In this document: one piece after another, positions 1-64,000 of the stretch | How positions within the stretch are numbered: position 1 is the first letter of the stretch | Layout: every line of letters starts with the position of its first letter | Source: Rhodanobacter humi | GTDB taxonomy: Bacteria > Pseudomonadota > Gammaproteobacteria > Xanthomonadales > Rhodanobacteraceae | DNA length: 64,000 bases | Assembly (NCBI RefSeq): GCF_041107455.1 | Contig: NZ_JBGBPY010000001.1 | Location: 2,728,001-2,792,000, forward strand | Direction of reading: 5' to 3' | Notes under the pieces: generated by a model | What the model saw: only the letters and a program-made list of their open reading frames with translations | The model's database searches: none | Told to the model about the DNA's origin: nothing | Made by a program: the position numbers and the translations under genes

Positions 1-366
1 CGGCAACGGGATGCGCAGGCGACCTTCCGGGTTGCTCCACGCACTTTTGGCAAGCGCCTTGCCATCGACGCTGATCGCGCTCACCGGCAGGTTGCGGTCC
101 AGGTCCACCAGCAGCACGTCGGTGGACGCCAGTGCGCTGAACGTGAGCGTGGCGCTGGCCTCGATGCTCTGCGTGGCGGGCTTCACCGTGATGTGCAGTT
201 CGGCGTGGTCGAAGTGCACGCGCTTCTGCTCGGCCGGCATCGGCGTGCCGGAGTCCTTGGTCAGCGCGGTGAGCGGCGACTGGCTGGGCGTGGCGGCCTG
301 GGCCAGGGTCGGGCCGGCGAGGCCGAGACCGATGGCGAGGCCGAGCGCGAGCAGGGTGGGGCGCAT
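1..366 (-). CDS. M1-family aminopeptidase, N-terminal part (truncated by window edge)
   Basis: The gene starts at ATG 366 and runs leftward off the window. About 122 residues are visible. A signal peptide of roughly 23 residues, with a Leu/Gly-rich core ending in LAQA, is followed by AELHITVKPATQSIEASATL and LVDLDRNLPVSAISVDGKAL. This is the start of the beta-sandwich domain of M1 zinc metallopeptidases of the aminopeptidase N type. The HEXXH catalytic site would lie outside the window, so activity cannot be judged. The protein is probably periplasmic or secreted. It faces the M17 aminopeptidase in the same direction, but the 131-bp gap contains a hairpin, so they are probably not one operon. 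Confidence 0.72.
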   Translation of the reverse strand, partial: MRPTLLALGLAIGLGLAGPTLAQAATPSQSPLTALTKDSGTPMPAEQKRVHFDHAELHITVKPATQSIEASATLTFSALASTDVLLVDLDRNLPVSAISVDGKALAKSAWSNPEGRLRIPLP

Positions 367-466
367 GGGCGATTTCTCTGCGGGGAATCGACTTCGCACC
401 ATGCCACTTCGGATGGTGCTGCGACATCGCCAAAAGTCATGTGCCTGCATGACGCGCGCAGGTGTA

Positions 467-489
467 CCCCTCTCCCGGAAGGAGAGGGG
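467..489. terminator. Palindrome (CCCCTCTCC/GGAGAGGGG), possible terminator of the M17 gene
   Basis: A perfect 9-bp stem (467-475 with 481-489) around a 5-nt loop lies just beyond the leftward stop codon at 498. There is no T-run. The sequence belongs to the same CCCCTCTCCC...GGGAGAGGGG family that brackets the DUF559 gene near 38.9-39.3 kb, so it may be a dispersed repeat that also works as a terminator. Confidence 0.4.
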
Positions 490-497
490 CTTGGAGA

Positions 498-1880
498 TCA
501 GCTCTTGCGGTAGCGCTTTTCGAGCATCGCGAAGACCGCGCGCAGGCCCATTGCTTCGCCGCCGCGCGGTCGGCCGGGGCGGTCGGCGTCGTTCCAGGCG
601 TAGGTGTCCAGGTGCAACCAGGGCAGGCCGTCGGGCACGAAGCGTTCCAGGTACAGCGCGGCGGTGATCGCGCCGGCGTGGCGCGAGGGGCCGGCGTTGG
701 CGAAGTCGGCGAGGTAGGAGTCCAGCATCTTGCGGTAGGGGCGCCACAGCGGCAGCCGCCACAGCGGGTCGTTCATCGCGCGGCCGGCGGCCAGCGCGGC
801 CTCGGCCAGCGCGTCGTCGTTGCCGAACAGCGCGGGCAGGTCGGGGCCCAGCGCCACGCGGGCGGCGCCGGTGAGCGTGGCGAAGTCGATCATCAATTCG
901 GGCTGCTGTTCCGCGCCGTAAGCCAAGGCGTCGCACAGCACCAGCCGGCCCTCGGCGTCGGTGTTGTCGATCTCGACCGAATGGCCGGCACGCGTGACCA
1001 CGACTTCGCCGGGGCGCAGCGCGTTGCCGCTCACCGCGTTCTCCACCGCGGGCACCAGCAGGGTGAGCCGCACCGGCAGCTTGGCCTGCATCACCAGGCC
1101 CGCCAGCGCGATCGCGTGCGCGGCGCCGCCCATGTCCTTCTTCATCCAGCGCATGCCGTCGGATGCCTTGAGGTCGAGGCCGCCGGTGTCGAAGCACACG
1201 CCCTTGCCCACGATCACCAGCTGCGGATGCTCGGCCTTGCCCCAGCTGAGTTCGACCAGCCGCGGCTCGCGATGGCTGGCGCGGCCCACCGCGTGGATGG
1301 TGGGGAAGTTCGCCTTCAGCAGTTCCTTGCCGACCCAGTCGCGCACCTTCGCCTTGTGCTGCTTGCCGAGGTGCCGGATCGCCTCGCCCAGCTGTTCGGG
1401 GCCCATGTCCTCGGTGGGCGTGTTGACCAGGTCGCGCACCAGCGTGGTGGCCTCGACCAGCGGCTGCACGGTGGCGAGCGTGGCGGCGTCCAGCGCCAGC
1501 GTGGCCGGCGCGCGCTTCGCCTTGCGGTAGCGGGTGAACTGGTAGGCGCCCAAGGCCCAGCCCAGCGCAGCCTGCTCGGGATCGAGCGCCACGCCCTCGG
1601 CGGCGAGCTGGTAGGCGCCTTCGGGCAGCGTCATCGGCAATGCGGCGAGCGCGGCCAGCGGATCGGCCGCGTCCACGCCCACCAGCACGCGGGCGGGCTT
1701 GCCGTGCGCATCGGCGAGCAGGATCGCGCTGCCGGGCCGGGCGTCGAAACCGTTCGTGTCCAGCCAGCGGCGCTGCGCGGCATCCAGCCGCTTGCGCGCG
1801 GCGGGCAGGCGGCGGGCGTCGACGGCCTCGATCGCGACGAGGTGGCGGGGGGCGGACGAACGGTCGAGCAGGGCGGACAT
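498..1880 (-). CDS. Leucyl aminopeptidase family protein (M17)
   Basis: A 460-aa cytosolic dizinc aminopeptidase that releases N-terminal residues from peptides. The M17 C-terminal domain is clear: VGKGVCFDTGGL at about residues 223-234 supplies the metal-binding and catalytic Lys/Asp region, and NTDAEGRLVLCDAL at about 306-319 is the family signature (Asp/Glu metal ligands, catalytic Arg). The N-terminal macro-like domain is more divergent. I chose ATG 1880 (MSALLDRSS) over a longer reading frame because the upstream residues are Arg-rich and unlike the family. It is probably a PepB-like M17 paralogue rather than canonical PepA, given its length and N-terminus. Confidence 0.9.
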   Translation of the reverse strand: MSALLDRSSAPRHLVAIEAVDARRLPAARKRLDAAQRRWLDTNGFDARPGSAILLADAHGKPARVLVGVDAADPLAALAALPMTLPEGAYQLAAEGVALDPEQAALGWALGAYQFTRYRKAKRAPATLALDAATLATVQPLVEATTLVRDLVNTPTEDMGPEQLGEAIRHLGKQHKAKVRDWVGKELLKANFPTIHAVGRASHREPRLVELSWGKAEHPQLVIVGKGVCFDTGGLDLKASDGMRWMKKDMGGAAHAIALAGLVMQAKLPVRLTLLVPAVENAVSGNALRPGEVVVTRAGHSVEIDNTDAEGRLVLCDALAYGAEQQPELMIDFATLTGAARVALGPDLPALFGNDDALAEAALAAGRAMNDPLWRLPLWRPYRKMLDSYLADFANAGPSRHAGAITAALYLERFVPDGLPWLHLDTYAWNDADRPGRPRGGEAMGLRAVFAMLEKRYRKS

Positions 1881-1953
1881 GGCTTTCCTTCGGCGTGCAG
1901 ACGTGTCGCGCGGGGCGCGCAAACGCCAATGATGCGCCGATGCGCCAACGGGG

Positions 1954-2652
1954 TCACGCCATGGCGTGGAGTTCCAGCCAGTCGGCGAGTTCGGCCAGGT
2001 CGTTGAAGCTGAGCTCCGGCGCTTCGCCCAGCGTGGCGGGCCAGACTTCGCCTTGGCGATTGATCCACGCCACGCGCAGGCCGGCGCGGCGCGCGCCGAT
2101 CACGTCCAGCTCGGGGTCATCGCCCGCGTGCAGCACTTCGTCCGGCGCCACGCCGAACTGCGCGACGGCGGCGAGGAAGATGCGCGGGTCGGGCTTGGCC
2201 GCACCCACGTCGCGCGAGGCCACATGGTGGGCGAAGTGGGCCTGCACGCCGGTGCGTGCGAGGTCGGCGTTGCCGTTGGTGAGGCTGGCCAGCGGCCAGC
2301 GCGCAGCGAGGCGTTCGAGTGCGGGCAGGCTGTCGGGCCAGGGCTCCACCGTGTTGCGCGCGGCGAAGTAGATCTCCCACAGCGTGTCCAGCGGCGCGTC
2401 GGCGATGCCGCAGGCGGCGAACGCCTGCTGCTGGGTGAGCCGGCGCTGGGTGGTGAAGTCGTGGGCGAGGTCGGGGCGTTCCGCCGCCACCTGCGCACGC
2501 AGCTCGCGCATGGCCGGGATCGGCCAGGCGCGAGCCACCTCGGGCCAGTGCGCGCGCAGGTAGTCGTCCACCGCGCGGTCCGCCTGCTCCAAGGCCGGCA
2601 GCACCGGCCACAAGGTGTCGTCCAGGTCGAGCGTGATGGCGCGGATCGGCAA
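1954..2652 (-). CDS. HAD superfamily hydrolase, subfamily IA (YigB-like)
   Basis: A 232-aa haloacid dehalogenase-like phosphatase. Motif I is LDLDDTLWP near residue 8 (nucleophile Asp and acid/base Asp). Motif II is SLTNGNADL around 124, motif III is the Lys in AAKPDPRIF around 151, and motif IV is HAGDDPELDVIGARRAG around 172. All catalytic residues are present. The helical cap between motifs I and II fits subfamily IA, as in the E. coli FMN/pyrimidine phosphatase YigB. The true substrate cannot be read from sequence. The stop lies only 4 bp from the upstream PstS-LysM gene, so the two are probably co-transcribed. Confidence 0.88.
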   Translation of the reverse strand: MPIRAITLDLDDTLWPVLPALEQADRAVDDYLRAHWPEVARAWPIPAMRELRAQVAAERPDLAHDFTTQRRLTQQQAFAACGIADAPLDTLWEIYFAARNTVEPWPDSLPALERLAARWPLASLTNGNADLARTGVQAHFAHHVASRDVGAAKPDPRIFLAAVAQFGVAPDEVLHAGDDPELDVIGARRAGLRVAWINRQGEVWPATLGEAPELSFNDLAELADWLELHAMA

Positions 2653-2656
2653 GGCG

Positions 2657-3892
2657 TCAGTCGCTGCTGAGCTGCAGCACCTGGCCCAGCCTGATGTTGT
2701 CGTTCTTCAGGTGGTTCCAGCTGCGCAGCTCGGCCACGTTGACGCCCTTCTTCTGCGCGATGCCGGACAAGGTGTCGCCCTTGACCACGGTGTAGGTCTT
2801 GCCGGCGCCGCTGGTGGTCGTTGCCTTGGCGGCCACGGTTTCGGCATGGCGCTGTTCCAGCGCGCTGCGGGCGGCCAGCGTGCGCTCCGAGGTCGGCGCG
2901 ATCGCGGCGGCCGCGGCGTAGCTGGCGCCCGGCGCGGCCAGCGGCGGCTTGGCCGAGGAAGCGGTCGATTCGGCATAGACCTTGTTGCGGCGCGCCTGGT
3001 CCATCGACACCAGCCCGATGCCATCCTGGTACGGCAGCACATCGTGGTCGCGCAGCACGGCCTTCGCCTTGTCGGTCTGCAGGAAGTCGAGGAAGGCCTG
3101 GGTCTGGGCCGTCTTCGGGCTGTGCGGGTTGGTCACCAGGTACAGCGGGATGTACAGCGGATAGCTGCCGTCGGCGATGTTCGCCACGGTGGGCGCCACG
3201 CCGTTGATCGGGATCGTGCGCAGCTTCGGATTGCCGACCACATTGCTCAGCGTGGACAGGCCCAGGCCGTTCGGGTTCAGCGCGATGCCTTCCTGCAGCG
3301 CCTTGGTGTTGAGATACAGGCGCGGCGCGGAAATCTGCTGGTCGCCGCGGCCGTACAGCAGGCTGCGCAGGCTGTATTCCACGCCGTCGTTCGGGCTGAT
3401 CACCGCGTACAGGTCGATCGGCGCGTCGCGGCCGCCCACCTGGCTCCAGTTGGTGATCTTGCCGAAGTAGATCTCGTGCAGCTGGCGCAGGCTGAGGCTG
3501 CGCACGGGGTTCGCCGGGTTGGTGATCATCACCAGGCCGTCCCAGGCCACCGGGGTGAAGATGAGCCGGCTGTCCTCGGGGCTGCCGTCGCTGGGGCGTG
3601 CGCTGCCGGCGATGTCGGCCGTGCCGCCGGCCACCGCATCGAGGCCCGAGGCGGTGTTGAACGGCTGCAGCTCGACGCGGCCGTGGCCTTCTTTCTCCCA
3701 CAGCTTGGCCATCTCGGTGACCACGCCGTGCGCGGTGGTCACGTCGCCGCGCCAGACCAGGGTGGGTCCCTTGCTGCTCTTGCTGCTGGTGGTCTTGTGG
3801 ACCGGGCGGTGGGTGGTCTTGGCGGCGGCGGGTGCGACGAGGCAGGCGCCGAGCAGGAGGGCGGACAACAGGCGGACAGCACGAACGGACAT
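2657..3892 (-). CDS. PstS-like phosphate-binding protein fused to a C-terminal LysM domain
   Basis: A 411-aa exported protein. A signal peptide (about residues 1-24, ending APAAA) leads into a PstS/PBP-like domain from about 45 to 310. Recognisable segments are FNTASGLDAVAGGTADIAGS (ligand pocket), LRQLHEIYFGKITNWSQVGG and PISPNDGVEYSL-like loop regions. After an Ala-rich linker, a LysM repeat (YTVVKGDTLSGIAQKKGV, about 365-410) closes the protein. PstS domains bind phosphate or related anions; LysM binds peptidoglycan. I infer a periplasmic binding protein tethered to the cell wall. No pstCAB genes are nearby, so it may sense or scavenge rather than feed a local ABC transporter. Start ATG 3892. 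Confidence 0.85.
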   Translation of the reverse strand: MSVRAVRLLSALLLGACLVAPAAAKTTHRPVHKTTSSKSSKGPTLVWRGDVTTAHGVVTEMAKLWEKEGHGRVELQPFNTASGLDAVAGGTADIAGSARPSDGSPEDSRLIFTPVAWDGLVMITNPANPVRSLSLRQLHEIYFGKITNWSQVGGRDAPIDLYAVISPNDGVEYSLRSLLYGRGDQQISAPRLYLNTKALQEGIALNPNGLGLSTLSNVVGNPKLRTIPINGVAPTVANIADGSYPLYIPLYLVTNPHSPKTAQTQAFLDFLQTDKAKAVLRDHDVLPYQDGIGLVSMDQARRNKVYAESTASSAKPPLAAPGASYAAAAAIAPTSERTLAARSALEQRHAETVAAKATTTSGAGKTYTVVKGDTLSGIAQKKGVNVAELRSWNHLKNDNIRLGQVLQLSSD

Positions 3893-4075
3893 GATGACGG
3901 AGAACCCCGACAGGAATGGGTGACGGAAAGTGGTGCAAGGTGGCGGCGCGTGATCCCGGCCGGCGCACGAGCTGGATGCTCGCAGGATATTTCATCGGCC
4001 TGAACAGAAAACATCAAGCGCGTTCATGCGCTTGTGCGACGCAGGCACGCCTGTACGGGTGCGTTCCGTCATGCA

Positions 4076-4101
4076 AGCCCCATGCGTCGGCGCATGGGGC
4101 T
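4076..4101. terminator. Strong GC hairpin in the intergenic region downstream of the Do protease
   Basis: A perfect 11-bp stem, AGCCCCATGCG/CGCATGGGGCT, with a 4-nt loop. It lies 90 bp beyond the protease stop. No T-tract follows on either strand, so it is either a weak terminator or a structural repeat. The rest of 3893-4136 holds no convincing gene. Confidence 0.35.
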
Positions 4102-4136
4102 GCGGTGGGCGAGCCCCGCTGCCGGGCGGAGCGACT

Positions 4137-4194
4137 GTAGGAGCGGCTTCAGCCGCGATTCCCCAGCCCCAGTCGCGGCTGAAGCCGCTCCTAC
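4137..4194. repeat. Inverted pair of GTAG-type REP elements
   Basis: Two inverted copies of GTAGGAGCGGCTTCAGCCGC separated by a short spacer form a large hairpin. The GTAG head next to an imperfect palindrome is the signature of REP/SMAG elements mobilised by RAYT transposases in Stenotrophomonas and relatives. The right-hand GTAG provides the TAG stop codon of the leftward protease gene (4191-4193 on the plus strand). Confidence 0.85.
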
Positions 4195-5588
4195 TGGATT
4201 AATACGTAATGCGTGCCCTCGGCATCGGCCACCACCAGCACCAACTGGCGCGGCCGCACGCCGGCCAGCTCGCGCAGCATGCGCAGGCCGGTGATGCGCT
4301 GGTTGCCCACGCCGATCACGACGTCGCCTTCGCCGAGCCCCGCGGTGGCGGCGCGGCTGTTTGGCTGCACCGCGCCCACCGCCACGCCGTACATGCCCTG
4401 GCTGCGCTGGCTCTCGCTGAGCTCGTTGAAGGTGACGCCGGCCAGGCGCGGGTCGAGGCTGGCGCCGGCGAGGCTGGCGATTTTCTCCGGGCGCAGCACC
4501 GCGCTCACCTCGCGCGTCTTGCCGTCGTGCAGCACGCCCAGTTTCACCGTGCTGCCCACCGGCAGCAGGCCCTCGGTGTTGCGCAGCTCGTTCACGTCGC
4601 GCAGCGGCTTGCCGTCGATCGCGGTGAGCACGTCGCCGGGCTGCAGGCCGGCCTGCTCGGCGGGCGAGCCCGCGTTGACGCCGGTGACCACCACGCCCTG
4701 GTCTTGCGCCAGGTTCAGCAGACGCGCGATGCGCGGGGTGATGTCCTGCGACTGCAGGCCCAGCGTGCCGCGCTGCACCTTGCCGTGCGCGATCAGCTGC
4801 TGCATCACCTCGGCGGCGAGGTTGCTGGGGATCGCGAAGCCGATGCCCACGTTGCCGCCCGAGGGCGAGAAGATCATGGTGTTGATGCCCACCAGCTGGC
4901 CGCGCAGGTTCACCAGCGCGCCGCCGGAGTTGCCGGGGTTGATCGAGGCGTCGGTCTGGATGAAGTTCTGGAAACCCCCCGTGCCTGACGACGACGGGCC
5001 CAGCCCCGAGCGGCCCAGCGCGGAAACGATGCCCGAGGTCACCGTCTCGCTCAGCCCGAACGGTTCGCCCACCGCCACCACGAAGTCGCCCACGCGCAGC
5101 TTCGAGGAGTCGGCCAGCGGCAGCGCCTGCAGGTTCGGCGCCTGGATCCGGATCACCGCCACGTCGGTGTCGGGATCGGTGCCGACCAGCTTCGCCTTGT
5201 ACGTGCGGCCGCCCTGCAGCGTCACCGTGATGTCGTCGGCGCCGCCCACCACGTGGTTGTTGGTGAGGATGTAGCCCTTCGCCGCGTCCACGATCACGCC
5301 CGAACCCAGGCTCTGCTCCACCCGCTCGCGCGGCACCGCGGGCAGGCCGAAGAACTGGCGGAAGATCGGATCGTCGAAGTAAGGATTGCGCACCTGCACC
5401 CGCGTCTTGCTGGAGATGTTCACCACCGCCGGCGTCACGTGCTCCAGCATCGGCGCCAGCGACGGCATCGCCTGACCATCCACCGCGGGCGGCATCGCGG
5501 CGCGGCTCGTGTCGGGCAGGGCGACGCCGAGCAGCAGCGCCAGAGAGGCGCTCAGCCAGGGTGAAAAACGCGGGTGACGGGATGCCAT
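4191..5588 (-). CDS. Periplasmic serine endoprotease, Do/DegP-DegQ (HtrA) family
   Basis: A 465-aa HtrA-type protease for envelope quality control. A signal peptide of about 30 residues precedes a trypsin-like domain with the complete triad: His in ILTNNHVVGG (about 112), Asp in DPDTDVAVIRI (about 142) and Ser in INPGNSGGALVN (about 221). Two PDZ domains follow (about 280-370 and 385-460), the first with RGTLGLQSQDITP and a carboxylate-binding loop. I chose ATG 5588 because AGGAGGAGTCC lies just upstream and the signal peptide starts there. The stop codon falls inside the REP pair at 4137-4194. DegP and DegQ cannot be separated from sequence alone. Confidence 0.93.
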   Translation of the reverse strand: MASRHPRFSPWLSASLALLLGVALPDTSRAAMPPAVDGQAMPSLAPMLEHVTPAVVNISSKTRVQVRNPYFDDPIFRQFFGLPAVPRERVEQSLGSGVIVDAAKGYILTNNHVVGGADDITVTLQGGRTYKAKLVGTDPDTDVAVIRIQAPNLQALPLADSSKLRVGDFVVAVGEPFGLSETVTSGIVSALGRSGLGPSSSGTGGFQNFIQTDASINPGNSGGALVNLRGQLVGINTMIFSPSGGNVGIGFAIPSNLAAEVMQQLIAHGKVQRGTLGLQSQDITPRIARLLNLAQDQGVVVTGVNAGSPAEQAGLQPGDVLTAIDGKPLRDVNELRNTEGLLPVGSTVKLGVLHDGKTREVSAVLRPEKIASLAGASLDPRLAGVTFNELSESQRSQGMYGVAVGAVQPNSRAATAGLGEGDVVIGVGNQRITGLRMLRELAGVRPRQLVLVVADAEGTHYVLIQ

Positions 5589-5733
5589 CGGACTCCTCCT
5601 GTCGGATGCAAGAACGGCGCGCCTTCGACTGCAGACGAGGCGCCGCGGTTCCCCATGATCGGCGTGGCCGCCGCGACGCTCGCGCCACTTTACATCGGGC
5701 TTCCCCGGGGGTAACTTGCCATCTATTCGCAAC

Positions 5734-5747
5734 CACAACATCTTGTG
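5734..5747. promoter_or_regulatory. Possible NrdR box upstream of the ribonucleotide reductase
   Basis: CACAACATCTTGTG is a palindromic site (CACAA...TTGTG) resembling NrdR boxes that control nrd genes in proteobacteria. It lies about 190 bp before nrdJ. NrdR boxes normally occur in pairs and I see only one good match. The surrounding 350-bp gap (5589-5938) holds no gene and no recognisable cobalamin riboswitch. Confidence 0.4.
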
Positions 5748-5938
5748 TCCGCTCTCAAGCGATCGGCCAAGCACTGGTGGGGTGGCGCCTTTCGAGGGGG
5801 CGGGTCCGGCAGTCGGTCAACATGGCGTTGCCGCGGTATCCAGCCCGCCACGCGCCGCAGCCGATGGTGCGGACCCACATCAACAACAGTAGTCATAAAA
5901 ACAAGGCCGCAAGGCCGCACTGGGAGGTCAGGAAGCCG

Positions 5939-8101
5939 ATGAGCACAGCGCGTGCGCCAGTCACGGGTTCGGAACTGCAACGCGACGCCGCCGCGGCGAT
6001 CCCGCTGCAGCCCGCCTCGCAGGACATCTGGGACAAGAAATACCGCCTGCGTACCAAGGCCGGCGAGCCGGTCGACGCCGACATCGACGGCACCTGGCAG
6101 CGCGTGGCGCGTGCACTCTCCGAAGTGGAAACCACGCCCGAGCTGCGCGAGCACTGGAACGAACGCTTCCTGTGGGCGCTGCGCCGTGGCGCGATCCCGG
6201 CCGGTCGCATCACTTCCAACGCCGGCGCGCTGGAGCACAAGCCGGCCACCTCCACGATCAACTGCACCGTGTCCGGCACCATCCGCGATTCGATGGACGA
6301 CATCCTGGAGAAGGTGCACGAAGCGGGCCTCACGCTGAAGGCCGGCTGCGGTATCGGCTACGAGTTCTCCACGCTGCGTCCGCGCGGCGCCTACGTGTCG
6401 GGCGCCGGTGCGTACACCTCGGGCCCGCTGTCCTTCATGGACATCTACGACAAGATGTGTTTCACCGTCTCGTCCGCCGGCGGCCGCCGCGGTGCGCAGA
6501 TGGGCACGTTCGATGTGTCGCATCCCGACGTGAAGGAATTCATCCGCGCCAAGCGCGAGGATGGCCGCCTGCGCCAGTTCAATCTCAGCCTGCTCGTCAC
6601 CGACGGCTTCATGCAGGCGGTGGAACACGACCACGACTGGCCGCTGGTGTTCCCGGTGCACGTCAAGGAACAGGACGAGGTCGACCTCGACGATCCGGCC
6701 AAGGTGGTGTGGCGCGAATGGCCCACCCACGAGAACTACGTCGACCGCGAAGATGGCCTGGTCGCCTGCAAGATCTACGGACACATCCGCGCGCGGCACC
6801 TGTGGGACATGATCATGGTCTCCACGTACGACTACGCGGAGCCCGGCTTCATCCTGATCGACAAGGTCAACGAGATGAACAACAACTGGTGGTGCGAGCA
6901 CATCCGCGCTACCAACCCGTGCGGTGAGCAGCCCTTGCCGCCCTACGGCTCCTGCCTGCTCGGTTCGGTCAACCTCACCACCTTCGTGCGCGATCCGTTC
7001 GGGCCGAAGGCGCGCTTCGACTGGGACGAGTACCGCGAGGTGGTGAAGATCTTCACCCGCATGCTCGACAACGTGGTGGAGATCAACGGCCTGCCGCTGC
7101 AGCAGCAGCGCGACGAGATCATGGGCAAGCGCCGCCACGGCATGGGCTTCCTGGGCCTGGGCAGCACGATCACCATGCTCAAGCACCGCTACGGCTCGGC
7201 CGAGGCGGTGGCGTTCACCGAGGATGTCTCGCGCGAGATGGCCGTGGCCGGGTGGGAAGTGGCGCTGGATCTGGCGAAGGAAAAAGGCCCCGCGCCCATC
7301 CTCGCGAAGGACTACGTCATCACCGGCGACATGCTGCGCCGCCGCCCGGAAATGGTGCGCGACGGCTGGAAGGTCGGCGACGCCATTCCCGGCCGCGTGC
7401 TGCACGCGAAGTACAGCCGCTACATGCAGCGCGTCGCCGAGGTGGCGCCGAATCTGGTGGCCGAACTCGCCGAGACCGGCGCGCGCTTCACCCACCACAG
7501 CTCGATCGCGCCGACCGGCACCATCTCGCTGTCGCTGGCCAACAACGCCAGCAACGGCATCGAGCCAAGCTTCGCCCACCACTACTCGCGCAACGTGATC
7601 CGCGAAGGCAAGAAATCGAAGGAAAAAGTCGAGGTCTACAGCTACGAGCTGCTGGCCTACCGCGCGCTGATCAACGCGAACGCGCTGCCGTTCTCCGACG
7701 ATCCGCAGACCAGGCTGCCGGACTACTTCGTGGCCGCCGACGACATCGGCCCGAAGCAGCACGTCGACATCCAGGCGGCCTCGCAGAAGTGGATCGATTC
7801 GTCGATCTCCAAGACCGCGAACGTGCCCACCGACTACCCCTACGAAGACTTCAAGGACATCTACTTCTACGCCTACAAGCAGGGCCTGAAAGGCTGCACC
7901 ACCTTCCGCTTCAACCCCGCCGCCTTCCAGGGCGTGCTGGTGAAGGAGGCCGACCTTGCGAACACCCTCTACCACTTCGAACTGGAAGACGGTAGCGTTA
8001 TCGAACTTCGAGGCAATGAAGAAGTGGAATACGACGGCGAGCTGCACACCGCGGCGAACCTGTTCGATGCCTTGAAGGAAGGGTATTACGGCAAGTTCTG
8101 A
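5939..8101 (+). CDS. nrdJ: Adenosylcobalamin-dependent ribonucleotide reductase, catalytic subunit (NrdJa)
   Basis: A 720-aa class II ribonucleotide reductase that makes deoxyribonucleotides using B12, so it works with or without oxygen. Family motifs are AGCGIGYEFSTLRPRGAYV, CFTVSSAGGRRGAQMGTFDV, the radical/active-site segment NPCGEQPLPPYGSCLLGSVN, and APTGTISLSLANNASNGIEP. The C-terminal zinc-ribbon tail with redox cysteines usual in one-piece enzymes is absent; it is encoded separately by the gene at 8960. This is the NrdJa/NrdJb split known from Pseudomonas aeruginosa. I chose ATG 5939 because GGGAGG lies upstream and the family N-terminus starts here, not at the more upstream in-frame start. 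Confidence 0.95.
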   Translation: MSTARAPVTGSELQRDAAAAIPLQPASQDIWDKKYRLRTKAGEPVDADIDGTWQRVARALSEVETTPELREHWNERFLWALRRGAIPAGRITSNAGALEHKPATSTINCTVSGTIRDSMDDILEKVHEAGLTLKAGCGIGYEFSTLRPRGAYVSGAGAYTSGPLSFMDIYDKMCFTVSSAGGRRGAQMGTFDVSHPDVKEFIRAKREDGRLRQFNLSLLVTDGFMQAVEHDHDWPLVFPVHVKEQDEVDLDDPAKVVWREWPTHENYVDREDGLVACKIYGHIRARHLWDMIMVSTYDYAEPGFILIDKVNEMNNNWWCEHIRATNPCGEQPLPPYGSCLLGSVNLTTFVRDPFGPKARFDWDEYREVVKIFTRMLDNVVEINGLPLQQQRDEIMGKRRHGMGFLGLGSTITMLKHRYGSAEAVAFTEDVSREMAVAGWEVALDLAKEKGPAPILAKDYVITGDMLRRRPEMVRDGWKVGDAIPGRVLHAKYSRYMQRVAEVAPNLVAELAETGARFTHHSSIAPTGTISLSLANNASNGIEPSFAHHYSRNVIREGKKSKEKVEVYSYELLAYRALINANALPFSDDPQTRLPDYFVAADDIGPKQHVDIQAASQKWIDSSISKTANVPTDYPYEDFKDIYFYAYKQGLKGCTTFRFNPAAFQGVLVKEADLANTLYHFELEDGSVIELRGNEEVEYDGELHTAANLFDALKEGYYGKF

Positions 8102-8146
8102 CCCGAATCCACGAAGCAACGACCACTGCCCGAGGGGAACACCTGC

Positions 8147-8725
8147 ATGTCCATCGATACCGATTTCGAAGTGAAAGACACCGTCACGCCGGACGCCCCT
8201 GCGGCGCCGGTCGTCGCCGCTCCGGTCGCCGCACCCGCGCCGGCCATGCCGGCCGCCGCGCCGAAGAAGGCAGCGAAGAAGGCCGCCAAGAAGAAGGCTG
8301 CGCCGAAGAAGGCCGCGGCCAAGAAGCCCGCCGCCAAGAAGGCGGCAGCGAAGAAGGCTCCGGCCAAGAAGAAGGCCGCCGCGAAGAAGACGGCGAAGAA
8401 GGCCGTGAAGAAGGCTGCCGCCAAGAAGACGGCGAAGAAGGCCGTCAAGAAGGCCGCGAAGAAAGTCGTGAAGAAGGCCGCCACCGCGAAGAAGGCGGTG
8501 AAGAAGGCCGCGAAGAAGGTTGCCGGCAAGGCGAAGAAAGTCGCCAAGAAAGCCGCAAAGAAGGTCAGCAGCAAGAAGACGGCGAAGAAAGCCGCTCCCA
8601 AGAAGACAGCCAAGAAGGCTGCCGTGAAGAAGGCCGCCAAGGCGGTCAAGAGGTCCACTGCCAGCAAGAAGGCGCCTGCCAAGGCGGCGAAGAAGCCCGC
8701 CAAGAAAGTCGCCCGCAAGAAGTAA
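8147..8725 (+). CDS. Histone H1-like Lys/Ala-rich DNA-binding protein
   Basis: A 192-aa protein with an acidic, Pro/Ala-rich head (about 1-40) and a long tail of AAKK, KKAAK and AKK repeats. It is very basic and probably disordered, like eukaryotic H1 C-terminal tails and bacterial H1-like proteins (HC2, AlgP/AlgR3 type). I infer non-specific DNA compaction. It lies 45 bp after nrdJa and ends at a strong terminator, so an nrdJa-H1 transcript is likely. Repetitive Lys/Ala codons make length variation by slippage probable. Its position between the two halves of the reductase is unusual. Confidence 0.85.
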   Translation: MSIDTDFEVKDTVTPDAPAAPVVAAPVAAPAPAMPAAAPKKAAKKAAKKKAAPKKAAAKKPAAKKAAAKKAPAKKKAAAKKTAKKAVKKAAAKKTAKKAVKKAAKKVVKKAATAKKAVKKAAKKVAGKAKKVAKKAAKKVSSKKTAKKAAPKKTAKKAAVKKAAKAVKRSTASKKAPAKAAKKPAKKVARKK

Positions 8726-8731
8726 GTCCCG

Positions 8732-8770
8732 AAACAGCCGGCCCGGCCACGCGCCGGGCCGGCTGTTTTT
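8732..8770 (+). terminator. Rho-independent terminator after the histone-like gene
   Basis: A 14-bp GC-rich stem (AACAGCCGGCCCGG pairing with CCGGGCCGGCTGTT) is followed by a T-run at 8766-8770, seven bases after the stop codon. It should separate nrdJb from the upstream genes. Confidence 0.9.
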
Positions 8771-8802
8771 CTCTTAATTGGTCCAACCCGCAAATACGAT
8801 GC

Positions 8803-8903
8803 GCGAACCGTTCGCCCTGAGCGTAGCGAAGCGGACGCGGGGAGCGGCCATGGAAGGCCGCAGCTCTGAGGAGCGAGGAAGTCGAAGGGCAACAGCGGAA
8901 TCT
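8803..8903. repeat. Dispersed imperfect inverted repeat between H1-like gene and nrdJb
   Basis: GTTCGCCCTGAGCGTAGCGAA on the left and a GTCGAAGGGCAACAGCGG segment on the right are loosely inverted. They enclose a second palindrome, GCGGCCATGGAAGGCCGC. This resembles common proteobacterial intergenic palindromes. It lies in what should be the leader of nrdJb. Confidence 0.45.
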
Positions 8904-8959
8904 TTGCAGGCCGGATCCATAGCTGCGCGCCGCCATCCATCCAGGAAGAACACCACACC

Positions 8960-9727
8960 ATGGCGATCAAGATCGAAAAGAAGATCAAGGGCTACAACGT
9001 CGTCAAGCCCGAGGACAAGGCCGCGCCGGCCGCCACACCCGAAAAGGCCAAGGCCGCCGAGCCGCGCCAGGCCGAAGTCATCCAGATGCACGAGAGCCTG
9101 GAGCGTCCCGAGACGCTGATCGGCTCCACCTTCAAGATCAAGTCACCGCTGTTCGAGCACGCGCTGTACGTCACCATCAACGACATCGTGCTCAACGCCG
9201 GCACCAAGCACGAGCAGCGCCGCCCCTTCGAGATCTTCATCAACTCGAAGAACATGGACCACTTCCAGTGGATCGTGGCGCTCACCCGCATCCTCTCCGC
9301 CGTGTTCCGCAAGGGCGGCGATGTCACCTTCATCGTGGAAGAGCTGAAGGCCGTGTTCGACCCCCGCGGCGGCTACTTCAAGGCCGGCGGCGTCTACATG
9401 CCCAGCATCGTCGCCGAGATCGGCGGCGTGATCGAGCAGCACATGAAGAACATCGGCCTCATCCACGACCCCGAGATGAGCGACAGCCAGCGCGCCCTGA
9501 TCGCCGAGAAGCGCGCCGCCTACGAGGCGGCCAGCGCAAAAAAAAACTCTGACGCCGGCACCGCCTCCCCCGTAGGAGCGGCTTCAGCCGCGACCGCCCC
9601 GGCCGAATCCGAAGCCGGCAGCTTCCCGCCCGGCGCCACGCTGTGCCACAAGTGCAACACCCAGGCACTGGTGCTGATGGATGGGTGCCAGACTTGCTTG
9701 AATTGTGGGTATTCGAAGTGCGGGTGA
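8960..9727 (+). CDS. nrdJb: NrdJb: accessory/C-terminal half of split class II ribonucleotide reductase (TSCPD domain plus Cys tail)
   Basis: A 255-aa protein matching the C-terminal part of one-piece NrdJ. The TSCPD-like domain spans about residues 50-190 (GSTFKIKSPLFEHALYVTIN, IFINSKNMDHFQWIVAL). The last 30 residues carry CHKCN, DGCQTCLNCG and SKCG, the zinc-ribbon/redox cysteine tail. In P. aeruginosa NrdJb is required for NrdJa activity, and the same is inferred here. The linker before the cysteines contains PVGAASAATA, encoded by a REP element inserted in frame (9572-9593). Start ATG 8960 with AGGA upstream. It is separated from nrdJa by the H1-like gene and a terminator. Confidence 0.9.
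   Translation: MAIKIEKKIKGYNVVKPEDKAAPAATPEKAKAAEPRQAEVIQMHESLERPETLIGSTFKIKSPLFEHALYVTINDIVLNAGTKHEQRRPFEIFINSKNMDHFQWIVALTRILSAVFRKGGDVTFIVEELKAVFDPRGGYFKAGGVYMPSIVAEIGGVIEQHMKNIGLIHDPEMSDSQRALIAEKRAAYEAASAKKNSDAGTASPVGAASAATAPAESEAGSFPPGATLCHKCNTQALVLMDGCQTCLNCGYSKCG
9572..9593 (+). repeat. Single GTAG REP unit inside the nrdJb coding region
   Basis: GTAGGAGCGGCTTCAGCCGC followed by GA lies in frame within nrdJb and is read as VGAASAA plus flanking residues. The GTAG is read as G-TAG split across codons, so no stop is introduced. It sits in the flexible linker between the TSCPD domain and the cysteine tail. Confidence 0.9.
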
Positions 9728-9942
9728 AGTAAGCCTTATTCGGAATCTGGTGTGAGTAAGCGTTTCGTGGGTTCGGCCTCCGCCTCTCTACTACTCCATC
9801 CCTGTCGGTAAAATCAGCGTCTTACAGCAACCTGGCCACCGCGCCGGGTTTGTTGCTTCTGGGGCACGGGGTCACCTGTGAAACAGCAGTCCCGCAGCCT
9901 CTCCCGTATAGTGGCATCCACTCAGTGACCCACGGAGGATCT

Positions 9943-10596
9943 ATGAGCGAATGGGGATGGCCGGCAGCCACGGTGTTTGCGACGCTGGTGGGCCCGATCT
10001 TGGCCGTGCAGGCGCAAAAATGGGTTGAGCGTGCAAGGGAACGAAAACAACGCAAGTTGTGGGTTTTTCGCCAACTCATGGCCACGCGCGCTAACCGGCT
10101 CTCAATGGAGCATGTGCAGGCGCTGAACATGATTGACCTCGCGTTCTACGGGCGGCGTCCTTTCGGGGTCTACCTGCCAACAAAGACAGAAACTGCAGTC
10201 ACGGATACGTGGCATGAGTACCTCGACCACCTCAGCACTCCGCAAACGGATGACGCTGCATGGGGAGCTCAGAGCGCAGAGCTATTCGCCAATATCTTGA
10301 GCGCGATGGCAAAGGATGTGGGTTACTCGTTTGAACGCGTCCAGCTTAAAAAGGGTGCTTATTCGCCCATAGCTCATGGTGCGCAAGAACAACAGTTTCG
10401 CGAGTTGCGCGTCGCTCTTGGCGAAGTGCTTGCCGGGGGGCGGTCCATCAAGATGGAAGTGACGGGCTTCCCTGTCAGTCAGGAGGCTGTGGATGCGCAA
10501 GTCAAATTGCAGGGCAAGCTAGCCGACGCATTGAGCGGGGCCGGCGCATTGCGCATCACGATGGTCAACAGCACTAACAAGGGCGACGTTGGATAG
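9943..10596 (+). CDS. DUF6680-like protein with N-terminal membrane anchor
   Basis: A 217-aa protein. One hydrophobic segment (about residues 5-22) is followed by a basic stretch and then RKLWVFRQLMATRANRLSMEHVQALNMIDLAF, the pattern I associate with the DUF6680 family. The cytoplasmic part has no catalytic motif. Start ATG 9943 is preceded by CGGAGGA, and a TATAGT -10-like hexamer lies at 9907. Codon use and GC are lower than in neighbours, and a repeat-like sequence follows the gene, suggesting transfer. The function is unknown; family members often sit in accessory regions. Confidence 0.6.
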   Translation: MSEWGWPAATVFATLVGPILAVQAQKWVERARERKQRKLWVFRQLMATRANRLSMEHVQALNMIDLAFYGRRPFGVYLPTKTETAVTDTWHEYLDHLSTPQTDDAAWGAQSAELFANILSAMAKDVGYSFERVQLKKGAYSPIAHGAQEQQFRELRVALGEVLAGGRSIKMEVTGFPVSQEAVDAQVKLQGKLADALSGAGALRITMVNSTNKGDVG

Positions 10597-10700
10597 CGGG
10601 GTCGGTTCGGCGTGCTGGTCTTCCTCCAGCGCAGCGGCGGAAGCTGGAAGATCATCAAGATGGACGACACCCGCGGCTGTTCGTGAATCCGGCGGGAAGC

Positions 10701-10742
10701 GGTGTCAGGGACGTTTGCGCAAAAGGTGCCGGGGACGATTTC
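10701..10742. repeat. Two degenerate GGTGTCAGGGACG-type repeats
   Basis: GGTGTCAGGGACGTTT is followed by GGTGCCGGGGACGATTTCC. This motif commonly flanks REP-associated or IS200/Y1-type transposase genes in proteobacteria. No transposase is present, so this may be a scar of a lost element next to the DUF6680 gene. Confidence 0.4.
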
Positions 10743-10747
10743 CGCGC

Positions 10748-12106
10748 TCATCGCCGCGCCTTCTGCAAGGACAAGGTCCGCACGATCAGCACGGCCAGCA
10801 GCGGAATGGCAATTGCGTAGACGTATTGCGTCCGTGACACGCCGATGCCAAACGGGAACCAGATGCCCGGCACGCCGAGTGGGTCGAGCAGCTCGCTGCC
10901 GAACAGCGCGGCCATGACCGCGGCCAGCGTGACGATCGCCAGGCTCCGCATCGGACCGCTGCGGACCATGCGCACGCCGATCACGACGAACAGCGCGATC
11001 GATGCCAGCCGGCTGGCACTGGTCCAGCTCGCCGAATGGATCGCGAAGCCGACCAACGCGGCGACCGCCAGTGCCAGCGCCGTCACATCGATGCTGCGCC
11101 ACGGACGCGGGCACCAGCGGTTCCATGCCCATGTCCACGCGGCCACCGTCGGTATCCACATCACCGACGCCAGCCATGCATAGGTGGTCAGGTCCATCAG
11201 GTCGGTCCATGCGGTGATGGCATTGTTGAGGCGCCGGGCTGCCATCAGCGCGAGCGCGATACTGGCGAAGACCAGGAAACCCTTGCGACTGCTGCGTGAC
11301 CGGTAGCCGAGCGCCAAGGCTATGACGGCCAGCATCGCGATCGGTTCGATCACCTCGACGATGTAGCCGGCGATGGTGCGCTGCCATTGCACACGGTGCA
11401 GCGCATCGCTGGTCGGTCGAGGCGCAAGGATGGGCGCGGTGTGCATGCCGCCGCCGTCGGCGCTGCTCGCCGAGCCGGAGTCCATGTAGGTGCGGATGGC
11501 GAGCACGCCGCGGCTGCCCGCTGCATCGGTGGGCAGGGCGAACTGCAGTGGCCGCGTGCCGACGACGCGCGGATCCGCGCCGAGTCGGCCCGATCCGCCC
11601 AGCAACCGGCCGTTCCAATACAGCTCGTAGCCGTCCTCGACGAGGGTGGGCCCGAGGACGTCCCACGACGCGTGCCCGGCCGGCACCGTCACCGCGCGCC
11701 GATACCAGGCGTAGCCGTGGTAGCCGGGATGGCCGTGCGCCATCCAGCCGCCCACGTAATCGGGCAGGCCCACGTCGCCGTCGTGGCTGCCAGGCAAGGC
11801 GGTCATGTCGATCGTCTCCCAAGCGCTCTCGTCGGTAGCGGCGTCCGCCCAGCGCGGGTCGTCGCCGACATGGAAGCGCCAGGTGCCATCGAGCAAGGTG
11901 GCGGCGGCGCGCAGCGGCTGCGGATCGGGACGGCCGCCGCTGGCCAGGTCGGCGATCACGATGACCAAGGCCAGCAGCGTCGCCGCGACGATGGCTATGA
12001 ACAGCTTGCGTTGTGTCGGGTCGATCGGCGGCACAGTCGGCGGTACCGTTTTCCGGAGGCGGTGCGCATTATTGCAGGAGCCGACAGCGGTGCATTGCGC
12101 TGGCAT
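10748..12106 (-). CDS. 7TMR-DISM-like membrane sensor without an output domain
   Basis: Up to 452 aa. An N-terminal membrane segment (about 33-55) is followed by a periplasmic jelly-roll of the glycoside hydrolase 2 N-terminal/DISM type (LLDGTWRFHVGDDPRWADAA, then YAWYRRAVTVPAG and GYELYWNGRLLGGSG, about 70-215). About seven TM helices follow (about 250-450), ending a few residues after the last helix. In relatives this receptor block is coupled to a histidine kinase, GGDEF or other output; here nothing follows. I infer a receptor acting through a partner, or a truncated sensor. ATG 12106 is the longest start; an internal GTG nearer the first TM is possible. Confidence 0.65.
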   Translation of the reverse strand: MPAQCTAVGSCNNAHRLRKTVPPTVPPIDPTQRKLFIAIVAATLLALVIVIADLASGGRPDPQPLRAAATLLDGTWRFHVGDDPRWADAATDESAWETIDMTALPGSHDGDVGLPDYVGGWMAHGHPGYHGYAWYRRAVTVPAGHASWDVLGPTLVEDGYELYWNGRLLGGSGRLGADPRVVGTRPLQFALPTDAAGSRGVLAIRTYMDSGSASSADGGGMHTAPILAPRPTSDALHRVQWQRTIAGYIVEVIEPIAMLAVIALALGYRSRSSRKGFLVFASIALALMAARRLNNAITAWTDLMDLTTYAWLASVMWIPTVAAWTWAWNRWCPRPWRSIDVTALALAVAALVGFAIHSASWTSASRLASIALFVVIGVRMVRSGPMRSLAIVTLAAVMAALFGSELLDPLGVPGIWFPFGIGVSRTQYVYAIAIPLLAVLIVRTLSLQKARR

Positions 12107-12357
12107 GGGCCTGTGGCGTCTCCCGTCACCAGCGATTCGCCTGGGGCTGGCTTAGCGTGGCTGTTACCGGGTCCGGCTTGCCCGCAGATCGATTCGCCGA
12201 CTCGCGGGGATCTTGGCAACGCACGCGTGCCGGGCCTGCGCCTCGGCCCCGTGTCGATCGTTGTGGCGGGCATCAGGGGCGCGGGAGGTACGCACAGCGG
12301 ATTCACTTCCGAAGAGGAAGGCCGGATGCATAAAGCCTGGGCCACTCCGGACCCTCC

Positions 12358-12388
12358 GGGACGGGCGCGGCATCCAGGCGCCCGTCCC
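12358..12388. terminator. Hairpin beyond the leftward hsp20 gene
   Basis: A perfect 11-bp stem GGGACGGGCGC/GCGCCCGTCCC with a 9-nt loop, 31 bp past the hsp20 stop. It has no clear T-run. The remaining 12107-12418 gap (312 bp) shows no gene. Confidence 0.45.
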
Positions 12389-12418
12389 GCAGGACCGGCC
12401 CAGCGGGCATTCGGCGCA

Positions 12419-12904
12419 TCAAGGCGCGTCGGCGCCCGCCTTGCCCACCCGGATGCGGCGCGGCGTGGTTTCAGGGCGCTTCGGTATCGTGATCTGCAGC
12501 ACGCCGTTGCGCCCTGTTGCGGTGATGCCGTCCGGATCCGCGCTGTCGGGCAGGGCGAAGCGTCGATGGAAAGCCCCGTAGCGGCGTTCGACGCGGGTGA
12601 ATTGCTCGGTGCTTTGCTCGACCTCGGCCTTGCGTTCCCCCTTGATGGTGAGCATCCCCTTGTCCATCTGCACCTCGATCGCATCCGGTTCGACGCCCGG
12701 GATATCAGCATAGAGGACGAACCGATGGGCCTCTTCCTTGATGTCGACGCGGGGAACCCATTGGCTAGTGACGACCGAGGAATCGTCGGACGAGGCGTTC
12801 TGGAAAAGGCCGCCCTCGAAGACCCTGTCGAAGAGTTGCTTGATCGGATCTTGCGCGGGTGAGTGGCCCGGCCAATCGGGCGTGCGTATCGATTTGCTGT
12901 TCAT
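12419..12904 (-). CDS. Small heat shock protein, Hsp20/alpha-crystallin family
   Basis: A 161-aa holdase chaperone that binds unfolding proteins. The alpha-crystallin domain spans about 55-150 (WVPRVDIKEEAHRFVLYADI, GVEPDAIEVQMDKGMLTIKG, GAFHRRFALPDSAD). The C-terminal tail has the I-x-I-type motif (ITIPKR). I chose ATG 12904 (MNSKSIRT) because GGAGG lies upstream and the longer frame has no family similarity. It is one of two adjacent but dissimilar Hsp20 genes in the same direction; the terminator at 13032-13068 separates them, so this one probably has its own promoter. Confidence 0.93.
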   Translation of the reverse strand: MNSKSIRTPDWPGHSPAQDPIKQLFDRVFEGGLFQNASSDDSSVVTSQWVPRVDIKEEAHRFVLYADIPGVEPDAIEVQMDKGMLTIKGERKAEVEQSTEQFTRVERRYGAFHRRFALPDSADPDGITATGRNGVLQITIPKRPETTPRRIRVGKAGADAP

Positions 12905-13031
12905 GGCAAAAACCTCCGCGGTAGACGGTTGCCGTGTGGGAAAGGTAGCCGCCTGTTGATGTTTCATGAGCCTTGGCTGTCGATGCAGGCTGCCGCCAGC
13001 ACCTCCTTGCCGGGCAGTCGTGCGGGCGCTC

Positions 13032-13068
13032 AAAAAAAGCCTGCGTGCAGTGACAGGAGCACGCAGGC
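13032..13068 (-). terminator. Rho-independent terminator of the second hsp20 gene
   Basis: A perfect 10-bp stem, GCCTGCGTGC/GCACGCAGGC (13039-13048 and 13059-13068), is followed on the minus strand by seven Ts (13032-13038). It lies 55 bp after the stop of the leftward gene at 13123. Confidence 0.92.
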
Positions 13069-13122
13069 GAAAGGTGCACCCGAAGCCACGTCGCGTCGTG
13101 CGATGCGGAACGGTGCGGAGAA

Positions 13123-13596
13123 TCAGGCAACCGCCTGCTGCTCGATCTGCCGGACTTTCGCCAGCGTCGCATCGTCGGTATTGATCTGGATCCGGCGTGG
13201 CTTCATGGCTTCGGGCAATTCGCGCTTGAGGCTGATGTTGAGCAGGCCGTCGGCGAGATGGGCATCGGTGACCCGGACGTGCTCGGCCAGTTCGAAGCGG
13301 CGGACGAACGGGCGGGAGGCGATGCCGCGATGCAGGTATTCGCCTTCGACGTCGTTTTTGCGTTCGCCCTTGACGACGAGCAGGTTCTCCTGCACGGAGA
13401 TATCGATCTCGTCGCGCTTGAAGCCGGCCACCGCCATGCTGATGCGGTAGCGATCCTCGGAGAGCTTCATGGTGTCGAAGGGCGGCCAGTTGTCGGACGG
13501 TTGTGCCTGGGCCGCTTCGAGCAAGCCGAAAATGCGCTCGAAACCGATGCTGGAGCGATGGAGAGGTGAAAAATCAAGAACAGTGCGCATGGCCAT
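13123..13596 (-). CDS. Small heat shock protein Hsp20, IbpA-like
   Basis: A 157-aa Hsp20 of the IbpA/IbpB type. The N-terminus (LDFSPLHRSSIGFERIFGLL) is the classic class A aggregation-binding arm. The crystallin domain runs from about 40 to 130 (NWPPFDTMKLSEDRYRISMA, NLLVVKGERKND, RPFVRRFELAEHV). The second motif is LNISLKRELPEAMKPRRI. Start ATG 13596 has AGGA seven bases upstream; ATG 13590 is an alternative. A heat-shock-like promoter is visible upstream and a strong terminator downstream, so it is probably monocistronic. Confidence 0.94.
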   Translation of the reverse strand: MAMRTVLDFSPLHRSSIGFERIFGLLEAAQAQPSDNWPPFDTMKLSEDRYRISMAVAGFKRDEIDISVQENLLVVKGERKNDVEGEYLHRGIASRPFVRRFELAEHVRVTDAHLADGLLNISLKRELPEAMKPRRIQINTDDATLAKVRQIEQQAVA

Positions 13597-13682
13597 ATCC
13601 TCATGAGAGCAACATGGAAAAGGACTATTCGCCGCGCCGCGAACGGTCGCGGCCAGCCGGACCCGCGGCGTCCGGCGCGCAG

Positions 13683-13712
13683 CATTTTATGCACTGAAAA
13701 ACACTTTTCAAG
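13683..13712 (-). promoter_or_regulatory. Possible sigma-32-type promoter for the IbpA-like gene
   Basis: On the minus strand CTTGAAA (13706-13712) matches the heat-shock -35 box exactly. It is followed after 14 bp by CATAAAATG, a weak relative of the CCCCATnT -10 box. The location upstream of an Hsp20 gene supports the call. Confidence 0.4.
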
Positions 13713-13850
13713 ACCCCGCTTTCAGTCTTCGTTTAGCCATCCAGATGGCCGGGTCCGGCGGGCTCCGGGGTGGCCGTGGATGGTCCGAAGAAGTGTTCCG
13801 GTGCATCCGGATGGGGCAGCCACGGCCAGGCGACCCGAAAGGCGGGGCAG

Positions 13851-15050
13851 CTAATGCGCCAAGCTCTCTTCCACCGCGCTGAACGCCGATTTGCCGCCCA
13901 GCCGATCGTCCGGCATGCCGGTGGCGAACCAGACCACGCCGGTGCCGCGCTTGCGATCCACCCACAGCCCGGCCTGCAACCCGTAGGCGGAACCCGAATG
14001 CCCCACGCGCGGCACGCCATCGCCGAACGGGTCGTCGCGGCAGCCTTGCACCGGCGTGGCCAGCGTCTGCACGGCGAGGCCGTAGCGGCAGAAGAAGCCT
14101 TGGTCGACGTTGCCGCCGTCTTCCTCGTACGTCAGGCCGTCGCCGGGGCGGTATTGCCACTCGGGCGTGATCATCGCCTCGATGGAGCCGGGCTTGAGCA
14201 GGCGCTTGCCGTCGATGCGGCCGTCGCCGAGCAGCAGTTCGCCGATGCGCGCCAGCCCCTTGGCGGAAATGCGCAGGCCGCCCTGCGGCGAGAACAGCGC
14301 GCCGTTCTCGCCGGCGCGCCAGCGCGACAGGTCGCAGCTGCCGTCGCTGGCCGGCGTCACCGGGCAGGCGGGCTTGCGGCCGTGGTTGTCGTCCTTCACC
14401 GGCTCGCCGTCGGCGTCGTACAGCACCACCGCGCGGGCAGCGGTGGCGTCGCTGCACAGCGCCCAGTTGAAGCAGGCGTCTATGCCCAGCGGGTGCAGCA
14501 CCAGGCGCGCCATCAGCTGGTCGAAGCGCTCGCCGGTGGCGCGCTCCATGATCTGCGCCACCAGCGGGAAGTTGAGGTTGGTGTAATGGAAGTAAGTGCC
14601 CGGCGCATGTTTCGTGTCCCAGGCGCGCGGGTCCTTGAGGATGTCGCGCAGCTCGCCGCCCAGCGGCGTCTGCCAGTAGCCGGCGGCGTCGGTGAGGCTG
14701 GAGCGGTGCGACAGCAGCAGGCGCAGGGTGATCGGCGTATCCGGGAAGGCCGGATTGCGCAGCCGCCAGCCGAGCAGGGTGGACGCGTCCGCATCGAGGT
14801 CGAGCTTGCCGGCCTCCACCAGCCGCATCACGCCCAGCGTGGTGACCAGCTTGGAGATCGAGGCGATGCGCACCGGGTCGTCGGCGGTGACCTTGCGGCC
14901 GGTGGCCAGGTCGGCATAGCCGTGCACGCGGATCGCGGTGATGCCGTCGCGGTCGAAGGCGACGCGCACCGTGGCGACGGGGCCGCCGGCCCACGCGTCA
15001 GCGCTCAGCAGCAGCAACAGGCAGGCGATCCAGCGTAAGAGCCTGCTCAA
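13851..15050 (-). CDS. Exported serine hydrolase, class C beta-lactamase/DD-peptidase-like fold
   Basis: About 399 aa. A signal peptide ([20 protein letters not shown]) precedes a beta-lactamase-related domain. The catalytic motifs are SISK (Ser-x-x-Lys) near residue 70, YTN (Tyr-x-Asn) near 172, and HSG near 355. Such proteins include esterases, DD-peptidases and class C lactamases; the substrate is unknown. The best start is TTG 15050, after GCGGAG, and it lies inside the terminal inverted repeat of the MITE-like element at 15038-15305. A longer frame from 15242 would read through the element and is unlikely to be native. The element may therefore have replaced the original start region. 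Confidence 0.82.
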
Positions 15051-15305
15051 TATCTCCGCGTGGCCCGCGCCGGGAGCTGTTTGCACGCAGGCCAAGGAAG
15101 AAGGAAGGAGTGGACGTCCGTCCACGACCGAGTGATGACGCAGGGATGCGGACAAACAGACCCGGCCCTTCGGGTTGCCTTGCCGTGGCCGCCATGCGGC
15201 AGCGCGCGGCTTGGCCTGACAGCCAGTCAGGCGCTGCGCCACGCACTACCACCTGACGGCCACGGCAAGGCAACGCGGGCTACGTGGAGATATTGAGCAG
15301 GCTCT
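15038..15305. mobile_element. 268-bp MITE-like element with 31-bp terminal inverted repeats
   Basis: The ends 15038-15068 and 15275-15305 are inverted repeats matching at 29 of 31 positions, each beginning AGAGCCTGCTCAATATCTCC. Inside, GTTGCCTTGCCGTGGCCG (15174-15191) pairs perfectly with 15257-15274, and GCCTGACAGCCAGTCAGGC adds a central palindrome, so the element could fold into a long cruciform. It contains no transposase. Target-site duplication is unclear. It abuts the 5' end of the serine hydrolase gene. Confidence 0.75.
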
Positions 15306-15603
15306 AAAGCCATGGTCCGTTCCGCTCGGGCAACAGGGGACGAAGGGGATTAAGTCACACTGGGACGGCGATAGAAACCCGGGACCGGACCCGCGAGACG
15401 GCGGGAATCAGGAAATGCAGCCATCCCTGGAAACGAGATCGAGCCCGTTTGTTCCATGCGGGAGGCAAGCTCGCATCGCGGGGGCAAGACACCCGCCTCG
15501 CCCCCGCGGCCATTCAGCAGACAGCTTGCCGCGAGTAGGATGGCGCGATGCCGTGGGCCATCCTGGTCCGCGGACCCCTCGAACCCTGCCACCGGATATC
15601 CCC

Positions 15604-16218
15604 ATGAACATGCATCGTCCCCTGCTTGTCGCCGCACTGGCCGCCGCTGCTGGCCTGGCTTTCGCTCCCGTGACGTCGTCGGCGCAGACCGCCGCCGCAC
15701 CCGCCAGCAATCCGCTGGGCGGCAATCCGGTACCGGGCGTGTGCATGCTGTCGCGCGAGGCGGTGTTCGCGGAGTCCAAGGTGGGGCAGGCAGCGAGCGA
15801 GCGGCTGAAGCAGCTGGCGACGCAGCAGCAGTCGCTGCTGGAAAACCAGCGCAAGCCGCTGGATGCCGAGATCCAGGCCTTCCAGCAGAAGTCGTCCACG
15901 CTCACCGAGGCGCAGCGCCAGCAGCAGGGCCAAGCGCTGCAGCAGCGCATGCAGACCTTCCAGGGCCAGGTGAACGAGCTCGACCAGCGCATCCAGCTGA
16001 CCCGCGGCAAGGTAATGCAGCAGATCGGCCAGCAGGCGCAGTCCATCGTCGAGAGCTCGTACAACAGCCACCACTGCGGCTTGCTGCTGAACCGCGACGC
16101 GGTGCTGGGCGGCAATACCACCAACGACCTCAGCAACGACGTGGTGCGTGGCCTGGACGCGAAGATCACCACGCTCAACTTCAATCTCGAACCGATGCCG
16201 AGCGGCACCGCCAAGTAA
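15604..16218 (+). CDS. OmpH/Skp-family periplasmic chaperone-like protein
   Basis: A 204-aa exported protein. A signal peptide (about 1-27) precedes a Gln-rich coiled-coil region from about 55 to 145 (ASERLKQLATQQQSLLENQR, QQGQALQQRMQTFQGQVNEL), the layout of the Skp/OmpH fold. Skp holds unfolded outer-membrane proteins in the periplasm. Two cysteines (PGVCMLSREAVF, SHHCGLLLNRDAV) are not typical of E. coli Skp. The bamA-lpxD neighbourhood of true skp is absent, so this is probably a paralogue of separate function. Start ATG 15604. Confidence 0.78.
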   Translation: MNMHRPLLVAALAAAAGLAFAPVTSSAQTAAAPASNPLGGNPVPGVCMLSREAVFAESKVGQAASERLKQLATQQQSLLENQRKPLDAEIQAFQQKSSTLTEAQRQQQGQALQQRMQTFQGQVNELDQRIQLTRGKVMQQIGQQAQSIVESSYNSHHCGLLLNRDAVLGGNTTNDLSNDVVRGLDAKITTLNFNLEPMPSGTAK

Positions 16219-16231
16219 GCGCGTCGCGACG

Positions 16232-16786
16232 ATGAGGGACGACGCGGCTGCGACGGGCACGCCGGTGCTCGTCCTGCCCGGCATCGGCGATTCCGGGCCG
16301 CAGCACTGGCAGAGCCTGTGGGAGGCGCGCAACCCCGCCTTCCGCCGGGTGATCCAGCGCGACTGGAATCGCCCGGTGTGCGCCGAGTGGGCGATCACGC
16401 TCGAACAGGCCGTGGCCGAATCCGGCGCCGACACCGTGCTGGTGGCGCACAGCCTAGGCAGCTTGCTGACGGCGCACTGGGCCGCCGGCACGAAGCGGCG
16501 CATCAAGGCGGCGCTGCTGGTGGCCGTGCCCGATCCCGCGGGGTCGGCCTTCCCCGCCGAGGCCGAGGGCTTCGCCGTCACGCGGCAGCCGCTGCCGTTT
16601 CCCAGCATCGTGGTGGCGAGCCGCAACGACCCGTATGCCGACATTGCCTGGTCACGCACCTGCGCCACGGCGTGGGGCAGCGAACTGGTCGACATCGGCG
16701 ACGCCGGCCACATCAACGCCGCCAGCGGCCTGGGTGAGTGGCCGCAGGGCCTGGCGCTGCTGCAGCGCCTGATCGCCGCGGCGTGA
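16232..16786 (+). CDS. RBBP9/YdeN-family serine hydrolase
   Basis: A 184-aa small alpha/beta hydrolase. LVLPGIGDSGPQHWQSLWE at about 12-30 is the family oxyanion region. The nucleophile Ser is in LVAHSLGSLL (about 73), the Asp in SRNDPYAD (about 133) and the His in DAGHINAASG (about 160), so the triad is complete. RBBP9-like bacterial proteins are cytosolic esterases or amidases of unknown natural substrate. It starts 13 bp after the Skp-like gene and may share its transcript. Confidence 0.87.
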   Translation: MRDDAAATGTPVLVLPGIGDSGPQHWQSLWEARNPAFRRVIQRDWNRPVCAEWAITLEQAVAESGADTVLVAHSLGSLLTAHWAAGTKRRIKAALLVAVPDPAGSAFPAEAEGFAVTRQPLPFPSIVVASRNDPYADIAWSRTCATAWGSELVDIGDAGHINAASGLGEWPQGLALLQRLIAAA

Positions 16787-16853
16787 CGGCGCGCCGACGG
16801 GGCGTGGGGCCGGTGCTACAGTGACCGGCCCGTCCCCGCGTGGAGCCCCATCC

Positions 16854-17774
16854 ATGACCAGCAGCGCCTTCTACCCCATCGGCATCCCCGGCACCCCGTG
16901 GGGCCCGACCGAGATCGCCCAATGGCGTGCGCGGCAGACGCGCAAGCGCAGCTACGCGGATGAAGTGCAAGCCCGCATCGAGGCGCTGCGCGCGCATTTC
17001 GACGTCAGCGAATACGGCCGGCTGGACTACGCGCCGGAGAGCTATCCGCTCTACGCGGTGCGCAGCCGCGGCTGGAGCGATGCGCTGCCCGTGATGCTGG
17101 TGACCGGCGGCGTGCACGGCTATGAGACCAGCGGCGCCCACGGTGCGCTGCAGTTCCTCGAGCGCGATGCCGCGCACTACGTGGGCCGCATCAACCTGCT
17201 GTGCGTGCCCTGCGTGAGTCCCTGGGGCTACGAGCGCATCCATCGCTGGAACCCGGATGCGCTCGATCCCAACCGCAACTTCCGCGAGCACAGCCCCGCG
17301 CAGGAATCGGCCGCGCTGTGGCAGTTGCTGGCGCCGCTGCGCGACGTGGCGCGCATGCACATCGACCTGCACGAGACCACCGACAGCGACGAGAGCGAGT
17401 TCCGCCCCGCGCTCGCGGCGCGCGACGGCAAGACCTGCGAGCCGGGCACCATCCCCGACGGTTTCTACCTGTGCGCGGACAGCGCGCGGCCGGAACCCGC
17501 GTTCCAGCAGGCGGTGATCGCGGCGGTGGCCAAGGTGACCCACATCGCGCCGGCCGATCCCGACGGCACCATCATCGGCTCGCCGGTGGTGGCGCATGGC
17601 GTGATCGAGTACGACTGCCGCAAGCTCGGCCTGTGCGCCGGCATCACCGACGCGCCTTGCCGCACCACCACCGAGGTCTACCCGGACAGCCCGCGCGCCA
17701 CGCCCGCACAGTGCAACGACGCGCAGGCCGCGGCGATTCGCGCGGCGATCGACTACGCGCTGGCGCATGGCTGA
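16854..17774 (+). CDS. M14-family zinc carboxypeptidase-like protein
   Basis: A 306-aa predicted metallopeptidase. TGGVHGYETSGAHGALQFLE at about 82-101 supplies the H-x-x-E zinc-binding motif of M14 peptidases. HIDLHETTDSDESEFRP at about 175-191 gives the third zinc-ligand His. The late Glu (ITDAPCRTTTEVYPDSP, about 275) is a plausible general base. There is no signal peptide, so it is cytosolic. Substrate unknown; it belongs to the succinylglutamate desuccinylase/carboxypeptidase-like group. Start ATG 16854. Confidence 0.82.
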   Translation: MTSSAFYPIGIPGTPWGPTEIAQWRARQTRKRSYADEVQARIEALRAHFDVSEYGRLDYAPESYPLYAVRSRGWSDALPVMLVTGGVHGYETSGAHGALQFLERDAAHYVGRINLLCVPCVSPWGYERIHRWNPDALDPNRNFREHSPAQESAALWQLLAPLRDVARMHIDLHETTDSDESEFRPALAARDGKTCEPGTIPDGFYLCADSARPEPAFQQAVIAAVAKVTHIAPADPDGTIIGSPVVAHGVIEYDCRKLGLCAGITDAPCRTTTEVYPDSPRATPAQCNDAQAAAIRAAIDYALAHG

Positions 17775-17848
17775 CCCGCCGGCGTCGGCCATCGGCGCCG
17801 AATCTGTGCGAGCATTCCGGTTCCCCACCGCAGCGACGCGAACCCGCC

Positions 17849-18223
17849 ATGAAATTCCTGCTGATGGTCTACAGCGACGATGCCTTGCTGGACGCCTTGC
17901 CGCCGGGCGAATTCGACACGCGCATGCACGCCTGCATCACCCACGCGGACGAGTTGCGCGCCGAAGGACGGCTGCTCGACGCGCAGCAGCTGGAGGCGCC
18001 GGCCACCGCGAAGTCGGTGCGCACCCGGCTGGGCAAGACCGTGGTGCTGGATGGCCCGTTTGCGGAGACCAAGGAATACCTCGCCGGCTTCAACCTGGTC
18101 GAGGCGGACAGCGTGGAAGAGGCGGTGCGCATGGCCGCCGAACTGCCGTGGGCGCAGACCGGCTGCATCGAGGTGCGGCCGCTGCGCGACTTCGACGCGG
18201 TGCGCCGGCGCGTGGGCGCCTGA
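17849..18223 (+). CDS. YCII-related (DGPF) domain protein
   Basis: A 124-aa protein with MKFLLMVYSDDALLDALPPG at its start and VVLDGPFAETKEYLAGFNLV near 65-84, the DGPF signature of the YCII-related family. The fold is a ferredoxin-like barrel dimer. Members are often linked to ECF sigma factors or act on small reactive metabolites, but the exact activity is unknown. It is probably cytosolic. It follows the M14 gene by 74 bp. Confidence 0.88.
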   Translation: MKFLLMVYSDDALLDALPPGEFDTRMHACITHADELRAEGRLLDAQQLEAPATAKSVRTRLGKTVVLDGPFAETKEYLAGFNLVEADSVEEAVRMAAELPWAQTGCIEVRPLRDFDAVRRRVGA

Positions 18224-18251
18224 CCGCTGCGCCCGGTTTCCCGCCGCGGCG

Positions 18252-19076
18252 TCAGTGCCGGACGAGTTCCGACTCGACCACCATGTCCAGCACGTAGGCG
18301 TCCGGCGAGGTGTCGGCGGGCGGATGCTTCACCGTGTAGCGCTGCACGCGCAGCACGTTGCGCACGCCGGGCTGGTGCGTGTAGCCCTCGATCCCCTGCA
18401 GCAGCAGATGCCAGTTGCCCGGCGTGCCGGTCTTGAGGCCGTTCGCGCCGTAGTGCAGCTCGCGCACGTCCAGGCACTGCGCGCCCGGCATCCGTGGGTG
18501 GTTGCACGGCACGGCCTGCGGCGCCACTTCGAGGAATTCGGTGACGCCGGGGCCGCCGTAGCGGGTCGCGGGCGTGGGGATGCCGGTGAAAACGAGGGTG
18601 TCTCCGGCGGTGGTGTGCAATCGCAGCAGAGGGTTGTCGCCGCTGCGCGTGACGGTGATCGTGGGCCTGACGCTCAGGCGTACGCCGATCAGGCTGTCCA
18701 GCCGGTTCAGCGCGAAATTGGCGCAGGCCATCATGGTGTGCATCATCGGGCCGACCACGAGTTGCCCGTTCTCGATGCGATAGCTGCCGCCCATGCCGTT
18801 GCAGCTGTTGCGCACACTGATGCGGTCGCTGCCGAAATCGAGCTCCAGCGGCTTGTCCGGGCGCACGAACAGCGCGTCCATGCGTTGGCCGCTGCGGTCG
18901 GTGGCTTGCGTCAGATGCCAATGGTAGCCGGCGAGCAGCGCGGCATCCGGCGTGGCGGCCTTCGATGTCGCGCCAGCCGCCGCCCCGCGCGGCGGCGTCG
19001 CCTGGGTGCTGCTGGCGGCCGGCGCGATGGTGTAGGTGGCGAAGGCCAGCGACAGCAGCAACAGGTGGACGCGCAT
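18252..19076 (-). CDS. Exported META-domain plus DUF4377 protein
   Basis: A 274-aa protein. A signal peptide (about 1-20) is followed by a META/HslJ-like domain (about 45-165: YHWHLTQATDRSGQRMDALF, ISVRNSCNGMGGSYRIENGQ, MMACANFALN). A DUF4377-type domain follows (about 190-265), with CLDVRELHYGANG. HslJ in E. coli is a heat-inducible lipoprotein associated with novobiocin resistance; META proteins are envelope proteins of unclear role. No lipobox is obvious here. I chose ATG 19076 because the hydrophobic signal starts directly after it. It converges on the YCII gene. Confidence 0.8.
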   Translation of the reverse strand: MRVHLLLLSLAFATYTIAPAASSTQATPPRGAAAGATSKAATPDAALLAGYHWHLTQATDRSGQRMDALFVRPDKPLELDFGSDRISVRNSCNGMGGSYRIENGQLVVGPMMHTMMACANFALNRLDSLIGVRLSVRPTITVTRSGDNPLLRLHTTAGDTLVFTGIPTPATRYGGPGVTEFLEVAPQAVPCNHPRMPGAQCLDVRELHYGANGLKTGTPGNWHLLLQGIEGYTHQPGVRNVLRVQRYTVKHPPADTSPDAYVLDMVVESELVRH

Positions 19077-19205
19077 GGTGTTCTCTCGGTGAGGGGCGCA
19101 GCGTCCGAGCATATGCCATGCAATGCGTTACGGCGATGTCGCGGCAGTACGCCCGTTGGCGGACAATGCCGCTCCTGTCCGCGACACGAATGCTGCGAGG
19201 CGCTC

Positions 19206-19925
19206 ATGCTGAAGATGATCGGTTTTGACGGCGACGACACGCTGTGGCGCAGCGAGGATTATTACCGCGACGCCAATGCCGAGTTCGCCGCCATCGTGGG
19301 CGTTTACGCCGACCTCGCCGACGCCGCGGTGCACGAGCGCATGCTGGCCACCGAGCGCGGCAATCTCGCGCTGTTCGGCTACGGCGCCAAGGGCATGACG
19401 CTGTCGATGGTGGAGACCGCGATCGCGCTCAGCGAGGGGCGCATCGGCGCGCGGGACATCCACCGCATCGTGGCGATCGGCAAGCGCGTGCTGCAGCACC
19501 CGGTGGAACTGCTGCCCGGCATCCGCGAGGCGGTGGCGGCGGTGGCCGCGGGCCACGCGGTGGTGCTGATCACCAAGGGCGACCTGTTCCACCAGGAGAA
19601 GAAGGTGGCCGAGTCGGGCCTGGCCGAACTGTTCCGCCGCATCGAGATCGTCTCGGAGAAGGACACGCGCACGTATCGGCGCCTGCTGGCCGAGTTCGGC
19701 ATCGCGGCGCACGAGTTCGCGATGGTGGGCAACTCGTTGCGCTCGGACATCGAGCCGGTGCTGCGCCTGGGTGGCTGGGGCGTGCACATGCCCTATCACG
19801 TGACCTGGGCGCACGAGCTGGAGAACGGCCTGGACGCCAGCGATGCGCCGCGCATGCGCGCGGTGGCGGATGCGGCGGAGATTCCCGCCGCGCTGGCGCA
19901 GCTGGACGCGTTGGCCGCGGCCTGA
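19206..19925 (+). CDS. HAD-like hydrolase
   Basis: A 239-aa HAD phosphatase. Motif I is IGFDGDDTLWRSEDYY (Asp at about 8 and 10 of the DxDDT type). Motif II is VLITKGDLFHQEKK (Thr about 123), motif III the Lys of VSEKDTRTY, and motif IV is AMVGNSLRSDIEPVLRLGGW. The final DD pair is replaced by NS..SD, as in some HAD members. Substrate unknown. The stop overlaps the ATG of the PIN gene (TGATG), so the two are translationally coupled. Confidence 0.87.
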   Translation: MLKMIGFDGDDTLWRSEDYYRDANAEFAAIVGVYADLADAAVHERMLATERGNLALFGYGAKGMTLSMVETAIALSEGRIGARDIHRIVAIGKRVLQHPVELLPGIREAVAAVAAGHAVVLITKGDLFHQEKKVAESGLAELFRRIEIVSEKDTRTYRRLLAEFGIAAHEFAMVGNSLRSDIEPVLRLGGWGVHMPYHVTWAHELENGLDASDAPRMRAVADAAEIPAALAQLDALAAA

Positions 19926-20401
19926 TGGCGACACTGCCGCGGCTGGTGCTGGACACCAACGTCTGCCTCGACCTGTTCGTGTTCGGCGACGCGTCGTGCG
20001 CGACGCTGCGCGATGCGCTGCGCGCGGGCGCGGTGCAGGCGGTGACCGACGCGGCTTGCCGCGACGAATGGCTGCGCGTGCTGGGCTATCCGCAACTGGC
20101 GCTGGATGCGGCGCGGCGCGCGGCGGCCGTTGCCGCGTTCGACGAATCGGTGCGCCTGCTGCCGACAGCGGGACGACCTGTCGTTCCGGCGATGCCGAAA
20201 CTGCCGCGCTGCGCCGATCCCGACGACCAGCGGTTTCTCGAACTGGCGCAGGCGAGCGGCGCGCAATGGCTGCTCAGCCGTGACCGTGAACTGTTGAAGC
20301 TGGCGCGACGCACGCGGCGCGAGCACGGCTTCGACATCCTCACGCCGCAGGCGTGGACGCGGGTTTACTCGGCCGGCGCCGCGTCGGCGAAGCCGGTGTA
20401 G
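19925..20401 (+). CDS. PIN-domain putative toxin/ribonuclease (COG1569-like)
   Basis: A 158-aa PIN-fold protein. The acidic active-site residues are in VLDTNVCLDLF (Asp about 9), ACRDEWLRVL (Glu about 43), ADPDDQRFLELA (Asp about 100) and LLSRDREL (Asp about 120). This is the PIN_3/COG1569 pattern of putative toxin-antitoxin toxins. No upstream antitoxin is present; the coupled partner is a HAD hydrolase. The convergent small gene at 20365-20640 overlaps its 3' end by 37 bp and could be a regulator, but shows no antitoxin motif. It may act as a housekeeping RNase instead. Confidence 0.82.
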   Translation: MATLPRLVLDTNVCLDLFVFGDASCATLRDALRAGAVQAVTDAACRDEWLRVLGYPQLALDAARRAAAVAAFDESVRLLPTAGRPVVPAMPKLPRCADPDDQRFLELAQASGAQWLLSRDRELLKLARRTRREHGFDILTPQAWTRVYSAGAASAKPV

Positions 20402-20640
20402 TCCTCCGGGAACACCGGCGTGCCGTCCTCCTCCAGCGCCAGCACCGCGGCCAGCGCGTCGGCGGCGGCGTGTTCGGCCACGTCCTGCTGGCGGAAGCTG
20501 CGGTTCTCGCAGATCGCGTAGTACGCCGGGAAGCCGTGGCCGTGCGGCACCACCGCCAGCCACGCCGTGTAGCGCGAGCCTTCGAGACTGGCGCCGGAGC
20601 GCACGGTGTAATCCGGGAATTCGCGTTCGGCCATCGTCAT
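20365..20640 (-). CDS. Small conserved-looking hypothetical protein
   Basis: About 91 aa: an acidic protein with SRYTAWLAVVPHGHGFPAYY and ICENRSFRQQDVAEHAAADA. It reads like a compact alpha/beta fold with no catalytic motif I recognise. Two in-frame starts exist (20640 and 20634). It overlaps the 3' end of the PIN gene on the opposite strand. Its composition and codon bias look genuine, but the function is unknown. Confidence 0.6.
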   Translation of the reverse strand: MTMAEREFPDYTVRSGASLEGSRYTAWLAVVPHGHGFPAYYAICENRSFRQQDVAEHAAADALAAVLALEEDGTPVFPEDYTGFADAAPAE

Positions 20641-20735
20641 CGTCCGGGCAGCAGCTTGCGGTGGGCGCACAGTGTACGCGCTGCGTAGACGGCGGTTGTG
20701 CCAGCTTGTGCGCGTCGCGGCTGCCGGAGCCTGCC

Positions 20736-20924
20736 ATGCCCGTGCCTTATCGCATCGATTGCCCGTATTGCGGCGAGATCATCGAGCTGCTGCTGGACGA
20801 GTCGGTGGACGACCAGTGCTACATCGAGGACTGCGCGGTGTGCTGCCGGCCGATCGCGCTGGCGGTGGCGTTCGACGCGGACGGCGTGCCGCGGGTGCAG
20901 GCGGCGCGCGAGGACGGGATCTGA
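20736..20924 (+). CDS. CPXCG-type small cysteine-rich protein
   Basis: A 62-aa protein with CPYCG at residues 9-13 and CYIEDCAVCCRP at about 29-40, giving two CxxC-like knuckles suited to one zinc ion. It matches the CPXCG cysteine-rich family of unknown function common in gammaproteobacteria. It is cytosolic and acidic. Start ATG 20736 follows CTGCC with a weak ribosome-binding site. Confidence 0.85.
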   Translation: MPVPYRIDCPYCGEIIELLLDESVDDQCYIEDCAVCCRPIALAVAFDADGVPRVQAAREDGI

Positions 20925-21028
20925 CGGGACGGAGCCTGTTCGACATCGCCGCAAGGCAGGCCGAAGGGCCGGGTGGTGGAAGCGCGGTGCATCGCGCCGG
21001 CGGCGCGGGTCGTGGCCCGCGGCCCACG

Positions 21029-21937
21029 CTAGCCGGATTGCACCTCGTCTTCCAGCGGCACCACGTCGTGGAAGACGCCGTAGTCGATGATGTTGAGGCC
21101 GTGCCCGTCGTCGGTGACGAGGTCGGCGTAGCGGTGGTTCCAGCGCAGATCGTCGTGGCGCCACTGGTGGCGCGCCAGCATGGATTGCGAGGTGGTTTCG
21201 TCGATGCCTTCGATGGTCAGCAGAAAGAGCGTCTGCGTCTGCTCCATCGCCTCGGCGCTGACGCCGTACAGCGGACTGCTCTCGTCGATCACGTGCATCA
21301 GCAGCCAGCTGAGGATGAAGATCGGATGGCGGTCGCGCACCAGCTTCAGGTCGTGGATCTTGCGCAGCTTCAGCCCCTCGGGCGAAGTCTCCAGGCGGAT
21401 CATGTGCAGTTGGGCGTATGCCTCGCTGATCAGGTTCTGCCGCATGTTGGCCGCGCGTATCATCAGCGTCTGCCGGCCGTCGACGGTGCGCACGACCGGA
21501 TTGCTGGCGAAGGTCATCCGGGCGCGCGGCCGCGAGAAGCGCGCGAAGATCAGCCCGGTGGTCACCGCGATGCAGGCCATGCCGGTGAAGATTTCCAGCG
21601 TGGCGACGCAGTGCGCATAGAGGGTCTGCGGGTGCATGTCGCCGTAGCCGACCGTGGCCAGGGTTTCCACGCTGAAGAAGAACGCGCCGCCGAAGCCGCG
21701 CGGAAACTGGTTCGCGATCGGGTGCTCGCCGAGCAGGTAGAGCGAAGCGAAGATCGCATTGAGCAGCAGGAAGGCCGCGCCGGCGGTCAGGAAGAATACC
21801 GGCCAGCGCACGGTCAGGGCGTGGTGGTAGATGTCGTCCCAGAGTCGCTGGGACAGGCCGCGGCTGACGAATGGCCGACCGCCGATGGTGATGATCCGCG
21901 GTCGGCGCCGCAGGGGCAGCAGGTGTTTGAGGTTCAT
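21029..21937 (-). CDS. Inward-rectifier-type potassium channel (KirBac family)
   Basis: A 302-aa channel. A slide helix region leads into TM1 (about 45-70), the pore helix and the selectivity filter TVGYGD (in SVETLATVGYGDMHP, about 95), then TM2 (about 110-135). A beta-rich cytoplasmic domain (about 145-300) has RTVDGRQTLMIRAANMRQN, typical of KirBac gating domains. It forms inner-membrane tetramers passing K+. I chose ATG 21937 because the family N-terminus (RRRPRIITIGGRPFVSRGLS) follows directly; the longer upstream frame overlaps pncA. Confidence 0.94.
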   Translation of the reverse strand: MNLKHLLPLRRRPRIITIGGRPFVSRGLSQRLWDDIYHHALTVRWPVFFLTAGAAFLLLNAIFASLYLLGEHPIANQFPRGFGGAFFFSVETLATVGYGDMHPQTLYAHCVATLEIFTGMACIAVTTGLIFARFSRPRARMTFASNPVVRTVDGRQTLMIRAANMRQNLISEAYAQLHMIRLETSPEGLKLRKIHDLKLVRDRHPIFILSWLLMHVIDESSPLYGVSAEAMEQTQTLFLLTIEGIDETTSQSMLARHQWRHDDLRWNHRYADLVTDDGHGLNIIDYGVFHDVVPLEDEVQSG

Positions 21938-21977
21938 GGCGGCGGCGACATCCCGGCAGGTGTGGCGAGGGTGGAAC

Positions 21978-22631
21978 CTAGGCGATCGCGAAGTCGGCCG
22001 CGTCGACCACGCCGATGCCCTGCGACTGCAGGCTGGCGCGGGTGGCATCGTCGGAGTCCGGCGTGACCGGTCGGCTGAGGTCCCATGCGAGCCAGGCGCG
22101 GAAGCCCAGCGCGACGGCATCCTGCGCCGTCCACAGCACGCAGACATCGCGCGCCAGGCCGCACACCAGCACTTCCTCCACGCCACGCTCGCGCAACCAG
22201 CCGGCGAGGCCGGTGGCGGGGCGACTGCCTTGCGGGCCGTGGTTTTCGCGGAACGCGCTGTAGGAGTCCACCTGCGGGTCGCTGCCCTTGCGTAGGATCA
22301 GGTCCGCCGCCGACCAGTCGATATCCGGATGCAGCGCCGCGCCCGGCGTGCCCTGCATGCAGTGGTCCGGCCACAGCGTCTGCGGCTGGCCGTGCAGCGC
22401 GATCTGCTGGAACGGCTGCGTGTCCGGATGCGAACTGGCGAAGGAGGCATGGCCCGCCGGGTGCCAGTCCTGCGTCGCCACCACGTGGCGGAAGCGGCGC
22501 GCGCGCAGCAGGCGGGCTATGCCGGGCACGATCGCGTCGCCTTCGTGGCAGGCCAGCGCGCCACCGGGCATGAAATCCGGCTGCACGTCGACCACGATCA
22601 GGGCGGTGCGTTCGTTGATGGCGGGAGACAT
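21978..22631 (-). CDS. pncA: Nicotinamidase/pyrazinamidase
   Basis: A 217-aa isochorismatase-fold amidohydrolase that converts nicotinamide to nicotinate for NAD salvage. The triad is visible: Asp in VVDVQPDFMPGGAL (about 15), Lys in DLILRKGSDP (about 114) and Cys in GLARDVCVLWTAQDA (about 160). The metal site is DWHPAGHASF (Asp/His/His, about 55-64). These match the PncA family fully. It lies 40 bp upstream of the KirBac gene in the same direction. Confidence 0.93.
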   Translation of the reverse strand: MSPAINERTALIVVDVQPDFMPGGALACHEGDAIVPGIARLLRARRFRHVVATQDWHPAGHASFASSHPDTQPFQQIALHGQPQTLWPDHCMQGTPGAALHPDIDWSAADLILRKGSDPQVDSYSAFRENHGPQGSRPATGLAGWLRERGVEEVLVCGLARDVCVLWTAQDAVALGFRAWLAWDLSRPVTPDSDDATRASLQSQGIGVVDAADFAIA

Positions 22632-22710
22632 GGCGAACCTGCGCGCGGCGGGAAGGCGGAAGTCTAGCGCGCAGGCATAATGCAGGTTGATGAGAGCGGA
22701 ACAGGGCGCG

Positions 22711-23079
22711 ATGAACTACGACCAATCGTGGATGGGCTATGGCTGGATCGGCGGCATGCAGGCCGGTGCGATCAGCGCCGTGGCCGGCGTCGTGCTGTAC
22801 CTGCTGTTCCACTGGCTTGGCCGTCGCAACGGCTGGAGCGATGCGCGCCGGGTCGGCTGGGCGTATTTCGCCGCGCTGGTGCTCAGCGCCCGTGTCGACA
22901 CGTGGAACCTGTTCTACTTCAACTACGGGCGGCTGCAGTCGCTGCAGCTGCTCAGCGCCAAGCTGGCCGAAGTGCACGACCCCGACGGCATCGGCACTCG
23001 CGTGCTGTGCGAGCTGATCGGCGGCGCCGTTGGCGTGTTCGCGGCCTGGGTGGTCTGCGGCGGGCACTGGCGGCGTTGA
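22711..23079 (+). CDS. Small membrane protein, unknown function
   Basis: About 122 aa from ATG 22711 (an in-frame ATG at 22690 is possible). There are three predicted membrane helices: about 12-35 (GGMQAGAISAVAGVVLYLLF), 52-70 and 98-118 (LIGGAVGVFAAWVVCGGHW). I do not recognise a family. It is divergent from pncA and followed by a REP pair. Confidence 0.6.
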   Translation: MNYDQSWMGYGWIGGMQAGAISAVAGVVLYLLFHWLGRRNGWSDARRVGWAYFAALVLSARVDTWNLFYFNYGRLQSLQLLSAKLAEVHDPDGIGTRVLCELIGGAVGVFAAWVVCGGHWRR

Positions 23080-23092
23080 ATGTAGGGCGACC

Positions 23093-23163
23093 GTAGGAGC
23101 GGCTTCAGCCGCGACGGGCAACGCGAAGAATCGCGGCTGAAGCCGCTCCTACGCCGCTCCTAC
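23093..23163. repeat. Inverted GTAG REP pair with an extra partial copy
   Basis: Two inverted copies of GTAGGAGCGGCTTCAGCCGC enclose an AT-containing spacer, followed by an additional GCCGCTCCTAC half-copy. The last CTA (23160-23162) is the TAG stop codon of the leftward cardiolipin synthase gene. Confidence 0.88.
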
Positions 23164-24536
23164 AGCAGCGGATCGAACAGCCGCGCCACGTGCATCGCCA
23201 CCCGGCGCAGGTAGGGGGCGTCGAGATATTCGCCGGCTTCCACGGTGCGGGCCTTGGCGAAGTCGGCTTCGAGCATGGCCTCGACCTGTCCGGCGAAGTC
23301 GTGGTCCAGCACCAGCGCGCTGGCTTCGAAGTTGAGCCGGAACGAGCGACTGTCGAGATTGATGCTGCCCACCGCGGCGCAGTCGTCATCGACCAGCAAC
23401 ACTTTCTGGTGCACGAAGCCGGGCTGGTAGCGGAGCATGCGCACGCCGCCGCGCAGCGCGTGGTGGGCATGCAAGGTGGAGGCGAGGAACACGGTGCGGT
23501 GGTCGGGCCGTGCCGGGATCAGCACGCGCACGTCCACGCCACGCAGCACGGCGAGGCGCAGCGCGGCGCGCACCGCACTGTCGGGCACGAAGTAGGGTGT
23601 GGTGAGCCAGACGCGCCGGCGCGCCGCGTTGATCGCGGCGGTGAAGAACAGCGAGCCGGTTTCCTGCGGGTCGGCCGGGCCGCTCGCCACCACCAGCACG
23701 CGGGCGTCGCCGTCGGCAGGCGGCGCCGGATGCAACGGCGGCGGCGCGCCGGTGATCCACAGCCAGTCGTCGGCGAACAGCTGCTGCAGGTCGGCCACCG
23801 CGGGGCCGCGGATTTCCAGATGCGTGTCGCGCCACGGCGCCAACGGCGGTTTCAGGCCCAGGTATTCGTCGCCCACGTTGAGGCCGCCGATGAAGGCGCG
23901 CGCACCGTCCACCACCACGATCTTGCGGTGGTTGCGGAAATTGAGCTGGAAGCGGTTGCGCCAGCGATGGGTGGCGAACGGATGGATCGCCACGCCGCCC
24001 GCGCGCAGCGTCTCCACGTAGCGGCGCGGCAAGTCGTGGCTGCCCACACCGTCGTACAGCACGCATACGCGCACGCCGGCGGCGGCGCGTTCCAGCAGCG
24101 CCTGCTGCATGCGCCGGCCCAGGCCGTCGTCATGGAACACGAAGAACTGCACCAGCACGGTGTGGCGCGCCTCGGCGATCGCGCCGAGGATGGCGTCGAA
24201 GGTGGCGTCGCCGTCGACCAGCAGGCGCAGCCGGTGGCCTTCGCGGAACGGGCGGCCCTGCATCGCCACCATCGCGGCGTAGCGGCCGGTGCCGTCGTCC
24301 GCCGGCACGGGCCGCGCGCGCGGCGCGGCGCTGTGGTGGGTATGCAGGTAGCCGTGGAAGCGACTCGCACCCAGGAACAGGTAGGGCACCAGGGTGAGTT
24401 CGGGCAGCAGCAGCAGGCCGAGCACCCAGGCGATCGTGCCCTGCGGCGTGCGTGTGTGCATCAGTGCGTGCGCGGCGGCGAGGATGCCGAGCGCGTGCAG
24501 CAGCAGGACGACGGCGCCGATCAGGCTGAGGGTCAT
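23160..24536 (-). CDS. cls: Cardiolipin synthase (phospholipase D superfamily)
   Basis: A 458-aa membrane enzyme joining two phosphatidylglycerol molecules into cardiolipin. Two N-terminal TM segments (about 5-25 and 34-55) precede two PLD domains. The first HKD motif is NFRNHRKIVVVDGARAFIGG (about 212-231); the second is FVHQKVLLVDDDCAAVGS (about 390-407). The family tail SRSFRLNFEASALVLD follows. Length and layout fit ClsA-type enzymes. ATG 24536 is at the first hydrophobic helix. The stop codon is supplied by the adjacent REP. Confidence 0.94.
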   Translation of the reverse strand: MTLSLIGAVVLLLHALGILAAAHALMHTRTPQGTIAWVLGLLLLPELTLVPYLFLGASRFHGYLHTHHSAAPRARPVPADDGTGRYAAMVAMQGRPFREGHRLRLLVDGDATFDAILGAIAEARHTVLVQFFVFHDDGLGRRMQQALLERAAAGVRVCVLYDGVGSHDLPRRYVETLRAGGVAIHPFATHRWRNRFQLNFRNHRKIVVVDGARAFIGGLNVGDEYLGLKPPLAPWRDTHLEIRGPAVADLQQLFADDWLWITGAPPPLHPAPPADGDARVLVVASGPADPQETGSLFFTAAINAARRRVWLTTPYFVPDSAVRAALRLAVLRGVDVRVLIPARPDHRTVFLASTLHAHHALRGGVRMLRYQPGFVHQKVLLVDDDCAAVGSINLDSRSFRLNFEASALVLDHDFAGQVEAMLEADFAKARTVEAGEYLDAPYLRRVAMHVARLFDPLL

Positions 24537-24717
24537 GCGATCCCGGGTGCGTGTCAGGAGCGTGGGCGGTAGAAATCAGCCGGGCTGCGAAGGCTGCCAT
24601 GCGGTGCATATTTCCGCCGCTTCTTGCCCCATGGAACCACTATGGGGCGGCGAAGCGTCGAAAATCTACCCTCGCATGGCAGCCTTTTCGCCTCGAATGC
24701 TTCCACCGCCCACGCTC

Positions 24718-26082
24718 CTAATCCGCCAGCAACTGGTCGGCCACGGCGCGCGCCTGCTGGCGGATTTCCGGCATCGCGGTGGACTCCCACAGCGTACCGC
24801 GCAACAGGCTGCCGATGGCGAACAGCCGCGGCCAGGCGCCGCCCTCGTGCAGCAGCCGGCCCTGCGGCGTGGCCTGGCAGCCCAGCCCCAGCGGGTCGGG
24901 CAGCACGTGCCGGTTCACCACCAGCTGGCGCATCAGCGGATGCGGCGTGCGCGCCACGTCGAAATCCATGCCCACCGACTGCACCACCAGGTCCGCGTGC
25001 AGCAGCTCGTGCGCGCCGCCGCCGTGCGGGTGAAGTTCGAGGCGCAGGCCGTCGCCGTCCGGCTCGACACGATGCACATGGCCGCGTTGGCGGTGCAGGC
25101 GGCCCGCCTGCTCCAGCGCGGCGAGGCCTTCGGCCACCAGCGGCGGCATGCGGTGGCGCGCACGTTCCCAGGCCCAGCGCGCATGACGCTGGAATCGCCG
25201 GCGCTGCTCCGGCGACAGTGCGGCCCACAGCGTCGGCGTGTGCGGGCGCAGGCTGTCGAGCACGCTGCGCCAGTCCTCTTCCTGCGCGATTGCCTCGCGC
25301 AGCAGGTGCAGCCAGCGGCGCACCTCAGGCGCGTCCAGCATGGCTTCGATCAGCTCGGCGCTGTCGCCGCTGGGCAGCGCGGTGCTGCGCAGGTGCGGCT
25401 CGGGCAGCAGGCCGTGGCGCGAGATCGCGGTGAAGCGGGTGGCGGGCCAGCGCGCGGCCAGTTCCAGCAGCACGTCGGCGGCGGTGAGGCCCAGGCCGAT
25501 CACCGCCACGTGGGCGGGCGCCGCGGCAGGCGGCGCGGCCAGCAGCGGCCAGGGGTCGACCACGTAGCGGCCGCTGGCCAGCGCGCCGGCGTCGACGCCG
25601 GCCAGCGGCTGCGTCGGCAGCGCGCCGATCGCCAGCACCGCGGCGTCCACGCGGCGGCCTTCCTCGCCGCGGAACACGGTGACGCCATCGGCCTCGGGCA
25701 CCACGGCGTCGGCGGCGAACGGCACGATCTGCACGTCGTGGCCGTGCACCTTGCCCAGTGCCAGCGCGCGCGCCACCTCGGCCTCGAGGTAGTCGCCGTA
25801 GCGCCGGCGCGGCAGGAAGTCGGTGCCGGCGACGGACGGGTCCTCGCGCTGCACGAAGTCGAGGAAGCCCTGCGGCTTGCCGGCGAACATGCCCATCGAG
25901 GCTGCGCGCACGTTCAGCAGGTGGCGGTCGGAACGCGTGGCGTAGGCCACGCCGCGTGCCGGCGTGCCGCCGCCGGTGTACCAGTCCAGGTGCAGCGTCT
26001 GCGGCGGCTGGCGTTCCAGCAGCTCGCCGAGCAGCGCGGCGGCCGCGGCGCCGCCGCCGATGATGGCGACACGTCGATGCAT
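24718..26082 (-). CDS. FAD/NAD(P)-binding protein (COG4529/YdhS-like)
   Basis: A 454-aa flavoprotein-like enzyme. A Rossmann motif starts at residue 5 (VAIIGGGAAAAALLGELL). RGVAYATRSDRHLLNVRAAS (about 43-62) and FLDFVQREDPS are typical of the NAD_binding_9 family. A second dinucleotide motif, VAVIGLGLTAADVLLELAAR, lies near 190-209. It probably oxidises a small thiol or sulfur compound, because the upstream gene (22 bp away) encodes a cysteine-dioxygenase-like cupin. I chose ATG 26082 for its position directly before the Rossmann fold. Confidence 0.85.
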   Translation of the reverse strand: MHRRVAIIGGGAAAAALLGELLERQPPQTLHLDWYTGGGTPARGVAYATRSDRHLLNVRAASMGMFAGKPQGFLDFVQREDPSVAGTDFLPRRRYGDYLEAEVARALALGKVHGHDVQIVPFAADAVVPEADGVTVFRGEEGRRVDAAVLAIGALPTQPLAGVDAGALASGRYVVDPWPLLAAPPAAAPAHVAVIGLGLTAADVLLELAARWPATRFTAISRHGLLPEPHLRSTALPSGDSAELIEAMLDAPEVRRWLHLLREAIAQEEDWRSVLDSLRPHTPTLWAALSPEQRRRFQRHARWAWERARHRMPPLVAEGLAALEQAGRLHRQRGHVHRVEPDGDGLRLELHPHGGGAHELLHADLVVQSVGMDFDVARTPHPLMRQLVVNRHVLPDPLGLGCQATPQGRLLHEGGAWPRLFAIGSLLRGTLWESTAMPEIRQQARAVADQLLAD

Positions 26083-26104
26083 GCGTTGCTCCGAAGCGGG
26101 GGGG

Positions 26105-26683
26105 TCAGGGTGCCAGCTGGCCGGCGAGCGTGCCGCGTTGCACCTGCGCGATCCATGCGGACACATCCTCGCATGCCGCGCCGGCGCGGTGGTCGGGCAG
26201 TTCGCCGCCGTAGACGTGCAACGTGTACGCGGTGTCGTGCCGCGACAGGTTGCGGCAGCGGTGCGCGAGGCCGGCGTCGCGCTCGAACCAGCTGGCGTCG
26301 CCCGGGCCCAGCCAGTTGCGTGCCTGGGCATCCAGTTCGCCGTTGTGCGGATCGCGCCGGTACGACTGCCATTCCAGCGCACCGTGCAGGGTGAGTTCCA
26401 GCCCCCAGCGGTCGGCGTGGTCGAGCAGCGGCATGCGCTGGCCGGGGGCGCAGGCCATCACCAGCACGCGCAGCGCCGGATGTCCGCGCTCGGCCAGCAG
26501 CCAGCGGCCGCCCTGGCGTCGGCGCCGGCGCAACGAGGCCAGTCGCGCGGACAGCGCGGGCGCGTCCCGATGCACCACGCTGCCGAGTTCGCGCGCCATC
26601 GAGGCCAGGTCGGGAAGCTCGACGCGGCCGTATTCGAGCGCGATGTCGCGCAAGGTCTTCAAGCTGTGCGTGTACTTGCCCAT
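26105..26683 (-). CDS. Cysteine dioxygenase-like cupin
   Basis: A 192-aa cupin. The family pattern is RVLVMACAPGQRMPLLDHAD, GLELTLHGALEWQSY and HRCRNLSRHDTAYTLHVYGG, matching type I cysteine dioxygenase-like thiol dioxygenases. In the usual HxH iron site (P-x-H-D-H) the first His is Leu here (LLDH), while the later His and the SLHVY-like end are kept. Iron binding may thus be altered. It probably acts on a thiol together with the downstream flavoprotein, inferred from context. Start ATG 26683 (MGKYTHSLKTL). Confidence 0.72.
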   Translation of the reverse strand: MGKYTHSLKTLRDIALEYGRVELPDLASMARELGSVVHRDAPALSARLASLRRRRRQGGRWLLAERGHPALRVLVMACAPGQRMPLLDHADRWGLELTLHGALEWQSYRRDPHNGELDAQARNWLGPGDASWFERDAGLAHRCRNLSRHDTAYTLHVYGGELPDHRAGAACEDVSAWIAQVQRGTLAGQLAP

Positions 26684-26869
26684 GGGGAACCCGGCGTTGC
26701 CAAGGCGGCCAAGTGGAGCATGCGTGTCGTTAAACAGCCGTAAGACCGCGCGGCGTTGCGGCATCCCCGCGCGCGCGGTTCGCGACGCGCGGGCGGCAGG
26801 CGTGCCGGGCAACGGGCGATGGCCGCGAAAGGCCCGGTCGACAGCGTGTGCCGCCGGGCCTGCGTCGTG

Positions 26870-27520
26870 TCACAAATCGTGCAGCACGAAGCTCACCGGC
26901 ACACGTGCCCAGGCGCGCACCGCATGGCCGTTCACCATCGCGGGCTGGAAGCGCCAGTGCGCCAGCACCTGTTCGCGTGCGCTGCGATCGAGCACGGCGT
27001 AGCCGCTGCCGTGTTCGACCTCGACCTGCACCGGCGCGCCGTTCTCGTCCACCAGCACGCGCAGCAGCACGGTGCCCTGCAGGTGCTGGCGCAGCGCCTG
27101 CACGGGGAACTGCAGCGGCGCCGAACGGTAGGCCAGGGTGGCCTCGACCGGCATGGCGGTGTCCGCAGGCGTTGCGCTGGGCGGCGCCACCGTCGGCATC
27201 GGTTGCGTGCCTTCGACGCTGGGTGTCACCACCGGCGGCACGGCGTCGGGGCGCGGCTGCACGTGCACCGGTGCGGCCGGCGGATGCGGCAGCGGCTTCA
27301 GTTCGATCGCCGGGGGTGGTGGCACTTTCGGCGGTGGGTCGAGGAACACCACCTGCGGCACCGCGACCAGCTGGTGCATCAGCGCCAGCGCCTGCGGTGC
27401 CAGCGGGCGGGTGAGGATCAGCAGGGCGGCGAGGTTCAGCGCGATGGCCGCACTGAGCGCGACGACGCGCGCGGCCTCGGGGTGGGGACGAGCGGCAACA
27501 GCCAGGCTAGCGGACGACAT
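26870..27520 (-). CDS. TonB-family energy transducer
   Basis: A 216-aa protein with a cytoplasmic N-terminus and one TM helix (about 18-38, RVVALSAAIALNLAALLILT). A Pro-rich periplasm-spanning region (about 58-120) is followed by a TonB C-terminal domain (about 130-216: YRSAPLQFPVQALRQHLQGT, LLRVLVDENGAPVQVEVEHG, WRFQPAMVNGHAV). TonB links the ExbBD proton motor to outer-membrane transporters. No exbBD genes are adjacent, so it is an orphan paralogue. Start ATG 27520. Confidence 0.87.
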   Translation of the reverse strand: MSSASLAVAARPHPEAARVVALSAAIALNLAALLILTRPLAPQALALMHQLVAVPQVVFLDPPPKVPPPPAIELKPLPHPPAAPVHVQPRPDAVPPVVTPSVEGTQPMPTVAPPSATPADTAMPVEATLAYRSAPLQFPVQALRQHLQGTVLLRVLVDENGAPVQVEVEHGSGYAVLDRSAREQVLAHWRFQPAMVNGHAVRAWARVPVSFVLHDL

Positions 27521-27666
27521 GGGCGACCTCCTGACGGCTTTCGGGTTTGAGTTGTGGCGCCGGCGACGCTGCACGCGGTGCAGAGGGGAATGTCGCAAGC
27601 GCGGCTTGAGCGTATGCCTGTGCCCACGGTCGCGCAAGTGGACGGCCAAACGCCGATCCGATACAT

Positions 27667-27693
27667 AAAAAAAGCCCCGCGGGGAGGCGGGGC
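27667..27693 (-). terminator. Rho-independent terminator on the minus strand with no matching gene
   Basis: Stem GCCCCGC/GCGGGGC (27674-27680, 27687-27693) followed on the minus strand by seven Ts (27667-27673). It would stop leftward transcription entering from 27,700-27,890, where no leftward gene exists. It could end a small RNA. Confidence 0.7.
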
Positions 27694-27896
27694 GGAATGC
27701 GGATGACAGGGGGATGGGGGTGCATCCGCCCGCGCAGCGTGAGCGCGCCGGCATGGAGGCGGCGTGCAGCCCGGGTGAAGGGCGGATTCACGCGGAGGCA
27801 GTTGCACACCGAACGGACAAGCACCCGTGCCGCGGTAGGCAAGCGCAGGCGCTGCCGCTATGGTGCGAGACCGGTGCCCCGTCTGCTGGAATCGCC

Positions 27897-28559
27897 ATGA
27901 CCGCCGCCATCGCCGCCTTGCCGCGCTACCGCCGTGGCGACGAATTCGCCAGCAGCCTGCTGCACGGGCTGGGCATCGTGCTCAGCATCGGCGGCCTCGC
28001 GGTGCTGGTGACGTTCGCGGCCCTGCGCGGCGATGCGCGTGCGGTGACGGCGAGCGCGGTGTACGGCGTCACCCTGATCCTGCTGTACACCGCCTCCACG
28101 CTGTACCACGCGATTCCCAATGTCACAGCCAAGCCGCTGCTGCGCACGCTGGACCACATCGCGATCTACCTCTTGATCGCCGGCACCTACACGCCATTCA
28201 CCCTGCTCGCCTTGCCGGGCGTGTGGGGCTGGAGCCTGTTCGCCGCCGTGTGGGCGCTCGCGCTGGTCGGCAGCATGCTGGAACTCGGCTGGTTCCGCCG
28301 CTGGCGCAAGCTCGCCGTGCTGCTCTACGTGGGCATGGGCTGGATCGGCATGCTCGCGTTCAAGCCGCTGGCCGCGCACCTGCAGGCGGGCGGCATGGCG
28401 CTGCTGATCGGCGGCGGCGTGGCCTACACCCTGGGCGTGCCGTTCTACCTGTGGCGCAAGCTGCCATACCAGCACACGCTGTGGCACGCCTTCGTGCTCG
28501 CGGGCAGCGTGCTGCACTACTTCGCGGTGCTGCTGTACGTGCTGCCGGTTGCCGCCTAG
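27897..28559 (+). CDS. Hemolysin III/YqfA (PAQR-like) membrane protein
   Basis: A 220-aa integral membrane protein with seven predicted helices. Signatures are YRRGDEFASSLLHGLGIVLS at the start, YTASTLYHAIPNVTAK (Ser/His) near 72-87, LDHIAIYLLIAGTYTPFTL (Asp/His) near 94-112, and the late HTLWHAFVLAGSVLHYFAVL. These His/Asp positions form the metal site of the PAQR/hemolysin III superfamily. Enzyme activity in bacteria is unproven; the hemolysin name is historical. Its stop overlaps the convergent DUF456 gene by 4 bp. Confidence 0.92.
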   Translation: MTAAIAALPRYRRGDEFASSLLHGLGIVLSIGGLAVLVTFAALRGDARAVTASAVYGVTLILLYTASTLYHAIPNVTAKPLLRTLDHIAIYLLIAGTYTPFTLLALPGVWGWSLFAAVWALALVGSMLELGWFRRWRKLAVLLYVGMGWIGMLAFKPLAAHLQAGGMALLIGGGVAYTLGVPFYLWRKLPYQHTLWHAFVLAGSVLHYFAVLLYVLPVAA

Positions 28560-29044
28560 CCGACCAGCATCGCGAAGCCGAACAGCCCCACCATCACCAG
28601 CGAGATCACCAGCTTCACCAGCGCGCCCAGCAAGAGGCCGATCCACGTGCCGATGCCCACGTGGGCCGAGCGCAGCACGCTGGTGCCGGAGCTGAGTTCG
28701 CCGATCAGCGCGCCGGCGAACGGGCCGAGCAGGATGCCGGGAATGCCGAAGAACATGCCCACGAAGGTGCCCAACGAGGCACCCCACAGCGCGCGCTTGC
28801 TCGCGCCCACGCGTTTCGCACCCAGGGTGCCGGCGATGAAGTCCACGATTACGCCCAGCGCGCCCAGCGCGCCGATCAGGAGCAGCCACCACAGGCCGAG
28901 GTGGCGGTAGTTGTCGACTGCCGCGACCAGCCAGATGCCACCGAAGATCATCGGCACGCCGGGCAGGCTGGGCAGGATCGCGCCGAGCAGTCCGCCGACG
29001 ATCAGTATCGCCCCGAGCGTGTAGAACACGATGTCGAACAGCAT
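28556..29044 (-). CDS. DUF456-family membrane protein
   Basis: A 162-aa protein, almost entirely hydrophobic and Gly-rich, with about four helices. GGLLGAILPSLPGVPMIFGG (about 17-36) and VGASKRALWGASLGTFVG and GIPGILLGPFAGALIGEL (about 100-118) are typical of DUF456. The repeated Gly motifs resemble glycine-zipper membrane proteins. Function unknown. Start ATG 29044. Confidence 0.88.
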   Translation of the reverse strand: MLFDIVFYTLGAILIVGGLLGAILPSLPGVPMIFGGIWLVAAVDNYRHLGLWWLLLIGALGALGVIVDFIAGTLGAKRVGASKRALWGASLGTFVGMFFGIPGILLGPFAGALIGELSSGTSVLRSAHVGIGTWIGLLLGALVKLVISLVMVGLFGFAMLVG

Positions 29045-29127
29045 GCGTCGGCCTCGGTTTTTGCGATCTTTCGCAGTCGCGATTTCACAGGGTGGGGCAA
29101 GCGCGGTCGCACTCGATCATTATCCAT

Positions 29128-29180
29128 GCGATCGTCCTTGATCGCGGAATCAAACGGGCGGCCATCCGTGGCCGCACTCT
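29128..29180. repeat. Tandem-hairpin dispersed repeat (copy 1)
   Basis: GCGATCGTCC...GATCGC followed by GCGGCCATCCGTGGCCGC forms two adjacent hairpins. A near-identical arrangement lies at 37582-37635, and a partial one at about 37686-37709. It is an intergenic repeat family distinct from the GTAG REPs. Confidence 0.6.
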
Positions 29181-29642
29181 TCAATTTCGCAGGCGCTGGG
29201 TGAGGCCGCGCAGGAAGTGGCGCAGCAGCTGGTCGCCGCAGGGACGGTAGTTGGGATGCTCGGGCTTGCGGAACAATGCGCTGAGTTCCGACTTCGACAG
29301 GGGGAATCCCGCCGCGGCGAGGATGGCGTGCAGGTCCTCGTCGCGCAGTTCGAAGGCCACGCGCAGCTTCTTCAGCACCAGGTTGTTGGTGACGCGCTTC
29401 GCCACCGGCAACGGCGGCCGGCTCTCGTCGCAGCCGCGCAGGTGCACCACCAGGCCGTCGAGGAAATGCGCCATTACCTTGTCGGGGCAGTCGCGGTAGC
29501 CGGGCTCGTCTTCTTTCTTCAGGTAGGCGTCGAGATCCGCCGACGACACCTCCAGTCCAGCCAGCGCCACGATGGACGGAAGCCTGCCATCGGGCAGGTC
29601 GAGCATGTAGCGCACGCTGCGCAGAACGTCGTTGTTGATCAT
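29181..29642 (-). CDS. YehS-like DUF1456 protein
   Basis: A 153-aa cytosolic protein with two similar DUF1456 repeats. The first is NDVLRSVRYMLDLPDGRLPS with LKKEDEPGYRDCPDKVMAHF (about 4-66); the second is NNLVLKKLRVAFELRDEDLH with RKPEHPNYRPCGDQLLRHFL (about 85-147). This duplication is typical of E. coli YehS. Function unknown, sometimes listed as a DNA-binding or competence-related protein. Start ATG 29642. Confidence 0.92.
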   Translation of the reverse strand: MINNDVLRSVRYMLDLPDGRLPSIVALAGLEVSSADLDAYLKKEDEPGYRDCPDKVMAHFLDGLVVHLRGCDESRPPLPVAKRVTNNLVLKKLRVAFELRDEDLHAILAAAGFPLSKSELSALFRKPEHPNYRPCGDQLLRHFLRGLTQRLRN

Positions 29643-29752
29643 GGGGGCATTCTATCGGGAGGCTGTGAGCACCGTTTGCATCAAGTGGTGGTCCTTGCTC
29701 TTCCACCCGCTGGCGCTAGAGGGGCCTTTGCTTCTTGGTGTTCGTAAGATTC

Positions 29753-30380
29753 AAAGCGGTTTCGTCCACCTGTCGGTGGCCGAGTTACTTTTCTCTTGCG
29801 TGGCCAAGAGAAAAGTAACCCAAAGAGAAGGCCACCCCGGTTGGCGCTTGCCGGGCATCCTGTCCGGCAAGTCCGTGAGGCGTGGCCGGGCTTTTCGAGC
29901 GGGCTCCTGCCCGCGCGAAAAGGCGAGTCCATCCCTGGCCTCGCCCGCTGCGCGGCTTGATCGTCCCCGCCTCACCGCCGTCCAGGGGCCCCGGAAGAGC
30001 GGGTGCGCATCGTGCGCGCCAGAAGCAACAGCAACAGCAGAGCGCCGCGAGCTTGCAGCTCACCGGTCCCCCTCCCCTGCGTGCAGGGGAGGGCTGGGGT
30101 GGGGGTTTTGCTTCTGCGCGCTGGGAGCGCGCTGCGCTACCCGGGGCCCCTATGGCGCGGCGGGTGGGGGGCGGAAAGTCCTCAGGATGGCTCGCAGGGA
30201 TGCGAGCCAGTTTTTCGCCGGGACAGGAGTCCCGTCGAAAAGCCCCGCCACCCACCCGCGCACCCGGAAGGCAGGATGCCTGGAGGGCGCGCCATCGGGG
30301 TGCCCCTCTCTTTGGTTACTTTCTCTCGGGCACGCGAGAGAAAGTGACTCGGGCGCCGGTAGGCGGCCGAAACCGCTCTG
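29753..30380. repeat. Gene-free composite repeat with ~95-bp inverted ends
   Basis: The 817-bp gap 29643-30459 has no credible gene. Its left part (29753-29848: AGCGGTTTCGTCCACC, TTACTTTTCTCTTG...CAAGAGAAAAGTAA, CACCCCGGTTGGCGC) recurs inverted at about 30290-30375 (CATCGGGGTGC, GGTTACTTTCTC, GCCGAAACCGCTCT). The centre holds CCCCTCCCCTGCGTGCAGGG-type sequence. This is a large dispersed intergenic element well known in Xanthomonadaceae genomes and often mis-annotated as small proteins. Confidence 0.7.
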
Positions 30381-30459
30381 TCGTTAGCGGCAGGCGACAT
30401 GCGCTAGCGATTCCGCAAAAAAATGGGGCGCCCGCAGGCGCCCCATCATTCAAGCCGCG

Positions 30460-31824
30460 TCAGTTCGGCAGCGCCAAATCATCCAGCAGCGCCTTGAGGA
30501 AGCGCGCCGCCTCGCCACCGGTAGCCGCGCGATGGTCGAAGGTGAGCGAGATCGGCATGCGGCGATGCACTTCGATGCCGCCCATCACTGCCACCACGTC
30601 GTGGCACAGCTTGCCGGCGCCGATGATGGCGACAGTCGGCGGCACCACCACCGGAGTGGCGTAGCGGCCGGCGAACATGCCGAAGTTGGACAGGCTGATG
30701 GTGTAGCCGGACAGTTCCGACGCCGGGATGGAGCGATCTTCCACCGAGCTGCGCAGGCGCTTGATCGCGGCGCGGATGCCGGCGCCGTCGAGCACGTCGG
30801 CGTTGCGCAGGGCCGGCACGAACAGGCCGTCCTCGGTGTCCACGGCGATGCCGATGTCCACCTGCGGATGCATCGTGCGCGTGAGGTTCTTGCCGTCGAA
30901 CCAGGCGTTCAGCGCCGGCACGGCCTTGCAGGCGGCGACGATGGCGCGGATCAGGCGGGCGGTGATGTCCTGCTTGCCGATCCAGGCGTGCAGGTCGGCA
31001 TCGTCCACCAGCGTGGTCGGCACGACTTGCGCATGCGCGTCGGCCATCACGCGCGCCATGTTGCGGCGCACGCCCTTGAGCTGCTCGGGCTGGCCGCTGG
31101 CCTGCTGCGACGGCGGCGCGGTGCGCACGGCCTTGCCGGCCAGCGACACGGCAGTGCGGCTCGGTGCCGGGCCGGGCTCGGGCAGTTCCGGCGCCAGGTG
31201 GCGACCGGCGGAGGCGGGCACGGCGCGGGCCGGGGCGGCGCCCAGCGGGGCGCTGCCGTTGGCGGCGGCGTCCTTCACGTCCTTCATGGTGACCACGCCG
31301 TCGGCGCCGGTGGGGCGCACGCGGGCGAGGTCGACCTTGAGCTTCTTCGCGAGTGCGCGCACTGCGGGCACCGCCTTCACGCCGCCGATGCTGGCGGCCT
31401 GCTCGACGTGCACGTGGCTGCCGCTGACCATCGCGCCGACCACGGTGCCTTCGTCCTCGCGGTCGGCGGTGGCGGCCTTGGCCGCCGGTGCGGGAGCTGG
31501 CGCCGGAGCGGGCGCCTCGGCCTTCTTCGGGCCGTGGTGGTGGCCGGTGGCCTCCGCCTCGGCGCGCTGCTTGGCGTTCGGATCGGGCTCGAAGTCGGCC
31601 AGCGCGGCACCGGTCTCGATGATGTCGCCGGGCGCGCCGTGGAGCTTCTTCACTGTGCCGGTATAGGGCGAGGGCACGTCGACCACCGCCTTGGCGGTTT
31701 CCATCGAGCACAGTGGTGCATCGAGCTTGATGTAGTCGCCTTCCTTCACGTGCCACTCGACGATGGTGGCGTCGGGCAGGCCTTCGCCGAGGTCGGGCAG
31801 GTGGAATGTCTTGATATCAGCCAT
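30460..31824 (-). CDS. 2-oxoacid dehydrogenase E2 component (dihydrolipoyl acyltransferase)
   Basis: A 454-aa E2 core. A lipoyl domain occupies about 3-78 with the lipoylated Lys in DAPLCSMETAKAVVDVPSPY. After an Ala/Pro linker, a peripheral-subunit-binding domain lies near 150-185 (AVPAVRALAKKLKVDLARVR). The catalytic domain runs from about 235 to 454. The usual active-site DHRxxDG is DHRAATGG here: the His is kept but the catalytic Asp is Thr. The domain layout and the E1a/E1b neighbours suggest a branched-chain or related 2-oxoacid dehydrogenase rather than housekeeping pyruvate dehydrogenase. No E3 gene is adjacent. Start ATG 31824 with the lipoyl domain directly after. Confidence 0.88.
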   Translation of the reverse strand: MADIKTFHLPDLGEGLPDATIVEWHVKEGDYIKLDAPLCSMETAKAVVDVPSPYTGTVKKLHGAPGDIIETGAALADFEPDPNAKQRAEAEATGHHHGPKKAEAPAPAPAPAPAAKAATADREDEGTVVGAMVSGSHVHVEQAASIGGVKAVPAVRALAKKLKVDLARVRPTGADGVVTMKDVKDAAANGSAPLGAAPARAVPASAGRHLAPELPEPGPAPSRTAVSLAGKAVRTAPPSQQASGQPEQLKGVRRNMARVMADAHAQVVPTTLVDDADLHAWIGKQDITARLIRAIVAACKAVPALNAWFDGKNLTRTMHPQVDIGIAVDTEDGLFVPALRNADVLDGAGIRAAIKRLRSSVEDRSIPASELSGYTISLSNFGMFAGRYATPVVVPPTVAIIGAGKLCHDVVAVMGGIEVHRRMPISLTFDHRAATGGEAARFLKALLDDLALPN

Positions 31825-31880
31825 GGTGGTATTCCGTTGTCTGTGCGATCGGTGCTGCCCGTCGCTCTCGAATTTTTGGC

Positions 31881-31960
31881 CGTCATTCCCGCGAAGGCGG
31901 GAATCCATTGTGCTCTGGTGCGTAAGGTCAGGATGGATTCCCGCTTTCGCGGGAATGACG
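31881..31960. repeat. Inverted CGTCATTCCCGCG-type repeat pair
   Basis: CGTCATTCCCGCGAAGGCGG and its inverted partner (CCGCTTTCGCGGGAATGACG) flank a 30-bp spacer in the gap between the E1-beta and E2 genes. Each copy is itself a hairpin. A related pair lies at 59017-59093. The ATTCCC...GGGAAT core resembles a repeat widespread in proteobacteria. Confidence 0.7.
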
Positions 31961-31985
31961 ACCGTGTGGGTTGAGACTTTCGGGA

Positions 31986-32966
31986 TTACGACACCGCCAG
32001 CGTACGCTTCGCCGCGTCGACCACGCGCTCCACGCTGGGCAGGTACTTCATTTCCAGGCGGAACAGCGGGATGTGCGTGTCGGGGCCGGTGACGCGTTCG
32101 ACCGGGGCGAGCAGGTCGTACAGGCATTCCTCGGCCACGCGCGCGGCGATCTCGGCGCCGAAGCCGGCGGTCTTCGGGGCTTCGTGCACGATCGCGCAAC
32201 GGCCGGTTTTCTGCACCGATTCGGCGATGGTGTCGAAGTCCAGCGGGGTGAGCGTGGCCACGTCGATCACTTCGGCGCTGATGCCCTGCGTGGCGAGTTC
32301 GTCGGCGGCTTCCAGCGTTTCCTTCACCTGCGCGCCCCAGGTCACCAGGGTGACGTCGGTGCCGTCGCGCAGCACGAAGCACACGTCCAGCGGCAGCGCC
32401 TCGCCGTCGTCGGGCACCTCTTCCTTGTACTGGCGGTAGATGCGCTTGGGTTCGAGGAAGATCACCGGATCGGGATCGCGGATCGCAGCCAGCAGCAGGC
32501 CGTAGGCGCGCGCGGGCGAGGACGGCAGCACCACGCGCAGGCCGGGGATGTTGGTGAACAGATGCTCGTTCGCTTCCGAATGATGCTCCGGCGCGCGGAT
32601 GCCGCCGCCCCATGGCGCGCGCCACACCGCCGGCACGGTAAGACGGCCGCGGGTGCGGTTGCGCATGCGCGCGGCGTGGCAGGCGATCTGCTCCATCATC
32701 GGGTAGATGAAGCCTTCGAACTGCGCCTCGGCCACCGGCTTCATGCCTTGCACGGCCATGCCCACGGTGACGCCGGCGATGGTGGTCTCGTCCAGCGGCG
32801 TGTCGAGCACGCGCAGCTCGCCGAACTTTTCCTGCAGGCCCTGGGTGGCGCGGAACACGCCGCCGTTGACGCCCACGTCCTCGCCCAGCACCACGACGGA
32901 GTCGTCGTGCTTCATCTCGTAGGCGAGCGCCTGGGTGACGGCTTCGATGAGAGTGATCTGTGCCAT
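31986..32966 (-). CDS. 2-oxoacid dehydrogenase E1 component, beta subunit
   Basis: A 326-aa transketolase-like beta subunit. Family motifs are VVVLGEDVGVNGGVFRATQG (about 24-43), RVLDTPLDETTIAGVTVGMA, WGGGIRAPEHHSEANEHLFT (about 125-144), and VIFLEPKRIYRQYKEEVP. With the alpha subunit it forms the thiamine diphosphate site that decarboxylates a 2-oxoacid and acylates E2. It is separated by 3 bp from the alpha gene, so translation is coupled. Start ATG 32966. Confidence 0.93.
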   Translation of the reverse strand: MAQITLIEAVTQALAYEMKHDDSVVVLGEDVGVNGGVFRATQGLQEKFGELRVLDTPLDETTIAGVTVGMAVQGMKPVAEAQFEGFIYPMMEQIACHAARMRNRTRGRLTVPAVWRAPWGGGIRAPEHHSEANEHLFTNIPGLRVVLPSSPARAYGLLLAAIRDPDPVIFLEPKRIYRQYKEEVPDDGEALPLDVCFVLRDGTDVTLVTWGAQVKETLEAADELATQGISAEVIDVATLTPLDFDTIAESVQKTGRCAIVHEAPKTAGFGAEIAARVAEECLYDLLAPVERVTGPDTHIPLFRLEMKYLPSVERVVDAAKRTLAVS

Positions 32967-32969
32967 GAC

Positions 32970-34070
32970 TCAGTGGCCCTTCTTGGATTCGAGCTGGGTT
33001 TCAAGCGAGAGGACGTAATCGCGCTGCTTGGCGAGATCGGCGGGGACTTCGGCGAAGGTGTAGTCGAACATCGCCGTCACCGGCTGCGTCTTGGTCTCGA
33101 GGTAGGCGTTCACCTCGTTGTCCATCCACTCGTCGCACTCGGCCTTCCAGGCCTCTTCCTTGGCGTCATCCCAGACGCCCTTGTCCACCAGCCAGTTGCG
33201 CAGGCGCTTCATCGGCTCCTTCGCCCAGGCGTCCTTCACTTCCTGCTCGCCGCGGTAGCGGCGCGCGTCGTCGGCGGTGGTGTGGTCGCCGAGGCGGTAG
33301 GTCACCGCCTCGATCACGCTGCCACCTTCGCCGTTGCGGGCGCGCTCCAGCGCGTCCTCCATCGCCTTGCGCACGGCGATGATGTCGTTGCCGTCCACCT
33401 GGATGCAGTACAGGCCGGCGGCGATGCCTTTCTGCGCCAGCGTGGGCGCGCCGGACTGGATCTTGCGCGGCACCGAGATCGCCCACTGGTTGTTGACGAT
33501 CACCGCCACCAGCGGCAGGTTCTGCGCGCCGGCGATGTTGATCGCGCCGTAGAAGTCGCCCTTGGACGAACCGCCGTCGCCGATCGTGCACACCGCCACG
33601 CGCTTCTCGCCGCGGATCTTGAACGCCAGCGCGGAGCCGGCCGCGTGCAGGCACTGCGTGGCGATCGGCACCGACCACGCGAAGTCGTGGCGCGCCGGTT
33701 CCTTCTGGTAGTCGTTGCCGCGCTCGTCGCCGCCCCAGTACATGTAGACCTCGCGCGGCTGCACGCCGCGGTACAGCTGGGCGCCGTATTCGCGGTAGCT
33801 GGGCGCATACACGTCTTCCGGCCGCATCGCGCTGCCGATACCGACGTGCGCGGCCTCGTGGCCGAGGCAGCTGGCGTAGGTGCCCAGCTTGCCGGTGCGC
33901 TGCAGCGCCACCGACTTCGCGTCGAACACGCGGGTGGACAGCATCAGCTTGTACAGCTCGACCATGTGGTCGAGATCCTTGGCGAAGGCGGGCAGATCCT
34001 TGCGAACCTGCTTGCCCTCGGCATCGAGGTATTGCAGGTATTCGATTTCGAACTTGGCGGCGATGGACAC
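32970..34070 (-). CDS. 2-oxoacid dehydrogenase E1 component, alpha subunit
   Basis: A 366-aa thiamine diphosphate-binding subunit. The ThDP motif is TIGDGGSSKGDFYGAINIAG followed by NNQWAIS (about 170-205), the GDG...NN pattern. STRVFDAKSVALQRTGKLGT (about 46-65) and RLGDHTTADDARRYR (about 270-284, phosphorylation-loop region) fit branched-chain E1-alpha. The start is GTG 34070, preceded by GGGAGCGA; no ATG suits the family N-terminus. It heads the E1a-E1b-E2 operon and is divergent from the tryptophan dioxygenase gene, so a 273-bp shared control region lies between. Confidence 0.92.
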   Translation of the reverse strand: MSIAAKFEIEYLQYLDAEGKQVRKDLPAFAKDLDHMVELYKLMLSTRVFDAKSVALQRTGKLGTYASCLGHEAAHVGIGSAMRPEDVYAPSYREYGAQLYRGVQPREVYMYWGGDERGNDYQKEPARHDFAWSVPIATQCLHAAGSALAFKIRGEKRVAVCTIGDGGSSKGDFYGAINIAGAQNLPLVAVIVNNQWAISVPRKIQSGAPTLAQKGIAAGLYCIQVDGNDIIAVRKAMEDALERARNGEGGSVIEAVTYRLGDHTTADDARRYRGEQEVKDAWAKEPMKRLRNWLVDKGVWDDAKEEAWKAECDEWMDNEVNAYLETKTQPVTAMFDYTFAEVPADLAKQRDYVLSLETQLESKKGH

Positions 34071-34343
34071 GACTCGCTCCCGTTTGGACGAATGGGGAAG
34101 TGGGGGCGGCGGCCCATCCAGCGGGGCCTGACGCGCTGAAGATCCCTGGCCGGACGACCGCCGTGGCGACCAAAACGGCCGGGAAAAGCCGTACATAGAT
34201 AGCAGGCGGGCATGTTGCGTCGCAAGGTACGCCGCAGCATGCGGGCGGGTACGGCGCATCGCAAAAAGTGGCGCCGCGGCCGCGTCTGCGGGTCGGGCGT
34301 CATCAGCGGTTACCATGCACGCTTTCGGCAGCCGCGATCGACC

Positions 34344-35192
34344 ATGACGGACAACCAGCGCGAGCTCGAGGCGGGCATCGAGCGCGACCTCTCGGGGCGC
34401 ATGACCTACGCCGGCTACCTGCACCTGGATACCTTGCTGTCCGCGCAGCGGCCGGTGTCCGACCCGCCCTACCACGACGAGATGCTGTTCATCGTGCAGC
34501 ACCACGTGGCCGAGCTGTGGCTGAAGCTGGTGATCCACGAGCTGCGCGCGGCGCTGGCGTTCCTGCGCGACGACCGCATCGATCCCTGCCTCAAGGTGCT
34601 GGCGCGGGTGAAGCAGATCCAGCGCCAGCTGTTCGAGCAGTGGGCGGTACTGGAGACGATGACGCCGCACGAATACCTCGCGTTCCGCGACGCGCTGGGG
34701 CCGTCGTCCGGCTTCCAATCGGCGCAGTACCGCACGGTGGAATTCCTGCTCGGCAACAAGAACGCCGACATGCTGGCGGTGTTCGCGCACGACCCGGCGA
34801 TCCAGGCCGGCCTGCGCGACACGCTGCACGCGCCGGGCATGTACGACGAGGCGCTGCACTGGCTGGCGCGGCGCGGCCACGCGGTGCCGGCGGACCTGCT
34901 TGCGCGCGACGTCAGCCAGCCCTGGCAGCATCGCGACGACCTGCTGCCGGTGTTCCGCCGCATCTACGAGGCGCCGGAGTCGTTCTGGGCCGAGTTCCAC
35001 CTGTGCGAGACCCTGGTGGACATCGAGGAGAGCTTCCAGCTCTGGCGCTTCCGCCACATGAAGGCGGTGGAGCGCATCATCGGCCATCGCCGCGGCACCG
35101 GCGGCTCCTCCGGCGTGGGTTTCCTCAAGAAGGCGCTGGACCTCACCTTCTTCCCCGAGCTGCTGGAAGTGCGCACGGTGCTGGGCACCTGA
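34344..35192 (+). CDS. kynA: Tryptophan 2,3-dioxygenase
   Basis: A 282-aa haem enzyme that opens tryptophan to N-formylkynurenine. Family motifs are [18 protein letters not shown] (about 13-30), [20 protein letters not shown] (about 40-59, substrate His), [20 protein letters not shown] (about 115-134), and [20 protein letters not shown] (about 232-251), the last containing the proximal haem His. [15 protein letters not shown] is the mobile loop. Start ATG 34344. Later kynurenine-pathway genes are not in the window. Confidence 0.96.
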
Positions 35193-35213
35193 TCTGCGCG
35201 CACCAACGCCTGT

Positions 35214-35284
35214 GTAGGAGCGCACCCTGTGCGCGATTGGCGCCTTTCGCAAAGAGCTTCATCGCGCACAGGGTGCGCTCCTAC
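35214..35284. repeat. GTAG REP variant, inverted pair (GTAGGAGCGCACCCTGTGCG)
   Basis: Two inverted copies of GTAGGAGCGCACCCTGTGCG flank a spacer 22 bp after the kynA stop. The GTAG head is kept but the palindrome differs from the GCGGCTTCAGCCGC type, so a second REP subfamily exists in this genome. Confidence 0.85.
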
Positions 35285-35366
35285 CCGTGAGGTAGCGGCA
35301 GGCGCGAATACGGGAGAGGCGCCCGTCCGCGCTACCATGCGGCGCCTACTGTTGCCGGGGAACCGC

Positions 35367-36869
35367 ATGAATCCATCCGCCACCGCCGGCGCCGCGCCGG
35401 ACTATCCGCAGCTGCTCGGCCATCCGCGGCCGCTGTGGATGCTGTTCATGACCGAGTTCTGGGAGCGCTTCGCGTTCTACAGCGTGAGCTGGGCGCTGGC
35501 GCTGTACATCGTGGCGCAGTTCTATCACGGCGACAGCTCGGGCCAGGCCTGGGCCAGCGCGATCTTCGGTTCGTACACCGCGCTGATCTACGGCACCGGC
35601 ATCTTCGGCGGTTGGGTGGCGGACAAGCTGATCGGCTACCAGCGCACCATCCTGCTCGGTGCCGCGGTGATGGCGGCGGGGCTGTTCGTGCTGGTGGTGC
35701 CGTCGCGCCTGATGCTGCTGCAGGGACTGGCGCTGGTGATCGTGGGCGACGGGCTGTTCAAGCCGAACATCTCCTCGATGGTGGGCCAGCTCTACGGCCG
35801 CGACGATCCGCGCCGCGATCGCGGCTTCACGCTGTTCTACATGGGCATCAACGCGGGCGCACTGGTGGCCCCGCTGCTCACCGGCTGGATGGCCGCGCAT
35901 TTCACCGACACGCCGCTGGAGCAGAACTACCGGCTGGTGTTCCTCGCCGCCGGCGTGGGCATGCTGCTGAGCCTGTTGTGGTTCTGGTTCGGCCGGCGCC
36001 AGTTGAAGGGCGTGGGCCGGCCGCTGCCGGGCGCGGAGAGCCGGCTGCGCGTGCTGTGGGTGTTCGCGGGCGTGATCGTGGCGGTGCCGGTGGTGTACTG
36101 GCTGCTTTCCGGCATCGGCGCGACCGGCCTGCAGTGGGTGCTGGGCCTGCTGTTCGTGGTGGTGGCCGCGATGCTGCTGGTGGAGGCGGCGCGGCACGGT
36201 CGCGTGCAGACGCACCGGGTGATCGCGATGCTGATCATCTTCGCGTTCAACGTGCTGTTCTGGATGTTCTATTACCAGCTCGGCACCACGTTCAACTTCC
36301 TCGCCGAGAACCTGGTGGACCGCCGGATGTTCGGCGGCTGGACGTTCCCGGTGGGCTGGTTCCAGTCGGTGAGCCCGCTGGCCATCATCGTGTTCGCGCC
36401 GCTGGTGGCGCTGGTGTGGGGCTGGCTGGACCGGCGTCGCCGCGAGCCGTCTATCCCGCGCAAGTTCGGCTTCGGTCTGCTGTTCAACGCGCTGGGCTTC
36501 CTGGTGCTGGTGTACGCGCTGGCGAAGCTGCTCGGCGCGAACGGCCTGATCCCGTTCTGGCCGCTGGTGCTGTGCTACGTGATGCAGACGCTGGGCGAGC
36601 TGTGCCTGTCGCCGATCGGCCTGTCGATGGTGACCAAGCTGGCGCCGCCGAAGCTGGTGGGCTTCGCGATGGGCGGCTGGTTCCTGTCGCTGGCGGTGGG
36701 CGGCAACCTCTCCGGCCTGTTCGCCAGCCGTGTCGCCGGCGAACACGGGCTGACTGCTGCCGCGGCGCTGGACGGTTTCACCTTCAGCTTCTGGCTGCTG
36801 CTGGGCGCCGGCGTATTGCTGCTGCTGATCGCGCCGCTGGTGAACCGCCTGATGCACGGCGTGAAGTGA
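35367..36869 (+). CDS. Proton-dependent oligopeptide transporter (POT/PTR family)
   Basis: A 500-aa major facilitator with about 14 helices. The ExxER proton-coupling motif is FMTEFWERFAFYSVSW (about 27-42). The PTR2 signature regions are FGGWVADKLIGYQRTILLGA (about 88-107) and FKPNISSMVGQLYGRDDPRR (about 131-150), followed by RGFTLFYMGINAGALVAPLL. These match di/tripeptide permeases of the DtpA-D type in the inner membrane. ATG 35367 follows GGGGAACC. Confidence 0.94.
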   Translation: MNPSATAGAAPDYPQLLGHPRPLWMLFMTEFWERFAFYSVSWALALYIVAQFYHGDSSGQAWASAIFGSYTALIYGTGIFGGWVADKLIGYQRTILLGAAVMAAGLFVLVVPSRLMLLQGLALVIVGDGLFKPNISSMVGQLYGRDDPRRDRGFTLFYMGINAGALVAPLLTGWMAAHFTDTPLEQNYRLVFLAAGVGMLLSLLWFWFGRRQLKGVGRPLPGAESRLRVLWVFAGVIVAVPVVYWLLSGIGATGLQWVLGLLFVVVAAMLLVEAARHGRVQTHRVIAMLIIFAFNVLFWMFYYQLGTTFNFLAENLVDRRMFGGWTFPVGWFQSVSPLAIIVFAPLVALVWGWLDRRRREPSIPRKFGFGLLFNALGFLVLVYALAKLLGANGLIPFWPLVLCYVMQTLGELCLSPIGLSMVTKLAPPKLVGFAMGGWFLSLAVGGNLSGLFASRVAGEHGLTAAAALDGFTFSFWLLLGAGVLLLLIAPLVNRLMHGVK

Positions 36870-36882
36870 CCGGAGCCGAACC

Positions 36883-36994
36883 GGGCCATGGATGGCCCGT
36901 CGTCATGCGCGCGGATGCGCGCATGACGCAGCCTTGCCCGGGCTGCGCCCGGGCAAGGCGAGTCCCGGGCAGGGCAGAAGCCCTGTCCCGGGAC
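36883..36994. repeat. Cluster of four consecutive hairpins between convergent genes
   Basis: GGGCCATGGATGGCCC (36883-36898); a perfect 12-bp stem CGTCATGCGCGC/GCGCGCATGACG (36901-36928); a perfect 13-bp stem GCCTTGCCCGGGC/GCCCGGGCAAGGC (36931-36959); and GTCCCGGGCAGGGC with its inverted partner (36962-36994). They lie between the transporter and marR and probably act as a bidirectional transcription stop, though none has a T-run. Confidence 0.65.
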
Positions 36995-37070
36995 ATCGAT
37001 AAAGGCTTTGGCTTTCGCGGGATGCTGGCGTCGCGGGCGGCGAGATCCCGGGATATCGACAATGGCCCGC

Positions 37071-37535
37071 TCAGCTCCCGCGGTCGTCCTGCGGCATCAG
37101 CTTGGCGAGGATGCGCAGCAGCCAGTCCTGCTCCTCCGGTGCCAATCGGGCCAGCAACTCCCGCTCCCGCTGCCGCGCCATCGGCGCCACCTCGTCGTGG
37201 ATCTTCCAGCCGGCGGCGGTGAGGCCCAGCACCGAACGGCGCTTGTCGTCGGCGTGGATGTGCCGCCGCACGCGGCCGGCGGCGACCAGCCGTGCCAGCG
37301 CGCGGCTCACCGCCACCTTGTCCATCGCGGTGCGCTCGGCCACCTCGCGGGCGGAGAGGCCGTCGAAGCGCGCCAGCACCGCCATCACCCGCCATTCGGT
37401 GACGCCCAGGTCATGGCGCGCCTGGTAGTCGTCGGCGATAGCCTGGCTGACCGTGTTCGACACGATCGACAACTGGTAGGGCACGAAGCGCTCCAGTTCC
37501 AGCGGGGCGTGGTCGGGGTGGCGTCCGGCGGGCAT
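37071..37535 (-). CDS. MarR-family transcriptional regulator, probable controller of hppD
   Basis: A 154-aa winged-helix regulator. The MarR core is GVTEWRVMAVLARFDGLSAR, EVAERTAMDKVAVSRALARL (recognition helix, about 62-82) and the wing RRHIHADDKRRSVLGLTAAG. It is divergent from hppD, and a palindrome lies in the shared region at 37558-37577. MarR proteins usually repress and are released by small aromatic ligands; I infer that it represses tyrosine/homogentisate catabolism in response to a pathway intermediate. Start ATG 37535. Confidence 0.9.
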   Translation of the reverse strand: MPAGRHPDHAPLELERFVPYQLSIVSNTVSQAIADDYQARHDLGVTEWRVMAVLARFDGLSAREVAERTAMDKVAVSRALARLVAAGRVRRHIHADDKRRSVLGLTAAGWKIHDEVAPMARQRERELLARLAPEEQDWLLRILAKLMPQDDRGS

Positions 37536-37557
37536 GCTGCGGTGTTCCTTGCAAATG

Positions 37558-37577
37558 GTTACAGTTGAAACTATAAC
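37558..37577. promoter_or_regulatory. Palindromic candidate MarR operator
   Basis: GTTACAGTTGAAACTATAAC is a 20-bp imperfect palindrome (GTTAnAGTT...AACTnTAAC; 8 of 10 base pairs symmetric) located 22 bp upstream of the marR start, between marR and hppD. AT-rich inverted repeats of this size are typical MarR targets. Confidence 0.65.
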
Positions 37578-37581
37578 TAGT

Positions 37582-37635
37582 GCGATCGTCCATGATCGCG
37601 AAGATCAAGTGAGCGGCCATCCTTGGCCGCACTCC
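37582..37635. repeat. Tandem-hairpin dispersed repeat (copy 2)
   Basis: GCGATC...GATCGC followed by GCGGCCATCCTTGGCCGC, the same two-hairpin arrangement as at 29128-29180. A third partial copy (GCCATCCATGGCCGCACTTT) follows near 37687. These lie in the leader of hppD. Confidence 0.6.
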
Positions 37636-37800
37636 TCACGAAAAGCACGCGCTGGATGTGATGCGCGGGCAGCGCGGGGTGTGCAGAGCCATCCATGGCC
37701 GCACTTTTCACCAAGATCAGGCATCAATTTAGCGCGCATTGTGCGAAAGCATGCATGGCAGCGCGGTTCGTCCCCCATCGTAGCCCGTCGGAGAGATCCC

Positions 37801-38895
37801 ATGAACGCCCAGCCCAACCTCGGCATGCAGGTCACCACGTTCGAGAACCCGATGGGGATCAACGGTTTCGAGTTCGTCGAATTCGCCGCCCCGGCCGGCC
37901 GCGCGAACGAGCTGCACGCGCTGTTCCGCCGGATGGGTTTCAGCGCGGTGCTGAAGCACAAGCGCCGCCCGATCACGGTGTACCGCCAGAACGACGTGAA
38001 CTTCCTGGTCAACGAGGATCCGGATTCCTTCGCCGCCGACTTCGCCGCGAAGCACGGCCCCAGCGCCTGCGGTTTCGCGATCCGCTTCACCAGGCCCGCC
38101 GGCACGGTGCTGGACGCGGTGCTGGCGAACGGCGGCGAGGCGGTGGAGCACAAGGCCGCCAGCAAGGCGGTGGATGCCCCGGTGATAAAGGGCATCGGCG
38201 ACTGCATGCTGTACCTGGTGGACCGTTACGGCGACAAGGGCAGCATCTACGGCGACGACTACGCGCCGGTCGAGGGCGCCGCGGCCAACCCGAAGGGTTA
38301 CGGCCTCACCTTCATCGACCACCTCACGCACAACCTGTACTACGGCAACATGGCCAAGTGGTCGGCCTACTACGAGAAGCTGTTCAACTTCCGCGAGATC
38401 CGCTACTTCGACATCAAGGGCGCCAAGACCGGCCTGGTCTCGAAGGCGATGACCGCGCCGGACGGCGTCGTACGCATCCCGCTCAACGAGTCCACCGACC
38501 CGAAGAGCCAGATCAACGAATACCTCGACGCCTACAAGGGCGAGGGCATCCAGCACATCGCCTGCTTCACCGACAACATCTACGACACGGTGGAAGCGAT
38601 GCGCGCGCAGGGCGTGGAGTTCCTCGACACGCCGGATACCTACTTCGACGTGATCGACCTGCGCATCCCCAACCACGGCGAGGACGTGCCGCGCCTGGCG
38701 AAGAACAAGATCCTGATCGATGCCGACGCGGAGACCAAGCAGCGCCTGCTGCTGCAGATCTTCACCCAGAACGCGATCGGCCCGATCTTCTTCGAGATCA
38801 TCCAGCGCAAGGGCAATGAAGGCTTCGGCGAAGGCAACTTCCAGGCGCTGTTCGAGAGCATCGAGCGCGACCAGATGAAGCGCGGCGTGCTTTGA
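37801..38895 (+). CDS. hppD: 4-hydroxyphenylpyruvate dioxygenase
   Basis: A 364-aa non-haem iron enzyme converting 4-hydroxyphenylpyruvate to homogentisate. Two VOC-fold halves are visible. Iron ligands are the His in LTFIDHLTHNLYYG (about 173), the His in GEGIQHIACFTDNIY (about 251) and the Glu in GPIFFEIIQRKGNEGFGEGN (about 330). Length and motifs match the bacterial family. It begins the homogentisate gene set (hppD, hmgA, fah) and is divergent from marR. Start ATG 37801 follows GGAGAGATCCC. Confidence 0.97.
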   Translation: MNAQPNLGMQVTTFENPMGINGFEFVEFAAPAGRANELHALFRRMGFSAVLKHKRRPITVYRQNDVNFLVNEDPDSFAADFAAKHGPSACGFAIRFTRPAGTVLDAVLANGGEAVEHKAASKAVDAPVIKGIGDCMLYLVDRYGDKGSIYGDDYAPVEGAAANPKGYGLTFIDHLTHNLYYGNMAKWSAYYEKLFNFREIRYFDIKGAKTGLVSKAMTAPDGVVRIPLNESTDPKSQINEYLDAYKGEGIQHIACFTDNIYDTVEAMRAQGVEFLDTPDTYFDVIDLRIPNHGEDVPRLAKNKILIDADAETKQRLLLQIFTQNAIGPIFFEIIQRKGNEGFGEGNFQALFESIERDQMKRGVL

Positions 38896-38902
38896 CCTTT
38901 GA

Positions 38903-39339
38903 GCCCCTCCCCCTCCGGGGGAGGGGTGGGGGAGAGGGTTCGGTGATGCCAGGACGCAACAATCCGCCTTTGCCGACACGAACGCATGAGCAGTCGCTCG
39001 AACTGCGCAGGTCGGCCACGGAAGCGGAACTTGGGCTCTGGTATCACCTTCGCGCCGGCCGCTTGAATGGCCTGAAATTCCGCCGGCAGCACCCCATACC
39101 GCCTTACGTTGTGGATTTCTATTGCGCAGCGAAGAAACTGGTCGTGGAATTGGACGGCTCGCAGCATGATGAAGTGGTCGACCACGCGCGCACCCGATTT
39201 CTCGAAGCGCAGGGCATGAAGGTTTTGCGTTACTGGGACAACGACGTCCTGCAACAGACGGATGCGGTGCTCGAAGCGATCCTCAGCGCCGCGGAAAATC
39301 GAACCCTCACCCCAACCCCTCTCCCGGCGGGAGAGGGGC
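38903..39339. mobile_element. DUF559 cassette bracketed by 39-bp imperfect inverted repeats
   Basis: The sequences 38903-38941 (GCCCCTCCCCCTCCGGGGGA...) and 39301-39339 (ending GGGAGAGGGGC) are inverted copies of one another with a few mismatches, each containing its own hairpin. They enclose a DUF559 gene. The unit is inserted between hppD and hmgA. Related palindromes occur at 467-489 and within the 29.7-30.4 kb repeat. No transposase is present. Confidence 0.5.
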
Positions 39340-39344
39340 TTTGA
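38946..39344 (+). CDS. DUF559 (endonuclease-like, PD-(D/E)XK-related) protein
   Basis: About 132 aa. The DUF559 core is clear: [40 protein letters not shown] and [20 protein letters not shown], then [30 protein letters not shown] and related residues are the catalytic-type D and E-x-D positions of Vsr-like/PD-(D/E)XK nucleases. Target unknown. The last residues ([12 protein letters not shown]) are encoded by the flanking inverted repeat. ATG 38946 is chosen because the upstream in-frame residues are also repeat-encoded. It interrupts the hppD-hmgA spacing and is probably mobile. Confidence 0.85.
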
Positions 39345-39361
39345 AAGCGGAAGGCTTGCCC

Positions 39362-40654
39362 ATGTCTGTCGGCATCGATTACCAATCCGGCTTCGCCAAC
39401 GAATTCGCCAGCGAGGCCATCGCCGGCACGCTGCCTGTGGGCCAGAACTCGCCGCAACGCGTGGCGCATGGCCTGTACGCGGAGCAGCTGTCCGGCACCG
39501 CGTTCACCGCGCCGCGCCACGCGAACCGGCGCAGCTGGCTGTACCGCATCCGTCCGGCGGCGATGCACCAGCCGTTCGAGCCGCTGGCGCATTCCACGTT
39601 CCACAACCGTTTCGACGAGGCGGCGGCCACGCCGAACCAGTTGCGCTGGGATCCGCTGCCGATGCCGACGCAGCCCACCGATTTCGTCGACGGCCTGGTC
39701 ACCATCGCCGGCAACGGCGGCGCGGCGGAGCAGGCGGGCGTGGGTATCCACGTCTACGCGGCGAACCGCTCGATGGAAGGGCGGTTCTTCTACGACGCCG
39801 ACGGCGAGCTGCTGATCGTGCCGCAGCAGGGCCGCCTGCGCCTCGCCACGGAACTGGGTGTGCTGGAGATCGAGCCGCAGGAGATCGCGGTGATCCCGCG
39901 CGGCGTGCGCTTCCGTGTCGAGCTGCCCGACGGCGCAGCGCGCGGCTATGTCTGCGAGAACTTCGGCGCGCAGCTGCGCCTGCCGGAATTGGGCCCGATC
40001 GGTTCCAACTGCCTCGCCAACGCGCGCGACTTCCTCACGCCGGTGGCAGCCTGGGAGGACGTGGAGGGCGATTTTCGCCTGGTCGCCAAGTTCCAGGGCG
40101 GCTTGTGGCAGGCCGCGATCGGCCACTCGCCGCTGGACGTGGTGGCCTGGCACGGCAATTACGCGCCGTACAAGTACGACTTGCGCCGCTTCAACACCAT
40201 CGGCTCGATCAGCGTCGACCATCCCGATCCGTCGATCTTCACCGTGCTCACCTCGGCCAGCGACACGCCCGGCACGGCCAACATGGATTTCGCGATCTTC
40301 CCGCCCCGCTGGCTGGTGGCGCAGCACACCTTCCGCCCGCCGTGGTTCCACCGCAACGTGGCCAGCGAGTTCATGGGCCTGATCGCCGGCGTCTACGACG
40401 CCAAGGCCGAGGGCTTCGTGCCGGGCGGCGCCAGCCTGCACAATTGCATGAGCGGTCACGGCCCGGACGCGGCCACGTTCGAGAAGGCCTCGAACGCGGA
40501 TCTCTCGAAGCCCGACGTGATCGGCGGCACCATGGCCTTCATGTTCGAGACGCGCAAGGTGATCCGCCCCACGCGGCAGGCGCTGGAGTCGCCGCAGCTG
40601 CAGAAGAACTATCACGAGTGCTGGCAGGGCATCCGCAAGCACTTCGCGCCTTAG
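39362..40654 (+). CDS. hmgA: Homogentisate 1,2-dioxygenase
   Basis: A 430-aa non-haem iron ring-cleaving enzyme that converts homogentisate to maleylacetoacetate. Signatures are [20 protein letters not shown] at the N-terminus, [20 protein letters not shown], the iron-ligand region [20 protein letters not shown] (His and Glu, about 328-347), and [19 protein letters not shown] (His, about 363-381). Length matches the family. ATG 39362 (MSVGIDYQ) is the family start. The gene follows the DUF559 cassette by 17 bp. Confidence 0.97.
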
Positions 40655-40854
40655 ACAAGTCCGGATGAATCGCCACCCCGCCATTCCAGCGAGTCGCTTT
40701 TCAACAGACGAACGTCTGGTCATCCAGTGCCTCCCATGCATGGGGCGAAACGCAAAGACACTGGACCCCGGATATCGCTGCGCGATTCCGGGATGACGGG
40801 CAAAATCGGGGCATCCCCGGCGCCGACCGCACTCACTACTGACAAGGCAGCACG

Positions 40855-41841
40855 ATGAAACTCGCATCTCTCAAAGAAGGTGGCCGCGACGGCACGCTGA
40901 TCGTGGTCAGCCGCGACCTGCAGCGCGCGGTGAGGGCCGCGGACATCGCGCCCACGCTGCAGGCCGCGCTGGACGACTGGTCGAACGCCGCGCCGCGGCT
41001 CAATGCGCTGTCCGATGCGCTGAATGCCGGCACCGCCGCGGGCGCGTTCGCGCTGGACGTGGACAAGCTGGCCGCGCCGCTGCCGCGCGCCTACGAATTC
41101 GTGGACGGTTCGGCCTACCTGCCGCACGTGGAGCGCGTGCGCCGCGCGCGTGGCGCCGAGGTGCCGAAGTCCTTCTACACTGACCCGCTGATGTATCAGG
41201 CCACCAGTGCCGGCTTCCTGGGTCCGCACGACGACGTGGTGGTGCCCAGCGAGGACTACGGCATCGACCTGGAAGCCGAGGTGATCGTGGTCACCGACGA
41301 CGTGCCGATGGCGGTGACGCCCGAACAGGCGAGCGCGCACATCCAGCTCGTGGGCCTGGTCAACGACGTCTCGCTGCGCGGGCTGATTCCGGGGGAGCTG
41401 GCCAAGGGCTTCGGCTTCCTGCAGTCCAAGCCGCGCTCGGCGCTGTCGCCGGTGCTGGTGACGCCGGACGAGTTGGGCGAGGCCTGGCAGGGCGACAAGC
41501 TGCACCTGCCGATGCGCACCTGGCTCAACGGCGCGTGGTTCGGCGCGGCCGAGTGCGGCGTGGACATGCAGTTCAGCTTCGCCGAACTGGTGGCGCACGT
41601 GGCCAAGACCCGCCCGCTCACCGCCGGCACCCTCGTAGGCTCGGGCACCATCGCGAATGAAGACACCAGCCTGGGCGCCTCCTGCCTCGCCGAGCAGCGC
41701 ACGGTGGAGACGCTGCGCGACGGCAAGCCCTCGACGCCGTTCCTGAAGTACGGCGACACGCTGCGCATCGAGATCACCGACCAGGCCGGCGCCTCGATCT
41801 TCGGCGCGATCGAGCAGCGCATCGCGCCGCTGGCGCGCTGA
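40855..41841 (+). CDS. Fumarylacetoacetate hydrolase family protein
   Basis: A 328-aa enzyme of the FAH superfamily that in this context should split fumarylacetoacetate into fumarate and acetoacetate. Metal-site motifs are VPSEDYGIDLEAEVIVVTDD (Glu/Asp, about 136-155), GLVNDVSLRGL (Asp, about 168-178), and GSGTIANEDTSLGASCLAEQ (about 264-283). The N-terminal part is FAHD1/COG0179-like. No maleylacetoacetate isomerase gene lies in the cluster. Start ATG 40855. The 200-bp gap before it carries imperfect palindromes but no gene. Confidence 0.92.
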   Translation: MKLASLKEGGRDGTLIVVSRDLQRAVRAADIAPTLQAALDDWSNAAPRLNALSDALNAGTAAGAFALDVDKLAAPLPRAYEFVDGSAYLPHVERVRRARGAEVPKSFYTDPLMYQATSAGFLGPHDDVVVPSEDYGIDLEAEVIVVTDDVPMAVTPEQASAHIQLVGLVNDVSLRGLIPGELAKGFGFLQSKPRSALSPVLVTPDELGEAWQGDKLHLPMRTWLNGAWFGAAECGVDMQFSFAELVAHVAKTRPLTAGTLVGSGTIANEDTSLGASCLAEQRTVETLRDGKPSTPFLKYGDTLRIEITDQAGASIFGAIEQRIAPLAR

Positions 41842-41914
41842 TCGCGGCACGACGGATGCGCCGGCCTGCGCGCCGGCGCACACTCGGCACCTCCGTCCCG
41901 TCGCGAGGTGCCCC

Positions 41915-42298
41915 ATGCATCACAGCCGCCTGTGCACCCTGGTCCTGGATTGCAGGGTCGACGACCTGAGCGATGCCGCCCGGTTCTGGAGCGCGGCGCT
42001 GGGCAAGCCCATCGCCACGCTCGACCAGGACGGCGACGGCCGTTACGCCGAACTGCGCACGGTGGACGACGAGCCGCTGATCCTGCTGCAGAAAGTCGAG
42101 CACGAAAGCCGCGTGCACCTGGACATCGAGACCGACGACCTGGAAGCCGAGGCGGCGCGACTGGAGCACCTGGGCGCGCGGCGCGTCGCTTTCGTGCGCC
42201 AGCGCTGGTGGGTGATGGAGGCGCCCAGCGGACAGCGTTTCTGCGTCGTGCGCCGGCAGCGCGCGGCGTTCGGCCCGCACCTCAATCGCTGGGATTGA
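41915..42298 (+). CDS. VOC-family (glyoxalase-like) protein
   Basis: A 127-aa single vicinal-oxygen-chelate domain: LCTLVLDCRVDDLSDAARFW, SAALGKPIATLDQDGDGRYA, then VHLDIETDDLEAEAARLEHL, and a C-terminal WVMEAPSGQRFCVVRRQ. Two betaalphabetabetabeta modules are evident. The metal-ligand pattern (H/Q...E) is only partly kept, so activity is uncertain; it may be a resistance-type or binding protein. It follows fah by 73 bp. Confidence 0.85.
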   Translation: MHHSRLCTLVLDCRVDDLSDAARFWSAALGKPIATLDQDGDGRYAELRTVDDEPLILLQKVEHESRVHLDIETDDLEAEAARLEHLGARRVAFVRQRWWVMEAPSGQRFCVVRRQRAAFGPHLNRWD

Positions 42299-42319
42299 AG
42301 CCGTGCCGGTTGCGGCGGC

Positions 42320-42646
42320 TCAGCCGCGCCGGCGCCACAGCCGTGCGCGCAGCGGCAACGCCAGCGCCAGCACGGCGGCGAAGGCGCCGTAGCCGCACAG
42401 TGCGGGGAACACCTGCTGCCAGATCGCGCCGCTGGCGCGGAGCCCGGCCGCGTCGGGCACGGGCGGTTGCACCGCATCGAAGCCGAGCAGGCCGGCATAC
42501 GTCGCGGCGGCGAAGGCCAGCACCAGCGCCAGCACGTCGAACAGCCGGCGCGCCGGCGTGCGCGGCAGCGACTTTGGGTAGCTCGCGTAGGCCCAGCCGA
42601 GGATCAGCAGCCATGGCGCGAGCAGCAGCAGGGCGAGGTAGCGCAT
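42320..42646 (-). CDS. Small membrane protein downstream of trpS
   Basis: A 108-aa protein with three predicted TM helices (about 3-22 YLALLLLAPWLLILGWAYAS, 38-58, and 80-100). It contains no known motif. It starts 10 bp after the trpS stop in the same direction, so it is likely co-transcribed. Function unknown. Confidence 0.7.
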   Translation of the reverse strand: MRYLALLLLAPWLLILGWAYASYPKSLPRTPARRLFDVLALVLAFAAATYAGLLGFDAVQPPVPDAAGLRASGAIWQQVFPALCGYGAFAAVLALALPLRARLWRRRG

Positions 42647-42656
42647 CGGGGGCTCG

Positions 42657-44006
42657 TCAGTCCTGCGCGGCCAGTTGCGCCAGCGCTTCGCGCAGGCGTG
42701 CGAGCAATGCCTCGCCGGCCTGCGGGGTGCGGGCGACGGCCTCGCCTTCCAGCTCCAGCACCAGCGCATCGCCGTCCTCGCGCAGCACGGCGGCCTGGCC
42801 CAGCCGGCGGATGCGCTGCTGCAGCGCGCCGGCGGCCTTGGGGTCGGCGAACGGCGTCGAGAGCAGCAGTTCCTCGCCGTCGGCGGCGAACAGGCGGAAG
42901 CGGAAGCCGGCATCGCCGTCGCGGAAGCTGGCGAAGCGCGGTGCCGCCTTGCCGGCCTTCGGGGCGGCCGGCTTGCCGGCCTTGGCGGCGGGCGCGGCAC
43001 CCATCGCGCGCAGGCCGATCGCGTCGCGGATCGCGGCGAGCTTGGGCGTGGCGATCGCGCGCGCCTTGGCGGCGCCTTCGCGCAGGGTTGCTTCGATCTC
43101 GTCAGGCTTGGCGATCAGCGCGTCGTAGCGTTCGCGCATCGGCGCCACGTCGGCCTCGATGCGTTCGAACAGCCGCTGCTTCGCCTCACCCCAGCCCAGG
43201 CCATCGACCAGTGCGGCGCGGAACGCCGCGCTTTCGGCCTCGTCGGCGAACGCGCGGAAGATCGTGTACAGCGCGGAACTGTCCGGGTCTTTCGGCTCGC
43301 CCGGCGCGCGCGAGTCGGTGACGATACGCAGGATCGCCTCGCGCAGTGCCTTGGCGCCGCCGGCGAACAGCGGGATGGTGTTGTCGTAGCTCTTCGACAT
43401 CTTGCGGCCGTCCAGGCCCGGCAAGGTGGCCACCTCTTCCTCGATCTGCACCTCGGGCAGCACGAAGAAGTCGCGGCCGTAGATATGGTTGAAGCGCTGC
43501 CCGATGTCGCGCGCCATCTCCAGGTGCTGGATCTGGTCGCGCCCCACCGGCACCTTGTGCGCGTCGAACGCGAGGATGTCGGCGGCCATCAGCACCGGGT
43601 ACATGTACAGGCCCGCGGTGATGCCGGCGTCCGCGTCCTCGCCCGTTTCGGTATTGCGGTCCACCGCCGCCTTGTACGCGTGCGCGCGGTTGAGCAGGCC
43701 CTTGGCGGTGACGCAGGTGAGGAACCAGGTCAGCTCGGGAATCTCGGGGATGTCCGACTGCCGGTAGAACGTGACGCGCGCGGGATCGAGCCCGGCGGCC
43801 AACCAGCTCGCCGCGATCTCCAGTCGCGAGCGCTCGATGCGCGCGGCATCGTCGCTCTTGATCAGCGCGTGGTAGTCGGCGAGGAAGAAGAACGCGTCGA
43901 CATCCGCGCGCCGGCTGGCGGCGATCGCCGGGCGGATCGCGCCCGCGTAGTTGCCCAGGTGCGGGGTGCCGGTGGTGGTGATGCCGGTGAGGACTCGGGT
44001 CTGCAT
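42657..44006 (-). CDS. trpS: Tryptophanyl-tRNA synthetase with a C-terminal YegP/DUF1508-like extension
   Basis: A 449-aa class I synthetase charging tRNA-Trp. The HIGH-like motif is TPHLGNYAGAIRPAI (about 14-28). The KMSKS motif is GRKMSKSYDNTIPLF (about 206-220). A typical bacterial TrpS ends near residue 335; here an Ala/Lys linker (about 350-372) is followed by about 80 residues beginning RFASFRDGDAGFRFRLFAAD and GEELLLSTPFADPKAAGALQ, resembling a YegP/DUF1508 module. The role of the extension is unknown; it could bind tRNA or protein. Start ATG 44006. The small membrane protein gene follows. Confidence 0.93.
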   Translation of the reverse strand: MQTRVLTGITTTGTPHLGNYAGAIRPAIAASRRADVDAFFFLADYHALIKSDDAARIERSRLEIAASWLAAGLDPARVTFYRQSDIPEIPELTWFLTCVTAKGLLNRAHAYKAAVDRNTETGEDADAGITAGLYMYPVLMAADILAFDAHKVPVGRDQIQHLEMARDIGQRFNHIYGRDFFVLPEVQIEEEVATLPGLDGRKMSKSYDNTIPLFAGGAKALREAILRIVTDSRAPGEPKDPDSSALYTIFRAFADEAESAAFRAALVDGLGWGEAKQRLFERIEADVAPMRERYDALIAKPDEIEATLREGAAKARAIATPKLAAIRDAIGLRAMGAAPAAKAGKPAAPKAGKAAPRFASFRDGDAGFRFRLFAADGEELLLSTPFADPKAAGALQQRIRRLGQAAVLREDGDALVLELEGEAVARTPQAGEALLARLREALAQLAAQD

Positions 44007-44038
44007 GGGGTTCGCTTGTGGTGTCGGGGCGTGGCGCG

Positions 44039-44953
44039 TCAACGGATCAGGGTGGATTTGCCGAACAGCGATTCGACCAGGTCCACCGCCAGTTTCGCGG
44101 TGGCGTTGCGCTTGTCGAACGCGGGGTTCAGCTCGACGATGTCGAGCGAGCCGAGCCGGCCCGAGTCGGCGATCATCTCCATGCACAGCTGCGCCTCGCG
44201 GTAGTTCGGGCCGCCGCGCACGGTGGTGCCCACGCCCGGCGCGATCACCGGATCGAGGAAGTCCACGTCGAAGCTCACGTGCAAGTGGGTGCGCGCGTCC
44301 ATGCCGGCCAGCGCCTCCTCCATCGCGCGCTTCATGCCCACCTCGTCGATGTGGCGCATGTCGTAGATGTCCACCGCCGCCTCGCGCACCAACCGCTTCT
44401 CGCCCTCGTCCACCGAGCGGATGCCGATCTGGCGGAACACGTCGGGCGTCACCGCCGGCGTGTGGCCGCCGATGCCGGTGAGCGCGTCCGGGCCGTTGCC
44501 GCACAGGCAAGCCACCGGCATGCCGTGGATGTTGCCGGAGGGCGTGGCTTGCGCGGTGTTGAAGTCGCTGTGCGCGTCCAGCCACAGCACGCGCAGTTTT
44601 TTGCCGTTCTCGCGGCAATGGCGCGCCACCGCGCTGACTGAGCCGATCGCGAGGCAGTGGTCGCCGCCGAGCATGATCGGCAACCGGTCCTGCGCCAGCT
44701 CGTCGTAGATGGCCGCATGCACGGCCTTGTTCCACGCCGTCACCTCGGCCAGGTGGCGATAGCCGTCCACCGGTGGCAGCCACGGGTTCACCGGCCCGTG
44801 CAGGTTGCCGCGGTCGGACACGTCCAGCCCGCGCGCGCGCAGCTTCTCGGCGATCTGCGCCACGCGCAGCGCCTCCGGTCCCATCGAGGCGCCGCGATGC
44901 CCGGCGCCGATGTCGGTGGGCACGCCCACCAGGGCGATCGTCTGCTTGCTCAT
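44039..44953 (-). CDS. rocF: Arginase
   Basis: A 304-aa ureohydrolase splitting arginine into ornithine and urea. Manganese-site motifs are MLGGDHCLAIGSV (His, about 94-106), VLWLDAHSDFNTAQATPSGN (Asp-x-His-x-Asp, about 121-140) and VSFDVDFLDPVIAPGVGT (Asp-x-Asp, about 225-242). SGNIHGMP and GDHC are arginase rather than agmatinase forms. ATG 44953 is the family start (KQTIALVGVPTDIGAGHRG). The gene lies just outside the integrated element. Confidence 0.93.
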   Translation of the reverse strand: MSKQTIALVGVPTDIGAGHRGASMGPEALRVAQIAEKLRARGLDVSDRGNLHGPVNPWLPPVDGYRHLAEVTAWNKAVHAAIYDELAQDRLPIMLGGDHCLAIGSVSAVARHCRENGKKLRVLWLDAHSDFNTAQATPSGNIHGMPVACLCGNGPDALTGIGGHTPAVTPDVFRQIGIRSVDEGEKRLVREAAVDIYDMRHIDEVGMKRAMEEALAGMDARTHLHVSFDVDFLDPVIAPGVGTTVRGGPNYREAQLCMEMIADSGRLGSLDIVELNPAFDKRNATAKLAVDLVESLFGKSTLIR

Positions 44954-45028
44954 GTTGCTGTGTCCACGTCGATGACTTGCAGCCCCCGAGTGTAACGGGC
45001 CGGCTGCGACGTGGCCGCTTCGGGGGAA

Positions 45029-45070
45029 TGCCGGCAGCAGGAATCGAACCCGCGACCTACTGATTACAAA
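45029..45070 (-). pseudogene. Displaced 3' half of the original tRNA-Thr gene
   Basis: On the minus strand this reads the anticodon-side core, a T-arm (GCGGGTTCGATTCCTGC) and the acceptor end TGCCGGCA. It is not followed by an encoded CCA. The 5' half is missing here and is found 13.2 kb away at 58,2xx. This is the expected remnant when an element integrates into a tRNA and supplies a replacement 3' end. Confidence 0.85.
45054..45070. other. attL core (17-bp direct repeat)
   Basis: GACCTACTGATTACAAA is identical to 58221-58237 within the intact tRNA-Thr. The flanking bases differ, so 17 bp is the maximal core. It corresponds to the anticodon stem-loop/variable-loop part of the tRNA. Confidence 0.92.
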
Positions 45071-45166
45071 ACCGTACTTCAGTGTATTCGGCATGATTCA
45101 AGGTAGTACATCCTCTCGCGGCGAAACGGCGTAGAACAGCCATCTATCGACGTTCGATAGAACTTC

Positions 45167-45220
45167 AGGCAACATGGGGGTAACTGGCTTGACGCCCCCA
45201 TTTGTTGACTGGTGTTGCCT
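45167..45220. repeat. Arm-type repeats near attL (AGGCAAC and GTTGCCT)
   Basis: AGGCAAC at 45167-45173 and its inverse GTTGCCT at 45214-45220 flank a hairpin (ATGGGGG...CCCCCAT). The same heptamer occurs as an 11-bp tandem near attR and as a tandem upstream of the late-like module, which fits integrase arm sites or a common regulator site. Confidence 0.55.
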
Positions 45221-45223
45221 CAG

Positions 45224-46645
45224 ATGACCAAACGCGACGCGCCCGCACTCACGCAAAAAGCCATCGACGCCATCAAGCCCGGCGCGAAACAGACCGATTA
45301 CCGCGACGGTTTTCTGCGAGGGTTGGCGCTGCGCGTCTCCCCTGGCGGCACGATGTCGTGGGTACTCGTGAAGCGACTGCCCGAAGGCGTGAAGCGCATC
45401 CTGTTGGGCCGATACACGGGCAGCTCGGCGCCGGCGGCAACCGTCGATCGATCCCAGTTCCTCGCCGGCTACCAGTCCCTGACGCTCAAGCAGGCACGCG
45501 AGGAAGCGGCGCGGGTGCTGGCCATGGTTGCGGAAGGACGTAGCCCCACCGTCGAACGTGCGCGCGCCAAGCACGTTCGAGCGGTTGACGCCGAGCGCGG
45601 ATCCTTCCGCGACCTCTTGGCCGACTACATCACGGCACGATCGGAAGGCACCGACAAGCGGGCCGCGGCCGGCGAGCGCCAGATTAAGGAATGGCGCCGC
45701 GTGGTTTCCGGTCTGGAGAAGCAGGCACCGGAAATCCTGGACATGAAAGCGCGGGAGGTGGAACCCGCCCACGTTGTGGCGCTGCTGCGGCCCATATTCC
45801 ACCACGGCACGGCCCGCCCCAAGACCGGGCGCGGCAGTGGTGGCCGGCGCAGCACAGGCGGCGCGCAGGGAAGCGCGGACAAGGTGCAGACATTCATGCG
45901 CGCCGCGTTCGCGTACGGCTTGGCCGCCGAGAACTCCGTGGCGCGCAAATCAGCCCGCACATATGGGCTGATTCACAACCCGGCCGCGCCGATCCCGCGT
46001 GAGGCGAAGTCCACGCCCGGCACGCGCGCCCTGTCGGCCGCCGAGCTGCGGCAGTTCTGGTGGTCCATTGACCAGGTGCCCAAGGTCGGCCCGGTGATGG
46101 CCAACCTGCTGCGCTTCACCATCGCGAGCGGTGGCCAGCGCACGCACCAGCTGGCGCGCGAGCCTTGGACGTCATACGACACGCAGAGCCGCGTGTTGTC
46201 CCTGGTCGATCGAAAGGGCCGCGGCGGCATGAAGCGCGTGCACCTGGTGCCGATGACATCCCGCATGATCGGCATATTGAAGGCGACACACCTCCACAGC
46301 GGCCAGAACACATGGCCATGGTCGACCAGCACCCGCGCACCGATCGACATTGCATCGCCGGCGAGCGCGGTGCGGTACTTCCTGAAGTCGGAGCATGCAT
46401 TCATTGACGGCGTGCCCATTGCGCCATTCACGCCGCGCGACTTGCGCCGGACGTGCACGCAGTTGATGCAGGCCGCCGGCGTGCCCGACATCGAGGCCGA
46501 TCGGCTGCAGAGCCATGGCGTGGCCGGCGTCACCGGTACGCATTACCGGAACAGTCCAGAGCTCTACCTGCCGGAGAAAAAGCGCGCGCTCGCCACGTTC
46601 GACGAAGTGCTGGGGAAGATTCTGATCGGCAAATCGAACACGTAA
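45224..46645 (+). CDS. int: Tyrosine-type site-specific integrase
   Basis: A 473-aa phage-type integrase of the P4/DUF4102 class. The N-terminal arm-binding domain has LTQKAIDAIKPGAKQTDYRD and FLRGLALRVSPGGTMSWVLV. The core-binding region is about 115-215 and the catalytic domain about 265-440. Catalytic residues are Arg in SGGQRTHQLAR, the Arg of TPRDLRRTCTQLMQ, His in LQSHGVAGVTG and the nucleophile Tyr in THYRNSPEL. The usual His of the HxxR box is Arg here (PRDLRRT), a variant known in some integrases. ATG 45224 lies 170 bp inside attL, reading inward. It should recombine the 17-bp tRNA-Thr cores. Confidence 0.93.
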   Translation: MTKRDAPALTQKAIDAIKPGAKQTDYRDGFLRGLALRVSPGGTMSWVLVKRLPEGVKRILLGRYTGSSAPAATVDRSQFLAGYQSLTLKQAREEAARVLAMVAEGRSPTVERARAKHVRAVDAERGSFRDLLADYITARSEGTDKRAAAGERQIKEWRRVVSGLEKQAPEILDMKAREVEPAHVVALLRPIFHHGTARPKTGRGSGGRRSTGGAQGSADKVQTFMRAAFAYGLAAENSVARKSARTYGLIHNPAAPIPREAKSTPGTRALSAAELRQFWWSIDQVPKVGPVMANLLRFTIASGGQRTHQLAREPWTSYDTQSRVLSLVDRKGRGGMKRVHLVPMTSRMIGILKATHLHSGQNTWPWSTSTRAPIDIASPASAVRYFLKSEHAFIDGVPIAPFTPRDLRRTCTQLMQAAGVPDIEADRLQSHGVAGVTGTHYRNSPELYLPEKKRALATFDEVLGKILIGKSNT

Positions 46646-47027
46646 CGCAGCGTGCCCCGCAGCGATCTATGTTGATGCACATATCTGCACATAGATGCGG
46701 CGCGGTCATCAGTTGGACGGTATCTAAAGGCGCGTTCTGTTCGCTGTTGACCCATCAAGATATCGCCACTAGCTTGGAATTGAAGGAAGGCAGGCGCCGT
46801 CACAGCCGCCGAGCGACGCAGACGCTCGTTAAACCGAAAGCCAGCAGTAGGCATAAGCGCGTCCATACCGCTCTGCCCGACTGAAAAGGCACTTGTGCGT
46901 GTGTCCACGACGACACAAAGGGCCGTCGCCCGGTCGCGTTCGACTCAACAGACGAAGCAAGCCATAGGGTGTGCGCATCTCTGCGTGCCTCAGCCGGTGG
47001 CGTTCAAGACTTCTTCTGGACACACCC
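46646..47027 (+). promoter_or_regulatory. 382-bp regulatory leader between int and alpA
   Basis: No confident gene. It contains GCACATA twice (GATGCACATATCTGCACATA, about 46676), and a GC-rich stretch ending CAAGCCATAGGGTGTGCGCA, then TGCGTGCCTCAGCCGGTGGC, just before alpA. From memory, similar nucleotide strings precede alpA-like genes in other xanthomonad satellite-type islands, which would suggest a structured leader or a small RNA like the immunity RNAs of P4. That link is inference. Confidence 0.35.
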
Positions 47028-47255
47028 ATGACCAACACGAACAGCAGCACCGCGCCCGATCGCATCATCGCCTTTGCCGAACTAAAGCCCGAGCGCGGAA
47101 TCTCCTTTTCCCGCGTGCATCTACGGCGACTCTGGAAGGCCGGAAAGTTTCCCATGCCGGTCCAGTGCTCCGATCGCCGAATCGGCTGGCTCGCCAGTGA
47201 GCTGGACCAATGGCTGGCCAATCGCGTCGCGTCGCGCGCAGGCGGTGACGCTTGA
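47028..47255 (+). CDS. AlpA-family excisionase/regulator
   Basis: A 75-aa winged-helix DNA-binding protein: FAELKPERGISFSRVHLRRL, WKAGKFPMPVQCSDRRIGWL, ASELDQWLANRVA. This is the AlpA pattern (recognition helix, then wing with W-x-x-S-E-I/L). AlpA in CP4-57 and Vis in P4 activate excision and early genes. Its position downstream of the integrase and first in a tightly packed operon fits the early switch gene. Start ATG 47028. The stop overlaps the next start (TTGA). Confidence 0.88.
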   Translation: MTNTNSSTAPDRIIAFAELKPERGISFSRVHLRRLWKAGKFPMPVQCSDRRIGWLASELDQWLANRVASRAGGDA

Positions 47256-47872
47256 ACGCTCGCCCCACATTGCACACCGCGGCGGAACGCGCCGAGCTCC
47301 ACGACCCATCGCAGCCGTTCATCGTCGGCGACGACCTGGAGCAAGTCATTGCCCTCGTCAATCGCGCGATGCGCGAGAACATCGCCGGCGTGACGCTTCG
47401 CATGCACTCCCCGCACGATCTGGACGCCGAGCACGACGACCGCGAACCACTGACGCCAGGCGTGCGCCGCATGGTTCTTTGCATCGATAGCGCGAGCGGA
47501 CAGCCTGGCGTAGTGAATCCCGAAACCGCCTCGACGGTGTTCATGCTTTACGTCATCGGCCAGGGGCCGAACCTGCAGCTGGACGCCGAGCGCGTGCTGC
47601 AGTGGGTCGCACGTGTGGAGCAAGCCAACGGCGCGGCCTGCGTAACGGCCGACGATATCGGCAATCCTGCAGTACTGAAGACAATGGCGCGAAACCGCGT
47701 GGAAGCCAAGTTGGTGGCGGAAGAGCTCGCGGCCGGTGGCGAAGAAACCAACCGTGTAGCGGACGAAGTGCGCGCCGCGGTGGCGAACCCCGCGGCGTGG
47801 TCATTGATCAAGGACGACGACATCGTGGTGGCCACAAGGAGCCTTCATCGTGCGCGAGGGACGTTCGCATGA
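47252..47872 (+). CDS. Unknown element protein, about 206 aa
   Basis: An acidic protein with no recognised domain. The start is probably TTG 47252, overlapping the alpA stop by 4 bp; an internal start near LHTAAERAEL is possible. Segments such as VGDDLEQVIALVNRAMREN and MLYVIGQGPNLQLDAERVLQ suggest an alpha/beta fold. The end overlaps the next ATG by 4 bp. It is part of the early operon alpA-47252-47869-primase, so a role in replication or control is plausible. Confidence 0.65.
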   Translation: MNARPTLHTAAERAELHDPSQPFIVGDDLEQVIALVNRAMRENIAGVTLRMHSPHDLDAEHDDREPLTPGVRRMVLCIDSASGQPGVVNPETASTVFMLYVIGQGPNLQLDAERVLQWVARVEQANGAACVTADDIGNPAVLKTMARNRVEAKLVAEELAAGGEETNRVADEVRAAVANPAAWSLIKDDDIVVATRSLHRARGTFA

Positions 47873-48210
47873 CGGCCACGATTGAACGACAGCTCGACAA
47901 GCAGCGAAAGCGCTACGAAGAAGCCGCACAGGCCATGGTTGGTGCGGTGACAGAAGGTGGTCTACGCGCCGCGGTACACGTCATCGTGACTGAGGCCAGC
48001 GCGTGCAGTGAGATGGCAGTGCGCGCTGAAGTGAAGGCGCAGGGTGTGCTGCGGCGATTGCTCGACAGCTCTGGCCGACTCGTCACGAGCATTGCGCGGT
48101 CAGCGATCGCTGACCCGTTTGCCGGGCCCGGAACGTTCGATGCGGCTGTATTCACCGTCGGCAAGCTGCTGACCGACGCATGGCGCCTGCGCGCAGGCGG
48201 TGATGCATGA
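47869..48210 (+). CDS. Unknown helical element protein, 113 aa
   Basis: It is mostly alpha-helical (IERQLDKQRKRYEEAAQAMV, EMAVRAEVKAQGVLRRLLDS), with an N-terminal coiled-coil-like stretch. No catalytic motif. ATG 47869 overlaps the upstream stop, and its own stop overlaps the primase-helicase ATG (ATGA), so it is translationally coupled to replication. It may be a primase cofactor or small regulator; I do not recognise a family. Confidence 0.65.
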   Translation: MTATIERQLDKQRKRYEEAAQAMVGAVTEGGLRAAVHVIVTEASACSEMAVRAEVKAQGVLRRLLDSSGRLVTSIARSAIADPFAGPGTFDAAVFTVGKLLTDAWRLRAGGDA

Positions 48211-50240
48211 GCGCCACGATTCTGGACGAAGCACTGCGGCACGCGGCCGAAGGGTTCGAAGTGTTTCCGCTGGTCGCCTTCAAGGGCGACGGCAGCAAGT
48301 CAGACGGCAAGAAGCCCGCCGTGAAATGGAAGGCCGAAGCAAGCAAGGACCCCGCGCAGCTGCGCAAGTGGTTCGGCCCGGGTGGCCGCCATGCGCGCGG
48401 TGGGCTGGCGCTGCGCACGGGCGCAACGCGGACCAACCCCGACACCGGCGCCGCCGAATGGCTGGTGGTGGTTGACGTCGACATGGCATCGCATGGCAAG
48501 GACGGCCTTGCGGCATTGCGCGACGCGTGTGCCGCGAACGGCTTGCGCCCGGAAGATTTCGTGACCCGAGTGCAGCAGACTGCCGGCGGCGGTTGGCATG
48601 CACTGTACTGGTCACCGGTCCAGTTGAAGGACGGACCCGACGCGCTCGGCAAGGGTTCGGGCGTCGACATGAAAGCCGACTCTTACATCGTCGTGGCACC
48701 AACGAAGATCGGCGACACCGCCTACCGGTGGGAGGATCCCGCCGCACCGATCGCATGCATAGGCGCGCTCGCGTCGTTGTTCACCACCGGCACGCCGCGC
48801 ACGGCCACCACGGACCGCACTCCCCTACCCGGCGTGGATCCGGTCCGCGCGTTGCAGCGGGGCATTGATTACCTGGCCACCGCGCCGCGATCGGTGAAGG
48901 GTGCCGGCGGTGATCAATGCGCCTTCACCGTCGCGGCGAAGTTGCTGGCGCTCGGCATGGACGAACCGGCCGCACTCGATCTGCTCCTTTCCGAACACTG
49001 GGACGACGGCTGCGGCTGGTCGGCCGATCGGCTCGCCGAGAAAGTGCGCAACGCGGCGCGGTACATGCAGCAGCACCGTGGCGCCGATGCACCCGAAGCC
49101 GCGTTTTCACCGGTGCCGGAAGCCAAACCCGCCCACCACTACAACCTCCTGTCGGTAGGCGATCTGCTCAGCCGGGCGCCACCTTCATGGCTGGTGCGTG
49201 GATTGCTGCCGGCGCGTGGCCTGGGCGTCGTCTATGGCGCCCCCGGTAGCGGTAAAAGCTTTCTCGTTCTGGACCTGGCGGCAGCGATTGCCCGCGGCAT
49301 TCCCTGGGCGGGGCAACGCGTGAAGCGTGGCGCCGTCGTGTATGTCGGGCTGGAGGGCCAGATGGGGCCGCGCGTGTCGGCGTATCTGTGCGATCGCGAA
49401 TTGAAGGCGGCGGACGTGGCCGGGCTCCAGGTGATCGAACGACAAGGATTGAACCTGCTGCAGGACGAGCGCGCCGACGTGGGCCGGCTGATTGCCGACA
49501 TCCAAGGCGCCGAGCTCGGCCCGGTGGCCATGGTGGTGGTGGACACGTTGAACCGCGCGATGCCCGGCGGCAACGAGAACGCCAGCGAGGACATGGGCCG
49601 CGCCATCCGCTGCGCCGGTGAAATATCGGCCGGGCTCGATTGCCTGTGCGTGTTCGTGCACCACTCCGGCAAGGACGCGGGCAAAGGAGCCCGCGGGCAT
49701 TCGTCCCTGTTGGGCGCCGCAGATGCCGAGCTGGAAGTTCGCCGTGGCGACAACGGCGAGGCCCGTTTCTTGGAGGCGACCAAGGTCAAAGACGGCGAGG
49801 ACGGTGCGCGGTTTTCGTTTCGGCTGAAGGTGGTCGACCTGGGCGCCACCAGGGACCACGACCCGGACGCGGATCCATCCGAGCGCGATGCGTCCTGCGT
49901 CGTCGAAGGTTTGGAGCGCGCGACGGTCGGCGCCACCGGCAAAGCACGCAACTGGACGGCACACCGCACCAACGCCCTGGAGGCACTGCGAACCGCGTTC
50001 GATCGTTCCCAGTTCGGCGCGGTGAACTGGGACGACGAGGGCGTGTGCGGCATCGACGACTGGCGCGCGGCCTACTTCGAACTGGTGCCGATCGGTGACG
50101 CGCTCGAAGGTGAAGAACTGCGGACGGCGCGCAACAGCCGAACCCGGAATTTCTCCAATGCCGTGGACTGGCTGACCGCTGAAAAGCTCGTCACGGTGGA
50201 GAAGAAAAAGGGTCGCAGCGGCTACCGGATCGTCTCATAG
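48207..50240 (+). CDS. Bifunctional primase-polymerase (prim-pol) / AAA helicase replication protein
   Basis: A 677-aa protein combining an N-terminal prim-pol domain with a RepA-like AAA+ ATPase. The prim-pol domain (about 5-195) shows EGFEVFPLVAFKGDGSKSDG, KKPAVKWKAEASKDPAQLRK, VVVDVDMASHGKDG (catalytic Asp pair), and GGGWHALYW. The ATPase has Walker A GAPGSGKSFLVLDL at about 344-357 and Walker B MVVVDTLNRAMPGGNEN near 440. A C-terminal winged-helix-like segment ends at RSGYRIVS. It should open and prime the element's origin, as P4 alpha does. The candidate origin begins 12 bp downstream. Start ATG overlaps the preceding gene. Confidence 0.88.
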   Translation: MSATILDEALRHAAEGFEVFPLVAFKGDGSKSDGKKPAVKWKAEASKDPAQLRKWFGPGGRHARGGLALRTGATRTNPDTGAAEWLVVVDVDMASHGKDGLAALRDACAANGLRPEDFVTRVQQTAGGGWHALYWSPVQLKDGPDALGKGSGVDMKADSYIVVAPTKIGDTAYRWEDPAAPIACIGALASLFTTGTPRTATTDRTPLPGVDPVRALQRGIDYLATAPRSVKGAGGDQCAFTVAAKLLALGMDEPAALDLLLSEHWDDGCGWSADRLAEKVRNAARYMQQHRGADAPEAAFSPVPEAKPAHHYNLLSVGDLLSRAPPSWLVRGLLPARGLGVVYGAPGSGKSFLVLDLAAAIARGIPWAGQRVKRGAVVYVGLEGQMGPRVSAYLCDRELKAADVAGLQVIERQGLNLLQDERADVGRLIADIQGAELGPVAMVVVDTLNRAMPGGNENASEDMGRAIRCAGEISAGLDCLCVFVHHSGKDAGKGARGHSSLLGAADAELEVRRGDNGEARFLEATKVKDGEDGARFSFRLKVVDLGATRDHDPDADPSERDASCVVEGLERATVGATGKARNWTAHRTNALEALRTAFDRSQFGAVNWDDEGVCGIDDWRAAYFELVPIGDALEGEELRTARNSRTRNFSNAVDWLTAEKLVTVEKKKGRSGYRIVS

Positions 50241-50252
50241 AGCCGTGAGAAT

Positions 50253-50481
50253 GCGGAAAATGGGCTTTTTCCGCGGAAAAGCCTTTTCCCGCACTTTTGG
50301 CCAGGGGGCGGAAAATGTGCGGAAAAGGTTTGCCGCTTGCGATTTTTCCGCCAGGCGTTGGGGCACAAGGGCTGCGAGCCGTTGCGGAAAATGCGGAAAA
50401 TGCCACGGAAAGGCTTTTCCGCATCTTCATGGGTGCGGAAAGGAAAAGCCGCCACCCTATAGGGGGCGGCTCTTTTTCCGC
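50253..50481. repeat. GCGGAAAA iteron array, candidate replication origin
   Basis: Ten exact copies of GCGGAAAA (both orientations) and one GCGGAAAG lie within 229 bp. Plus-strand copies start at 50253, 50273, 50308, 50319, 50384 and 50393; inverted copies (TTTTCCGC) start at 50267, 50344, 50415 and 50474. Two overlap as a palindrome, CTTTTTCCGCGGAAAAGCC. The array directly follows the replication protein gene. Iteron arrays next to a replication initiator mark origins in plasmids and in P4. No coding sequence is convincing here. Confidence 0.8.
50447..50477 (+). terminator. Rho-independent terminator of the early operon
   Basis: AGCCGCC/GGCGGCT stem (50447-50453 with 50465-50471), with further G/C pairing around a TATA loop, followed by CTTTTT. 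It lies 206 bp after the primase-helicase stop, inside the iteron array, and would end the alpA-primase transcript. It also faces the leftward genes beginning at 50820. Confidence 0.8.
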
Positions 50482-50496
50482 ATGGTGCGGCGATGG

Positions 50497-50820
50497 TTAT
50501 CTGAGCAACTCAGCAGCGCGCTGTTGGGCGTCTCCATCCTGGAAGAAAAGGTGCCAACGCATCGACCCCCGGTTGGCAACTGCATTCGAGAAGCGAAGAA
50601 ACAGTTCGTCGAATGTGTCGCCCGGCAGAGCGGCGCCAAGCTTCACCAGCCGACGCCCAACGTCCAGAAAAAACAACTTTTCGGGCAACGTGGCTTTGAT
50701 TGCGTCGCCGGTGTCCGCCAGCACAACGTAGATCGGGCACAGCAGATCGTGAGTTATCCCGAACCGCCGCCCTTGAACCAGCGTGTAGTCGTCGTCTTGG
50801 AAGAGTGTTTTGACGCGCAT
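50497..50820 (-). CDS. Unknown element protein (leftward), 107 aa
   Basis: A small alpha/beta-looking protein: MRVKTLFQDDDYTLVQGRRF, CPIYVVLADTGDAIKATLPE, FLDVGRRLVKLGAALPGDTF. No known domain. It is one of two leftward genes in the middle of the element and ends facing the origin terminator. With the 50-aa gene upstream (53 bp away) it forms a small opposing operon, a typical position for a lysogenic-state regulator, though no helix-turn-helix is clear. Confidence 0.6.
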   Translation of the reverse strand: MRVKTLFQDDDYTLVQGRRFGITHDLLCPIYVVLADTGDAIKATLPEKLFFLDVGRRLVKLGAALPGDTFDELFLRFSNAVANRGSMRWHLFFQDGDAQQRAAELLR

Positions 50821-50873
50821 GCGCCGGATCCCTGTGGACGTTGTGCGGCGAGGTTAGCCCATCGCGTGAGCTT

Positions 50874-51026
50874 CTACGCTTCGAGGTCCGGGCAACTGGC
50901 GAGCGGCGCCGATTCGGCCGCGTCATCACCGGCATCGTTCAACACAGCTGGGTTGTTTCGGAGCACGTCCAGGATGCGCTCGGCATCTTCGATGGTGGCG
51001 CACTGGATCTGAAGGGTGAAAGACAT
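50874..51026 (-). CDS. Small element protein, 50 aa
   Basis: It is preceded by a good ribosome-binding site (AGGA, 6 bases before ATG 51026). The protein begins MSFTLQIQCATIEDAERILD and continues VLRNNPAVLNDAGDDAAESA with an acidic tail. The betaalpha start resembles a tiny ACT/ferredoxin-like half-domain, but this is not certain. It leads the leftward operon with the 50497-50820 gene. Confidence 0.6.
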   Translation of the reverse strand: MSFTLQIQCATIEDAERILDVLRNNPAVLNDAGDDAAESAPLASCPDLEA

Positions 51027-51427
51027 GTTGATTCCTCAGTGGCACAGCCGGGCGGCTGCGATTGGGAACGCTACGCCTCGACAAAAATAAGTGCAAGTGA
51101 TTGTTTTTGTTGTTATTTTCACAACAGCAACTGTTGCTATTTCCGCACCAGATAGCCAGCTTAAACCCGACCCGCCTCGCGGGCGCGTGTGCGTGAAGAA
51201 GTCCGCACCGCATAGCCCTCACGACTCCGGGCGGCCCTGTCGGCGCCCGAATCGACACGGCCTACTGCTATGAGAAGAGTAGGCGGTCCGTCGTAGGTCG
51301 ATGGTTATCGCGAGATATTCACGTTATAATACAATCAGTTACCGACTATTGCCCACCGTGCAAGGCTATTCAAAAGGCAACATAAGGCAACAAAGGACCA
51401 CATTCCCACCTTGCGGACGCCACCCCG
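51027..51427. promoter_or_regulatory. Divergent control region of the element: palindrome, -10 box and AGGCAAC tandem
   Basis: This 401-bp AT-richer gap holds no gene. Towards the leftward operon lies an exact palindrome, AGCAACTGTTGCT (51126-51138), amid repeated ACAAC/GTTGTT strings, and a lone GCGGAAA. Towards the rightward late-like genes are TATAAT (51325-51330) and a tandem AGGCAAC (51375-51381, 51385-51391). The arrangement suits a switch between leftward maintenance genes and rightward late genes. Confidence 0.55.
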
Positions 51428-52054
51428 ATGGACACCTTCCTTAGCAAACTGACCACCAAGCCCCGCGACGTGGTGCCGCTCCTGACAGCGCAGCTGGCCG
51501 CCGAGGCGGCAGACGTTTCGTCCGCCCGCCAAAAGTATGACGAGCTGGCGCTGGCCGTCGCTGACGGCCGGGCCGACGCCAAGGAGGCAGACAAGGCACA
51601 CGGCGCACTCACTGCCGCCAGTCAGCGCCACAGCCGCACAGCGCACACGCTGGAAGCTGCGCGGGCGCGGGCAGCGGAACAGGTGCGCGCCAAAGCGCGC
51701 GACGAACAAGACGCGGCGTTGTCGCATTGCGTCTCCCTGGCCGAACAGCGCGCCAAGACCGCCGACGCCACCCAGGCAGCGGCCAAGAATCTTGCCGAAA
51801 AAATCGCGGCGCAGCGTGAAGCCGAGATTGCACTGGAAATCGCGTTGCCTGCCGACTTCGGCACCGCACGCCGTGACGGCCTTTACCTTGAGGCCGACGA
51901 GCTGCGCGTTTCGGTCATTTCCGAATTCGACCGGTTGCACATGTTCGGTGGTCCGCCGCCTTGGCGCGAACATCGGCCGTTTGCCGTCAAGTTTCATGAG
52001 TCGGTGGACGTGATGCGCCGCCGCCGCGCGGACATCCTGGGGCTGGCCGAATGA
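51428..52054 (+). CDS. Coiled-coil element protein, first gene of late-like module
   Basis: A 208-aa, strongly helical Ala-rich protein (about 15-140 coiled coil, e.g. AKEADKAHGALTAASQRHSR, EKIAAQREAEIALEIAL). A compact C-terminus follows, with LRVSVISEFDRLHMFGGPPP and WREHRPFAVKF. I know no homologous family. The start ATG 51428 lies behind a candidate promoter, and the stop overlaps the next ATG by 4 bp. A virion-assembly or capsid-associated role is suggested only by its operon partners. Confidence 0.7.
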   Translation: MDTFLSKLTTKPRDVVPLLTAQLAAEAADVSSARQKYDELALAVADGRADAKEADKAHGALTAASQRHSRTAHTLEAARARAAEQVRAKARDEQDAALSHCVSLAEQRAKTADATQAAAKNLAEKIAAQREAEIALEIALPADFGTARRDGLYLEADELRVSVISEFDRLHMFGGPPPWREHRPFAVKFHESVDVMRRRRADILGLAE

Positions 52055-52683
52055 CCGACCAAGCACCCGCCGCAACCGGAGGCGCCGCGGCCACTGCAGC
52101 ACCCAACACGGTCACGCCCACCCCTGCCACCCTCAACACACCCAACGCCAGCGCCCTGCTGCCCCCTGCTGCAGCCGCCACTGCCAGCAGGGACACCGCC
52201 GATGCCGTCATGGCTCAGGCGCTCGTTGCTGGCGGCCACTGGACCGAGGAACAGGCCGCCGCCGCACTGGCCGAAGGGGACGCGGAGCACGAAGGCGAGG
52301 CCGCCGCGGAAGGCGCAGAACCGTTCAACCAATACGCCGCGCTTGCCGACATGAAATCGACACTCGACGCCGTTGGGATTGATGCCAAGGACGCCGGCGG
52401 CGCCGAATGCATCGTGAAGATGGGCTTGGCGCGTGCGCCGACGCCGGAGCAGAACGCCCAGGAATGCGCCGAAACCCTGCAGCACCTTGAAGGGATCTAC
52501 GGCCAAGAGAAAGCCGGCTGGATGGTCGAATGGGCTCGCCGCGAATTCCAGCACCTGGCCGCGGCGAATCCCAAGCTGGTTGACCTGGCCGAGCGCAGCG
52601 GCGCCGGCAACAACCTGGCGCTGATCAAGGCACTGGCGAATCGCGGCATGACCCGCCACTACAAAGCGTACTTCGGTAAGTGA
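52051..52683 (+). CDS. Scaffold-like/capsid-assembly-type protein
   Basis: A 210-aa protein with a low-complexity Ala/Thr/Pro head (1-55), an acidic middle (about 80-95) and a helical C-terminal domain. The end, GQEKAGWMVEWARREFQHLA and then SGAGNNLALIKALANRGM, resembles the C-terminal part of podophage-type capsid scaffolding proteins, where a GNNPALI-x-ALA pattern recurs. No protease or structural core is visible. If correct, it could redirect the size or assembly of a helper capsid. The assignment is by pattern only. Confidence 0.5.
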   Translation: MTDQAPAATGGAAATAAPNTVTPTPATLNTPNASALLPPAAAATASRDTADAVMAQALVAGGHWTEEQAAAALAEGDAEHEGEAAAEGAEPFNQYAALADMKSTLDAVGIDAKDAGGAECIVKMGLARAPTPEQNAQECAETLQHLEGIYGQEKAGWMVEWARREFQHLAAANPKLVDLAERSGAGNNLALIKALANRGMTRHYKAYFGK

Positions 52684-52684
52684 C

Positions 52685-53215
52685 ATGCCGCGGGAGCTGA
52701 CGCCACGACAGATCGCCTTCGTCGCCGCCTTCCAGACCGGAATGCCAGCCGCTCAGGCCGCCGTGCAAGCTGGCTATTCGCCGCGTTCCGCCAAGCACAC
52801 CGCGTACTCGCTCATGCACGACAACGTGCTGGTGCGCGCGGAGCTGGACAAGCTGCGCCAGAAGCTTGTCGCCGAAGCGGAATACAACGGCGCGAAGGCG
52901 ATGGCCGACTGTGAGAGCGGCATGGCGTTTGCGATCAAGACAGACAACGCTAACGCCTACGTTCGCGCCGTCGAATTGAAAATGCGCCTTACCGGTCTGC
53001 TGCGCGAAAAAGTCGACATCACGATAGAGCGTGTCGACCTGGCCGGCGCACTCGCTGAAGCCAGAGAGCGCGCTCAATTGCGACTCAGGTGCGACCCAGT
53101 GCAGCTGATAGAAGGCGACTTTGTTGCTGTGCCTGGCGTTGCGACCGATCGCCCAATTGATAGCGAATCAGCTGCGCGCGATTTCAACGCCAACGGCCTG
53201 GACTGGAACCTGTGA
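52685..53215 (+). CDS. terS: Terminase small subunit
   Basis: A 176-aa protein. The N-terminal helix-turn-helix, LTPRQIAFVAAFQTGMPAAQ and AAVQAGYSPRSAKHTAYSLM, followed by HDNVLVRAELDKLRQKLVAE, is the terminase small-subunit (Terminase_2-like) pattern that recognises packaging sites. The C-terminal part with EARERAQLRLRCDPVQLIEG is variable. There is no large subunit in the element. In SaPIs and other PICIs a satellite-encoded TerS diverts the helper's large terminase to satellite DNA, and I infer that role here. Confidence 0.82.
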   Translation: MPRELTPRQIAFVAAFQTGMPAAQAAVQAGYSPRSAKHTAYSLMHDNVLVRAELDKLRQKLVAEAEYNGAKAMADCESGMAFAIKTDNANAYVRAVELKMRLTGLLREKVDITIERVDLAGALAEARERAQLRLRCDPVQLIEGDFVAVPGVATDRPIDSESAARDFNANGLDWNL

Positions 53216-53371
53216 AACCCGTGGGTCCCATCACCACCAACGAAGGCCGGTGCGGATGGCCGGCACCCCCGGATTCTCGCGCTCAGTTTCACTCAGGGCC
53301 ATCTACACACCGGGCGCTGCGAAATTTTTTTAAATTTTATTTAGCCGTCCAAACCTCAATAGGCGAAATCA

Positions 53372-53683
53372 ATGACCACCCTCTACATCACTGAGCACGC
53401 CGGCCAAGTCCGAGACGCCGCCGGTTATCTGGTGCAGGGCACGCCGGTGCACCCTGCCACCGCTCAACAGACCGTGGCGATCGGCGCAAGCAGTGCCGCC
53501 TCGAACGTGCTCAACGCCAGCACTACGATTGTCGAACTGGTTTCGGATGTCGTGTGCTCGATCGCAGTAGGCACCGCGCCGGTCGCCACGGCTACCAGTC
53601 GCCGCCTGGCGGCCAACGTGCCTATACAAATCGGCGTGCCCGCCGGCAAAAACTACAAGATCGCAGTCATCACCAACAGTTAA
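53372..53683 (+). CDS. Small beta-rich virion-like protein
   Basis: A 103-aa Ala/Thr/Val-rich protein without charged clusters (TVAIGASSAASNVLNASTTI, VELVSDVVCSIAVGTAPVAT, then KNYKIAVITNS). Composition and predicted beta-sandwich resemble small head-decoration or head-fibre-like phage proteins. It lies 156 bp after terS; a poly-A/T stretch precedes it. Cannot be placed in a family with certainty. Confidence 0.6.
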   Translation: MTTLYITEHAGQVRDAAGYLVQGTPVHPATAQQTVAIGASSAASNVLNASTTIVELVSDVVCSIAVGTAPVATATSRRLAANVPIQIGVPAGKNYKIAVITNS

Positions 53684-53695
53684 GTGGAGCAATAC

Positions 53696-53971
53696 GTGGA
53701 TGATTTCGCGGCGCTACGTCGGCTGGTGGTCGCCACGGTGCAGGTGGCCGTCGTCGACGTTCGTTCCCTGGCGTCGCGCCAGAAGGAAAATCCGAACGCC
53801 GCACCGCGGAAGCGAGAGCGCAGCGCGCTCGCATGGATTCAGGACACCACGAGCCGCGCGCCCTTCACTCTGCGATGGTGTTGCGAGCTGATCGACCTGG
53901 ACTTCCGCAAGGTGCAAGCCGGTTTTCTCTCCTGGCTTCCCGTGCCTCCACAAACCGAATCAAGGAATTGA
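53696..53971 (+). CDS. Small phage-type protein with a WI...PF..C..L pattern
   Basis: About 91 aa from GTG 53696 (GGAG six bases upstream), starting 12 bp after the previous stop. It contains a basic linker, then SALAWIQDTTSRAPFTLRWC and CELIDLDFRKVQAGFLSWLP. The W-I, P-F, C-x-L-x-L-D pattern recurs in small uncharacterised phage and prophage proteins, and probably forms a helical DNA-binding module. Possible late regulator. Confidence 0.55.
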   Translation: MDDFAALRRLVVATVQVAVVDVRSLASRQKENPNAAPRKRERSALAWIQDTTSRAPFTLRWCCELIDLDFRKVQAGFLSWLPVPPQTESRN

Positions 53972-53972
53972 C

Positions 53973-55376
53973 ATGGGTTACCTGAACACCTCACCCGATG
54001 ACGACTACAACCTGCAGACGATGGCGCAGGGCGGCAACGTTACGACGGAACTACCCGGCGCCAGCGGTCTAGACGGCATGCTTACTGCGGTGCCCAAGGC
54101 GCTGACGGCGGCAGCCGGCGCCGTAGGCGGCCTGGCAAAAGACACGCTTTCCAATACGCCTATCGGCGAGTCGGTGGGCAACGCGATAGGCAGCATCGAC
54201 GCGCTGAACAGCAGCGCAAAGCAGCTGCTCGGCTACGAAACAATGCCGGAGTTCGATCCGCAGGCGCGCGCATCGGCCAACGCGGCGACGGCCGTCATGC
54301 AGCAGTGGGCGGCCACCGGTGAAGATCCGCGAATCACCGGCGCGCTTGGCCGTACGGTATTCGGCCCGGTGAAAGCGTTGGGCATTATCTCTGGTGCTAC
54401 GCCCGTGATCGGCCCTTGGGGCGCCGCGGCGTTGTACGGCAGCACCGAGGCGCACGACAGCTACCAGACAGACGTCGCCGCGGGCCTGGACCCGACGACG
54501 GCCGCGGAAAAGGCGGCGGTAACCGGCGCCACGTCGGCGGCTTTCGCTTCGGTGCCGATGTTTGGCAAAACGCTCATCAGCAAAGCCCTTTCCGGCATGA
54601 TCGTGAATCAGGCACTTGATGTGGGCGGCAGGGCTGCCACCTGGGGCGTTCTGAAAGCCAACGGGTACGATGTGGCGGCGGACCAGCAAAAGATTTTCGA
54701 CATGGATTCGTTGCGCGCGGACATCTTGATGGGCCTGGCGTTCGGCGTGCACAGTCACTGGGCAGAAACCCGCGGCATCAAGCCCGCTGACGTAAACCCC
54801 GCGGACGTCGACACGTCGGCCGCGGTGCTGGCACAGAACCACTTTGAACGATCATCGACGGGAGTTGCCGTCGACCCCGCCGCGGCCAACACGCACGTGC
54901 GCGTCATGTCCGAGGCGCTGGACAGCGTGGCCAACGGCGACACGCCGAAGGTATCCGCGGACGACGCGCAGACCCTGGCAGAGGGCACGCTGCGCGATCC
55001 CAGCCACGACACGGCGGCAATGATCACGGAAGCGGCGCATGCCGAACTGCCGGGCTTCACGGACGCCATCGCGCCGATCGCCGAGATAGAGCCGCCGGCA
55101 CGCGCCGCCGGCGAGCCGCTGGGGCAGATCCCACCGGATGCGGAAGGCAAGCCCGCACCCGTGCAATTCGACTCGCCCACGCAATACCGCGTCGACCGGC
55201 TGACCAGTCAATATGGTGACATGCTTGTGCCGGATCCCGATGGGGAGCCTGGCAACACGATTTCAGTGTCGCAGCTGACGCAGCGCATGCAACAGGAACT
55301 GGTCGATGCCGATGCGATGGGTCGCGCGCACGAGATGGCTGCGGCGTGCTTCGCTGCTACCGGCGGCGCCTCGTAA
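53973..55376 (+). CDS. Large element protein, possible virion ejection/internal protein
   Basis: A 467-aa protein. The N-terminal part is Gly/Ala/Thr-rich with amphipathic helices (LTAVPKALTAAAGAVGGLAK). A hydrophobic middle, ALGIISGATPVIGPWGAAAL and VTGATSAAFASVPMFGKTLI (about 128-210), could insert in a membrane. The C-terminal part is acidic and disordered. This layout resembles fragments of internal virion (ejection) proteins of podophages that help DNA cross the envelope. No lysozyme or peptidase site is seen. ATG 53973 immediately follows the previous stop. Confidence 0.5.
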   Translation: MGYLNTSPDDDYNLQTMAQGGNVTTELPGASGLDGMLTAVPKALTAAAGAVGGLAKDTLSNTPIGESVGNAIGSIDALNSSAKQLLGYETMPEFDPQARASANAATAVMQQWAATGEDPRITGALGRTVFGPVKALGIISGATPVIGPWGAAALYGSTEAHDSYQTDVAAGLDPTTAAEKAAVTGATSAAFASVPMFGKTLISKALSGMIVNQALDVGGRAATWGVLKANGYDVAADQQKIFDMDSLRADILMGLAFGVHSHWAETRGIKPADVNPADVDTSAAVLAQNHFERSSTGVAVDPAAANTHVRVMSEALDSVANGDTPKVSADDAQTLAEGTLRDPSHDTAAMITEAAHAELPGFTDAIAPIAEIEPPARAAGEPLGQIPPDAEGKPAPVQFDSPTQYRVDRLTSQYGDMLVPDPDGEPGNTISVSQLTQRMQQELVDADAMGRAHEMAAACFAATGGAS

Positions 55377-55524
55377 AACAGGAACCCGCTATACGTCGAC
55401 AAACATCGGGCACACACGGGCGGGCTCAGATGCGCCATGCGCTATGCTCGCTTGGTCGAGGACGCGGCGCACACCACGGCAGCAAAAACGGTCGACTGTG
55501 TGTCGGCCAACTGGGGAGATGACA

Positions 55525-55644
55525 ATGGACGCGATCACGCATGCCGGCTTGGTTGGCTTCGTTGCGGGAGCTTCAGCGCTTGCTGGACACTACACATGGA
55601 AAGCGATTGTGGCTGCGTGGCGCAAACGCGCGGCGAAGCCGTGA
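55525..55644 (+). CDS. Tiny single-TM protein, 39 aa
   Basis: ATG 55525 has GGAG six bases upstream. The product MDAITHAGLVGFVAGASALA plus HYTWKAIVAAWRKRAAKP has one membrane helix and a basic C-terminus. Its stop overlaps the ATG of the next gene (TGATG). Holin, pinholin or coat-like roles are all conceivable. Confidence 0.55.
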   Translation: MDAITHAGLVGFVAGASALAGHYTWKAIVAAWRKRAAKP

Positions 55645-55799
55645 TGGACTTCGTAACCGTTTGGGTTCAATGGCACGGCGCCGCTATTTTGCTGGGGCTG
55701 GCGTTGGGCGGGGGCTCGTGGCTGGGTGACTGGATCCGTCGCAAACTGCGCGCCAAGCCAAGTCCTCCGCCAGAATCTGACGTGCCGTCCCATCGGTGA
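55644..55799 (+). CDS. Tiny single-TM protein, 51 aa
   Basis: MDFVTVWVQWHGAAILLGLA and LGGGSWLGDWIRRKLRAK form one membrane helix with a basic, then Pro-rich tail. Translation should be coupled to the 39-aa gene by the 1-base overlap. Paired tiny membrane proteins at the end of a late operon suggest holin/antiholin-like lysis control, unproven. Confidence 0.55.
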   Translation: MDFVTVWVQWHGAAILLGLALGGGSWLGDWIRRKLRAKPSPPPESDVPSHR

Positions 55800-56436
55800 G
55801 CACGTCGTCCTGCCCGCCCTTCGAAGTAGCTCAATACCAAAACGAAACAGCACCACGCTACCGTACAACCCCAGGTGGTGCTTGCTGCCCTCCACTGCGC
55901 CTAGGTGGGTGATCTATGCAGCGTCCGATGTGTCGAACGATTCCAGTGCGTACCTGGTCGCGAGATAGAGCCCGATCACGCCTACCTCGATGCTGCCGGT
56001 GGCCCGCACCGCAGCGACCAGTTCCTGGTCGGTGCAGCTGAAGCAGCCGCACCAATGCGCACGGCTCAGCCGGTTGCGGAGATTGATCTGCTCGCCCGCA
56101 CTTGCCTTCACGCCGTGGCGCTCATAGTGCGAATGCACCACAGACCGCTTTCGTTCTGCTTGACGGCATAGACGATCATGAGCGGCACCCATGCAAGGGA
56201 AGTCGCCCCGGTCATCGGTCCGCGCTGACAGAGGGCTGTCTGGGCCTGACTCGCGGGGCAGGACCCAGATTGCTCGCGCAAACCAGGAGGTTAGAATCGG
56301 CTGAAAGCCCGGCGACGTGTAGGCGTTCGCCCTAGCCGTATCACCACACAAGGGGCAAACGGATGCAGCACACCCTTAGGGTCGCGTGCACGCGCCGGAT
56401 CCAGGTACGGCCATCCGCCAATCGGAGCGGTAGCCC
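55800..56436. other. 637-bp stretch without a confident gene
   Basis: Both strands have only poor open frames. A 23-codon leftward frame begins at 56179 (MIVYAVKQNESGLWCIRTMS), and another leftward frame ends with a hydrophobic segment (SIEVGVIGLYLATRYALESF) near 55917-55976. They may be parts of a decayed gene. No promoter or terminator is clear. Confidence 0.4.
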
Positions 56437-56889
56437 ATGACATCTCCAATCGGAGAGATTGTGTGGACTCCCGTGCGACTCGGTTTGCGGAGATATCGCT
56501 GCGAGTGGGAAGTGAGAGAGTCGGGCGCGATTTTCCTCGCCGGCGCCACTCATCGCGGCCGCGTTGCAACCGGGAAACAGCGGGAAGAACTTTTCGTCCG
56601 CGGCCTGACGTGGAGATTTGAGCGCGAGCTCTTGGACCGGGTACTAGATAACCCGCAACGCGCAGACTTTTGGCGCAGGCAAGCCGAAGTTAAACGGGCC
56701 GTGCGCCTTGTGTTCGGGTGGCTCATTCTGGCAGCCCTGGTAGCCTCTATCTGGCTCCGACATCCGTTCTGGCACCGCCTAGGACCGGAGCTAGGAGATG
56801 CCGCTTGGATCGCGACGATGGGCGCGATTGTCTTCTTGGCACTTCGTTTGCGGGCCATCACGCTGCGTGCCTTGCGGGTCGAGCTGTAA
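56437..56889 (+). CDS. Unknown membrane protein of the cargo region, 150 aa
   Basis: A basic N-terminal domain (RRYRCEWEVRESGAIFLAGA, RFERELLDRVLDNPQRADFW) is followed by two TM helices (about 88-106 and 119-140) and a short Arg/Leu-rich end. No family is recognised. It lies in the right-end cargo zone, rightward and separate from the late-like operon. Confidence 0.6.
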   Translation: MTSPIGEIVWTPVRLGLRRYRCEWEVRESGAIFLAGATHRGRVATGKQREELFVRGLTWRFERELLDRVLDNPQRADFWRRQAEVKRAVRLVFGWLILAALVASIWLRHPFWHRLGPELGDAAWIATMGAIVFLALRLRAITLRALRVEL

Positions 56890-57160
56890 TTGACGCAGCG
56901 ATTAGAGCCCCGGCATCGGTTAGGCCCAGCCGAACACATTGCGCATCTGGTCCGGCGGCACAGCCTACGATCGCCAGTCGGCCAGCAGATCATAGGAAAA
57001 GGATTTCGCGCGGTGGACTTTGCGGGCCATCGCCGCGGGGTAGCGGCGTGGTGTCTCATGGCGTGACCTGATCGTTGGGGACGACGCACACCGCAGCAAG
57101 ATTCGCCGAATCCGGAGAGCGCCAGCATGCGGTCGCTGTTATGGATGGATATTTAGCGGG

Positions 57161-57691
57161 CTACCTGCGCCGCTTATTTTTATGCCGGCTCTTGATCAGG
57201 TGCGCGCCCATGTTGTGTTCGCGAACAAAATCTATCGGCTTGTGGGAGGGAACGCGGTAACTCATCACCGTCTTTCCGCCCACGTTAGTGATTGCAAAGT
57301 CGCCAGCGCAGATAATGTCCATTCCAATGAGCATATCGATGCCCGAAATGTTTCCCCGGGACACCGTCATGCCGGGAAAACCGACCCCATTAGGTAGCTT
57401 CACTGCAACAAAGAAGGTCTCGGTCAGATGCTCGCCGTTAGCGGTATTGGCGCGGGTTAGCCCGGTGGGCAATAACCCAAGCTTGTCGACCACCGCTTGG
57501 GTGATGACGGTTTGCGTGGCACCCGTATCCCAAATGGCGTTGAACAAGTGCGACTGCTGCTGCGCAGGTGGATTTAGCGGGTCAAATCCAACCATGACTT
57601 CGCATTGCGTCGGAATGACGTTCGAACGGCCATCAAAAGTAACGGTGAGGCACTGGTGCTGCGGTCCTTGCTGCCGGGGTTTGTCCGTCAT
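57161..57691 (-). CDS. Retropepsin-like aspartic protease
   Basis: A 176-aa protein with a clan AA aspartic protease domain: NAIWDTGATQTVITQAVVDK (DTGA active site, about 50-69), MTVSRGNISGIDMLIGMDII (the second psi-loop-like ILIGMD pattern, about 108-127), and FAITNVGGKTVMSYRVPS. One DTG per chain implies a retropepsin-type homodimer. There is no signal peptide, so it is cytosolic. Its ATG overlaps the stop of the upstream DUF5678-like gene by 4 bp, so the two are a unit. Natural substrate unknown; located next to attR where satellites carry cargo. Confidence 0.85.
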   Translation of the reverse strand: MTDKPRQQGPQHQCLTVTFDGRSNVIPTQCEVMVGFDPLNPPAQQQSHLFNAIWDTGATQTVITQAVVDKLGLLPTGLTRANTANGEHLTETFFVAVKLPNGVGFPGMTVSRGNISGIDMLIGMDIICAGDFAITNVGGKTVMSYRVPSHKPIDFVREHNMGAHLIKSRHKNKRRR

Positions 57692-57969
57692 CCGTGAACA
57701 GCCACCCGCGAATAGAAGGTCTGCGACGTGGAATCATCTCCGGGCCGAACCTGCTGCACGAGAAAATTTCCATAACCGTACTTCTCGCTCGCCGAGGTCG
57801 TGGCCTTTATGACGTCGTCGTAGATACCGACAACTTTTTGGCCCGAGATGACGACAACCTTTCCATCATATTCCTTCACCAACTCTCGCTGATGCGCGAT
57901 GAAATAGTCGAAATCTTTGCGGAGTTCCGTACTCACGTCGGCTTGGCTCTTTGGCAGTTGGTCATTCAT
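57688..57969 (-). CDS. DUF5678-like small protein coupled to the retropepsin gene
   Basis: A 93-aa protein: ELRKDFDYFIAHQRELVKEY, DGKVVVISGQKVVGIYDDVI, then KYGYGNFLVQQVRPGDDSTS and QTFYSRV. This matches the DUF5678 pattern (HQxELxxxYxGKVVxI, F-x-V-x-x-V-x-P-G). I chose ATG 57969 (MNDQLPKS) over an upstream ATG with unrelated residues. The ATGA overlap with the protease gene suggests a functional pair, possibly protease plus substrate or inhibitor. Confidence 0.75.
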   Translation of the reverse strand: MNDQLPKSQADVSTELRKDFDYFIAHQRELVKEYDGKVVVISGQKVVGIYDDVIKATTSASEKYGYGNFLVQQVRPGDDSTSQTFYSRVAVHG

Positions 57970-58125
57970 GGGCAAGACTTCGACAGAGAACCGAAGCCCG
58001 TTGTGCAGCATGCAACCATAACATGGCGTTAATAGCACAACAATTCAACAAACACCAAACGCCCCAGAACAATATCGCTCAAGGTTAAGAGCGGCAGATC
58101 GCTGTGGAACTTGAGCGCTGCCTGG

Positions 58126-58147
58126 ATGTTGCCTAGATGTTGCCTAT
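58126..58147. repeat. Tandem 11-bp repeat GATGTTGCCTA near attR
   Basis: GATGTTGCCTA occurs twice in a row (the second ends TATA, one mismatch at the edge), about 75 bp inside attR. The GTTGCCT core is shared with two sites near attL and two upstream of the late-like module, fitting integrase arm-type sites. Confidence 0.6.
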
Positions 58148-58192
58148 AGACTGCGCATTCGACCGCAATCCGTCGTAATTCATTGTTTTTAT

Positions 58193-58268
58193 TGGTGCCG
58201 GCACCCGGATTCGAACTGGGGACCTACTGATTACAAATCAGTTGCTCTACCAACTGAGCTATGCCGGC
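58193..58268 (-). tRNA. tRNA-Thr (anticodon TGT), hybrid restored by the integrated element
   Basis: A 76-nt tRNA on the minus strand with acceptor GCCGGCA/TGCCGGC, D-arm AGCTCAGTTGGTAGAGC, anticodon stem-loop CTGATTTGTAATCAG with anticodon TGT, T-arm CCCAGTTCGAATCCGGG, and encoded CCA. The T-stem has an A-C mismatch at its fourth pair, not present in the displaced original half at 45029-45070. The 5' half is chromosomal and the 3' half comes from the element. Confidence 0.95.
58221..58237. other. attR core (17-bp direct repeat) inside tRNA-Thr
   Basis: GACCTACTGATTACAAA, identical to 45054-45070. It covers part of the anticodon stem-loop and variable region of the tRNA. Confidence 0.92.
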
Positions 58269-58296
58269 GTGGGGCGGGATTCTAGCAGGGGTGGCT

Positions 58297-58977
58297 TCAA
58301 AAACAGCTGGTGCTGTGCGAGCCCACGCCGTCGGTGCGGATGCGGCTGCGCCAGTCGAAGCCGCCGCGGTCGGCCACCAGGTCGAGCCAGTATTGCGGCA
58401 CGCTTTCGGTGCGCTCGGTGATGCGGGCGGGGAAGCCGGCGGCGGTCACGTCGTTGCGGCGCTTGCGCGCGTTGTCCTGGTCCCTGAACAGGCCCAGCGA
58501 GATTGTGTTGGGCTGGTCGCCGCCGCCCACCACGAAATAATCCTTGAGGCCGCGCGCGGCGAGCTGGCGGGTCAGCGCCAGCGCCTGCGCGCGGCTGCCC
58601 GGTGCGGGCAGGTAGACCCACCAGCTGTGCGACTGGGCGACCTGTTCCTGGCGCGAGCGCATGCGCCGGGTGAGCGGGGTCAGTGCGCTGCGGGCCTGCT
58701 GCAGGTCGTGTGGCGTGGCGAACGGCCCCAGCGTGAGGCAGCGCAGCTCGGCGGGCGCATTCGCATCGGCCGCGACGGGCGCAGGCGCCGGCGCGGCGAC
58801 GCTGTCGGCGACCGTCGCGGTGGTCGTCGGCGCGGGCAGTTCGGAGAGCAGGTGCAGTTCCGGCACGCCCGGATCGGTGGCCGGCGGCACGTGCGCGTAC
58901 GGCTGGCCGAGCAGCAGCCAGGCGGCGGCCACGATGTTGAGCATGATCAGCAGCACGAACAGCAATCGCAGGAACAT
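58297..58977 (-). CDS. SPOR-domain protein
   Basis: A 226-aa inner-membrane protein. One N-terminal TM helix (FLRLLFVLLIMLNIVAAAWL, about 2-21) is followed by a Pro/Ala linker and a SPOR-like domain (about 100-210: CLTLGPFATPHDLQQARSAL, WVYLPAPGSRAQALALTRQL, ISLGLFRDQDNARKRRNDV). SPOR domains bind denuded septal peptidoglycan. It lies downstream of birA-coaX in the same direction. ATG 58977 follows GGGGGATCG. Confidence 0.85.
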   Translation of the reverse strand: MFLRLLFVLLIMLNIVAAAWLLLGQPYAHVPPATDPGVPELHLLSELPAPTTTATVADSVAAPAPAPVAADANAPAELRCLTLGPFATPHDLQQARSALTPLTRRMRSRQEQVAQSHSWWVYLPAPGSRAQALALTRQLAARGLKDYFVVGGGDQPNTISLGLFRDQDNARKRRNDVTAAGFPARITERTESVPQYWLDLVADRGGFDWRSRIRTDGVGSHSTSCF

Positions 58978-59016
58978 CGATCCCCCGTCAGGAAAGACTC
59001 GGACAAGCCATATTGA

Positions 59017-59093
59017 CGTCATGCCCGCGCAAGCGGGCATCCATTGACCGGTCATTTGGATTCCCGCTTGCGCGGGAATGACGACGAGGCGGA
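59017..59093. repeat. Inverted CGTCAT(T/G)CCCGCG-type repeat pair
   Basis: CGTCATGCCCGCGCAAGCGG and the inverted CCGCTTGCGCGGGAATGACG flank a short spacer between coaX and the SPOR gene. Same family as 31881-31960. Confidence 0.7.
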
Positions 59094-59100
59094 GCGTCGC

Positions 59101-59841
59101 TCATTGTGCCGCGGCCCACACCGCCAAACCGTGCAGCACGCTGTCGTGCGCGAGTTGCGCCGGCGCGGCGAGCAGGGGCAGCAGCGCCTCCGCGTCGCCG
59201 CCGCCGAGGCGCAACGCGGGCGCGCCACCCAGCGCCGGCGCCATGCGCGCCGCGAAGCGCTCGATCAGCGCCGCCGCCGCCAGCCAGCAGCCGGAAGCCA
59301 CCGCGTCGGCGGTATTGTCCGCCGCCTCGACGATCGTGCCCGCCTGCGCGGGCCGTACCTGCGCGGTGGCGCCGAGCAGGGATTGCTGCATCAGCCGCGG
59401 TCCCGGCGCGATCAGGCCGCCGAGATGGCGGCCGTCGGTGGCCAGCGCGTCCAGCGTGAGCGCGGTGCCCACGCCCGCCAGCACGCAGGGCGCGAGGCCG
59501 TCGGCGCGGGCGGCGACCATCGCGAGGAAGCGGTCCACGCCCAGCTTTTGCGGTTCGGCGTAGGCGTTGCGCACGCCACAGGCTTCGGCGGGCGTGCGCA
59601 GCCAGCGCGGCTCGCGCCCGAACGCGGCGGCGACGCTGGCGGCGACCTGCGCCTCGCGTGGCGCGTCGACGACCGAGGCGCCGAATACCGCCGCCGGCTG
59701 CGGCAGGGACGACCACGCTTCGGCGAGTGCATCCGCCACGTTCTCGTTCCACGCCACCGCGCCGTTCGCGCGCCAGTCGTCGCCGTCGCGCAGCGCCCAT
59801 TTCAGCCGGGTGTTGCCGAGATCGAGCAGAAGCCGCCTCAT
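59101..59841 (-). CDS. coaX: Type III pantothenate kinase
   Basis: A 246-aa ASKHA-fold kinase for the first step of CoA synthesis, of the type insensitive to CoA feedback. Motifs are LLLDLGNTRLKWALRDGDDW (about 4-23, phosphate loop), GVDRFLAMVAARADGL (about 100-115, pantothenate site), and AGVGTALTLDALATDGRHLG, GGLIAPGPRLMQQSLL (about 122-155). Length fits the family. Its ATG overlaps the birA stop (ATGA). Confidence 0.95.
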   Translation of the reverse strand: MRRLLLDLGNTRLKWALRDGDDWRANGAVAWNENVADALAEAWSSLPQPAAVFGASVVDAPREAQVAASVAAAFGREPRWLRTPAEACGVRNAYAEPQKLGVDRFLAMVAARADGLAPCVLAGVGTALTLDALATDGRHLGGLIAPGPRLMQQSLLGATAQVRPAQAGTIVEAADNTADAVASGCWLAAAALIERFAARMAPALGGAPALRLGGGDAEALLPLLAAPAQLAHDSVLHGLAVWAAAQ

Positions 59842-60827
59842 GCGCGGCGCACCGTGATGTCGGCGCTGTCGATGCGCTGCAGTTCGCCATCGGGCAGGCG
59901 CAGCAGCAGGGCGCCGCGGCCGTCCACGCCGGCGCCGATGCCGTCGCGTGTGCCGCCGGCGCCGCTGAGCCGCAGCGGCCGGTCACGCAGCAAGTCGTGG
60001 CGAGCGTACTCGTCGGCGAAGGCGGCAAAGCCGTCGCGCTCGAATTGCGCGAGACCCGCGGCCAGCGCGGCGATCAGCGCGGCCGCCGTGCGGTTGCGGT
60101 CCGGTGGCGTGCCGCCGGCCAGGGTGGCGAGATCGCAGGCTGGCTGGCCGGCCTGTGCACGCAACGCGTCGGTGAGGCGCAGATTGAGGCCGATGCCGAT
60201 GATGGCAGCGCACGGTCCCTGGTATTCGCCGCTGAGCTCGACCAGGATGCCGGCCAGCTTGCCGGGCGCGTGGCCGGGCGCGGCGGCCAGCACGTCGTTC
60301 GGCCATTTCAGGCCCGCGCCGGCGATGCCCAGCGCTTCCAGCGTGCGCAGCACGATGACGCCGAGCGCCAGCGACAGCCCGGACAGTGCGGCGAAGCCGG
60401 TGTCGAAGCGTTTCAGGCAGGACAGGTAGAGGTTCAGGCCCGGCGGCGACAGCCAGGTGCGACCACGGCGGCCGCGGCCGGCGCTCTGCGTTTCGGCCAG
60501 CACCATGGCGAGATCCGGCACCGCGGCGCCGCGGCGCTGCAGCTCGCTGGAGGTGGAGTCCAGCTCCCAGTGCACCTCCAGCGCGCCCAGCCGCTTGGCG
60601 ACGGTGGCGGGCAGGGCGGCGCGGATGCGCGCGGCGTCCAGCAGCTGGATCGACCAGGGCAGGCGGTAGCCGCCCGCGCCGCCGGCCTCGATCGGCACGC
60701 CGCGCGCACGCAGCGCCTCGATCTGTTTCCATATCGCGGCGCGGGTCACGCCGGCGTTGGCGGCCAGTTCGACGCCGGACAGCGGATTGCCCGCGGCCAG
60801 CTCGGCCAGCAGTTCGGCAGGCTGCAT
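59838..60827 (-). CDS. birA: Biotin-[acetyl-CoA-carboxylase] ligase/biotin operon repressor
   Basis: A 329-aa bifunctional protein. A winged helix at about 3-60 (LLAELAAGNPLSGVELAANA, AGVTRAAIWKQIEALRARGV) gives DNA binding. The ligase domain (about 80-260) has the biotinyl-AMP loop ETQSAGRGRRGRTWLSPPGL and GLKWPNDVLAAAPGHAPGKL with the catalytic Lys region GKLAGILVELSGE. A C-terminal SH3-like domain follows. It attaches biotin to the carboxylase carrier and probably represses biotin genes. It is the first gene of birA-coaX. Confidence 0.95.
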   Translation of the reverse strand: MQPAELLAELAAGNPLSGVELAANAGVTRAAIWKQIEALRARGVPIEAGGAGGYRLPWSIQLLDAARIRAALPATVAKRLGALEVHWELDSTSSELQRRGAAVPDLAMVLAETQSAGRGRRGRTWLSPPGLNLYLSCLKRFDTGFAALSGLSLALGVIVLRTLEALGIAGAGLKWPNDVLAAAPGHAPGKLAGILVELSGEYQGPCAAIIGIGLNLRLTDALRAQAGQPACDLATLAGGTPPDRNRTAAALIAALAAGLAQFERDGFAAFADEYARHDLLRDRPLRLSGAGGTRDGIGAGVDGRGALLLRLPDGELQRIDSADITVRRA

Positions 60828-61009
60828 CAGCGGGCCGCCCGGAAGCCGGTCGGGGCGGCGATGGCGCGGCGGCGGCAGGAAAGAGGGGAAGTCACACGCA
60901 TCCGGCGGATTCTAGCCGGGCGCCACAGCCGGCGGCAGTGGCACTGGCAGCGCTGGCGCATTTCTGAGACCATCGACGGCCTCGCTTGTGGATCAAGGGG
61001 TTGCATGCC

Positions 61010-61360
61010 ATGAGTGCCAGACACTGGATGATCGGTTGCCTGATCGGCCTGGCCGGCATGGGCAGCGCCATGGCGACGGACATGGATGCCCGTGACATCA
61101 CCGCCGGCAGCCACGGCGCCGCCGACAGCAACGCCCGCGACGCCGGCAGCACCAGTGGCGGTGATGCGCTGGGCCTCAACCGCGATTGCCCCTCCTCGTC
61201 CCGGCACGGCAGCGACACCAGTGATGCCAGCGACACCGACATCCGCGGCAGCGGCGGCGCGGCCGGCGGCAGCGAACACGGCGGCCGCATCTCCGCCCCC
61301 ACCAGCGCACGGCCGGCCACCCTGGGCTGGCAGTCGCTGTTGCCCGGTTCGATCCAGTAG
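61010..61360 (+). CDS. Secreted Ser/Gly/Asp-rich low-complexity protein
   Basis: A 116-aa protein from ATG 61010 (MSARHWMIG). A signal peptide (about 1-22, ending SAMA) precedes a Gly/Ser/Asp/Ala-rich, probably disordered region, the motif GLNRDCPSSSRHG, and a hydrophobic end TLGWQSLLPGSIQ. I recall similar C-termini in short exported xanthomonad proteins, but no function. Its TAG stop is the GTAG head of a REP element. Confidence 0.65.
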   Translation: MSARHWMIGCLIGLAGMGSAMATDMDARDITAGSHGAADSNARDAGSTSGGDALGLNRDCPSSSRHGSDTSDASDTDIRGSGGAAGGSEHGGRISAPTSARPATLGWQSLLPGSIQ

Positions 61361-61479
61361 GAGCGGCGCAGGGAACGGCGTAGGAGCGGCGTAGGAGCGG
61401 CTTCAGCCGCGATTCCTGCTACCACCGTCCCGCCGCCCAGTCGCGGTTTGAAGCCAGTCGCGGCTGAAGCCGCTCCTAC
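61357..61479. repeat. REP cluster (several GTAG units) between convergent genes
   Basis: Starting at GTAGGAGCGGCGC (61357) and two further GTAGGAGCGGC copies, the last with the full GCGGCTTCAGCCGC palindrome, then inverted copies ending CCGCTCCTAC (61479). The left GTAG gives the stop of the rightward secreted protein; the right one gives the stop of the leftward sensor kinase. Confidence 0.85.
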
Positions 61480-62903
61480 TCTGGCGGCAATTTCACGCTG
61501 AAGCGCGCCCCGCCCAGGTCGGGCGAACGATCCACCGTCAACTCGCCGCGGTAGGCGCGCACGATGTCCTGCACGATGGACAGGCCGATGCCGTGGCCCT
61601 GCACGCGCTCGTCGCCGCGCACGCCGCGTTGCAGCACCTTCTCGATCTTGTCCGCGGCGATGCCGGGGCCGTCGTCTTCCACGCTGATCAGCAGGCCGGG
61701 GCGGCCGCGGCCGGGCTGCGGCTGCTTCTGCACCACCAGCAGCACGTGGTGGCGCGTCCACTTGAACGCGTTTTCCAGCAGGTTGCCCATCAGCTCCAGC
61801 AGGTCGTTCAGCTCGCCGTGGAAGGAGGCGCCGTCGGCGATGTCGAATTCGCACAGCACGTTCTTCGCGGCGTAGACCTTCTCCAGGCTCTGCACCAGGT
61901 CCTCGGCGTGGCTGGCGATCGGCACCGCGATGGCGAAGGTCTGCCGGCCCGAGGTGGCGGCGCGCGCCAACTGGTAGGCGACCAGCTCGTCCATGCGACG
62001 CACCTGGTCGAGCACGCCGCGGCGGGTGGGTTCGTCGCTGGCCGATTCCAGCTGCGAGCGGATCACCGCCAGCGGCGTCTTCAGGCTGTGCGCGAGGTCG
62101 GCGAGGGTGTGGCGGTAGCGCGTGCGCTGTTCGCGCTCGCTGTCGATGAAGGCGTTGATGCGCTCGGTGAGGCCGGTCAGCTCCAGCGGATACTGGCTGT
62201 CCAGATGGTCACTGTCGCCGCGCTCGACCTGGCTCATCTCGCTGGCCACTTTGCGCAGCGGGGTGAGGCTCCAGCGCAGCAGCAGCAGCTGCAGCACGAT
62301 CAGCATCACGCCCAGCACCGACAGCCACAGCGCCAGCGTGCGCCGGTACACCGCGTTCTCGCCTTCGAGCTGCTGCTCGGTCTGCGCCACCATGATGGTG
62401 GCGGGGGTGGACTTGCGGCCCGGGAAGTCGAACGCCACGCCGATCGCGTAGTAGTAGAGCCGGCCCATGCGGGTCTCGACGGGGCCGGTGAATACCTGCT
62501 CGCCCGTTGGCAGCGGCTTGAGGAAGCGGAAGTCGTGGCCGATCGCCGAGGTGGATTCCCAGTGGTAGCCGTCCGGCCCGAGGATCACCGCATACAGGCC
62601 GGAGCCGGGCTGGGAGAACTTCTGCGGCGGCGAGTCGGGCGGCAGCAGGCGGCCGTCGCGGTTGGCGTCGGTGTGGGTGATGATGTCGGTGATCGCGGCG
62701 TCGCGCAGCTGGCCCTGCAGGTTGTTCAGCGCACTCTGCTGCTTGGTGACGGACATGACCACGCCGACCAGGCCAAGGAAGGCGGCCAGCACGAAACCGG
62801 TGGTGATGGCCGAGCGCGCCGCCAGCGAAAGCGGGCGGCGCGCCGCGGGTTCACTCGTCGTCGCCGTCGGTGCGGGGGATGGCAAAGCGGTATCCGCGTC
62901 CAC
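61476..62903 (-). CDS. phoQ: Sensor histidine kinase, PhoQ-like
   Basis: A 475-aa sensor. TM1 lies at about 30-51, a periplasmic domain at about 52-185 (THTDANRDGRLLPPDSPPQK; acidic and Ser/Pro-rich), and TM2 at about 187-208. HAMP follows (LTPLRKVASEMSQVERGDSD), then the H box DLAHSLKTPLAVIRSQLESA (about 265-284, phosphorylated His), N box GNLLENAFKWTRHHVLLVV, and G boxes EDDGPGI and GHGIGLSIV. It is paired with the PhoP-like regulator; its start is GTG 62903, overlapping the regulator by 53 bp. PhoQ in relatives senses Mg2+ and peptides. The stop is REP-derived. Confidence 0.88.
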   Translation of the reverse strand: MDADTALPSPAPTATTSEPAARRPLSLAARSAITTGFVLAAFLGLVGVVMSVTKQQSALNNLQGQLRDAAITDIITHTDANRDGRLLPPDSPPQKFSQPGSGLYAVILGPDGYHWESTSAIGHDFRFLKPLPTGEQVFTGPVETRMGRLYYYAIGVAFDFPGRKSTPATIMVAQTEQQLEGENAVYRRTLALWLSVLGVMLIVLQLLLLRWSLTPLRKVASEMSQVERGDSDHLDSQYPLELTGLTERINAFIDSEREQRTRYRHTLADLAHSLKTPLAVIRSQLESASDEPTRRGVLDQVRRMDELVAYQLARAATSGRQTFAIAVPIASHAEDLVQSLEKVYAAKNVLCEFDIADGASFHGELNDLLELMGNLLENAFKWTRHHVLLVVQKQPQPGRGRPGLLISVEDDGPGIAADKIEKVLQRGVRGDERVQGHGIGLSIVQDIVRAYRGELTVDRSPDLGGARFSVKLPPE

Positions 62904-63543
62904 GCACGGTCTCGATGGGCTTGAGGGCGCCTTCCGGGTCCAGCTTGCGGCGCAGGCGGCCGATGAAGACTTCCAGCACGTTGGAATCGCGGTCGAAGTC
63001 CTGCTGGTAGATGTGCTCGGTGAGGTCGGCCTTGGAGACCAGTTCGCCGGCGTGCAGCATCAGGTATTCCAGCACCTTGTACTCGTAGCTGGTGAGGTCG
63101 ACGATCTTGCCTTCCACCGTCACCGTCTGCGCGGTGGTGTCGAGCTTGATCGGGCCGCAGGCCAGCACCGGCTTGGACCAGCCGCTGGCGCGGCGCACCA
63201 GCGCGTTGATGCGCGCCAGCAGTTCCTCGACGTGGAACGGCTTGACCAGGTAGTCGTCCGCGCCCTGCTTGAGGCCTTCCACCTTGTCCTGCCAGCCGCC
63301 GCGCGCGGTGAGGATCAGCACCGGGTAGCGCTGGCCGTGCTCGCGCAGCGCCTTGATCAGCTCCATGCCGGACATCTTCGGCAGGCCCAGGTCGATGATG
63401 GCGAGATCGAACGGCACCTCGCGGCCGAGGTAGAGCGCCTCTTCGCCGTCCTGCGCCGCGTCGACGGCGAAGCCGTCGCGCTTCAGTCGTGCCGCCAGCG
63501 TCTCGCGCAGCGGGGCCTCGTCTTCCACCAAGAGGATGCGCAT
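62851..63543 (-). CDS. phoP: OmpR/PhoB-type response regulator, PhoP-like
   Basis: A 230-aa regulator. The receiver domain has ILLVEDEAPLRETLAARLKR (acidic pocket), phospho-acceptor Asp in FDLAIIDLGLPKMSGMELIK (about 51), Thr in LILTARGGWQDK and Lys in DDYLVKPFHVEELL. The winged-helix output domain ends with SYEYKVLEYLMLHAGELVSK and VEVFIGRLRRKLD-like recognition helix. It forms an operon with the kinase and the PepSY gene. ATG 63543 overlaps the PepSY stop. Confidence 0.92.
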   Translation of the reverse strand: MRILLVEDEAPLRETLAARLKRDGFAVDAAQDGEEALYLGREVPFDLAIIDLGLPKMSGMELIKALREHGQRYPVLILTARGGWQDKVEGLKQGADDYLVKPFHVEELLARINALVRRASGWSKPVLACGPIKLDTTAQTVTVEGKIVDLTSYEYKVLEYLMLHAGELVSKADLTEHIYQQDFDRDSNVLEVFIGRLRRKLDPEGALKPIETVRGRGYRFAIPRTDGDDE

Positions 63544-63881
63544 CAGTGTTTCTCCTTGCCGCCGGGACGCCGGGCGGGCGGGTTGCGGGTTGACGGGGAG
63601 GTTGGCCGGATACTGTCGCCGCCACTGGCGGGTATCGTCATCACCCGCACGTGGCCCTGTGGCGTGAGCACCTTGACGCGGTACTCGGTGCGGCGGTCCC
63701 GGCGCACCGAGTCGGCCGACAGCACCTGGCCGCTGGTTTCCTGCTGTGCCCGGCTCACGGCCTCGCCGAGGCTGAGGTCCTTGGGCTTGGCCTGCGCCCA
63801 TGCCGCCGGGCTCGCGCCCAGCGTCAGCGTCAGCGCCAGCGGCGCGAACAGCGGGAGGATTCGATGGGCCTTCATAGCCAT
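63543..63881 (-). CDS. Exported PepSY-domain protein
   Basis: A 112-aa periplasmic protein. A signal peptide (about 1-30, ending AWAQA) is followed by a PepSY-like domain (LSLGEAVSRAQQETSGQVLS, RDRRTEYRVKVLTPQGHVRV) and a Pro/Arg-rich tail. PepSY proteins often modulate proteases or kinases. Located first in the PepSY-phoP-phoQ operon, it may modulate the PhoQ-like kinase; this is inference. ATG 63881 or 63875. Confidence 0.82.
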   Translation of the reverse strand: MAMKAHRILPLFAPLALTLTLGASPAAWAQAKPKDLSLGEAVSRAQQETSGQVLSADSVRRDRRTEYRVKVLTPQGHVRVMTIPASGGDSIRPTSPSTRNPPARRPGGKEKH

Positions 63882-63957
63882 GCTTCGACCACGATCTGTC
63901 TCTGGCCGTTCAGTTTGGGCGAGCAGGGCTGAATAGTGACCGGACGGGCGACCGCTG

Positions 63958-64000
63958 TCACGCCACCGCCCCCAACGGGGCCATGGCTTGCTCGATCAGC
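63958..64000 (-). CDS. Possible C-terminal end of a leftward gene cut by the window edge
   Basis: The minus-strand frame reads LIEQAMAPLGAVA followed by TGA at 63958-63960. Thirteen residues are too few for assignment, but the strong codon bias and spacing upstream of the PepSY gene make a real gene end likely. Confidence 0.3.
   Translation of the reverse strand, partial: LIEQAMAPLGAVA

Follow-up and report, generated by a model that had tools for sequence, protein, structure and literature searches.

The window, by which the whole analysed stretch of 64,000 nucleotides of the Rhodanobacter humi genome is meant, contains an element bounded by two exact copies of a 17-bp att core, of which the right one lies within an intact tRNA-Thr gene and the left one within a displaced 3' part of this tRNA (45029-45070, within a 47-nt match at 83%). 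The cores are 13,167 bp apart, which is taken as the element length (core to core). The first-pass annotation had proposed the repeats and the displaced tRNA part, which were both recovered, together with an inward integrase, AlpA, a prim-pol/helicase and a small terminase (TerS), which are confirmed by domain matches (Pfam, PHROGs). The features are:

45054-45070, no strand: left att core, 17 bp, exact repeat
45203-45220, minus: AGGCAACA-type repeat pair at the left end, presumed integrase arm site (binding inferred)
45212-46645, plus: inward-reading tyrosine integrase, Arm-DNA-bind_3 (PF13356), phrog_1; start at 45224 also possible
46971-47255, plus: AlpA-type regulator/excisionase (PF05930); start at 47028 also possible
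47252-47872, plus: g206, no function assigned, relatives in L048 and L049
47869-48210, plus: g113, no function assigned, relative in L051 (tblastn)
48207-50240, plus: Prim-Pol and AAA_25 replication protein (PF09250, PF13481)
50240-50490, no strand: GCGGAAA iterons, presumed replication origin
50874-51026, minus: small gene, relatives in L046 and L047
51027-51427, no strand: conserved non-coding region ahead of the packaging operon
51155: GCCAGCT, within the conserved non-coding region
51375-51392: third AGGCAACA pair, within the same region
51428-52054, plus: g208, presumed factor in capsid formation or packaging, predicted to form a long helical hairpin
52051-52683, plus: g210, scaffold-like C-terminus (hhalign), present in all seven elements
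52685-53215, plus: TerS, Terminase_2 N-terminus, C-terminal tail common to candidate helper phages
53372-53683, plus: g103, no function assigned, weak PHROG match only
53684-53971, plus: g95, no function assigned, relatives in L002, L046 and L047 (tblastn)
53973-55376, plus: g467 (467 aa), relative of epsilon15 gp16, presumed ejection protein
56437-56889, plus: cargo, 150-aa product without Pfam match
57161-57691, minus: aspartyl protease-like cargo (PF13650)
57688-58038, minus: DUF5678-like cargo, slightly below the family cut-off
58127-58145, minus: AGGCAACA-type repeat pair at the right end, presumed integrase arm site (binding inferred)
58193-58268, minus: tRNA-Thr (TGT), intact
58221-58237, no strand: right att core, 17 bp, exact repeat, within tRNA-Thr

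A precise empty tRNA-Thr site, which had been suggested as a check, exists in the sister genome G405 (arginase 99% identical), where the two flanks are joined at a single tRNA-Thr and the element is absent. At the eight loci of the same genus besides the own one, the flanks are joined in four cases, two have both flanks with a few hundred additional bases, and two are uninformative. Integration between direct repeats and absence from sister genomes satisfy one criterion for a PICI; a second, the core of integrase, AlpA and primase/helicase, is satisfied as well. The iterons that had been noticed next to the primase are concentrated there, with 11 copies of GCGGAAA (both strands) at 50240-50490 versus 24 across the 64 kb, and all six copies of TGCGGAAAA in the 64 kb fall in this same interval.

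Other bacteria, the named one being Dyella (Lysobacterales), harbour six related elements of 13.2-14.8 kb, which have alpA, PrimPol, g208 and g210 in common with the window element. Its AlpA, PrimPol and g210 each match all six directly. Core-to-core sizes are 13,167, 13,241, 13,886, 14,263, 14,336 and 14,802 bp, and the seventh element measures about 14,642 bp, as estimated from a 14-bp repeat only; these are about one third of the epsilon15 record (39,672 bp). Genes for a large terminase (TerL), portal, capsid or tail tube were not detected in any of the seven, nor were matches to gp11, gp12 or gp15; for the window element Pfam, PHROGs and phage-protein comparison agree with the earlier remark that such structural genes are missing. 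An intact 57-aa HTH gene is common to four relatives and the candidate helpers, and in the window only two weak matches to it were seen (E 0.03 and 0.08). PrimPol had matches in 48 genomes (own included), and among the 12 regions compared there are five family members and seven without g208, g210 and terS (tblastn). L002 is the sole member among 11 genome-contig loci, several of the other ten being cut by contig ends. A tRNA-Glu call in L049 was doubtful and was set aside.

G398 and G399, two phages from IMG/VR, have late virion genes that are 40-74% identical to those of the satellites, and PrimPol is homologous between the satellites and G399 and related phages. This group is likely the helper, by inference from sequence similarity; its hosts are not known. 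When viral sequences were scanned with the PrimPol of L049, the TerS of L002 and the tailspike of L047, a further phage-type contig (L140) emerged that has PrimPol as well as late virion genes; three other loci matched over short stretches. No helper prophage was seen in the own genome. Among 396 genomes of the order, the TerL of G398 had two matches, both weak and partial and neither in the own genome, and a search of seven genomes with the epsilon15 TerL gave no match, which says little in the absence of a positive control.

The homology of PrimPol and late virion genes to G399 and related phages could also mean that the element is a decayed epsilon15-like prophage from which the stretch from TerL to gp15 was deleted, and the reduced genes of some members (the TerS tail of L046, gp17 of L049) would suit such decay. 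However, g208 and g210, extra genes that were not detected as such in the phages compared, occur in all seven elements, the size range is narrow, the frames are mostly open, and searches of 398 and 396 genomes of this order found no larger version. The first-pass annotation had named the same genes within larger prophages as the finding that would refute a satellite; it was looked for and not seen: the 467-aa gene was found in only four of 398 genomes (the own genome, that of another satellite, and two in which the match is weak and partial), and the G398 TerL search fared as described above. Decay, kept there as the alternative, has become very unlikely. The satellite economy it had recognized is instead supported by comparison of seven divergent elements that are alike in size and have a common replication and packaging backbone, no experiment having been done.

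The N-terminal family of the satellite TerS (PF03592, residues 5-101) differs from that of the G398 TerS (PF20901, 13-105), whereas the C-terminal tail is common to both (profile positions 105-164, E 2e-19; 57% by tblastn). Since the genome of G399 is missing its TerS end, the common tail is visible only in G398 and, weakly, in G400; the first parts of four of the five virus records were taken into this comparison. An IMG/VR search with the TerS profile gave at least 600 pattern matches, with 19 loci among the matches listed, which were weak and mostly N-terminal. As the satellite N-terminus is matched by the TerS of epsilon15, a chimera of this kind could have arisen simply by exchange of terS between phages. 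Five of six relatives have a full-length TerS that matches the window protein directly; in L046 it is reduced to a 68-aa tail. With a helper-type tail on its own TerS, the element meets the PICI criterion of own packaging redirection, by TerS or Rpp, insofar as function can be inferred from the gene.

The two genes ahead of terS may act on the capsid, whose size is redirected by genes of PICIs. The g208 cluster has a member in all seven elements (the window protein matches three relatives directly and the remaining ones through the cluster), with identities of 23-46% among satellites; a profile search of 378 genomes gave 24 matches, namely the six known ones near full length and 18 partial. 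No function could be assigned by homology (Pfam, PHROGs, PDB fold search), the fold having no PDB match at E ≤0.001. For g210 (21-56% identity among satellites), hhalign found a match to gp6-like proteins of 87% (E 3.8e-6), restricted to a C-terminal stretch. Such proteins of epsilon15-type phages are encoded directly ahead of the capsid gene, and in a control the four reference gp6-like proteins ranked 1-4 among 147 single phage proteins. The candidate helpers' own pre-capsid proteins scored just 0.7-1.0% singly, which leaves the epsilon15-type relatives as the basis of the scaffold link. It can be argued that g208 and g210 have no effect on size and that the DNA travels in full-size helper capsids as a multimer or as partial headfuls; g208 without a function and the merely C-terminal match of g210 leave room for this, and PICMIs are described, in the accessible part of PMC10803314, as lacking capsid remodelling. 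We consider it unlikely in view of the uniform element sizes, about one third of the epsilon15 genome length, and the specific, controlled gp6-like C-terminus of g210.

Among the virion-like genes noticed before, the main one, g467, stands, and can now be described more correctly as a late virion protein of epsilon15-like podoviruses, homologous to epsilon15 gp16 and relatives, which points to a helper. Its PHROGs matches are solely to families of unassigned function, and a viral-sequence scan with it found no relative. Each of the seven elements has at least one such gene (gp14, gp16, gp17 or tailspike), mostly as long open frames. The set varies, with single genes without partners in the window element and L048, and gp17 is a short remnant in L046 and interrupted in L049. 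Tailspikes are conserved over the first 200 residues (53-61%) and divergent in the rest (22-26%); a Yersinia phage CDS (29-1426) was judged a tailspike by its matches. The differing gene content, the partnerless genes and the L046 remnant would also be expected if these genes served no entry function, being competing copies that disturb helper assembly or entry, or mere passengers of recombination. That view is rather unlikely, if not to be neglected: it does not readily explain why every element has kept such a gene, mostly open, why gp17 is closer to the helper's (54-74%) than g208 and g210 are among satellites, and why tailspikes are conserved only in their first part.

Taken together, we think it probable that the element is a phage satellite, integrated and PICI-like in layout, which lives at the expense of epsilon15-like podoviruses by a mechanism for which no experiment exists. 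Int and AlpA would excise it from tRNA-Thr, and PrimPol would replicate it from the adjoining iterons. TerS, with its own DNA-binding domain and a helper tail, may dock on the helper TerL or portal and so bring satellite DNA into helper capsids. A role of g210, probably with g208, as alternative scaffold would give smaller capsids, in keeping with the 13.2-14.8 kb of all seven elements. The variable cassette (here gp16; gp14, gp17 or tailspike in relatives) could be incorporated in hijacked particles and alter their cell entry. The element, its family, the common TerS tail, the gp16 homology and the lack of detectable TerL, portal, capsid and tail tube are read directly from sequence comparison; helper use, packaging redirection, capsid size, entry function, and helper-driven induction and transfer are inferred and have not been shown. 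Given the 68-aa TerS tail of L046 and the interrupted gp17 of L049, not every member need be active.

More tentatively, it is possible that these satellites of epsilon15-like podoviruses borrow the helper capsid and motor while supplying their own TerS and scaffold, together with an entry cassette that can be exchanged and that re-targets hijacked particles, for example to cells already holding the helper as prophage. The epsilon15 annotation includes serotype-conversion genes, and P22 SieA, in a source available in part, stops entry via ejection proteins; satellites thus carry two kinds of virion part open to lysogen exclusion. If the general reading is true, PICI-like piracy extends to epsilon15-like short-tailed phages, including a TerS with helper tail and another DNA-binding family and a scaffold-like tail recalling CpmB. 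Should the cassette be functional in particles, satellites alter which cells the helper coat enters, beyond riding along, and their access to helper lysogens despite superinfection exclusion becomes testable.

P4-like satellites carry Sid/Psu/Delta-type genes; membership was rejected, no window protein that was compared having such a Pfam or PHROG match (some were compared with Pfam only). The layout had first been called unfamiliar. The order Int-alpA-primase-terS is of PICI type and less alien than stated, and it is the cassette of virion parts that is new; in the literature searched, no satellite with podovirus ejection genes was found. With epsilon15-like podoviruses and G398/G399 the elements have in common gp14, gp16, gp17, the tailspike N-terminus and the 57-aa HTH gene, besides the TerS tail in G398 and PrimPol in G399, whereas those phages have phage-type sets with TerL, portal, capsid and tail tube (contigs possibly incomplete).

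The papers cited below were available in part, and statements from them are limited to those parts. PLE and PICMI are given as restricted to Vibrionaceae (PMC11773190) and were rejected on taxonomy only, the named relative being Dyella. Gram-negative PICIs of E. coli have the same core of integrase, AlpA and DNA primase/helicase (PMC11773190), but there Rpp bound to helper TerS redirects packaging (PMC6739421), whereas the present element has its own TerS; EcCIMP1 is described as without identifiable capsid or terminase genes (PMC11773190). Capsid-forming PICIs resemble our family in carrying virion-related genes and in presumed helper dependence, yet their genes provide for capsid formation and the tails are borrowed (PMC10690885), whereas the present family has entry-end parts without capsid, portal or TerL; membership was rejected for lack of a match to these three. 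MiniFlayer, a satellite of Streptomyces phages, has a tail fibre gene of its own (PMC10690885), but it also encodes capsid and terminase genes and is no integrated PICI-like element. SaPI1 with its helper 80alpha, of the PICI family, has in common with the element att integration, integrase, own replication protein, own TerS (PMC10690885) and a small protein with scaffold-like C-terminus, g210 here and CpmB there, whose C-terminus resembles that of the helper scaffold (PMC5644958). No homology to CpmA/CpmB was seen, the likeness being one of principle only, and the AlpA-type regulator, the podovirus-type helper genes and the satellite-borne late virion proteins are the present element's own.

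The element at 45054-58237 is one of seven related elements, probably phage satellites. Its integrase (PF13356, phrog_1), AlpA (PF05930), prim-pol/helicase (PrimPol with AAA_25) and small terminase (TerS; PF03592, E 2e-9), all named in the first-pass annotation, were confirmed, as were the iterons beside PrimPol (GCGGAAA, 11 copies on both strands at 50240-50490; 24 in the whole window). No Pfam family was found for the 208-, 210- and 467-residue products (g208 and g210, encoded before TerS, and g467). Pfam points to two further genes:

Right end of the element, reverse strand: aspartyl protease-like gene
Right end of the element, reverse strand: DUF5678-like gene

The proposed exact 17-bp att repeats are present, with a core-to-core length of 13,167 bp, and the displaced tRNA 3' part lies at 45029-45070, the intact tRNA-Thr(TGT) at 58193-58268. 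Exactness is limited to these 17 bp (45029-45070 against 58196-58242), unlike L002, L047 and L048, where the exact repeats span at least 40 bp. The tRNA 3' half brought by the element differs from the displaced chromosomal half, so integration swaps the T arm of the tRNA. A precise empty site, which would support insertion here, was found in the same-genus genome G405 (arginase 99% identical), in which 43500-45070 and 58196-58990 align as a single unbroken stretch across one tRNA-Thr. Among eight same-genus loci, the own locus excluded, the flanks meet in four (L111, L112, L114, L118); in two (L113, L115) the left and right flanks are present along with a few hundred additional bases, and two are uninformative (L116, L117). 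The G+C content per 1-kb step is 56-68% within 45001-58000 and 60-76% elsewhere in the window.

Relatives were sought by a genome-contig scan (11 loci) and with PrimPol as query against 398 genomes from the order (48 matches), after which candidates were examined by tblastn with the window genes and by gene calling. This gave six relatives in all.

Sizes and virion genes of the seven elements
Window element, 13,167 bp: gp16
L002, Dyella ginsengisoli (Lysobacterales), 13,241 bp: gp16, gp17
L046, genome G346, about 14,642 bp (resting on a 14-bp repeat only): gp14, gp16
L047, genome G310, 14,263 bp: tailspike
L048, genome G022, 14,336 bp: gp17
L049, genome G287, 14,802 bp: tailspike, interrupted gp17
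L051, genome G125, 13,886 bp: gp14, gp17

AlpA, PrimPol and g210 of the window have direct matches in all six relatives, full-length TerS in five, and g208 in three (L002, L046, L049), the g208 proteins of L047, L048 and L051 being connected via cluster and position without a direct match. When 378 genomes were searched with a g208 profile, matches close to full length turned up in 6, every one already known, together with 18 partial matches. The integrase of the window element shares 65-69% identity with its counterparts in L002, L047, L048 and L049 and 21% with the L046 integrase; there is no match to the L051 integrase. L002, L047 and L048 also occupy tRNA-Thr(TGT), and L049 has a 53-bp end repeat containing tRNA-Thr sequence; the other two, L046 and L051, are inserted elsewhere. 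The same modules occur in differing orientation in L049 and L051. Cargo includes an AbiJ-like domain with DUF7014 (L046:9334-10248), a SocA/Panacea-type antitoxin domain (L047:17333-17917) and an SRAP domain (L048:14681-15664).

A decayed prophage could also lack structural genes, and a few genes are indeed reduced: TerS of L046 to a tail, gp17 of L046 to a stub, and gp17 of L049 by interruption. The absence of large terminase, portal and capsid was borne out by queries with proteins of epsilon15, YeP5, Shamal and BUCT711, which found no relatives of TerL, portal, capsid, gp11, gp12 or gp15 in any of the seven elements; the protein encoded before the capsid gene in these phages matches just a C-terminal stretch of one g210. 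The candidate helpers' own TerL, portal, capsid, gp11, gp12 and gp15 had no match among called satellite genes, a comparison that omitted the L068 and L069 extensions. Pairwise identity is 21-74% across the family for integrase (five elements), g208, g210 and TerS, and the frames are mostly open. Independent decay would not be expected to leave seven elements with the same genes, mostly in open frames, and a decayed prophage is very unlikely.

A satellite needs a helper, and the virion genes point to epsilon15-like podoviruses as candidates. The g467 product is homologous to epsilon15 gp16 and its relatives, and also matches a Yersinia phage gene directly 5' of a gp17-like gene; in L002, gp16 precedes gp17 in the same order. 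Scanning IMG/VR for gp17 turned up 6 loci. The candidate helpers G398 (33.5 kb) and G399 (34.8 kb; TerL truncated at the contig end) carry TerL, portal, capsid, gp11, gp12, gp14, gp15, gp16, gp17 and tailspike in epsilon15 order. Satellite and helper proteins are 54-74% identical for gp17, 40-56% for gp16 and 45-51% for gp14; the tailspikes share 53-61% over the first 200 residues and 22-26% over a stretch of the remainder. Since g208 and g210 are only 23-46% and 21-56% identical among satellites, the virion proteins, the tailspike remainder aside, stay near the helper form, whereas g208 and g210 drift. In genome G385, epsilon15-type gp15-, gp16- and gp17-like genes (L070:12756-19985), gp17 being split between two overlapping frames, lie near a contig end; the group looks like a separate prophage.

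The TerS proteins are related in part only. Window TerS matches PF03592 at residues 5-101, and that of G398 (L104:9570-10070) is of the Sf6 type (PF20901, residues 13-105). The satellite TerS profile matches G398 TerS only at profile positions 105-164 (E 2e-19) and TerS of G400 at 107-151 (E 6e-6); by tblastn, residues 105-164 of L002 TerS align at 57%. The natural reading, from sequence, is that satellite TerS would combine its own DNA recognition with a dock for TerL or portal of the helper. The satellite N-terminus is matched by TerS of epsilon15, and the chimera could thus have come from exchange among phage genes. L046 keeps only a 68-residue C-terminal tail (L046:12606-12812, its start overlapping the g210 end), the presumed docking part, without the DNA-binding part. 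In G398, an HNH/NUMOD4 homing-endonuclease-like gene (L104:10252-10779) lies between TerS and TerL.

The g210 profile matched four gp6-like proteins, encoded 5' of the capsid gene, at 87% (E 3.8e-6), and at 82% (E 1e-5) with three candidate-helper proteins added. In a control against 147 single phage proteins, the four references ranked 1-4 (84, 73, 45 and 2%) and every other protein scored at most 1.2%; of the candidate helpers' proteins, two reached 1.0% and 0.7%, the third falling outside the top 15. That the gp6 position denotes a scaffold is inferred, and epsilon15 gp6 carries a protease annotation. The predicted fold of g208 is a long helical hairpin (pLDDT 82, pTM 0.56) without a match in the PDB, and that of g210 is helical (pLDDT 75). 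By analogy, the pair may recall CpmA and CpmB of SaPI1; CpmB has a C-terminal motif in common with the helper scaffold, and its action results in T=4 shells (PMC5644958).

In all seven elements the packaging operon is preceded by GCCAGCT and, after it, a G+C-rich stretch; in L049 and L051 this stretch reads like a putative intrinsic terminator. In this region 40 12-mers (at most 2 mismatches) are common to at least five elements, against 0 in 5 single-base shuffles, many being low-complexity CGCG strings. Pairs of AGGCAACA occur near both ends of the window element, L002 and L047, near one end of L048 and L049, and internally 5' of the packaging operon in the window element, L002, L047 and L049; none were found in L046 and L051, which have other integrases. 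The window element has 3 pairs, against 0 in 30 shuffles and 0 in the remainder of the window. With pairs both at the ends and before the packaging operon, the integrase may touch the packaging promoter. The third pair lies in a conserved non-coding block (51155-51392) and is like those at the att ends; nearby, an inverted repeat (CCTACT...AGTAGG) resembles part of the att core. The block is possibly an internal integrase site controlling packaging genes. A 57-residue HTH_17 protein of the helpers occurs at 59-81% in L046, L047 and L048 and at 43-44% in L051, with only weak matches in the window.

Carrying virion genes may concern entry. P22 SieA blocks DNA entry via ejection proteins, and partial resistance is seen in hybrid phages that carry the ejection proteins of HK620 (PMC10883804); the epsilon15 record annotates serotype-conversion genes. 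Because of these two points we infer that a satellite would profit from entering helper lysogens, where SieA-type and serotype-conversion barriers may apply. No description of satellites with podovirus ejection genes was found in the literature searched, preprints and most subscription journals being outside its scope.

The first-pass annotation had held that the element matches no P4, SaPI/PICI, PLE or cfPICI layout. This stands for P4-like elements and cf-PICI, whose criteria it fails, and for PLE, which like PICMI is excluded by host, but not for PICI: the layout is PICI-like, and the element probably works like SaPI1.
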